A stretch of DNA of 27,369 bases. It comes from a virus. The notes under the pieces are model-generated. The model was not told the DNA's origin. It worked only from the letters and a program-made list of their open reading frames with translations, and searched no databases. The DNA is taken from IMG/VR virus record IMGVR_UViG_3300029259_000410, positions 1 through 27,369 of that record; one strand, 5' to 3'. Each line of letters begins with the position of its first letter. The stretch's first letter is position 1. Of the stretch, positions 1 through 27,369 are shown one piece after another. The translations under genes were made by a program, and so were the position numbers.

Positions 1-1
1 G

Positions 2-1027
2 GATGAGTTCTGGCTGATGATGGCTAGAGATTGGAATAGATATAGTCTACAGGAGCATGGCCCTACCACCGAAACCTTTATAGCGACTCAACTTAGCAAC
101 GGTCGGCCTCAATTTGCTATAGATGCCGATATAGCGGAATTGCTTCGGGTAGGAGCTCAAAACGGACACACTTTCCAAACCTCAAGTGGCGGTTTAAACA
201 CGACTTTCACACTGACGTTTCTTGGAACTGTTGATCAAAGTCTAACTATAGATTGGGGTGATGGTTCTACAAGCGGCTACTCAGGTAATGAAGTATCACA
301 CACCTATGCTGGAGTCAGTGACGGAGACACTAAAACCATTAGTGTTACCTGTGCGAGTGAGTTCTATTCTTCTCACATGACAACACTCTATAACTGGGGA
401 ACCACGGCATTTTCTAGCGGTAATGCACTACCTGAATGGCTAAAGTTAATCCAAGTTGATGTGTCTACGGATGTGCCTACCTTTGCTGCTGGAGCCACAT
501 TCGGTAGCTTCTATGGCAACTTCAATCTCAATATAAACGCAGATTTAACAGGTTGGGACGTTAGTAATGTAACCAATATGCAACGTGCGCTAACTAGCAG
601 AACCTTCAACCAAGACATAAGTGGTTGGGACGTTAGCAATGTTAGTAACTTTGCATCCATGTTTTGGGAGGCAAATACTTTCAACCAAGACATTGGTAGC
701 TGGAACATGGGCAATGCAACAACTATGTACGCTATGTTTAATCATTGCTACGTTTTTAATCAAAATATTAGTAGCTGGAATACAGGCAACGTGACCAATA
801 TGAAAAGCGTGTTCTACTATGCTTACGCTTTCAGTCAAGACATTCGTAGTTGGAACGTGACTGGAATTTCAGGTGCTGGAGAGGGCGGACCTTCTGGTCA
901 TTCATTTCTCAATATTTTTTTCCGTGCTGACGCTATGAACAGTCGCTTTGGATTTTCAACAGGAGGCACACAGAATGGTCAAAATCTCCCATACGCCCCG
1001 ATACTAGCTTGGTTTAACTCAGATTAA
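2..1027 (+). CDS. Tail fibre/adhesin with BspA-like (DUF285) repeats, 5'-truncated
   Basis: Probable receptor-binding fibre or appendage protein. The first ATG pair is at 17 and 20, but no ribosome site precedes it and the frame stays open to the left edge (codons for D-E-F-W-L lie before the ATG), so the gene probably starts outside the window. Numbering from the ATG at 17, residues about 69-97 look PKD-like (core TIDWGDGS and SHTYAG). Residues about 175-285 hold five units of about 25 residues with the DUF285/BspA pattern FNQDIssWdvsNVtnMxxMF. Unit starts are near G179, G203, S228, S253 and S278. DUF285 repeats form leucine-rich-repeat-like adhesive solenoids in bacterial surface proteins. 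The C-terminus (about 285-336) is glycine-rich and unassigned. The next gene is a fibre-assembly chaperone, which supports a fibre role. The repeat family call is firm; the exact virion position is inferred. Confidence 0.72.
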   Translation, partial: DEFWLMMARDWNRYSLQEHGPTTETFIATQLSNGRPQFAIDADIAELLRVGAQNGHTFQTSSGGLNTTFTLTFLGTVDQSLTIDWGDGSTSGYSGNEVSHTYAGVSDGDTKTISVTCASEFYSSHMTTLYNWGTTAFSSGNALPEWLKLIQVDVSTDVPTFAAGATFGSFYGNFNLNINADLTGWDVSNVTNMQRALTSRTFNQDISGWDVSNVSNFASMFWEANTFNQDIGSWNMGNATTMYAMFNHCYVFNQNISSWNTGNVTNMKSVFYYAYAFSQDIRSWNVTGISGAGEGGPSGHSFLNIFFRADAMNSRFGFSTGGTQNGQNLPYAPILAWFNSD

Positions 1028-1040
1028 AAGGAACACACTT

Positions 1041-1463
1041 ATGTATTTAAGATTAATTGAAGGGGTTCCTGAGACATATTCAGCGGCCCAATTGCGCAGG
1101 GACAACCCGAACACTTCATTCCCTAGAAGCCCGTCAAATGAACTACTGGAGTCTTATGGTCTTTTTAAGTATTCGATAACGCCACCTACAGGCAGTGCGG
1201 TTAACAGTATTAAAGGCACACCTGAGTTCGCTCTAGTGAATGGCAGTTGGGTGCTGGGAAGCCAGTACGTTCTCTTATCAGATGCACAGTTGGCTTCTCA
1301 GGCAAGGGCGACACGCACCCGTTTATTGGCTAATACAGATTGGACAGCCGTGAGCGATCTTACAATGTCTGATGCTATGACAGCCTATCGTAGTGCCTTG
1401 CGTAATTTACCAGAGCAAGACAACTTCCCTGCAACAATTGTATGGCCCACACAACCGGAATAG
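1041..1463 (+). CDS. Phage tail fibre assembly chaperone-like protein
   Basis: 140 residues. The C-terminal half carries the pattern typical of phage tail assembly chaperones (Phage_tail_APC type): RTRLLANTDWT around residues 92-102, then YRSALRNLPEQ and a closing FPATIVWPTQP. Such proteins are encoded next to fibre genes and help fibre trimerisation or folding without usually being part of the mature virion. The gene lies 13 bp after the BspA-like fibre, whose product is the likely client. An AGGAA ribosome site sits about 8 bp before the ATG. The N-terminal half has no recognised motif. Confidence 0.68.
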   Translation: MYLRLIEGVPETYSAAQLRRDNPNTSFPRSPSNELLESYGLFKYSITPPTGSAVNSIKGTPEFALVNGSWVLGSQYVLLSDAQLASQARATRTRLLANTDWTAVSDLTMSDAMTAYRSALRNLPEQDNFPATIVWPTQPE

Positions 1464-1492
1464 ATCACTAGAACCAGGAGTAAAAAAATAGC

Positions 1493-1771
1493 ATGAGTAT
1501 AGAGTATAGCGGCGAAACCTTTTCTGGTTACAACAAGCCTAAGCGCACCCCTAAGCATTCTTCAAAGTCTCACGTAGTTTTAGCCAAAGAGGGATCTACC
1601 ATTAAGATGATCCGCTTTGGTGAGCAAGGCGCTAAGACAGCAGGCGCACCCAAGGCAGGTGAGTCAGCAGCAATGAAAGCAAAACGTAAGTCATTTAAAG
1701 CAAGGCATGGTGCGAACATAGCCAAAGGTAAAATGTCAGCGGCTTATTGGGCCGATAAATCAAAATGGTAG
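1493..1771 (+). CDS. Small basic phage protein ending in AAYWADKSKW
   Basis: 92 residues, rich in Lys, Ala and Ser. The C-terminal half (KSFKARHGANIAKGKM, then SAAYWADKSKW) is of a kind I recognise from small conserved proteins near structural genes of marine podoviruses. I know no established function. An AGGAG site lies 12 bp before the ATG, slightly far. The charge would suit nucleic-acid or virion-interior binding, but that is inference. It forms a tight cluster with the 41-residue basic gene and the holin downstream. Confidence 0.7.
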   Translation: MSIEYSGETFSGYNKPKRTPKHSSKSHVVLAKEGSTIKMIRFGEQGAKTAGAPKAGESAAMKAKRKSFKARHGANIAKGKMSAAYWADKSKW

Positions 1772-1780
1772 GAGTAACGT

Positions 1781-1906
1781 ATGGCTGTTAAAAAACCAGT
1801 TCCTAAAGGGTCTCACAAAATGCCTAATGGAAAGATCATGAAAGATTCTGCAATGCCTAAAAAAGGGGCAAAGAAAAAAGTAGCGATGAAAAAAGGCGGT
1901 TACTAA
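1781..1906 (+). CDS. 41-residue lysine-rich peptide
   Basis: Short frame starting at ATG 1781 and ending with TAA at 1904-1906. The product has 13 lysines and no acidic residue except D22; it starts MAVKKPVPKGSHKMPNGK and ends KKGGY. An AGGAG ribosome site at 1770-1774 overlaps the previous stop codon and sits 6 bp before the ATG, so translation is plausible and coupled. It lies 4 bp before the holin start. Nothing hydrophobic suggests a membrane peptide. It could bind nucleic acid or be a minor virion component. No function is known to me. Confidence 0.6.
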   Translation: MAVKKPVPKGSHKMPNGKIMKDSAMPKKGAKKKVAMKKGGY

Positions 1907-1910
1907 AAGT

Positions 1911-2270
1911 ATGGGTATTTTAAGTACGATTTTTGGTACAGGGGATGTCATTAGTAAAGGGCTTGACCTCATTGATGACATCCATAGCTCTGAGACTGAG
2001 CTAATCGAGGCAAAGTCCAAAGCAAAAACACAGCTTATGCAAAGTTATGCGCCGTTTAAAATTGCACAGCGTTACCTTGCTTTGATGTTTGGTTTGTCCT
2101 ATGTCACAGCATTTTGGCTGTGTATTGGATTGGTCTTTTTAGATAAGCCTATGGACCCTGTGATCCAAGTTATGGAAGTGTTCAGTATATCTATGATCAT
2201 GCTAATTATCGTCACTTTTTACTTTGGTGGCGGGCTTGCAGAAGGCGTTATAAGTAAGCGCAAAGCATAG
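1911..2270 (+). CDS. Holin, GTA/3TM type (Holin_3TM family)
   Basis: 119 residues with the layout of the family 'holin of 3TMs, for gene-transfer release': an N-terminal amphipathic segment (GILSTIFGTGDVISKGLDLIDD), a charged helix, the conserved stretch YAPFKIAQRYLALM around 46-59, then two clear membrane spans at about 55-77 and 88-110 and a basic tail (SKRKA). It would permeabilise the inner membrane at lysis and let a cytosolic peptidoglycan enzyme out. The start follows the previous gene by 4 bp with only a weak ribosome site, suggesting coupling. A hairpin terminator follows at 2285-2305. The M15 peptidase on the other strand is the natural partner. Confidence 0.78.
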   Translation: MGILSTIFGTGDVISKGLDLIDDIHSSETELIEAKSKAKTQLMQSYAPFKIAQRYLALMFGLSYVTAFWLCIGLVFLDKPMDPVIQVMEVFSISMIMLIIVTFYFGGGLAEGVISKRKA

Positions 2271-2284
2271 CTACTCTCTTTCAC

Positions 2285-2305
2285 AAACCCACGTAAGTGG
2301 GTTTT
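2285..2305 (+). terminator. Hairpin terminator after holin gene
   Basis: Perfect 8-bp stem AAACCCAC (2285-2292) and GTGGGTTT (2297-2304) with a GTAA (GNRA) tetraloop, followed by one more T. It lies 15 bp past the holin stop. The short T run makes efficiency uncertain. Confidence 0.65.
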
Positions 2306-2401
2306 GATTGCCTGACGTTCTATAACAAAGTCCTATGAGGGTAATTCGCCTTCCAAATACATATACTACACGTTGTTCCCCACCCACACATAACAGTTGA
2401 G

Positions 2402-2680
2402 TTGATAGGCATGCTTGAGCAACGCTTTGACAGATTAGACGCGAAAGTCGATAAGATAGCGGATGCTATGACTAAGCTTATTGAGCATGACACAAAAATA
2501 GAAGGGCTCGTTAGGCATAACACTGTACAGGATGACCGACTAAATAAGCATTCTGGGGAAATTGATAATCACGCTATTAAGTTAGCGACAGTCACTAAAG
2601 CCGCTGGAACAAACGAATGGTTTATTCGTGTTTTGATTGCTGGTTTAGTGACTACCATGTTCTTTCTAGTAAGGGGCTAA
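2402..2680 (+). CDS. Small coiled-coil protein with C-terminal membrane anchor
   Basis: 92 residues from TTG at 2402, or 89 from ATG at 2411 (MLEQRFDRLDAKVDK). Upstream ribosome signals are weak for both; the frame closes at a TAA at 2342-2344. Most of the chain is a charged heptad-like helix (residues about 5-55), followed by one C-terminal membrane span (about 73-90, WFIRVLIAGLVTTMFFLV). This resembles XhlA-type hemolysin/lysis accessory proteins and small phage membrane proteins beside holins, but I see no diagnostic motif. Its place after the holin suggests a lysis accessory role. It converges with the minus-strand gene at 2686, with 5 bp between the stops. Confidence 0.6.
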   Translation: MIGMLEQRFDRLDAKVDKIADAMTKLIEHDTKIEGLVRHNTVQDDRLNKHSGEIDNHAIKLATVTKAAGTNEWFIRVLIAGLVTTMFFLVRG

Positions 2681-2685
2681 CTAGA

Positions 2686-2889
2686 TCACTGCCTTGTTCT
2701 TCTTTCGATCCATCCGTTAATCGAATCTTCACAGACTAGTCCCGCCGACAACAATTCATTTATAGAATCACAAGTCGCATCTATTTCCCAGCGCTCTTGG
2801 GTATAGACAGCTAGTTGAGTCTCACCTGAAATAGTAACCAGCATGTATGTCCGGATATCTACAGTGTTTGTGATAGGGGTAACGTTCAT
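2686..2889 (-). CDS. Hypothetical 67-residue protein
   Basis: Minus-strand frame with an AGAAGG ribosome site about 9 bp before the ATG at 2889, which supports expression. The product is acidic to neutral with mixed beta and alpha character, no membrane span and no motif I recognise. It is the last gene of the minus-strand island, separated from the M15 gene by 111 bp that contain an AT-rich inverted repeat. Function unknown. Confidence 0.5.
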   Translation of the reverse strand: MNVTPITNTVDIRTYMLVTISGETQLAVYTQERWEIDATCDSINELLSAGLVCEDSINGWIERRTRQ

Positions 2890-2960
2890 TTTAATATGAC
2901 CTTCTTTGAGGTTTAATTAGTACACCCGACGTAACTTAGCTGAGATATTAAGGAATGCCA

Positions 2961-2989
2961 ATATAATCTACTAAAATAGTTGATTATAT
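2961..2989. repeat. AT-rich inverted repeat, 12 of 13 bp stem with AAA loop
   Basis: Arms ATATAATCTACTA (2961-2973) and TAGTTGATTATAT (2977-2989) pair at 12 of 13 positions around a 3-nt loop (AAA on plus, TTT on minus). It lies 11 bp past the stop of the minus-strand M15 gene and before the last minus-strand gene. It could be a weak terminator, an RNA 3'-end stabiliser or a hairpin binding site. Confidence 0.55.
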
Positions 2990-3000
2990 TTCTTACACTT

Positions 3001-3354
3001 TTATGTCCCCCAACGCGCTTTAATCCCTCTGGTATCAATATGGGTAAAGGAGCTGTACTTACCAATACCAAACTGACTGGGGTATAGGGTGTCTAAGTAA
3101 GTGTAAACGTCACCAGGTGTGGCTCCTTTTACAACAATGTCAGCTGCACGCCCATGCTTGTGCTGTGATCGAGGCGAGCCCCCTATGTGACTGTTGTGTG
3201 TCTCACAACGGGCTGAACTGTTAATGTTAACGGGAGCATCAAAATGCTTACGGAGAACCGTAAGCACCTCAATTAACTCTGCGTCCACTGTGTCAAAGCC
3301 ACATCCGCACGAACATGCAAACTCACTTCTATCAAAGTAAGGTGAAATACTCAT
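3001..3354 (-). CDS. Peptidase M15 family (probable endolysin / D-Ala-D-Ala-type peptidase)
   Basis: 117 residues, the usual size of phage Peptidase_M15_3 proteins. The zinc-site signature is present: S63-x-H65-x-x-G68-x-A70-x-D72 and the second motif H105-x-D107 (FTHIDTR), giving probable ligands H65, D72 and H105. The N-terminus has the family-typical cysteine cluster FACSCGCGF (C14, C16, C18). The enzyme would cut peptide bonds in peptidoglycan. There is no signal peptide, so it needs a holin to reach the wall, and one is encoded at 1911. The start immediately follows the glutaredoxin stop, so the two genes are probably co-translated with PhoH from the same minus-strand message. Confidence 0.85.
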   Translation of the reverse strand: MSISPYFDRSEFACSCGCGFDTVDAELIEVLTVLRKHFDAPVNINSSARCETHNSHIGGSPRSQHKHGRAADIVVKGATPGDVYTYLDTLYPSQFGIGKYSSFTHIDTRGIKARWGT

Positions 3355-3582
3355 TTATGCTCCTTGGAGGGCTAGTTTAAGTTCAGTGAAACCACCAACG
3401 TGGTCATAGTTAAAGTAAATCTGCGGGACTTCTACGAATCCCGCATCTTTAATCATTGCTAGTGCATGTGCGTTCTCAGGTGAACGGACGTTCACATAAG
3501 TAAAGCTTTTGCCTTCAGTAGCAAGTAATTGGATGGCTTGTTTGCAGTAGGAACACTGAGTGTGCCCATAGACTTTGTACAT
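3355..3582 (-). CDS. Glutaredoxin
   Basis: 75 residues, a minimal glutaredoxin fold. The dithiol active site is C10-S-Y-C13, the cis-proline motif is V52-P53, and the glutathione-binding GG pair is at G63-G64 (HVGGFTEL). It would reduce disulfides using glutathione; in phages it is often linked to ribonucleotide reductase during DNA synthesis, though no reductase lies in this window. The ATG overlaps the PhoH stop codon by one base and the stop abuts the M15 start, a tightly coupled arrangement. Confidence 0.9.
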   Translation of the reverse strand: MYKVYGHTQCSYCKQAIQLLATEGKSFTYVNVRSPENAHALAMIKDAGFVEVPQIYFNYDHVGGFTELKLALQGA

Positions 3583-4298
3583 TACATCACCCCTACTTCA
3601 GCAAAGCCCATAACAATTTCACGACAAATGTCTGAACGGACAATGTCGTCAAACTCATTAAAGTCAACATGCTGGACCATACGGGTTAAACGAGGAGACT
3701 TCTCACGGAGGTCTAGGAAATGACTTAAGCCAGAGCCCTGCGGTAGATCACATTGTGCTAAGTCACCACACAGCACAAGCGTAGAATTCTTACCAATACG
3801 GGTCACAATGGATATGAGTTCTTCCAGTGTGCAGTCTTCTGCTTCATCCACAATGATGAATGCGTTTGACCAGGAGTTGCCTTTCACATTCTCAAGAGGT
3901 ACGAAGTCAATCATGTGGATTTCTTCTTTGAGCATGTAACTAAGTTGCCCATGTGAGAACTCCTCACTCAGGGCCCCTAGAATCGGTCTGAGCCAGTGTT
4001 TCATCTTCTCCTCATGAGTGCCCTTGGCAAAGCCAACCGACCTAGAGGCGGACACTGCTGGACGCATAAGGATGATTTGAGAGACAGCTGACTGTTTTAA
4101 CCAGAGTGCGGCAATTCGTGCAGGGATATATGTCTTGGATGTACCTGGGTATCCGGTAGCAAAAGTAATGGGAGAACTCTTAATGTTGGTGATGTACTCA
4201 GCCTGTATTTGGTTAAGCGGCTCAAGAGGTGCAGCTGGTTGCCAGGTATTCTCAGCTTTTTCGGAACGACTAGCAGTTTTTCTAGCAGTTTTGCCCAT
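3582..4298 (-). CDS. phoH: PhoH-like P-loop ATPase
   Basis: 238 residues from the ATG at 4298, chosen because TAAGGA lies about 9 bp upstream; a TTG nine codons earlier at 4325 lacks that support. Walker A is G49-YPGTSK-T56 and Walker B is IIVDEAED (D151, E152). The typical RPAV...GFAKG...EKM segment (79-98) and the sensor motif CGDLAQCD (177-184) are present. PhoH proteins are ATPases, some fused to RNase-type domains, and are widespread in marine phages; their phage role is unsettled (RNA metabolism or phosphate stress). Walker A and B differ slightly from the common GxAGTGKT and DEAQN. It is first in the minus-strand island and faces the divergent tail operon. Confidence 0.88.
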   Translation of the reverse strand: MGKTARKTASRSEKAENTWQPAAPLEPLNQIQAEYITNIKSSPITFATGYPGTSKTYIPARIAALWLKQSAVSQIILMRPAVSASRSVGFAKGTHEEKMKHWLRPILGALSEEFSHGQLSYMLKEEIHMIDFVPLENVKGNSWSNAFIIVDEAEDCTLEELISIVTRIGKNSTLVLCGDLAQCDLPQGSGLSHFLDLREKSPRLTRMVQHVDFNEFDDIVRSDICREIVMGFAEVGVM

Positions 4299-4337
4299 AG
4301 TTTTAGTCCTTAGATGCGTTAACAAGGTGGTGGAGTG

Positions 4338-4353
4338 CTTTCAATGGTGAAAG
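4338..4353. repeat. Short perfect hairpin in divergent intergenic region
   Basis: CTTTCA (4338-4343) and TGAAAG (4348-4353) form a 6-bp stem with a 4-nt loop ATGG. It lies between the divergent phoH and tail operons and overlaps the -35-like element of a possible plus-strand promoter, so it could be an operator or a structured promoter element. Confidence 0.4.
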
Positions 4354-4375
4354 GTTCGGCAGGCATTTATATACT
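4347..4375 (+). promoter_or_regulatory. Possible sigma70-like promoter for the tail operon
   Basis: GTGAAA (4347-4352), a 17-bp spacer and TATACT (4370-4375) match the sigma70 boxes at 4 of 6 and 5 of 6 positions. Transcription would begin near 4382, about 30 bp before the first tail gene. This was read by eye in an AT-rich gap, so chance is a real alternative. I found no comparable match for the minus-strand phoH gene. Confidence 0.35.
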
Positions 4376-4410
4376 GGGTACGTTCATTTTTATTAGTGCA
4401 AAAGGTTTTT

Positions 4411-4746
4411 ATGACTACATTGACTATTACCGCAGATAACCACTACACACTCAACATGGTTTACAAAGATGAGGCGGGTTATGTGATCAATCTTGATGGT
4501 GCAACGGCTAAATTTGTAATGCGACGTTCAATGTACTCGCCGGTACTGATTAATCGCATTGCAGTGATTACTGGTGAGACTGGCTCAATTCTTATTGAGT
4601 TAACTCCAGCAGACACTGCTGAGCTACTTGATAAAGTAATTGAAGAGCAATTCGTATTTGGTGTCAGCCTAACGCAGGCAGATGGTACAAAAACTGTAAT
4701 TGCTTCTGGTGAAGTATCCCTTCAGCAAAATATTGCACGAGATTAA
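4411..4746 (+). CDS. Putative tail/baseplate accessory protein (BppU-N-like)
   Basis: 111 residues from ATG 4411, chosen over an upstream GTG at 4396 because AAAAGG lies 5 bp before it. It is beta-rich: NHYTLNMVYKDEAGYVINLDG, a central FVMRR strand and a closing GEVSLQQNI. This reads like the small beta-sandwich found at the N-terminus of phage baseplate upper proteins and other tail attachment proteins. It ends 3 bp before the large fibre gene, so it is likely a fibre partner or attachment adaptor. The family assignment is tentative. Confidence 0.5.
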   Translation: MTTLTITADNHYTLNMVYKDEAGYVINLDGATAKFVMRRSMYSPVLINRIAVITGETGSILIELTPADTAELLDKVIEEQFVFGVSLTQADGTKTVIASGEVSLQQNIARD

Positions 4747-4749
4747 AGC

Positions 4750-7700
4750 ATGACTGATCAATCACTGGACATAACGGTAAGTAATCCTACCGTTGTAGTT
4801 ACCCCTGCTCAAAATAGCGCAGTAACTATTAATGCAAATGATGCGACAGTGGTTGTGGCTGAGTCAGCAAACCAACTGACCCTCTCCCCTACTGCCCTAC
4901 AAACAGTGGAAGTCTATGACCCAACACAGGGTTTAAAGTTTACGACTAACCCTAACAACCCGTTCTTGAGTACGGCAACGTGCAACGCAACAGTGGGTAA
5001 CGTTGTCTCTGTAGCAGGCTTTTGTGCCATAACACTGCGGTGGGTTACCACAGGCGACAGTGCACACGTAAATATTTACCGTGCTACATCCACTAACTTT
5101 GCTCATGCTGAAAGGATTGGTGACAGTGACGAAGAAGCTCACACAGATACTGTTGAACCAGGGGTGGCATACACCTATTGGTTTGAGCCAGTGGACTACA
5201 ATGGCACTACAGGGCCCCTATCCTTGCCTCACAGCGCTACAAGCGGTAATAACGCAATTGGGTTTGTAGAAGCGTTAGGTGATTTAACTGCAGCTCACCT
5301 TAGCCCAGAGCTAACAAACCTGCTTAACCAAATTATTGGTGATTCTGCAGATGAACAAGCTGCTTTGCGCGATGGTGCAATTAGCGACCAAGCCATCTAC
5401 ATTGATTCTCAATACGGGCAGCTACTACAATTTGTGAACCAATACAAAGCAGAGATGGATACTGCTGATAGTTACTCTTTGGCTCAACTAGAATCCCAGT
5501 CCCTGTACTTTGCCACACAAACAATTGCACTAGCACAACAAATTAATGCTCTTTCTGCTTCTGTAGCTACGGATATTGCCGCAGCAAACGCTGCTATTAC
5601 CCAAGAACAGACGACCCGTGCTAACGAGATTGAAGCTGTAGCGTTAACAGTAACCACATTAGATTCGACATTTAGCACAGATCTTTCTGCTACCAATGCA
5701 CTTATTAGTAGCGAGGCTGGAACGCGTGCCAACGCGGTGGAAGCCGTAGCAGGGGAGGTTACCCGGTTAGAGACAGACTTTCAGACAGATCTTACCTCAA
5801 CCCAATCACTACTGACACAAGAAGCCAGTACACGTTCTGCAGAGAACTTGGCTCTAGCACAGACAGTTACCCAATTGTCTGCAGACCTTACGACCAACGA
5901 AAACAGTATTAACGCTTCACTGAGTAATCAGAACTCGACTTTAGCTACGCTTGATAGTGCTTTGGCTTCGACTCAGCAGTCGTTAGTAGCTAATTACGAC
6001 ACACTCAATGCGGGTATCACCTCAGAAGCCAACGTCAGGGCTTCAGCAGCGGGGGCGTTAGCAGGACGCTTAGATACGTTAGAAGCGGGGGATTCAACCA
6101 CAGGCTCTGTGGCGTGGGCAACGAATAACACACTGGTAACTGCTAACTCTTACGCTGATGATATCGCATCTGATGCAGCACAATCTTTAAGCGAATCAGT
6201 GGATACTTTTGGTTCCCAGCTAAGTAACCTACGTGTACAAGCGCGTCAGGGAAACAACCTGTTAGATATGTCTGTGTGGGTGCCTCAATCAATTGACGAC
6301 AGTCTAGTGGGCGTCAACGGTGGTGAATGGATTCTTAACGGCTTACCGAGCGAGAACACTCTTTTACTGCACAGCGAAGGCCCAAGCGGGCACTCTGATG
6401 TGGTGTGGCAAGCTAAATCCATTAACGGCAATGCTGATGGTGGGTGGAATACAGGAAGCTTTGATGTTGATTCCAGTAAGACTTACCGGGCTGTTGTTTG
6501 GATTAAGAAGATGGATACCAATGATGGCACCACTTACTTTGGCTGCATGGGAAACATCCAGAAGAATCTGAATGGATCGGCTAACTTTAATCCGTACTTC
6601 TTCACTGGTGATCTACCGGAGCTCAATAAGTGGTACTTATTAGTGGGTATACTTCACGGCGCTAGCTATGAAGGGGGTTATTCAAGTGTATCGGGTGTCT
6701 ACGACCCTACTACAGGCGAGAAAGTAGTAGATTGTACAGAGTTCAAGATGGACTCCAATACTACAACGCAGTCGCACCGTAGCTACTTGTACAGCACAAA
6801 TACTTGGGACGTTATCCAGTATTTTGCCTATCCCCGCTTTGAGGCAGTAGATGGTAATGAGCCTAGTCTTGGCGCATTAATGTCCACCAGTGATTTCGTC
6901 AATACTGTGTCAGTCACCAAGAGATCTGTTGATGGAATACTTGGTGAGTACGCTGTTAAGATTGATGATAACAATCGTGTAGCAGGCTTTGGTTTAATCA
7001 ATGGCTCAGGTACATCAGCCTTTGATATTGTGGCAGACAAGTTTTCTATAGCTAATCCAGACACACCCACCACTAAAGACTTTTACTACGATACCGTCGC
7101 TAATACATTAAAGTTCCGTGGGCAACTTATTCTCAGTAATGGGACAGGCGGCACGTATACTGTGTCTGACGTTAGTGATATTCAGGCTCAAGACGGTAGA
7201 GGCGTAGACTTTACAACTGAGCTGTACCAGAGAAGCTCATCTAATACTAGAGGATATTCGGGTTGGGGCACTTATGCAGACGCCCTCCCTTTAAGCGATA
7301 CTGAACCTTTCTTGTGGAACAAGACTACCACTACTTACACTGATGGCACTGACTACACTAACGTTAGGGTTATAGCGCAGAAAGGTGATAACGGTGAACC
7401 AGGCAATCCTGGTTCTGGCGGTGCAGGCTTTTACCGTTATGGGTCAAATACGGGTAATTGGCCTGGGAACGCCACAGTAAACACTCGCTTAGAGTCAGTT
7501 GCTGGGCGTCCACCCGTTCAAGATGACGTATTCACTATTTACAAGAACAGTGACCCCGCCGTAAGCAATACAAAACGCTATGATGGAAGCGCATGGGTTG
7601 CTGCAGCGCTGTTAATTGATGGGGATATGATTGCCACAGGCACTATCGCCGGTAATAGAATTGTAGCTGGATCACTTACAGTAGACACAGCCAATATAAC

Positions 7701-7824
7701 TGGAAACCTAGAAGCAAATAGAATTAGTACGAGTACTGGTGCAAGCAGGATAGAGATAACTAACACTGCTATTAATGTCTACAACAACGGTACGCTAAGG
7801 GTAAAGATAGGGAACTTGAGTTAA
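4750..7824 (+). CDS. Large tail fibre / lambda gpJ-like host-specificity protein (FN3, DUF1983)
   Basis: 1,024 residues. In order: a beta-rich head (1-70); an FN3-like domain (about 76-165, with NIYRATS and YTYWFEPVD); a long helical part (about 180-490) with repeats of about 35 residues marked by [ST]xEAxTRAxAxEAxA (near 282, 318, 354 and 422); a jelly-roll-like, possibly carbohydrate-binding domain (about 500-715); a DUF1983-like region (about 720-800, with YAVKIDDNNRVAGFGLI and DIVADKFSI) typical of lambda gpJ-type tail-tip proteins; a short collagen-like GEPGNPG; and a C-terminal beta segment (about 955-1024, IAGNRIVAGSLTVDTANITG). It probably binds the host receptor. It is the core of a coupled operon: it starts 3 bp after the previous gene and its TAA shares a base with the next ATG. 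Confidence 0.8.
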   Translation: MTDQSLDITVSNPTVVVTPAQNSAVTINANDATVVVAESANQLTLSPTALQTVEVYDPTQGLKFTTNPNNPFLSTATCNATVGNVVSVAGFCAITLRWVTTGDSAHVNIYRATSTNFAHAERIGDSDEEAHTDTVEPGVAYTYWFEPVDYNGTTGPLSLPHSATSGNNAIGFVEALGDLTAAHLSPELTNLLNQIIGDSADEQAALRDGAISDQAIYIDSQYGQLLQFVNQYKAEMDTADSYSLAQLESQSLYFATQTIALAQQINALSASVATDIAAANAAITQEQTTRANEIEAVALTVTTLDSTFSTDLSATNALISSEAGTRANAVEAVAGEVTRLETDFQTDLTSTQSLLTQEASTRSAENLALAQTVTQLSADLTTNENSINASLSNQNSTLATLDSALASTQQSLVANYDTLNAGITSEANVRASAAGALAGRLDTLEAGDSTTGSVAWATNNTLVTANSYADDIASDAAQSLSESVDTFGSQLSNLRVQARQGNNLLDMSVWVPQSIDDSLVGVNGGEWILNGLPSENTLLLHSEGPSGHSDVVWQAKSINGNADGGWNTGSFDVDSSKTYRAVVWIKKMDTNDGTTYFGCMGNIQKNLNGSANFNPYFFTGDLPELNKWYLLVGILHGASYEGGYSSVSGVYDPTTGEKVVDCTEFKMDSNTTTQSHRSYLYSTNTWDVIQYFAYPRFEAVDGNEPSLGALMSTSDFVNTVSVTKRSVDGILGEYAVKIDDNNRVAGFGLINGSGTSAFDIVADKFSIANPDTPTTKDFYYDTVANTLKFRGQLILSNGTGGTYTVSDVSDIQAQDGRGVDFTTELYQRSSSNTRGYSGWGTYADALPLSDTEPFLWNKTTTTYTDGTDYTNVRVIAQKGDNGEPGNPGSGGAGFYRYGSNTGNWPGNATVNTRLESVAGRPPVQDDVFTIYKNSDPAVSNTKRYDGSAWVAAALLIDGDMIATGTIAGNRIVAGSLTVDTANITGNLEANRISTSTGASRIEITNTAINVYNNGTLRVKIGNLS

Positions 7825-8105
7825 TGGCTTACGGACTTGAAACACGAGATAGCAGTGGTAACGTAACTTTTTCATCATCAGATGTGACATGGAACCAAGT
7901 AGGATTCTTTGCAATTTATGGCGGTCAATCTGTCTCACGGTCATATCCTATTATTGCAGGAAGGCAAACACTTATCATGCAAGTACAAATAAATAGCCCA
8001 CCTATGAATAGAAAGGCAATTGCATTCTCTACTAGCGTGAGTGGTGCAACTGTCTCTGTATCCGGTGGATCAGAGGACACATACATACTGGTGTTAATGA
8101 AATGA
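7824..8105 (+). CDS. Small tail-tip-associated protein
   Basis: 93 residues, beta-rich. It begins MAYGLETRDSSGNVTFSSSD, the style of small proteins encoded just after gpJ-like genes in siphophages. The ATG shares its A with the fibre stop codon, and GGAACTTGAG lies just upstream. It overlaps the next gene by ATGA. It may cap or decorate the fibre. The first 20 residues resemble those of the next protein (M-x-x-G-[LF]...SSD), suggesting a shared N-terminal domain. Confidence 0.6.
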   Translation: MAYGLETRDSSGNVTFSSSDVTWNQVGFFAIYGGQSVSRSYPIIAGRQTLIMQVQINSPPMNRKAIAFSTSVSGATVSVSGGSEDTYILVLMK

Positions 8106-9025
8106 GTGATGGTTTTATTGCGTACAACGACAACAACGAAGTTCTTATATCTAGTGATAGCCGGAACTTACATTTTATACAGAAGAAAACAACGCCTACA
8201 TCTACAGTATTTTCTCTTAGTAGATACGGGGGAATGCGTAAGTGGATCTATAGTATAACTAATGTTAGCGTCACGCCTGTTCCGTTTATGTACATGCCTA
8301 CGGAAGACTTTTACGCCGTTGACCGTATAGAGAACAAAGGGGGAGGTAACTGGGATATAGAAGTTATTCGCTCAGGCACTTCTTCCTCTACTCCCGACTT
8401 GTACATATTCGGTGATCCTCGTGCCAGTACGTCAACAGATAGCTATGGAATGATGGTGTACCAAGATGATGGTACTGCAGCTTTTGACAGCAGGCTACGC
8501 CCCTTAGCTATTACAGGGGGGTTAAGTGTATCTCACCCAAGTAACCCAAGACCAAGCATCGATTCCTCAAACGTTAGTGCTAAGAATTGTGCAACTACGA
8601 TGAGAAGTCACTTTGCCCCTAATCAATTTAACACCCAAGTGGTGTCTAGCCAGCCTACTAAGGCAATATTCTGTTTCCTAAGCCTAGCACAAGCAGAGCG
8701 ACAGTTTACTGTTTCAGCGAGCGAGACTGTGTGCGACGGTGTCTCAGTGTACGGCAACTGCGTTGGCATACGTAGGGACTATGACTGGACCTCCACCTAC
8801 TGGGCATTCTATCGAGGGGGTATCAGATGGACTGGATCAGTCATAGAGGCTGGGTGGATCACGGTTGAGAAAGGGTGTAACTGGACCTACGATGTAGACA
8901 GTTACTTCGTAGGTATTGGTACCGGTGGGGATACAGGTACAGGCGGTAATTGGCCTTACAGCAACGAAACCATAAATACTTCTGCGGTTAGTGTAATTAT
9001 CGCAGATGGGGCTAGATATGATTAA
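8102..9025 (+). CDS. Tail-tip-associated protein, 307 residues
   Basis: Begins MSDGFIAYNDNNEVLISSD, similar to the preceding small protein and to proteins encoded downstream of gpJ in other phages. It is rich in Ser, Thr, Gly and aromatic residues and predicted mostly beta by eye, with glycine-rich GTGGDTGTGGNWP near the C-terminus. ATGA overlap with the upstream gene indicates coupled translation. It is likely a virion surface protein, perhaps a second receptor-contact protein. No enzyme motif is visible. Confidence 0.58.
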   Translation: MSDGFIAYNDNNEVLISSDSRNLHFIQKKTTPTSTVFSLSRYGGMRKWIYSITNVSVTPVPFMYMPTEDFYAVDRIENKGGGNWDIEVIRSGTSSSTPDLYIFGDPRASTSTDSYGMMVYQDDGTAAFDSRLRPLAITGGLSVSHPSNPRPSIDSSNVSAKNCATTMRSHFAPNQFNTQVVSSQPTKAIFCFLSLAQAERQFTVSASETVCDGVSVYGNCVGIRRDYDWTSTYWAFYRGGIRWTGSVIEAGWITVEKGCNWTYDVDSYFVGIGTGGDTGTGGNWPYSNETINTSAVSVIIADGARYD

Positions 9026-9218
9026 GCCATTTAAGATTCTATCCACTGTCACAGAACCAGAAGGCAGTACTGGTGTTCACTTTGAGGTCACCAAAGGTGT
9101 TGTTGTGGACGAGCACAGGACACGTACCTTTAAGCTGCGGGCATACCTATCTGTCCCCGTAGATGCAGACATAGACGCTGCTTTGTTTGCTTTTTTAGAT
9201 GAGGGAGGTTGGGTATGA
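9018..9218 (+). CDS. Hypothetical 66-residue protein in tail operon
   Basis: Start placed at ATG 9018 (MIKPFKILST), which overlaps the previous stop codon at 9023-9025; an alternative ATG at 9006 adds four residues. Its short beta-rich sequence (HFEVTKGVVVDEH, FKLRAYLSVPVDADID) ends in an acidic and aromatic tail (ALFAFLDEGGWV). No known family is recognised. It ends in an ATGA overlap with the next gene, so it belongs to the coupled tail operon. Confidence 0.55.
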   Translation: MIKPFKILSTVTEPEGSTGVHFEVTKGVVVDEHRTRTFKLRAYLSVPVDADIDAALFAFLDEGGWV

Positions 9219-9841
9219 CACACCAAGTAGCTGAGATTTACACTTCAGGTGAGCACATAAAGAAGACCTTCGCTTACACCGAGCAGCCAGAATATCTGTA
9301 CGACCAATTAAGGGAAGTCTTCCCCTGGATCAATAGAGAGAACTACATTTCTATTTCCACCCCCACTTATCACGAAATTCTTGAAGAGCAAGTCATGACA
9401 TGCTGTTTGCCACGGGGGTATTCTGTTGCCATGTTCGGGGAGAATACCATGCTAACCGCTAGAAAGTTTTGTATGGAGTCTGCGACTAGCTACATCAGGG
9501 CGTACTACCCATATACAGGGGATACACCAGATTGGCTCCCAGAGGGGTGCATTCTAATGTTCTACACAGAGAATGTGGCGGAGTACGGAAGACCTTTCAC
9601 TGAACAGTCTGCTACCTTTGGTGATTACTATTTTAAAGGTGATCCGGGGGTTGTTGAAGCTGCTTTTGATTTACCGGAGAAACGAGGCGGTGAATCTACT
9701 TACTACGGGGTGACTATGGTTAATGACAACGTCACCCGTGTAAAGCAGTACTGTTACGATTCACAGAGCACCTTCTTTAACTGGATTGCTTTGTACAATC
9801 TGGTCACAGGAGCGGATGGATCTACTGGCTGTAGACTCTAA
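9215..9841 (+). CDS. Hypothetical 208-residue protein in tail operon
   Basis: Start at ATG 9215, which forms ATGA with the previous stop and has GGGAGG six bases upstream; a TTG at 9209 is less likely. The sequence is rich in Tyr, Phe and Glu with several Cys, including an adjacent pair in VMTCCLPRG. It has no membrane span and no motif I recognise. Phrases such as FYTENVAEYGRPFTEQSATFG suggest a globular cytosolic or virion protein. Its position at the end of the fibre operon suggests a tail-associated or fibre-maturation role, which is inference only. Confidence 0.58.
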   Translation: MTHQVAEIYTSGEHIKKTFAYTEQPEYLYDQLREVFPWINRENYISISTPTYHEILEEQVMTCCLPRGYSVAMFGENTMLTARKFCMESATSYIRAYYPYTGDTPDWLPEGCILMFYTENVAEYGRPFTEQSATFGDYYFKGDPGVVEAAFDLPEKRGGESTYYGVTMVNDNVTRVKQYCYDSQSTFFNWIALYNLVTGADGSTGCRL

Positions 9842-9995
9842 GCCCATGAACGAAACCAGTAGAATAGAGTTCTCAACCAAGTCCATAGAAATTGATAGCA
9901 GTGATGGCAACCTACTGGTTGAAGCAGTCACATTAGTTCTTGTGATCGCAGCCTTATACATCGGCAAGAAGATTGTTGATAAGTATTTTAATTAA
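9816..9995 (+). CDS. Small single-span membrane protein
   Basis: 59 residues from ATG 9816 (AGGAG only 3 bp upstream) or 49 from ATG 9846 (no clear ribosome site). The C-terminal half contains one strong membrane span (VEAVTLVLVIAALYIG) followed by KKIVDKYFN, so the N-terminus may face the periplasm. It overlaps the end of the preceding gene. Possible roles are a second holin or antiholin-like protein or a small membrane factor for lysis. The size and topology do not discriminate. Confidence 0.5.
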   Translation: MDLLAVDSKPMNETSRIEFSTKSIEIDSSDGNLLVEAVTLVLVIAALYIGKKIVDKYFN

Positions 9996-10181
9996 GGAAT
10001 ACATTACTCCCCTATTGTCTAAACACAACATGTAGTGGTTAATTGTGCATTAAACCACAATATATTGTATTTTTATAAAATAAACCGTTAGAATATAAGC
10101 ACTTACCGGTTACCAAGTGCCTCGTCTTACTTTGGCTTCTATAATAGAAAGTCATCTCTCATCACATAGGTATCTCTCCAA
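9996..10181. promoter_or_regulatory. AT-rich non-coding region upstream of the head operon, with palindromes and a promoter candidate
   Basis: 186 bp without a convincing gene. It holds a perfect 12-bp palindrome ACAATATATTGT (10057-10068), an imperfect inverted repeat GTGGTTAA (10035-10042) / TTAAACCAC (10050-10058), and a weak sigma70-like pair TTGTAT (10065-10070), 18-bp spacer, TAGAAT (10089-10094). Just downstream is a hairpin GCACTT (10099-10104) / AAGTGC (10115-10120) that would sit at the 5' end of the message. It probably contains the promoter and operator for portal and downstream genes. The promoter call is tentative. Confidence 0.45.
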
Positions 10182-12317
10182 ATGAATGACTCTGCTATTA
10201 AAGTATCAGAGGTTGAGGCCAAGGGCTTAACAGGCTGGGCTAACGAACCTTCTGTTACAGACCTCAAACAAGATTTCACTGACGCTAAGAACGAGGCTGA
10301 TACACATGTATCAGATGTTAATCGTTGGCTTGATAATCTAAATGTAACTGGTAGCGCTAAGATCAACACCCCTGAAGGCAACTCAAAGTTACAGCCTAAA
10401 CTAATCCGTAAGCAGGCTGAGTGGCGTTACTCCGCTTTATCTGAGCCTTTCTTAAGCACGCCAGACGTATTTAACGTCGCTCCCGTTACCCATGAGGATC
10501 GGGAAGCTGCAAAGCAAAATGAGTTGGTTCTAAATAACCAGTTCAACACCAAGATTAATAAAACCCAGTTTATCGACGAGTACATTCGCACTGCAGTGGA
10601 CGAAGGTACTGTTATCGTCAGAGTCGGATGGGACTATGAAGAACGTGAAGAAGTGCGCTCTAAAACTGTCTATGACTATGTCCCTGCAAACGATCCCTCG
10701 ACCTTTGCCCAGTATCAACAACTGGCTTCCCTTGCTCAGAGCAACCCTGAGTCCTTCGCATCTCAAGTCCCTGAACACTTGCAAGAGGCATTGCGCCTTT
10801 CAATGGAATCAGGACAGATGCTCGTTCCGGTAGAAGCAGGCACCGAAGAAGTCACAGAAACTGTGACTGTTCGTAACCTACCTACATTGGAAATATGTGA
10901 TTACCAGAATGTTGTTATCGACCCCTCTTGTGGCGGTGACTTCACGAAAGCACGCTTTGCTGTGTACTCATTTGAAACGTCATTAGACGAGCTCAAACGA
11001 GATGGTAAGTACAAAAACTTAGAGAAGATTAACATTACCAACTCAACGATTCTGGGCAATCCAGACCACGTTGCAAGTGACAATAGTTCTTTTAACTTCA
11101 ATGATGAGCCACGTAAAAAGTTCGTTGCTCATGAGTATTGGGGCTACTGGGATATTGACGGTGATGGTATTGTAAAACCAATCGTTGCTGCATGGGTGGG
11201 CGATGTACTGATCCGTATGGAAGATAATCCATTTCCAGATCAAGCCTTACCTTTTGTAGTCGTACCTTATCTCCCAGTCCGTAAAAGTTTACACGGGCAA
11301 CCTGATGGGGAATTACTGGAAGATAATCAGAAGATTATTGGAGCCGTTACTAGGGGTATGATTGATATCCTAGGTAAGAGCGCTAACGGTCAAACCGGTG
11401 TTCGTAAAGATGCACTGGATTTAACCAACAAGCGTCGCTTTGATAAAGGGCTGGACTATGAGTTCAACGCTAACGTTGACCCTCGCCAAGCCATCTTCAT
11501 GCATACTTATCCAGAAATCCCTAACTCCGCTCAAATCATGTTGCAGTTGCAAAATGCAGAGGCAGAGTCACTGACAGGCGTTAAAGCATTTAACACTGGT
11601 ATCAGTGGTCAGGCTTTGGGAGACACCGCTACAGGCATTCGTGGGGCGCTTGACGCATCCTCTAAGCGTGAGCTTGGGATACTACGTCGATTGGCTGACG
11701 GTATTATTCAGATTGGTCGTAAGTTTATTGCGATGAATGCTGAATTCCTATCTGAAGAAGAAGTCATTCGTATTACTAATGAAGACTTTGTGACCATTCG
11801 TCGTGATGACTTGGGCGGTAACTTTGACTTAAAGCTGTCTATTTCTACTGCAGAGGAAGACAACCAGAAAGCGCAAGAACTGGCATTCATGTTACAGACT
11901 ATGGGTAACTCGATGGACCCATCAATGTCTAAGATGATTCTTTCTGACATTGCCCGTCTACGTAAGATGCCAGATCTTGCTAAGAAGATTGAAGACTATG
12001 AGCCACAACCAGACCCAGTTGCACAGCAAAAAGCCCAGCTAGAACTAGCCAAGCTACAAGCTGAGATCCAGGAACTTCAGAGCCGTGCTCAAGAGAACCA
12101 GGCACAGGCGCAATTGGATATGGCTAAGGCAGGTGCTGAACAAGTGAAGGCCGGTAACGTACAGGCTGACACTGATATGAAGAACTTGGACTTTGTAGAG
12201 CAAGAGTCTGGCGTTAAGCAAGAACGTGATCTACAGAAACAAGGTGAGCAAGCCAAATCTAACGCCAAGTTAGAAATGGTTAAAGCATCTATTAACAGAC
12301 CACAACAAACTAATTAA
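10182..12317 (+). CDS. Portal protein
   Basis: 711 residues, in the range of large podovirus portals (P22 725, N4 763). The N-terminal third includes PKLIRKQAEWRYSALSEPF and FIDEYIRTAVDEGTVIVRVGWDYEE. The central core has YLPVRKSLHGQPDGELLEDNQKIIGAVTRGMID, and later GDTATGIRGALDASSKRELGILRRLADGI, features recurring in podovirus portal proteins. The C-terminal 110 residues are a Gln/Ala/Lys-rich helix (AQLELAKLQAEIQELQSRAQ), consistent with a long portal barrel or tail. It would form the dodecameric DNA channel that binds terminase and the tail. It is followed by a terminator and then the head genes. The ribosome site is weak. Confidence 0.82.
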   Translation: MNDSAIKVSEVEAKGLTGWANEPSVTDLKQDFTDAKNEADTHVSDVNRWLDNLNVTGSAKINTPEGNSKLQPKLIRKQAEWRYSALSEPFLSTPDVFNVAPVTHEDREAAKQNELVLNNQFNTKINKTQFIDEYIRTAVDEGTVIVRVGWDYEEREEVRSKTVYDYVPANDPSTFAQYQQLASLAQSNPESFASQVPEHLQEALRLSMESGQMLVPVEAGTEEVTETVTVRNLPTLEICDYQNVVIDPSCGGDFTKARFAVYSFETSLDELKRDGKYKNLEKINITNSTILGNPDHVASDNSSFNFNDEPRKKFVAHEYWGYWDIDGDGIVKPIVAAWVGDVLIRMEDNPFPDQALPFVVVPYLPVRKSLHGQPDGELLEDNQKIIGAVTRGMIDILGKSANGQTGVRKDALDLTNKRRFDKGLDYEFNANVDPRQAIFMHTYPEIPNSAQIMLQLQNAEAESLTGVKAFNTGISGQALGDTATGIRGALDASSKRELGILRRLADGIIQIGRKFIAMNAEFLSEEEVIRITNEDFVTIRRDDLGGNFDLKLSISTAEEDNQKAQELAFMLQTMGNSMDPSMSKMILSDIARLRKMPDLAKKIEDYEPQPDPVAQQKAQLELAKLQAEIQELQSRAQENQAQAQLDMAKAGAEQVKAGNVQADTDMKNLDFVEQESGVKQERDLQKQGEQAKSNAKLEMVKASINRPQQTN

Positions 12318-12332
12318 TTCCTTCCCCCTGAT

Positions 12333-12356
12333 GCACCCCTTCCGGGGTGCGTCTTT
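12333..12356 (+). terminator. Terminator after portal gene
   Basis: Perfect 7-bp GC-rich stem GCACCCC (12333-12339) and GGGGTGC (12344-12350) with loop TTCC, followed by GTCTTT. The interrupted T run suggests partial termination. Confidence 0.7.
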
Positions 12357-12365
12357 CCTACTTAA

Positions 12366-12379
12366 CTCCCATTCGGGAG
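12366..12379 (+). promoter_or_regulatory. Second short hairpin in the leader of the next gene
   Basis: CTCCC (12366-12370) and GGGAG (12375-12379) pair around ATTC, with no T run behind them, so it is not a normal terminator. The right arm contains a GGGAGG that looks like a ribosome site 13 bp before the ATG at 12393; a second, free GGAG at 12385-12388 sits closer. The hairpin may tune translation or mark a processed RNA 5' end. Confidence 0.4.
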
Positions 12380-12392
12380 GACACGGAGTACT

Positions 12393-12728
12393 ATGCCTAC
12401 CAACATTGAATCACTAGAGTTGAACATTCGCGCTGCCAAAAAAACAGCAGAACTGGGTAAATCCCTTGATCGACTTACACACAACAACGACTTCAAATCC
12501 CTGATCATTGAAGGCTACTTTGAAAAGGAAGCCATTCGTCTGGTGTCCCTTAAAGGTGACCCAAACATGCAGGACGCAGAGAGCCAAACCTCTTTGATTA
12601 AACAGATGGACGCTATTGGTGGCTTACGTCAGTACTTATCTGCGGTGCTACAACTAGCACGTATGTCAGAGAAAGCACTCATCGAGGACGAAGAAACCCG
12701 TGACGAGATCATGGCAGAAGAGGTGTAA
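12393..12728 (+). CDS. Conserved head-associated protein between portal and scaffold
   Basis: 111 residues, helical. The pattern NIRAAKKTAELGKSLDRLTHNNDFKSLIIEGYFEKEAIRLV is one I recognise from small proteins encoded between portal and scaffold in other podoviruses. The C-terminus is very acidic. A GGAG site lies 4 bp before the ATG. No catalytic residues are seen. It may assist head assembly or packaging, but its function is not established. Confidence 0.65.
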   Translation: MPTNIESLELNIRAAKKTAELGKSLDRLTHNNDFKSLIIEGYFEKEAIRLVSLKGDPNMQDAESQTSLIKQMDAIGGLRQYLSAVLQLARMSEKALIEDEETRDEIMAEEV

Positions 12729-12731
12729 CTT

Positions 12732-13871
12732 ATGGATGACGAGCTGCTGAACGATGATAACTTGCTAGAATTGTCAGATGAAGAAATTCTGTCAATGGAT
12801 GCACCTGATTCTATGAGCAGCGCTGATGCGGAAGTGGGTGAAACCCCTGAAGCAGACAGCGGTGACGAAGTAGAACAAGCTGAGCCCGCTGAAACGAACG
12901 AAGAAGACACCTTAGAAGAACAGGAAGAACCTGTCGATGAGTCACAGCAAGACATGTTTGATAGTGATTCTATGGAAGAAGATTCATCTGAAGAAGAGGA
13001 GTCCTCAGAGGAGGATGATACTGATGAAGAAGACAGTACTTCTAATGAACTTGACTATAAGAAAGAATACAACAGAGTCATGGCACCATTCAAAGCGAAT
13101 GGAAAAGAGCTGAAAATTGACTCGGTAGATGAGGCTATTCAGTTAATGCAGATGGGCGCTAATTACGGCCAGAAGATGACTGCATTAAAACCAAACCTCA
13201 AACTACTGAAGATGTTGGAGAACAATAGCTTATTAACTGAAGCGAAGTTAAGCTATCTCATAGATCTGGACAAGAAGAATCCAGATGCCATCAAACAACT
13301 TATCCAGGACAGCGGCATTGACCCACTGGATGTAGATACCTCTGATAACACCGACTACAAACCAAACACTTACACTGTACACGACAAAGAAATTGAACTA
13401 GATGCGGTACTTGAAGAAATTCAAGACACTTCGACATACAGTAAAACTATTGACCTCGTAAGCAACAAGTGGGATGAAGCAAGTCGCAAAATCGTTGTAG
13501 ATAATCCGCAGATCATAAAATTAATCAATGAGCATGTGTCTAATGGCATCTATGCACAAATTGATTCTACGATCCAAAGAGAGCGGATGCTCGGTCGGTT
13601 GAATGGGCTTTCAGATATTGAAGCCTATCGGCAAATAGGTGACCAGATTAATGCGAGTGGCGGCTTTGTAAATGATACACAAAAGCCCACCCCACAACCT
13701 ATATCTACTCCTAAGCCGAAGAAACAACCTGACCCGAAAATGGCAAGTCGTAAGAAGGCCGCAGCACCTACAAAGTCTGCACCTACTAAATCGACTCTTC
13801 CAGCCGACTTCAACCCACTCAATCTGAGTGATGAAGACTTTGAAAAACTCGTTTCTTCAAAATTTAGTTAA
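12732..13871 (+). CDS. Capsid scaffolding protein
   Basis: 379 residues with the charge polarity of scaffold proteins. Residues 1-110 are extremely acidic (runs of Glu, Asp and Ser). The middle (about 110-310) is helical. The C-terminus has a Pro/Lys-rich segment (QKPTPQPISTPKPKKQPDPK) and a basic region (SRKKAAAPTKS), ending in NPLNLSDEDFEKLVSSKF, as in podovirus scaffolds where the C-terminal end contacts coat protein. It lies directly before the capsid gene, as in N4, T7 and P22. A GAGGTG ribosome site inside the end of the previous gene gives coupled translation. It is expected to be lost from the mature head. Confidence 0.8.
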   Translation: MDDELLNDDNLLELSDEEILSMDAPDSMSSADAEVGETPEADSGDEVEQAEPAETNEEDTLEEQEEPVDESQQDMFDSDSMEEDSSEEEESSEEDDTDEEDSTSNELDYKKEYNRVMAPFKANGKELKIDSVDEAIQLMQMGANYGQKMTALKPNLKLLKMLENNSLLTEAKLSYLIDLDKKNPDAIKQLIQDSGIDPLDVDTSDNTDYKPNTYTVHDKEIELDAVLEEIQDTSTYSKTIDLVSNKWDEASRKIVVDNPQIIKLINEHVSNGIYAQIDSTIQRERMLGRLNGLSDIEAYRQIGDQINASGGFVNDTQKPTPQPISTPKPKKQPDPKMASRKKAAAPTKSAPTKSTLPADFNPLNLSDEDFEKLVSSKFS

Positions 13872-13904
13872 ATTTATATTTATGTTTACTAGGAGTAAAT
13901 AATA

Positions 13905-15071
13905 ATGGCACAAGCATATAATGATCCTGCTGGCGGAACAGCTTCCGACGTTGGAAGTCAAATCCGTACGGATTACCACGTTAAAAAAGCCCTGATTGAA
14001 ACTGTTAAAGAACAGTATTTCTCTCAATTAGCCGATGTTACTGCAATGCCTAAGAACTTTGGCAAGAGCATCAAGCTATACCACTACCTTCCTTTGTTAG
14101 ATGACCGCAACACAAACGACCAAGGCATTAATGCTTCTGGCGTTACAATTGATGATGGTAATCTCTACGGTGGTTCTAAGGACGTAGGCGCTATCCCCGG
14201 TAAGTTGCCTGCTCTTTCTGAGCAAGGTGGTCGTGTTAACCGTGTTGGTTTCAAGCGTGTAGAGTTAGAAGGCTCAATCGAGAAGTTTGGTTTCTTCGAT
14301 GAGTACACTCAAGAGTCTTTGGACTTTGACACTGACGGCGAATTGATGATGCACATTAACCGCGAAATGCTTCGTGGTGCTAACGAGATCACTGAAGATG
14401 CTCTTCAGGTAGATTTGTTAAACGGTGCAGGCACTATCCGTTACGCAGGCGCAGCAACTTCTAATGCTACTGTAGCTGAAGACATGTTGGTTACTTACTC
14501 AGACTTGATGAAGTTAGCCATCGACTTGGACAACAACCGTACACCTAAGCACACTAAAGTGATCTCTGGTTCACGTATGGTAGACACCAAGACCATCGCT
14601 GCTGCTCGTTGCATGTACATTGGTTCTGAGTTGATCCCAACTCTACGTGCTATGACTGACCTGCACAACAACCCAGCGTTCGTTCCAGTACAGCAGTATG
14701 CTGATGCCGGTAACGTGCTAAACGGTGAGATTGGTTCTGTAGATCAGTTCCGTATCGTAGTTGTACCAGAAATGATGAAGTTTGCTGGCGCTGGTGATGA
14801 TGACGCAAATAGTGTTTCTCACACTACCAATGACAAAGTAGACGTATTCCCAATGCTAGTTGTTGGTGACGGTGCTTTCACTACTGTTGGTTTCCAAACT
14901 GACGGCAAATCTGTGAAGTTCAAGATTACTCACAAGAAGCCTGGTGAAGCGACTGCTGATCGTAGTGACCCATACGGCGAGACTGGCTTTATGTCAATCA
15001 AGTGGTACTACGGTTCTTTGATCTTACGTCCAGAGCGTATTGCTGTTATCAAGACTGCTGCTTCTTTGTAG
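13905..15071 (+). CDS. Major capsid protein, N4 gp56-like family
   Basis: 388 residues, near the size of N4 gp56 (about 400). The pattern matches what I know of the 'N4-gp56 family' coat proteins: an N-terminal region with [22 protein letters not shown], the central [20 protein letters not shown], then the domain with [15 protein letters not shown] and the late [15 protein letters not shown] and [25 protein letters not shown]. It would adopt the HK97 fold and form the icosahedral shell. AGGAG lies 9 bp before the ATG, the strongest ribosome site in this block, consistent with high expression. A strong terminator follows directly. Confidence 0.85.
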
Positions 15072-15079
15072 TCTGACTG

Positions 15080-15111
15080 AAAGCCCTGCCTCTTGGCGGG
15101 GCTTTCTTTTT
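15080..15111 (+). terminator. Strong terminator after major capsid gene
   Basis: Stem AAAGCCC-T-GCC (15080-15090) with GGC-G-GGGCTTT (15095-15105) around TCTT, one T-G wobble, then CTTTTT (15106-15111). It should separate high-level capsid transcription from the genes downstream. Confidence 0.85.
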
Positions 15112-15140
15112 CCTTCCTTCCCTAATTTGAGTATCCCACT

Positions 15141-15686
15141 ATGACAGATGAAATAATCCAGGATGAGCTAAGTGTTTTAAAAGCACGCGCTGACCAAATG
15201 GGTGTTAGTTATAGCAGAAACATTGGTGCAGAAAAACTGCGTGCACGTATAGCAGATGCACTTACTGATCAAGAACCTGTCGCTGAGGCTCCCAAGAAAG
15301 AAGCCGTAGAAACTGCAGGGCAACGTCGCAATCGCTTACGTAAAGAAGCTAGCGCACTGGTTCGAGTACGCATTACTTGCATGAACCCCAACAAGCGTGA
15401 GTGGCAAGGTGAAATCTTCACTGTCTCTAACGCAGTAGTCGGTACATTCCGTAACTATGTGCCCTTTAATATTGAGGATGGCTGGCATATTCCAGAGATC
15501 ATTCTTCAACAAGTTAAAGCCCGTCAGTGTCAGATATTTAAGACAGTTAACGGCCCTCGTGGTGAGAAGCTCCGTAAAGGTACTTTGATCCCTGAGTTCT
15601 CTATTGATGTGCTTCCGCCATTAACAGAAAAAGAATTATCAGATCTAGCTAAGCGCCAAGCAATGGCTGGCAGCATCGAGGATTAA
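15141..15686 (+). CDS. Head/virion-associated protein with HeH/SAP-like N-terminus
   Basis: 181 residues. Residues about 10-50 (SVLKARADQMGVSYSRNIGAEKLRARIADAL) look like a HeH/LEM/SAP-type helix-extension-helix motif, which often contacts DNA. The rest is a compact alpha/beta domain with RVRITCMNPNKREWQGEIF, YVPFNIEDGWHIPEIIL and FKTVNGPRGEKL. It lies just after the capsid gene; in N4 the genes after the capsid gene encode small virion proteins. A head or DNA-binding structural role is inferred. Confidence 0.6.
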   Translation: MTDEIIQDELSVLKARADQMGVSYSRNIGAEKLRARIADALTDQEPVAEAPKKEAVETAGQRRNRLRKEASALVRVRITCMNPNKREWQGEIFTVSNAVVGTFRNYVPFNIEDGWHIPEIILQQVKARQCQIFKTVNGPRGEKLRKGTLIPEFSIDVLPPLTEKELSDLAKRQAMAGSIED

Positions 15687-15688
15687 TT

Positions 15689-16705
15689 ATGGAAGTTGCT
15701 GATATTACATCAGGATCACTTAACGGCACGGGAGTCTTTGACTCCTTGATGCGTGCCGTAAAGGTGCATCTGGATCAGGAGTACAAGAAGAACCGTTTCT
15801 CTGGCGAAGACTACTCTACGCTTTATATGGGTGCGATGAACGCAGTACTGCAGCAATCCATTCAATATGCGCTAACTAAAGAGCAGTCTGATGGACAGGC
15901 AGCACTGTTGGCGGCACAAGCCTCTAAGACTGCTGTAGAAGAACGGTTAGTCACTCAGCAGCTACAGAACTTGGCTACTGAACAACTGAACCTAGTAAAG
16001 CAAGGTGCTCAACTAGATAAGCAGAATTTGTTATTGGATGAACAGGTTATTAAAGCAGTCGAAGACACCGCTTTGGTTACCCAGCAAAAGCTTAACCTTG
16101 TTGCTGAGAAATCCAATACTAACTTAACTGGCCTTAAGATCTCTGCAGAGACTACTTACCTAGGTTTACAGCAAACCAAGTTAGGTTCTGACAAGTTATT
16201 GGTTGACCGGCAAACTGCTAATCTAACTCTGGATGCGGCGAATACCCCCTTACAAGGGAACCTAATTAACAAGCAGATTGATAAACTGGCTGAAGATGTC
16301 ATTGCATCGAGCGCACAGCGCACACAGTTAGCTAAGCAAGGTCTATTAGTTGATTCACAAACTAATAAGACAACACAGGAAACAGCGGCTGTTATCGCTG
16401 GCATTAGTAAGATCAACAAAGAGGTTGAAGTTCTGGATCAGCGTAAAGCGACTGAGGAAGCACAGATAGCCGATAACGTTGATGGTACTCCTGTAACTGG
16501 TGTTCTAGGTAAACAGAAGAGCTTGTATCAAGCTCAGACAGACGGCTTTGCACGCGATGCGGAGCAGAAGCTTGCTAAGACGTTCTTAGATATTTGGTCA
16601 GTGCAACGCACAACAGACGAAGGCTTTACTGTAGCGGGAACTGGTTTGTCGAACACAGAGATTGGTACAGTGGTGGCGAAAGCTAAGCAAGGCATTGGCG
16701 TTTAA
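15689..16705 (+). CDS. Long coiled-coil structural protein
   Basis: 338 residues, starting 2 bp after the previous stop with GAGG upstream. Residues about 70-270 are almost continuous heptad-rich helix with Gln, Leu, Lys and Asp repeats (LVTQQLQNLATEQLNLV, LDKQNLLLDEQ, LLVDRQTANLTL, LLVDSQTNKTTQE). The C-terminal 70 residues are more globular and include GKQKSLYQAQTDGFARDAEQK, a phrase I associate with podovirus virion proteins near the ejection genes. It is likely a head or internal virion component. A terminator with six T follows. Confidence 0.62.
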   Translation: MEVADITSGSLNGTGVFDSLMRAVKVHLDQEYKKNRFSGEDYSTLYMGAMNAVLQQSIQYALTKEQSDGQAALLAAQASKTAVEERLVTQQLQNLATEQLNLVKQGAQLDKQNLLLDEQVIKAVEDTALVTQQKLNLVAEKSNTNLTGLKISAETTYLGLQQTKLGSDKLLVDRQTANLTLDAANTPLQGNLINKQIDKLAEDVIASSAQRTQLAKQGLLVDSQTNKTTQETAAVIAGISKINKEVEVLDQRKATEEAQIADNVDGTPVTGVLGKQKSLYQAQTDGFARDAEQKLAKTFLDIWSVQRTTDEGFTVAGTGLSNTEIGTVVAKAKQGIGV

Positions 16706-16730
16706 TGTTTAATCTTTTTTGGAAGGGATA

Positions 16731-16752
16731 GGGGGCGCAAGCCCCCTTTTTT
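16731..16752 (+). terminator. Perfect terminator overlapping the next leader
   Basis: GGGGGC (16731-16736) and GCCCCC (16741-16746) with a GCAA (GNRA) loop, then six T (16747-16752). The next ATG is only 5 bp beyond the T run, leaving AGG at 16753-16755 as the sole ribosome site on any read-through message. Confidence 0.88.
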
Positions 16753-16757
16753 AGGTT

Positions 16758-19118
16758 ATGGGTTTTTTCTCTAGTAAACGTAAAGTCTCGGTTGCAGCTA
16801 ACTCTGTTCCTATAATAGATCGTGAAGTTGATCTAATAGGTGAATCCCTTATGCGAGCTATCCTACGGAAAGGTAACATTTCCTCTGGGATAGTTGAAGA
16901 CATGGTTAACTCAAATGGGCGTAACATTGTACGCGCCTACAACTACGCTAAGAGCGATTATCACTACGGGTTACCCAGTGGCACTACTGAGGTTGTAAAC
17001 TACACTGAGAGTGCCTTAATAAGCGCTGTAGAGGCATCAACCGGTGACACAGTACTTGAACTGCGTGAAGTCTTACATGACAGTGGTAATCCGGGAATCG
17101 AAGCCACCTGGTATTTGGATACTGTACGCAATAGGTCTTTATTAACTGGCGAGCTAGCCACCTTACCCCCTACTTTAATTACAGAAATAAATTCCATCTG
17201 GAATAATTGGGTCAATTCTTGTAGTAGCACACTTGCCGCTCACAAGAATGACATCGAAGCAGATTACCCTTCTACAATGCTCTACGTTACAGAGAATGCT
17301 ACAGACGCCAGTAACAACCCTTGTACAAAAAACATACAAGACGTTGTCAGCGTAGCGGCAGAGTATTTCTATAATGACAGCCGTTCGCATAGTACTCAGG
17401 TAGATGACATTGATTATCTGGTAGACAGTACGGGCTACCCAACTGGGCATAGATACACTTATACAACCCGTCAGCACTTCGCACTGACTGGTGTGGTTTC
17501 TTATGTACTAAGTACTGTACGTACTGTAACTCCTGAATATGCTGACGGAACCTTTGGAGCGCCTTACACTGAGTTTGTTCCTGACAATCGTATCAACACT
17601 AACTACCCATTCAGTGATGTGTCGAACCATACTTTCACAGAAACCACAGCTCTTGCGGGCACTTACGATTTTAGAGCCTTAAAGTATTACGTACAGTACG
17701 CATTAGCTGATGGTTCAGTTAAATCGTGGCTGTATGACACCAACAGTAATACTTACCCTGGCTTAGATTATACGGAGGCTGCTGGATCAGAGTCTCCTTT
17801 CTACCCGGTTGTCCCATTACGGTACGAGAACACAGACTACTGTCACGAAGACGAGTGGGACACAGTGCGTTACCTGACGAGTAAGAAATTACTTAGTATT
17901 ATGGGTATGGATATACAAGCGTTACGTGAGGGTATTAACGAGAACCCTAACATTGATGACGTAGACCATGCATATTTCATGTTTGGTGTGCAGCTCCAAG
18001 ACGAAAGCAAGTCTGCTAAACGTTATCTGTGCGCTTTCTTTGAGCACATGGGTTCTTTACAGAGCCAAGCTATTCGCATTACAGAAGGTGGCATGGACAT
18101 GCGGCTCTCTTGGGACAGTGTGGCTACCGTAATTCGTTCTGGGCGCATTGGTACCAAAGGCAAAGCTAATTCATCTATCAACTCAGCTGCAAACCAAATG
18201 GTTTTTCGTGTGCAGTTTGACGAGGACAGTTACAAAGAAGTCACTGTTACAGGGCTGCTTCACACTAACTACGTCTACGAAGGTAAGACGGTTGAGACAA
18301 CAGTGGCAGACACCTTAGAGGAGGGCGAGTACAACTTCATCATTCCCTTACACGCAGGTGTAGTAGAGAGCTTACCTACGATAGTACGGAACGAGCTTTA
18401 CTTCGATGCAATGCAACTAGTGTTCTACAGCTACGAGGTGACTTATGTGGCTTGGTACCAGCAAGAGTGGTTCCTTAACTTAATTAAGATAGTGGCTGTA
18501 ATCATTACTATTGCTTCAATTGGCACACTGGCAAGCGCGGGGTATGAGGCGTTTATTCTCGCCACAGCTGCAGGTGCGAGCACCCTAGCTGCGCTAGGTG
18601 TTGCGGCGCAAGTACTCATCATGCAAATACTTGAAGGGATGATTACATCATTCATATTTAAGTTGGTCTTGTCTCAGGTTGACCCTGACTTTGCAATGAT
18701 CATGGCGACCGTCCTGCTTGTCTACGGTGGAATTAAAGGCTTTAAGGCAGGAGGCATCGTAGAAGGGTCGAATGCGGAGATGCTACTGAAGCTGTCAACA
18801 GGCATTACTAGTGGTGTTCAACAAAACTTGGCTCAATCCACCTTAGATCTTAAAAGTGAAGTAGACGCTTTCTCAAAAGACGCCGATGAAAAGATGGATG
18901 CGTTGGACGAGATTAATAAACAGTTTGCTTTAACAGGTATAATTGATCCAATGGAATTCATTATGTCTGAACCCATGATCAGTCTCAACGAGAGCCCTGA
19001 ATCGTATTATTTCAGAACAGTTCATTCGGGTAATGTTGGTGCAATGTCATATGACGCTATCACTAACTACCACAACTTAATGCTGGACTTACCCCAACCC
19101 CAACATACGTATATTTAG
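16758..19118 (+). CDS. Large internal virion / ejection protein candidate with membrane-active segment
   Basis: 786 residues. Residues 1-555 are a large soluble domain rich in Thr, Tyr and Asp (many YTYTTRQHF- and YADGTFGAPYT-like beta phrases). Residues about 573-690 are strongly hydrophobic (WFLNLIKIVAVIITIASIG, LAALGVAAQVLIMQILEG, FAMIMATVLLVYGG). The tail is helical and polar. A hydrophobic block inside a large virion protein fits a protein that inserts into the host membrane during DNA ejection. In N4, several proteins encoded between the capsid gene and vRNAP are virion components. The start is awkward: ATG 16758 has only AGG 2 bp before it and lies right after a terminator. Confidence 0.6.
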   Translation: MGFFSSKRKVSVAANSVPIIDREVDLIGESLMRAILRKGNISSGIVEDMVNSNGRNIVRAYNYAKSDYHYGLPSGTTEVVNYTESALISAVEASTGDTVLELREVLHDSGNPGIEATWYLDTVRNRSLLTGELATLPPTLITEINSIWNNWVNSCSSTLAAHKNDIEADYPSTMLYVTENATDASNNPCTKNIQDVVSVAAEYFYNDSRSHSTQVDDIDYLVDSTGYPTGHRYTYTTRQHFALTGVVSYVLSTVRTVTPEYADGTFGAPYTEFVPDNRINTNYPFSDVSNHTFTETTALAGTYDFRALKYYVQYALADGSVKSWLYDTNSNTYPGLDYTEAAGSESPFYPVVPLRYENTDYCHEDEWDTVRYLTSKKLLSIMGMDIQALREGINENPNIDDVDHAYFMFGVQLQDESKSAKRYLCAFFEHMGSLQSQAIRITEGGMDMRLSWDSVATVIRSGRIGTKGKANSSINSAANQMVFRVQFDEDSYKEVTVTGLLHTNYVYEGKTVETTVADTLEEGEYNFIIPLHAGVVESLPTIVRNELYFDAMQLVFYSYEVTYVAWYQQEWFLNLIKIVAVIITIASIGTLASAGYEAFILATAAGASTLAALGVAAQVLIMQILEGMITSFIFKLVLSQVDPDFAMIMATVLLVYGGIKGFKAGGIVEGSNAEMLLKLSTGITSGVQQNLAQSTLDLKSEVDAFSKDADEKMDALDEINKQFALTGIIDPMEFIMSEPMISLNESPESYYFRTVHSGNVGAMSYDAITNYHNLMLDLPQPQHTYI

Positions 19119-19129
19119 TGAGGAACACA

Positions 19130-19642
19130 ATGCAAGACGATTCACAAAACCAAGGTACTCAGTCTAATCCTATTATGGATTTCATTAAGCAAATGACTGG
19201 CTGGGGCGGTAACCAAGATGCCATGCAGCCTGCCCAGTTCCAACAACTTAACATGTCTCCTTATGCGCCGAAGGCACCCTCTTTTATGGATCAGGCGGGT
19301 ATGCAAAACACTATGGGTAGCTATGGCTCAAACACAGGTTATCAGCCTACTTTAGGGGATAAATTGTTTGGCTACCAAGACGGTGACATGCAGTACGGTG
19401 CGATGGCCCCAGGGTTATTACAGGGTGCAGGCAGTATTGCACAGTCTATTCTTGGCTGGGGTCAATTGTCTGAAGCTAAGAAGCAGAATGCCTTCACACA
19501 AGAAGCTTGGCAAAAGCAGTATGACAATCAATCCACACTGACTAATGCTAGCTTACGTGATCGACAGAGCTCACGAGTAGCGGCTGCCCCTGGTGCTTAC
19601 CAATCTGTAGGCGAGTACATGCAACAGAATAAGGTGGGTTAA
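19130..19642 (+). CDS. Ejection-protein-like (T7 gp14-like) protein
   Basis: 170 residues from ATG 19130 (GAGGA about 6 bp upstream); a GTG at 19118 that would overlap the previous stop is less likely. The N-terminal half is Gln, Asn, Met and Gly rich with little structure. The middle GLLQGAGSIAQSILGWG is mildly hydrophobic. The C-terminal NAFTQEAWQKQYDNQ and LRDRQSSRVAA resemble the C-terminal helices of small podovirus internal virion proteins such as T7 gp14. Position just before other candidate ejection genes fits. No enzyme motif is seen. Confidence 0.6.
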   Translation: MQDDSQNQGTQSNPIMDFIKQMTGWGGNQDAMQPAQFQQLNMSPYAPKAPSFMDQAGMQNTMGSYGSNTGYQPTLGDKLFGYQDGDMQYGAMAPGLLQGAGSIAQSILGWGQLSEAKKQNAFTQEAWQKQYDNQSTLTNASLRDRQSSRVAAAPGAYQSVGEYMQQNKVG

Positions 19643-19645
19643 CAG

Positions 19646-21025
19646 ATGCCTATTACTTGGAAGAATATTGCCGGACCTAACTTTGAAAGTGGCAACGCTC
19701 TAATGAAAGCTGGTGCAGAGTCAATGACAGGTGGCTTGGATTCATTAGCTAAAGCTGCTCAAACTTATGGCACTCAGCAGCAAGATGAACGTATTGCCAT
19801 ACGTGATGACAACACACAGCAGTTTCTTGATCAGATCGACCAGATGAAGAACATGGACAACTACAACAACCAAGCTGGTCAGTTTAGTCAGTCTGCGTTG
19901 TCAGGTCAGAATGTAGATGCCAGTAAAATAATGGGGGCTTACGGTCAGCAGAAGACAGATATTCGTAACTTGATAAAGAGTGACAATGCTTTTGATACCA
20001 GCCAGTATAATAACACTGAGCGTCTTAGAAAAATTACCGAACAACCAATATTAACTCAGTACAACACTATGGTTGCAAGTGGCAACCACGCAGATGCACA
20101 GGAGTATTATGAAAATAATAAGGACAGTGTAAGTGATTGGTCTGCGGCACTTGATTCAGGTCAGCAGGCAAAACGTGATGACAAGGCATATACCGATGCC
20201 GAAACCTTCACAACGCAAACAGTAGACGCAGGTAACATCTACACAGACATATTGCATGCTCCAGGTACTAATGAAGGTAATATCGTTAAGACCTTACAAA
20301 AGAAGTTTGATGACGCAGGGATTCCACAAGGTGTTGTCCAGAGTTTCATAGAACAAGCTAGGACTCAGTACAAAGCGGGCGTGGCGCTAACCGATGTAGA
20401 TAATCAAAAAATCGCCTCACTTGGAGCGGGTTTTGATCAACAACTTGCTGACGTTAACGCACTGTTCGATGCGGAGGTGGCTGACAACTCAACTCGCCTA
20501 ACTAACGACGAGTTTGAGAATTACAAAAGAGACTCAGACAGTTACACTAATCAAAGCCAAGCTATTGATTACATTTCTTCTAAGTCTGGTGAATCAAATT
20601 GGTGGTCATTTGATAGTAAGACATGGGCGGCTAGAGGTATTCAGGGTGGTGCAAACGGTGCAAACGCAACGCAAGATATGCTGGTAAATTTACAAAGAGC
20701 TATTACATCAGACGGCTCTAAGGCGCAGAAAGGTCTACTCAAGGCAACGGGTGGGCAGATTCCTGGCTTTGTAGTTAAGCGTGCGTTTGATCGAGTAGGT
20801 CAAAAGGAAGACGGGGAGTGGAATGTAGATGAGTTCTATAACGGGCTAAAAGTAGAGTGGGATCAGTATGTTAACCAGCATGGGGCAATCCAAATCCGCG
20901 AGAAGCTTGATCAAGATCGTAAAATGGCATTAGATTCGCTCAATAAAAACAAGCTCCAAAATGTAAGCGCACTAAGCACTCAATTAAGGAACAAGCAAAA
21001 GAATGCATTTAGCAACTCTAACTAA
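19646..21025 (+). CDS. Helical internal virion protein candidate
   Basis: 459 residues, almost wholly polar alpha helix with many Gln, Asn, Asp and Lys, and no membrane span. It begins MPITWKNIAGPNFESGNALMKAG, where phage ejection proteins often start with a phrase like 'NWKNIAAPNF'. It lies 3 bp after the gp14-like gene and directly before the vRNAP gene. In T7 the ejection set is gp14, gp15 and gp16; this could occupy the gp15 position. Function is inferred from order and composition only. A terminator follows. Confidence 0.58.
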   Translation: MPITWKNIAGPNFESGNALMKAGAESMTGGLDSLAKAAQTYGTQQQDERIAIRDDNTQQFLDQIDQMKNMDNYNNQAGQFSQSALSGQNVDASKIMGAYGQQKTDIRNLIKSDNAFDTSQYNNTERLRKITEQPILTQYNTMVASGNHADAQEYYENNKDSVSDWSAALDSGQQAKRDDKAYTDAETFTTQTVDAGNIYTDILHAPGTNEGNIVKTLQKKFDDAGIPQGVVQSFIEQARTQYKAGVALTDVDNQKIASLGAGFDQQLADVNALFDAEVADNSTRLTNDEFENYKRDSDSYTNQSQAIDYISSKSGESNWWSFDSKTWAARGIQGGANGANATQDMLVNLQRAITSDGSKAQKGLLKATGGQIPGFVVKRAFDRVGQKEDGEWNVDEFYNGLKVEWDQYVNQHGAIQIREKLDQDRKMALDSLNKNKLQNVSALSTQLRNKQKNAFSNSN

Positions 21026-21059
21026 GTAATCCTTAGTATTTGGGTAGCATATCAACGAT

Positions 21060-21092
21060 AATAGTCCATAGAAATATGGGCTATTTTTTTTT
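21060..21092 (+). terminator. Terminator between ejection genes and vRNAP
   Basis: AATAG-T-CCATA (21060-21070) pairs with TATGG-G-CTATT (21075-21085), one wobble, around a GAAA (GNRA) loop, followed by seven T (21086-21092). CCAGAGG at 21094-21100 is the ribosome site for the vRNAP ATG at 21109. Confidence 0.85.
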
Positions 21093-21108
21093 ACCAGAGG
21101 TTTTTAAC

Positions 21109-24100
21109 ATGAGTAAGCATACCCCTATCAGTGACCAAGAAAATGCTGAGATTGATAAAGCTATAGAAGTTAATAAGTACGTGGATAATTCAGATCTTAA
21201 TCTCAACATAGCTAGGCTAAGAGCGCAGGCAAACCAGAACCCAGATCCATCGCTTATCAAAACCGCTCTTAATTCATTACCAGATAAACAACCTGTATTT
21301 ACTCGATCACCAGATTCCCTATCTTCTGAGGCGATGGCTGCTCCGCAGCAAGTCGCCCCACAAAAAGTCCCTACTTTTTCTGAAGCTAAACAAGCGATAA
21401 CTAAACCATTAGCTGACGCTAAGATCACTAAGTTAGCTGAGATAGACAAGACAGCTGACCTAGAGAATGTCGTGAACACTAATCCACTCATGTGGGAGCA
21501 AGAACTAGACCGCATGGCTAAAGTGCGTGAAGAGACCGCAATACGGAATCGAGACGCAGTAGTGACTGATGAAGAGCTAGCTACTATCCCAGGGCAATTA
21601 GTAAATGCGGGTGTTGCAGCGCTGGATGGTGGTGCTAGAGTCGCTGGGCAAATTGGATCACTCCCATTTAACTTAGAAGCTGCGAAAACTCTGACTGCGA
21701 TGAGCCCAGAGGTACAGGAAGCTTTTGAAGCGTCGCTAGTTAATCAGGGTAAAAATAAAGCCATTGATGAGCGTCGTCAGGAGATTCAGAAAAAAGCAGT
21801 TAAAGAAGGTATGACGCCTGGGCTACAAGCTGAGTTGACTAAACTAGATACCATTCAATCTAATATACCGTCATTAAGCGAAGAACAGACTGCGTTGTTA
21901 GGCAGTCCTTCGGCGTTAGGTAACAACGAAGACATGGCGTTACGTCCTGGCGAGAAACCTTTGTTTCCTGAAGGCAGTGAGCTATACAACCAAACTTACG
22001 TACCTAAAACCAACCAACAAGAAATGGATGGTTTACTGGCTACCCTTGAAACAGCTGAAGACATTGATAATTTCTGGAATCAAGACACTTGGCTTTCAGG
22101 TAAATTTAACGACTCTGATCGTGATGTGTTGCTTGAGGACTTTGGTAAAACCTACGATAAGTGGTTTGGTGACCACAATAGTTTCGACAGCCCTGAAGAC
22201 ACACTAGCTGTTGCCGGTATGATCCTTGAAGGTGCAGGTGATTTAATTAGTAACCCAGGTGCTACGATGGAGTACGTGGCAGAGAACCTTCCCCAGTTAC
22301 TGATTGGTGGTGTGGTCAAAGGCGGTCTAGCACTAACGAACGTAAGTTACGCTATGGATGAATACCGTAAAGGTATACAGGAAGTTTTGGCTGAGACAGG
22401 TGCGCTCCCTGATCATGAGCAATCAGGCGAAATGCTAGCATGGTCACTGAGTCTTGCCGTTGCTGAACAACTCGGTGATGCTTCTGTTATCAGAGGACTA
22501 CGTAGGTTTAAGCCATCAAAAAAAGTAACTGATCCTGTCGCAGAAGCGGTTAAGAAAACAGTTCGTGATTCACTAATCAAACAGTTGGGCCAACGTACTG
22601 GCACTGTAGCCAAATCTTTTGTGGGTGAAGGTTCAACAGAGGGTTTTCAGACAGCCGTTGAGAGCACAGAAGTCAGGGGCAAAGACCTAAGTACTGCTGA
22701 TCCTAAAGAGGTCTACACTGCTGCGATGATTGGCGCAGGAGCTGGTTCAGGCACTGTAGCACCCGGACAGACACTAGGTGCTACAAAGGATGTTGTACAA
22801 ACTGCGGCTTCTAATCGTATGAATGCTTGGGCAGGCCAAGCTAAGGTACGAAGAGAGAAATCTGCAGCAACACAAGCTGCTGATGAGCAAGCATTAGGTA
22901 AAGCAATTGAGACAGGTGACTTCACTGAATTTGCTGGTAATGATTCTACAAATTCTGTGGAAAATACGGCTAAAGTTGAACTGGTTCAAAAAATAGGTAC
23001 TATTGCCGCCGCTTATGAAGACTTAGTTGGAAGAGCAACTGAAACACAGCCTGTTGATTTACAAGAATCACGCAAGCTAGTTAACGGTGCTGCACAAGTC
23101 ATTCAAGTTGAGCATGAGGCTATTACAGCGCTTGAAAAGAAGATAGTTGCTAGCACTAGTCAAAGTGAACAAAAAAAGCTAAACAAAGAATTAGTACAAC
23201 GCAAAACAGCGCGTGACCAGGCAACTGAAGCTGTTGAGGCAATGAAAGCCAAGCACACTAAACTTTTAAATGTAGGAGCATTAGTAGATCAAGTGACTAC
23301 CGCCACAACGCGGAGCACTGAGTTTAAGATCGCAGGACAAGAGATACTGGAGTTGCTTCAAGTAAGCCCTGAGTCATTAGCCAATGCTAAAGACTTACTA
23401 TCTTCACCTCACTGGACTAAGGAAGAGCGCAACGAACTTCAGCTGCATATCACTGCTGAACAGTCAAAGGACACGTTACGTAATAGTCCAGAATTAAAGT
23501 CAACGCAAAGTGTACAAAACAATGTGATTGATGGTGGTGACGGTTATAAAGGTGCAGAGCAGTACAGGTCAAGTATCTTGTCAGCGTTGGATTTTGGTAA
23601 CGACTCTATGGTGAACCGCGAGCTGAATCAGCTACGTACGTTTGTCAAAAGTCACACCAATAAGGCCAAAGCGTTTGCCTTGGCTTATGCACCTTACGGG
23701 CGTAAGTCAGACAATCCGGGACAACCACTTAGTGCTTCTCAAGAAGAAACAGAAGCAAAGAAATATGTCGAGTCAACATGGAAGACAAAAAAAGGGAAAC
23801 CTTACAATGTCAGCGATAAGTTCAGTCCGCTAGTTGATAATGTTCAATATGAGTCACAGGCTCTACAAGATACGCTAGCGTATTTAGAGGCTGTCATTAA
23901 TGCAAGGAAAGCGCGTAATGAAGAAACAAAGACAGAAAAAGTAAGTACAAGAACTGCTGAATCAACGAAGGAGCCAGACGCCAATCCAAACGCCTCTGTT
24001 GATCAACAGCCATCTCAAGGAGAGACTACTTCTACTGATACCCAAGGTACTAGTCAAAGTGGCGCTAATGTACAGAGTTCAACTGTAGAAGGGAATACTG

Positions 24101-27100
24101 GTCAAACAACCAGTGTTCCAGATTCGGCTACCCAAAATAACACTGAATCAGAGACTGTTCTTGAAAATACACAAGAAAATCAACAGGTTACAGAAAGTGA
24201 AGCGTCTGCGGATACTGTTGTTACTGAAACAGTTGAAAAAGATAATAGTAATCGAGTTACTGTTTACGATGCCACGGGTAACTCTTACTCTGCTGAAATT
24301 GTTTCTGTTAGTGATCAAGGCACGACCATTGTTAAAAACCAGGCTGGCGAAGAAGTCATTCTTGGCTCAGATCCAAGTGCATTAGAGGTAAATGCAAAAG
24401 ATCCTGAATACAAAGTTGATGCTAAGGGTAATAAGCACAACGGTGCTACCATCTCAGCATTGAGCGATGCTCAATTAAAAGAATTGATCTCGTCTGAGGA
24501 AGCTTTAAGAGCTGGTTCTAGTAGTCGTAGCGTCAATGCACTTACAAATATCAACGCCGCTAAACTGGAACTTAAGAGAAGAGAGAGTAAGCCTGAGCAG
24601 AAAACGGCTGATGCCGCACAAACTGTAGAAGCAGAAACCGTTGAACCAACTATTGAAGAGCAAGTAGCAAACAGCGACCTTAAAGAATCGTTTAGCTTTA
24701 ACAAGAGCAAAACAAACATTCTTCATCACATAGGTAACCTTGCTGATGCGCTTAAAGGTAATCTGGACTCAGTGGCTAAGTTTCTTAGGCAAGAGTCAGT
24801 TAATGAGTTAGAAGAGCAATCAATACGTAGCTTTGGTTATTTTGCTGATTCAGTATCAGATAGCTTACAGGGTATTTTTGATGTCCGAAGGGCATCAAAA
24901 GACAGTCCAACAGCTAAGAAAGGTGATGTACTCACACAAACTGACCCTGCTCAAAACTTTGCAGATGAGAACGGTAATCTAACTGAGGAAGCCAGCACCG
25001 CTATCGCTGCAGCTGTCTATAATTGGATCGCAACAAAAGCGGGTTCTACGCTGTACAACAATGACTTTTCTATTGCTGCCTTACTGGGTATTCAAGAAGA
25101 GAATGTCACTAATGCGATGCGGGAAATGTTTGGTGAAGGCGGTGTGTCACAGACCACAGTGTCGCGCCTACTGGGTGCAGAGATTGTCCGTAACCTTGGC
25201 TTGCGTAATAAAGATAAAACCATCCCAGCTAACCATTTGCCTCGCTTAGAGCAGGCAATGGGTAATCTGGCGATTGCTTATATGCGTGATCAAGGCATTG
25301 TAGAGTCTTACGCTGTCACAGCTAAAGAGTTAGGTGAGCTGACATCTAGGGAATCTAAAGCCGATTTAGTAATGCTTCAGGCTACATCAGAAGTTAATGA
25401 GTCAGGTGATGCTACGTTATCTGAAGAATTATCTTCTTTTGTAGAAATGGAACAGGCAAGTAATTATGTGGTTGGTCGTTTATTTGAGACTACCTTTGCC
25501 AAGGAATTCCCATCGCTGACGCCTATAAACACAACAGTGACTAAGCAGAAAGGTACTGTAAAAAACATTGCTGAAAAAATGCTTGCTATCCTACGTAGGC
25601 ATCAGATTCGTGCTCACCAGATTGCAGGTGACACAGATGGTGCTTTGATGTTCCTGACACGTAAGCAGCAGGAAGACGCGCTAGGCGTTGTTACTGACGA
25701 GTCCATTAATAAGTTGCATGAGTCTCGACGCAAGGGTGCCAAAGGCAAGCAGCGCACACAGCGTGCTGAATTAAATAATTACGCTGAGTTCCGTGAGCGT
25801 ATGTTAAACCAGAAATCTGGTTTGAAAAGCCCCTTCTACTTTGCTCATGAGATCTGGAAGAACCAACGCATTGGCATGGTAGGTAATGTGGTAAACACCC
25901 AGCGTTCTAAGATCCAGCGTGGCTTGATTCGTATGAATGCATGGGTCACTCAAGTTGATCCTAATAACAACAAGCAACGTACATTGTTCTTAATGGGAGT
26001 CGCTCAGGGTATTGGTGTCACAGTAAGTGCTGGGGACAATAAGCGAAAGTTTGATGCATTAACTCGCAGAGAAGCCCTTGACGAAGTTGAAGCAAAACTT
26101 GCTCAACCTGTCTTTAAAAAAGCGATTGATGCTTTAGTTAAGATTCAGGATGTGCGTGATCTCAGTGAATCTGAAGTACAACAGCTACAACAAGCTATTG
26201 TTGACGGTATTAAAGCTGGAGGTGAAGGGTCACAGACGTTACACGCCTTAACTAACTACGCACGTATGAAGGCAGCTAACGGTGACAAATTTACATCAGA
26301 CCTTGCGCTTGAGATAGATGGCATTGCCAATGGCATTATGATTGGTACGATGCAGTTTATGCCAGGGAACGCACGAATTAAGTCTATGCTGGCAAGGGGT
26401 GGTATCTTTCTTAATAACATGCGTTCTTTTGGTGAGTATAAAGCGCGTGGGAATAAAGATACCTACGAAAACCTTGCATCTATCTGGAGCCAATCGTTAG
26501 CTGTATTAAAAGCAAGAAATCCTGCACAGTTTATTGTTGCGGAGCGGTTTTTTACAATTAACCGGCAATCAGCCAAAGATCCAGTACTAACAACGGTCTA
26601 CGGCGCAGGTGTCAAAGGCATTGTTAACTCAGTATCTGACGCGTTTATTGAAAACATCTTGATCGAAATAGAAACTATTGTGAATGGGCCCGAATCTACG
26701 GGTAAACAAGCAATGGCGCTTAAGAAACTAGACGAAGACCTGAAGTTATTAACCCAAGGTAAGTCGATATTGCCTACTCTTAATCCAAATGAAATCATGG
26801 AAATGAAACTGGACTATCAGGGTATTTACGCACTACGTAGCTGGGTAGAAAATAATCATGGTGTTGCTGTAATGAATGCCATTAAACAGGAGTTCGGTGA
26901 GTTCATTAAGAACCGCACGCGATACAATGAAGTAATCAACGCCATTAACGATCAGTTTGTTGGACTGTTTGAGCAAGCGATTGCTGACGCACGCAAAGAG
27001 GCAATAGATGACGGGACAATTACCAAGAACGATGACTTACCTGTTGAGACTATAGAAAAAATTATAGCTGATCTACAAGGTGCAATCCCTGGTATTAACA

Positions 27101-27369
27101 ATGCTTTCAGTGTGGATCATGCTGAGCTAATGCAGCTAGCTAAACAAGGGCGTAGTGAAGGAAGTGCCAAGCTTTATAAAGTAGAAACTAAACTGGGCCG
27201 CAAAGTAGATGGGGTAAAGTCCATTAACTCAACAGGTCAGGCGCGTGATTGGGTCGATGATCTTGGTGTGTCCCCTACAGTCCTTAGTATTCACTCATTG
27301 GATGCTGCAGTTGCGCTACAAACTCTGGGGTTTGCTTCAGTACTTAACGTACACGATGGTTTCTATACC
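21109..27369 (+). CDS. Virion RNA polymerase (N4 vRNAP-like), 3'-truncated by window
   Basis: Open from ATG 21109 to the window edge (2,087 residues, no stop). Single-subunit T7/N4-type RNA polymerase hallmarks: a probable T/DxxGR-motif counterpart near R1587 (IWKNQRIGMVG); motif A EIDGIANGIMIG with catalytic D1737; motif B R1819-x3-K1823-x7-Y1831-G1832, the exact spacing of T7 R627/K631/Y639; motif C VHDGF with H2082 and D2083, like T7 HDSF. The RNAP domain would begin near 1180, by analogy with N4 mini-vRNAP. Before it lie a helical N-terminus with a Gly/Ala-rich VGEGSTEGFQ...AAMIGAGAGSGT segment (505-550), coiled coil (about 570-720) and a Ser/Thr/Gln/Glu-rich linker (about 945-1044). N4 vRNAP is 3,500 residues, so a large C-terminal part likely lies beyond the window. 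It is probably packaged in the virion and starts early transcription. Confidence 0.87.
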   Translation, partial: MSKHTPISDQENAEIDKAIEVNKYVDNSDLNLNIARLRAQANQNPDPSLIKTALNSLPDKQPVFTRSPDSLSSEAMAAPQQVAPQKVPTFSEAKQAITKPLADAKITKLAEIDKTADLENVVNTNPLMWEQELDRMAKVREETAIRNRDAVVTDEELATIPGQLVNAGVAALDGGARVAGQIGSLPFNLEAAKTLTAMSPEVQEAFEASLVNQGKNKAIDERRQEIQKKAVKEGMTPGLQAELTKLDTIQSNIPSLSEEQTALLGSPSALGNNEDMALRPGEKPLFPEGSELYNQTYVPKTNQQEMDGLLATLETAEDIDNFWNQDTWLSGKFNDSDRDVLLEDFGKTYDKWFGDHNSFDSPEDTLAVAGMILEGAGDLISNPGATMEYVAENLPQLLIGGVVKGGLALTNVSYAMDEYRKGIQEVLAETGALPDHEQSGEMLAWSLSLAVAEQLGDASVIRGLRRFKPSKKVTDPVAEAVKKTVRDSLIKQLGQRTGTVAKSFVGEGSTEGFQTAVESTEVRGKDLSTADPKEVYTAAMIGAGAGSGTVAPGQTLGATKDVVQTAASNRMNAWAGQAKVRREKSAATQAADEQALGKAIETGDFTEFAGNDSTNSVENTAKVELVQKIGTIAAAYEDLVGRATETQPVDLQESRKLVNGAAQVIQVEHEAITALEKKIVASTSQSEQKKLNKELVQRKTARDQATEAVEAMKAKHTKLLNVGALVDQVTTATTRSTEFKIAGQEILELLQVSPESLANAKDLLSSPHWTKEERNELQLHITAEQSKDTLRNSPELKSTQSVQNNVIDGGDGYKGAEQYRSSILSALDFGNDSMVNRELNQLRTFVKSHTNKAKAFALAYAPYGRKSDNPGQPLSASQEETEAKKYVESTWKTKKGKPYNVSDKFSPLVDNVQYESQALQDTLAYLEAVINARKARNEETKTEKVSTRTAESTKEPDANPNASVDQQPSQGETTSTDTQGTSQSGANVQSSTVEGNTGQTTSVPDSATQNNTESETVLENTQENQQVTESEASADTVVTETVEKDNSNRVTVYDATGNSYSAEIVSVSDQGTTIVKNQAGEEVILGSDPSALEVNAKDPEYKVDAKGNKHNGATISALSDAQLKELISSEEALRAGSSSRSVNALTNINAAKLELKRRESKPEQKTADAAQTVEAETVEPTIEEQVANSDLKESFSFNKSKTNILHHIGNLADALKGNLDSVAKFLRQESVNELEEQSIRSFGYFADSVSDSLQGIFDVRRASKDSPTAKKGDVLTQTDPAQNFADENGNLTEEASTAIAAAVYNWIATKAGSTLYNNDFSIAALLGIQEENVTNAMREMFGEGGVSQTTVSRLLGAEIVRNLGLRNKDKTIPANHLPRLEQAMGNLAIAYMRDQGIVESYAVTAKELGELTSRESKADLVMLQATSEVNESGDATLSEELSSFVEMEQASNYVVGRLFETTFAKEFPSLTPINTTVTKQKGTVKNIAEKMLAILRRHQIRAHQIAGDTDGALMFLTRKQQEDALGVVTDESINKLHESRRKGAKGKQRTQRAELNNYAEFRERMLNQKSGLKSPFYFAHEIWKNQRIGMVGNVVNTQRSKIQRGLIRMNAWVTQVDPNNNKQRTLFLMGVAQGIGVTVSAGDNKRKFDALTRREALDEVEAKLAQPVFKKAIDALVKIQDVRDLSESEVQQLQQAIVDGIKAGGEGSQTLHALTNYARMKAANGDKFTSDLALEIDGIANGIMIGTMQFMPGNARIKSMLARGGIFLNNMRSFGEYKARGNKDTYENLASIWSQSLAVLKARNPAQFIVAERFFTINRQSAKDPVLTTVYGAGVKGIVNSVSDAFIENILIEIETIVNGPESTGKQAMALKKLDEDLKLLTQGKSILPTLNPNEIMEMKLDYQGIYALRSWVENNHGVAVMNAIKQEFGEFIKNRTRYNEVINAINDQFVGLFEQAIADARKEAIDDGTITKNDDLPVETIEKIIADLQGAIPGINNAFSVDHAELMQLAKQGRSEGSAKLYKVETKLGRKVDGVKSINSTGQARDWVDDLGVSPTVLSIHSLDAAVALQTLGFASVLNVHDGFYT

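Follow-up and report, generated by a model that had tools for sequence, protein, structure and literature searches.

A probable N4 gp50-type virion RNA polymerase gene in a genome fragment of a divergent, uncultured schitovirus

The open reading frame that closes the stretch of viral DNA analysed here (a 27,369-base virus record, itself a genome fragment and referred to below as the window) is very probably, at a probability of about 0.96, the N4 gp50-type virion RNA polymerase (vRNAP) gene of a new and divergent schitovirus. Knowledge of packaged RNA polymerases like this one dates from N4, and the phage is a divergent new member of the Schitoviridae, not a new kind of system. A preliminary description had read the frame as a virion-type single-subunit RNA polymerase, and this reading is supported by a match to PHROG 2206, the predicted fold, the catalytic residues, the full gene length, operon order and the lack of any cysteine (Table 1). 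A published account calls the vRNAP a hallmark of N4-like phages (PMC3670811), and all schitoviruses that we examined carry the gene.

Table 1. Features of the vRNAP gene and of the late block that precedes it, in window coordinates. N4 residues are in mini-vRNAP numbering.
Feature	Position	Strand	Basis or remark
Portal protein (N4 gp59)	10182..12317	+	phrog_1216 E=3e-262, Pfam SU10_portal
N4 gp58-position protein	12393..12728	+	phrog_2346 E=6e-32; synteny
N4 gp57-like protein (PHROG label: tape measure)	12732..13871	+	phrog_2120 E=5e-118
Major capsid protein (N4 gp56)	13905..15071	+	phrog_1357 E=4e-141
N4 gp55-like protein	15141..15686	+	phrog_2130 E=6e-67; synteny
N4 gp54-like virion structural protein	15689..16705	+	phrog_2050 E=1e-62
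N4 gp53 homologue, 786 aa	16758..19118	+	phrog_2220 E=1e-114; synteny
gp52-position ejection protein candidate, 174 aa, Cys-free	19118..19642	+	phrog_2646 E=9e-19; synteny
gp51-position ejection protein candidate, 459 aa, Cys-free	19646..21025	+	Precedes vRNAP as in relatives
Shine-Dalgarno-like AGAGG	21096..21100	+	8 nt upstream of ATG 21109; sequence read directly
Probable N4 gp50-type vRNAP gene, 5' part (residues 1-2087 of 3,627)	21109..27369	+	PHROG 2206, E=8e-184; contig L002
N-terminal domain and linker, residues 1-1189	21109..24675	+	Alignment to N4 gp50; boundary approximate
Polymerase domain, residues 1190-2087 in window	24676..27369	+	AlphaFold2 model and Foldseek matches
T/DxxGR-motif arginine R1587 (N4 R424)	25867..25869	+	R in 52/52
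Motif A metal-binding aspartate D1737 (N4 D559)	26317..26319	+	D in 52/52
Motif B R1819-x3-K1823-x7-Y1831-G1832 (N4 R666/K670/Y678)	26563..26604	+	Alignments
Motif C H2082-D2083 (N4 F950-D951)	27352..27357	+	D in 52/52, H in 49/52

The gene and its neighbourhood

Within the window the frame runs for 2,087 codons without a stop, and the gene is cut by the end of the contig. An IMG/VR contig of 15,458 bases (L002) overlaps the last 7,873 nt of the window at 99.56% identity and reaches the stop codon, so that the complete vRNAP (L002:1614-12497) is 3,627 aa long. The extension to the stop that the preliminary description had proposed thus yields a protein close in size to N4 gp50 (3,500 aa), with annotated relatives ranging from 3,022 to 3,819 aa. 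We took one giant chain of about 3,000-3,900 aa as the size expected of an N4-type vRNAP, and the protein lies inside this range of the gp50 family. Because a Shine-Dalgarno-like site precedes the ATG at 21109, that codon was preferred as the start and a TTG at 21040 was dropped.

The protein consists of three parts, namely an N-terminal part (residues ~1-1189), a T7-like single-subunit polymerase (~1190-2203) and a large C-terminal part extending to residue 3,627. The polymerase domain, which ends near residue 2203 in L002, is the counterpart of N4 mini-vRNAP (998-2103). The N-terminal part corresponds to the N-terminal domain of N4 gp50, which has an ejection or membrane-associated role (PMC12633501). 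The C-terminal part carries an HExxH motif (HELIH) at residue 2322, in the portion supplied by L002 outside the window, and the motif is present in all 15 vRNAPs compared. It was considered as a new metalloprotease activity, a proposal that we dropped since HExxH has already been reported for the C1 domain of N4 (PMC12633501).

PHROG 2206, labelled 'virion RNA polymerase', matches residues 177-2086, a span that takes in the N-terminal and polymerase domains, at a level well above chance (E=8e-184). Pairwise BLASTP against the N4 polymerase domain gave E=5e-19, and tblastn, which had hits in 364 phage records, gave E=2e-14 for N4. When a profile was built from five members other than N4 (the protein itself and the vRNAPs of phi50-12, LUZ7, VCO139 and Littlefix), it matched the N4 vRNAP chains in the PDB at E=1e-54; a profile containing N4 was left out of the evidence because it is circular for N4. 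Single-sequence phmmer of the vRNAP against the PDB returned no real match, as the protein is too distant from N4 and a profile of relatives is needed, and the N4-derived Pfam model scored 23 bits, under its cut-off of 27, because the sequence diverges from N4. In an alignment of 15 vRNAPs, conserved stretches were too few for a pattern search.

The order portal-gp58-gp57-capsid-gp55-gp54-gp53-gp52-gp51-vRNAP is that of N4, phi50-12, LUZ7 and Pylas, and the portal proteins of this phage and Klebsiella phage Pylas share 62% identity. The gp51-position protein has only weak PHROG matches, and N4, phi50-12, LUZ7 and Pylas share its placement. The synteny of the Schitoviridae is present, with a late block from portal to vRNAP followed by replication genes on the opposite strand (in L002, minus-strand ssb and Sak4 genes beyond the end of the vRNAP gene, as in relatives). 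The position of the frame after the ejection-protein candidates, likened to N4 in the preliminary description, agrees with this operon order. Schitovirus genomes measure about 70-80 kb and encode a heterodimeric RNAPII; the contigs found for this phage overlap and are each up to 27 kb long.

Three small genes on the minus strand at window 3001-4325 oppose the late block and encode an endolysin or peptidase-like protein, a thioredoxin-domain protein and a PhoH-like protein. Further contigs from this phage or one almost identical to it overlap these sequences (L098, of 26,368 bases and reaching 6.2 kb to the left of the window, and L101); they add a gp67-position virion protein and large tail fibre genes on the left of the window and also lengthen L002 on the right.

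Polymerase fold and catalytic residues

The AlphaFold2 model of residues 1190-2203 has a pLDDT of 88.3 and a pTM of 0.87. A structural search for the RNAP fold had been set beforehand as the test of the polymerase reading, and it recovered that fold in its single-subunit form, the best match being N4 vRNAP. All ten of the best PDB matches in Foldseek were N4 vRNAP (3c3l, 2po4 and 9pnq among the top ones; E 4e-34 to 2e-29, TM about 0.75), and mitochondrial RNAPs (near E=1e-13) and then T7 RNAP (near 1e-12) came next. As modelled, the polymerase domain has a single-subunit RNAP fold and is nearest to N4 mini-vRNAP.

Catalytic positions were compared in an alignment of the vRNAP with N4 and 13 other schitoviruses, and in a set of 52 sequences made up of the window's vRNAP and 51 IMG/VR relatives. 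The preliminary description had placed motifs A, B and C at D1737, R1819/K1823/Y1831-G1832 and H2082-D2083, and these positions are exact, as is its spacing of 94 between D1737 and Y1831. It had also expected D1737, K1823, Y1831 and D2083 to fall in the active site, and they share alignment columns with N4 D559, K670, Y678 and D951. A fourth motif (T/DxxGR, which reads KNQR here, with Gln in place of Gly and R1587 as its arginine) and the actual gene end were beyond its view. The pattern R-x3-K-x7-YG is found once in the protein. R1587, D1737, R1819, K1823, G1832 and D2083 are invariant across the 52 vRNAPs, and position 1831 is either Tyr or Phe, with Tyr in the window's protein. R424, D559, K670, Y678 and D951 are listed as catalytic in the vRNAPs of N4 and a roseophage (PMC2784036), and all five positions are kept here, as R1587, D1737, K1823, Y1831 and D2083.

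In 34 of the 52 vRNAPs, including L007, L011 and most of L019-L097, Phe takes the place of the motif B Tyr (N4 Y678, T7 Y639). In N4 and T7 this Tyr reads the sugar of the NTP. The substitution extends over a large part of the vRNAP family, beyond the Pseudomonas N4-like phages; as it is already on record for the latter (PMC3715699, supplementary legend), it was dropped as a novelty. In one relative (L033:9950-13095) the vRNAP frame falls into two ORFs that part between the regions of motifs B and C, and this may reflect a sequencing error, an intron or a real break.

Relatives, rival readings and promoter contacts

N4 gp50 (PDB 2PO4, 3C2P, 3C3L, 9PNR) has its fold in common with the window's protein (Foldseek E 4e-34, TM 0.75), together with the catalytic residues, the three-part layout, the C-terminal HExxH, the absence of cysteine and the gene order, whereas their polymerase domains are only about 17-18% identical. 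Identity to the annotated phages aligned is 16-27% over this domain. The nearest annotated relative by tblastn is Vibrio phage phi50-12 (Penintadodekavirus, Schitoviridae; about 27% identity), which has the same operon and the same HD in motif C, with a vRNAP of 3,024 aa compared with 3,627 here. In the polymerase tree the vRNAP falls in a clade of environmental contigs, where its sister (support 0.98) and nearest relative found (35% identity) is the 3,354-aa vRNAP of an uncultured phage on an unannotated contig, L019 (IMGVR_UViG_3300031976_000907). In the Pseudomonas phages LUZ7 and DEV the vRNAP and two ejection proteins are adjacent, as here; LUZ7 has Phe at the motif B position where N4 and the window's protein have Tyr. 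The LUZ7 vRNAP has been detected in virions by mass spectrometry (PMC3715699).

Since single-subunit RNAPs all share motifs A, B and C, and T7 RNAP is among the fold matches, the frame might instead encode a polymerase made after infection, of the autographivirus (T7 gp1-like) or N4 RNAPII type. T7 and mitochondrial RNAPs do have the right-hand single-subunit fold and the three motifs in common with the protein, but they lack the giant N- and C-terminal parts, are not packaged and show much lower structural similarity (E about 1e-12 for T7 RNAP against 4e-34 for N4 vRNAP). The protein has 3,627 aa and not about 880, it has no cysteine, and both its PHROG match and its gene position are those of a vRNAP. 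We consider a post-infection polymerase very unlikely, and the T7-type reading is refuted in the main by the PHROG match, the length and the fold search. It is just as improbable that the protein is homologous to vRNAPs but has lost its polymerase activity and serves only in ejection or as an envelope channel. N4-like vRNAPs do double as ejection proteins (PMC12633501, PMC10925440), but here the catalytic residues are all intact and invariant, the modelled fold is complete, and a second contig holds an intact copy that is 99.6% identical.

The gp50-type vRNAP differs from that of N4 in several details. Motif C is HD here and in T7 and FD in N4, and the T/DxxGR motif is KNQR as against TRVGR. 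The segment between motifs A and B, which holds the inhibitory 'motif B loop' of N4, has 82 residues compared with 107 in N4 and a median of 97 in the 52 sequences, among which it is the second shortest. The residues of N4 that contact the promoter hairpin are K114, R119, W129, K267, K268, D901, R904 and K849 (PMC4496689); K114 is the sole match in the alignment, where the other seven are not conserved, in regions whose alignment is poor for most of the family. Promoter recognition may therefore differ in detail, which we treat as a lead and not a result because of this poor alignment. The non-conserved contacts and the short A-to-B segment are weakly suggestive of real differences from N4. 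From the one contact kept and the short segment it might further be supposed that the vRNAP of this clade makes promoter contacts unlike those of N4 (perhaps not with a hairpin of 3-nt loop and central purine) and is gated differently, which we think rather unlikely. The early region of schitoviruses lies at the far end of the genome, and in this phage the early region with its promoters falls outside the window and the overlapping contigs.

Absence of cysteine and the proposed route of infection

There is no cysteine in the 3,627 residues of the vRNAP, nor in any of 14 annotated relatives; at the cysteine rate of the other window proteins, this would occur by chance with a probability of about 2e-7. 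A cysteine-free vRNAP is already known, and it has been suggested that a chain lacking cysteine passes more readily through the tail and periplasm (PMC2784036, PMC3715699, PMC3915230). Cysteine goes unmentioned in the two structural papers cited on the ejection proteins. Our survey of cysteine spans the window, L004-L018 and L019-L097. The gp51 and gp52 proteins are likewise free of cysteine in this phage (19118-21025), in N4 and in 13 other annotated schitoviruses, and the neighbouring gp53 has 1-5 cysteines wherever counted in annotated schitoviruses. At 53 environmental loci the vRNAP has 10 cysteines in 180,547 aa, compared with 121 in 38,877 aa for gp53, and nearly all ORFs of gp51 or gp52 size have none.

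By homology with N4 and DEV, the vRNAP would be packed in the capsid alongside gp51 and gp52 and ejected through the tail into a Gram-negative envelope, where gp52 and gp51 would make a channel and the polymerase would reach the cytoplasm. In DEV, a single operon encodes the three ejection proteins, of which two build the channel (PMC10925440). The N-terminal part of N4 gp50 associates with membranes and its C-terminal part damps the polymerase (PMC12633501); a similar membrane insertion, and regulation of the polymerase by the C-terminal part, may take place here. Once inside, the vRNAP would transcribe the phage early genes from template-strand hairpins without the host RNAP, with D1737 and D2083 predicted to carry out two-metal catalysis, K1823 and R1819 to bind the NTP phosphates and Y1831 to read the sugar. 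In N4, host gyrase and SSB assist the extrusion of the single-stranded hairpin that serves as the template (PMC4496689). The preliminary description's view that infection starts without host sigma factors holds for N4 early transcription, but host gyrase and host SSB are still needed there (PMC4496689).

The gene leaves existing knowledge unchanged, and a correct structural call was achieved from the raw sequence. An uncultured phage is placed in the Schitoviridae, within a small environmental clade to which none of the annotated phages sampled belongs. With the family-wide alignment it becomes possible to test how promoters are located by vRNAPs without the N4 hairpin contacts, and why cysteine is avoided throughout the ejected trio.

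Follow-up and report, generated by a model that had tools for sequence, protein, structure and literature searches.

The stretch of viral DNA analysed here (the window; 27,369 nucleotides) is a fragment of an N4-like (Schitoviridae-type) phage. From the portal gene to the gp50 equivalent its gene order is the same as in N4 and phi50-12, with some genes assigned by position only, and it ends inside a giant virion RNA polymerase (vRNAP) gene. This gene is the third of the ejection operon, after genes of the gp52 and gp51 types (Table 1); the gp52-type gene is assigned from its position and a match to PHROG 2646 only, an entry that gives no function. The protein set containing the gp51-family product of the window aligned in hhalign with the N4-type gp51 set at 97.5% (E 8e-12). 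In a near-identical contig (L005), which has four differences from the window across 2087 residues, the vRNAP continues to 3627 aa and carries HELIH (HExxH) at 2322, C-terminal to the polymerase and beyond the window. HExxH is present in all 23 vRNAPs inspected, and the part of the L005 vRNAP after the polymerase matched no Pfam families. Hydropathy and composition were computed on the L005 copy, which does not differ from the window within residues 505-550 or 945-1044. The window protein is collinear with PHROG 2206 (residues 177-942 with positions 37-816, E 6e-42; the rest with positions 789-1843, E 7e-140), and this family profile, running through N-terminus and polymerase in order, identifies it as a putative Schitoviridae virion RNA polymerase.

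Table 1 Ejection genes of the window and features of the vRNAP N-terminus; all lie on the + strand.
Feature	Residues	Positions	Strand	Basis or remarks
Gene in place of N4 gp52 / DEV gp73 (outer-membrane channel)		19118..19642	+	Position; PHROG 2646, E 9e-19
gp51-family protein (N4/DEV periplasmic-tunnel ejection protein)		19646..21025	+	N4-like order; hhalign
vRNAP gene (N4 gp50 equivalent)		21109..27369	+	ATG at 21109; 2087 codons in window; open at right end
NTD1, helical, weakly hydrophobic Ala/Gly segments	~134-580	21508..22848	+	Family common to non-polymerase giants; limits approximate
Hydrophobic segment	164-182	21598..21654	+	Kyte-Doolittle 19-residue peak 0.90
Hydrophobic segment	366-384	22204..22260	+	Kyte-Doolittle 19-residue peak 0.92
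Hydrophobic segment	397-415	22297..22353	+	Kyte-Doolittle 19-residue peak 1.27
Hydrophobic segment	443-461	22435..22491	+	Kyte-Doolittle 19-residue peak 1.11
EGSTEGFQ motif, conserved glutamates E507, E511	507-514	22627..22650	+	Alignment, pattern count
Hydrophobic segment with GAGAG, conserved G542	535-553	22711..22767	+	Peak 0.88; model helix 532-550
Connector NTD1-NTD2, mostly low confidence	551-652	22759..23064	+	Predicted model
NTD2, helical; GGDGYKG 809-815, conserved F845, K852	~650-940	23056..23928	+	Alignment, model
Ser/Thr/Gln/Glu/Asn linker	945-1044	23941..24240	+	Composition
Extra segment, second low-complexity stretch at its end	1045 to ~1165	24241..24603	+	Alignment, composition
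Single-subunit RNA polymerase domain, cut by window end	from ~1147	24547..27369	+

An earlier note, made from the sequence alone, had proposed that an ejection module is joined to this polymerase, and had flagged a Gly/Ala-rich stretch and a low-complexity linker. With numbering from the ATG, positions 22621 and 24240 fall in residues 505 and 1044, as that note had placed them. The linker is borne out by composition: Ser, Thr, Gln, Glu and Asn make up 65 of its 100 residues, against a maximum of 44 among 1652 100-residue stretches outside residues 945-1180, and Phe, Trp, Tyr, Ile, Leu and Met together contribute one residue. Its lowest 40-residue entropy is 2.96, where 200 shuffles of the protein gave a mean minimum of 3.20 and a lowest value of 2.94. 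The N4 preprint describes a counterpart linker at N4 residues 907-1006, also of 100 residues and flexible, with the solved polymerase starting at residue 1007 (PMC12633501). Since N4 residue 1007 aligns with window residue ~1147, linker and polymerase are set apart by about 100 residues, extra relative to N4, in which a second short low-complexity stretch occurs; the description of the linker as directly preceding the polymerase was thus inexact. The best BLAST match of this extra segment among 22 other vRNAPs had an E value of 0.049.

Structure prediction, a check that had been suggested with the original observation, yielded helical parts in a model of moderate quality (mean pLDDT 64, pTM 0.44), but no fold match in the PDB (Foldseek, E <= 0.001). 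Against viral models Foldseek returned six matches at E <= 0.001 with TM <= 0.26, of which the best was a vRNAP, four were nameless and one was a "coil containing protein". A polyvalent ART protein also appeared there at E 0.014 and was given no weight as evidence. The 19-residue hydropathy peaks of the NTD reach just 0.9-1.3 and so fall below the usual cut-off of 1.6, in a layout that is alike in the window protein, N4 and one of the non-polymerase giants described below. Window residues 397-415 align to an N4 stretch containing the putative membrane helices 224-278 proposed in the N4 preprint (PMC12633501).

The flagged stretch, VGEGSTEGFQ...GAGAGSG (residues 505-547), is not unusual in composition (30% Gly+Ala over residues 505-550, rank 115 among 898 46-residue stretches of the N-terminus), but it does contain a conserved motif. 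In one MAFFT alignment, E507 is found in 60 of 62 vRNAP rows and E511 and G542 each in 61 of 62, and equivalents of all three are present together in 10 of 10 non-polymerase giants. The window holds a single EGxxE[G/A]xQ pattern, where 0.01 would be expected. The predicted model places the motif in two helices (476-519 and 532-550), with long helices following at 562-720, where the earlier note had described a coiled coil; with the motif in helices, the stretch itself is probably not a low-complexity linker.

Searches with N4-type NTDs recovered 63 loci on viral contigs, and 16 of these encode giants without an RNAP match. NTD1 therefore occurs without the polymerase in other phages, where the earlier note had proposed to look for it, and homology of the N-terminus is not confined to N4 vRNAP N-termini. 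The second half (residues ~590-930; NTD2) was not found outside vRNAPs in the sequences searched. The proposed joining of a separable N-terminal module through a linker to the polymerase is supported, with its first half existing without a polymerase elsewhere. A Pfam scan of three of the 16 giants identified polyvalent-protein domains in all three. An LPD Pfam match was absent from the window parts and from the L005 residues after the polymerase. Phages with such giants include phiARM81mr and Vibrio phage 1.205.O. Two giants match PHROG 2206 directly: residues 53-410 of L098 against positions 89-432 (E 7e-28), and residues 52-479 of L096 (E 2e-9). A model of one giant's N-terminus (mean pLDDT 36) was left unused. 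In bacterial genomes, the N4-type NTD profile detected the domain in 1 of 369 (class) and 2 of 297 (family), each count including the centre S. maltophilia genome; the second occurrence is an incomplete locus (L120). Two loci that at first seemed to be separate NTD occurrences (L046, L048) proved to be vRNAPs, and for an incomplete one (L111) the neighbouring gene, judged by eye, led to its assignment as a vRNAP. A tblastn search of phages with the motif region of the window alone (E up to 10) gave 168 records; among the best 60 of the 168, 45 were vRNAPs or unnamed proteins, from phages with vRNAP names or with E < 1, and the other 15, with chance-level E values of 6-9, were mycobacteriophage MuF-like or unnamed proteins. 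A D267 segment had no match in plasmids, and the A3 query against genome contigs gave 10 pattern stretches, none of which was confirmed.

Profile comparisons argue for common descent of NTD1 in vRNAPs and giants. The N4-type NTD1 aligned in hhalign with two giant groups, the Stenotrophomonas-type giants at E 4.6e-25 and the other at 4e-11, over 295 and 315 columns; the corresponding controls with reversed columns gave E 0.21 and 0.32. All reversed hhalign controls gave E 0.018 or worse, unrelated helical controls (gp51-position families) gave 0.16 or worse, and 138 reversed or block-shuffled controls scored at most 6.4 bits, where real matches reached 54. What ties the window NTD itself to the giants is the vRNAP family together with the short region around the motif: window-type plus VBP32-type NTDs matched giants at E 6e-7 around the motif only, giants-only profiles did not match the window NTD (-11, -26 and -30 bits), and one further hhalign run of window-type against N4-type-plus-giants sets aligned off the motif, over 30 columns. 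Convergence of Ala/Gly-rich helices with an ExxxE-type signature, with no common descent, would suit the restriction of window-type matches with N4-type NTDs and giants to 61-87 columns around the motif, and profiles can be misled by low-complexity helices. We nevertheless consider it decidedly improbable, given the length of the N4-type matches, the distance of both kinds of control from the real scores and the N-terminal position of NTD1 in vRNAPs and giants alike. In a quick NTD1 tree the giants fell on the N4-type side (SH-aLRT 98), among long branches, and an AU test did not reject them as a single clade (p 0.75). PG11, D267 and V1238A pair an N4-type NTD1 (quick tree; BLAST clusters) with a window-type polymerase (quick tree), but module swapping between NTD and polymerase within vRNAPs is unsupported, as placement of these three with the window type is slightly likelier and is not rejected by the AU test (p 0.58).

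We interpret the N-terminal 944 residues as the delivery half of the Schitoviridae vRNAP, at a probability of roughly 0.65, composed of an NTD1 from a family that also heads other giants and an NTD2 so far specific to vRNAPs. The gp52- and gp51-type proteins would form a channel first, and the vRNAP would then exit the capsid. The Ala/Gly-rich helices of NTD1 may associate with the inner membrane and the end of the tunnel, and NTD2 and the flexible linker may tether the polymerase during cytoplasmic refolding and the onset of early transcription. For the window phage, membrane association, tethering and this order of events are what we infer; for N4, the preprint reports insertion of the isolated NTD into nanodiscs, ejection and a flexible linker, and models the inner-membrane complex (PMC12633501). 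NTD1 could instead be a packaging or portal-docking domain whose shared motif sends giant internal proteins into the capsid, with in vitro membrane association being incidental, a reading that fits the marginal hydropathy of the NTD and the position of the examined giants next to structural or virion-type genes. We judge it unlikely, since two papers, citing earlier work, ascribe encapsidation of the N4 vRNAP to its C-terminal region and give the N-terminus the role in injection (PMC5512222, PMC9569702), and the entry of the isolated N4 NTD into nanodiscs (PMC12633501) also argues against it.

The N4 preprint leaves open how the 383 kDa polymerase crosses the cell envelope (PMC12633501). If the delivery half begins with a module common to other giants, its role becomes testable in several phages, and the module offers a marker that may mean "ejected". 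More tentatively, and at slightly less than even odds, NTD1 could act as a portable leader for the delivery of ejected phage giants, recognisable by ExxxE and by a conserved Gly within Ala/Gly-rich helices, and take diverse cargoes through the ejection channel. A single module should then serve unrelated cargoes, which would be the RNA polymerase in N4-like phages and pyrophosphatase-type, LPD, methyltransferase or ParB-type domains in temperate phages. The occurrence of NTD1 without a polymerase is new here, a positive answer where a 2017 survey, which lists the N4-like virion polymerase as a phage polyvalent protein, recovered the polymerase module only in the searches it describes with the N4 N-terminus and polymerase (PMC5512222).

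Temperate phages and prophages encode large polyvalent proteins (with InPase, LPD1, LPD5, LPD38, LPD39, or ddrB-ParB/methyltransferase; PHROG 10089, "DarB-like antirestriction") that resemble the window vRNAP in having the NTD1 family at the N-terminus, but show no RNAP or NTD2 match in the available part and carry other enzymatic cargo. Like the vRNAP gene, theirs comes immediately after another gene, which codes for 442-504 residues; this upstream gene shows no detectable homology to gp51, a test that the gp51-position genes of the vRNAP phages V1238A and D267 also fail.

T7 gp16 is likewise a third ejection gene and, in published models, a giant ejected protein; the place of gp16, which the earlier note had assigned to this vRNAP, is given in the N4/DEV work (PMC12633501, PMC10925440), and functional equivalence of N4-type vRNAPs to gp16 has been proposed (PMC10925440). 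The assignment stands as one of place, but not of homology, as neither sequence nor fold similarity of gp16 to the window NTD was detected. T7 gp14, gp15 and gp16 scored at most 3.7 bits against six profiles (gp16 at most 0.6), the NTD has no transglycosylase or lysozyme Pfam match, nor does the window protein show a lytic transglycosylase domain in Pfam, and gp16 does not appear in the list of 50 PDB fold matches, none of them significant. That the NTD is a gp16 homologue fused to a polymerase is thus very improbable, despite the same operon place and one paper's statement that Schitoviridae vRNAPs are distantly similar to the internal core transglycosylase of Autographiviridae (PMC9569702).

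N4 gp50 and DEV gp71 share with the window vRNAP the NTD, low-complexity linker, single-subunit RNAP and large C-terminal part, the third place in the ejection operon and HExxH after the polymerase (for the window phage, via L005). The window NTD had no BLAST match to the N4 NTD at E <= 1 and is ~27-28% identical to the phi50-12 and DEV NTDs. Published work on N4/DEV (PMC12633501, PMC10925440) already describes a helical NTD that inserts into membranes, the 100-residue linker, the polymerase and the T7 gp16 place, so the core idea is in print.

The first part of the N-terminus of the window's virion RNA polymerase (vRNAP) belongs to a domain family that also occurs apart from any polymerase. 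Searches with this N-terminus as query retrieved 126 phage records; the 60 matches listed were named RNA polymerase, hypothetical or unannotated, apart from one "cell envelope integrity inner membrane protein". All viral-contig loci confirmed from these searches carried a same-frame RNAP match (23/23). This agrees with passages of a 2017 survey, in which searches with the N4 N-terminus and polymerase recovered the polymerase module only (PMC5512222). An alignment of four N4-type N-termini gave a different outcome, returning 63 loci. RNAP and the first N-terminal subdomain (NTD1) profile fall within one reading frame, our strict vRNAP rule, in 41 of these, and six more, whose frames are split, cut or diverged, were also counted as vRNAPs, based on the presence of RNAP (L057, L079, L091, L092), of the second subdomain, NTD2 (L082), or on a neighbouring gene (L111). 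The other 16 loci encode giant proteins without a polymerase match (≤2.8 bits when read in frame), so NTD1 is separable, as the earlier note had suspected, and not confined to vRNAPs. Nine giants (L094, L098, L099, L101, L102, L104, L105, L106, L109) score 44–58 bits against an NTD1 profile built from vRNAPs alone, while seven (L095, L096, L100, L103, L107, L108, L110) make up the second group, which is more remote and was not picked up by a default search with this profile. An independent PHROG scan matched the vRNAP family to residues 53–410 of the L098 giant (E 7e-28) and 52–479 of the L096 giant (E 2e-9). Two vRNAP N-termini match PHROG 10089, "DarB-like antirestriction" (E 2e-7 and 3e-7), with E ≤1 for 3 of 23 members.

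The giants' frames span 1,853 to >3,000 residues within the available sequence, and several extend beyond the locus end. Among the four scanned against Pfam, L098 and L117 contain InPase, LPD39, LPD1 and a weak LPD5, L096 contains InPase, LPD38, LPD5 and LPD1, and L107 has ddrB-ParB and methyltransferase matches; an NTD2 profile found no match in the available parts of the giants. The L117 giant comes from a genome contig of Stenotrophomonas maltophilia; Aeromonas phage phiARM81mr and Vibrio phage 1.205.O encode further giants. In phiARM81mr (L115), the frame is open from ~1.7 kb upstream (~9001–10728) of the annotated start at 10729, and the published annotation therefore omits NTD1. A gene of 442–504 residues lies directly upstream of the giant in 13/13 examined, with no detectable relation to gp51 in these 13; this says little, since the gp51-position genes of the vRNAP phages V1238A and D267 fail the same test.

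Profile–profile comparison (hhalign) strongly links N4-type NTD1 (39 rows) to the Stenotrophomonas-type giants (99.65%, E 4.6e-25, 295 columns), and also matches it to the second group (97.2%, E 4e-11, 315 columns). The window-type (18 rows) matches the N4-type at 51% (E 1.5e-4) and the two giant groups at 37% and 76% (E 3.5e-4 and 2.4e-5), and the VBP32-type (5 rows) is not significant against the giants (E 0.11 and 0.017). In controls with reversed columns, every value was 0.018 or higher. Window-type and VBP32-type pooled against giants alone reach 92% (E 6e-7) over 87 columns around the motif, the EGSTEGFQ...GAGAG region (reversed control, 0.34). The Stenotrophomonas-type profile finds 8/23 vRNAP N-termini (E 5e-6 or better) and misses the window's (−11 bits), the profile of the second group yields a single weak match (13.7 bits), and a profile of both finds 8/23, the window's again absent (138 reversed or shuffled controls, maximum 6.4 bits). 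The window's own link to the giants thus rests on its family and the motif region.

An N4-like structural block in N4 gene order lies in the window, which is a virus record of 27,369 bases. The complete vRNAP (3627 aa) is found on a near-identical IMG/VR contig (L005), with 4 differences in 2087 residues.

Features of the window
Feature	Position	Basis or remark
Protein with repeated units	2-1027	'FNQDISxWDVSNV'-like units, similar in appearance to BspA-type repeats
PhoH-like ATPase	3582-4325	Minus strand, ahead of structural block; Pfam E 1.3e-47
Portal	10182-12317	N4-like structural block
Genes in gp58 and gp57 places	Between portal and capsid	N4 gene order
Capsid	13905-15071	N4-like structural block
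Genes in gp55 and gp54 places	After capsid, before gp53 place	N4 gene order
Gene in gp53 place	16758-19118	N4 gene order
Gene in gp52 place	19118-19642	N4 gene order
Gene in gp51 place	19646-21025	N4 gene order
Virion RNA polymerase	ATG at 21109 to window end	Last in N4-order block
Extra vRNAP segment	24241-24603	Between linker and polymerase

Residue numbering of the stretches flagged earlier is consistent with the tabulated ATG. Residues 505–550, described as Gly/Ala-rich, are ordinary in Gly/Ala content (rank 115/898) but hold the best conserved N-terminal positions: across 23 vRNAP N-termini only M1, G542 and K852 are invariant and E507, E511 and F845 nearly so, and in a wider alignment E507 is kept in 60/62 vRNAP rows, E511 in 61/62 and G542 in 61/62. 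Predicted helices 476–519 and 532–550 span the motif, in a model whose mean pLDDT of 64 leaves topology uncertain. The linker at 945–1044 is borne out as extreme in composition, but does not immediately precede the polymerase, as N4 residue 1007 aligns at ~1147. Residues 1041–1180 have no clear BLAST relative among 22 other vRNAPs (best E 0.049); the vRNAP family profile is nonetheless continuous from residue 977 onward. The extra segment has a beta-looking start (VTVYDATGNSYSAEIV...) and may have a pVco-5 counterpart (E 1.0). In the same slot, between NTD and polymerase, the RPP1 vRNAP carries an ART-PolyVal domain (residues 1023–1095, E 2.4e-9), a type of fusion noted previously in part of PMC5512222.

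Other architectures were also observed. The first ~146 residues of the VBP32 and Vibrio 1.097.O vRNAPs are a domain that also occurs in a different family of giants (PHROG 37474, E 2e-33 and 9e-29). In Vibrio 1.097.O this domain is lysozyme-like at a Pfam E of 2e-4, just under the cut-off. In quick trees, PG11, 1.238.A and D267 combine an N4-type NTD1 with a window-type polymerase; an AU test did not reject congruence.

Hydropathy peaks follow a layout that is similar by eye in the window vRNAP (164, 366, 397, 443 and 535), the N4 protein (118, 237, 347, 421 and 460) and the L098 giant (66, 181, 202, 302 and 380), with the last peak at the conserved Gly helix. All lie below the usual transmembrane cut-off, as would suit Ala/Gly-rich helices that traverse a channel and reach the membrane afterwards. 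Together with the uptake of isolated N4 NTD by nanodiscs, described in sections of a 2025 preprint (PMC12633501), this layout favours a model in which, for the window's phage, NTD1 would anchor the protein in the inner membrane, with the linker as a tether.

The central claim of the earlier note, an ejection module joined by a linker to the polymerase, is already in print for relatives. The sections of PMC12633501 describe two predicted helical subdomains in the N4 NTD, putative membrane helices at 224–278, a 100-residue low-complexity linker at 907–1006, and N4 vRNAP as the third ejection protein and T7 gp16 analogue. For DEV, portions of a preprint (PMC10925440) show co-transcription of the three ejection genes and propose the trio as functionally equivalent to gp14, gp15 and gp16, and an injection role of the vRNAP N-terminus also appears in part of a Pectobacterium phage paper (PMC9569702). 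No homology to T7 gp14, gp15 or gp16 was detected (≤3.7 bits); T7 gp16 occupies the same operon position as the window vRNAP.
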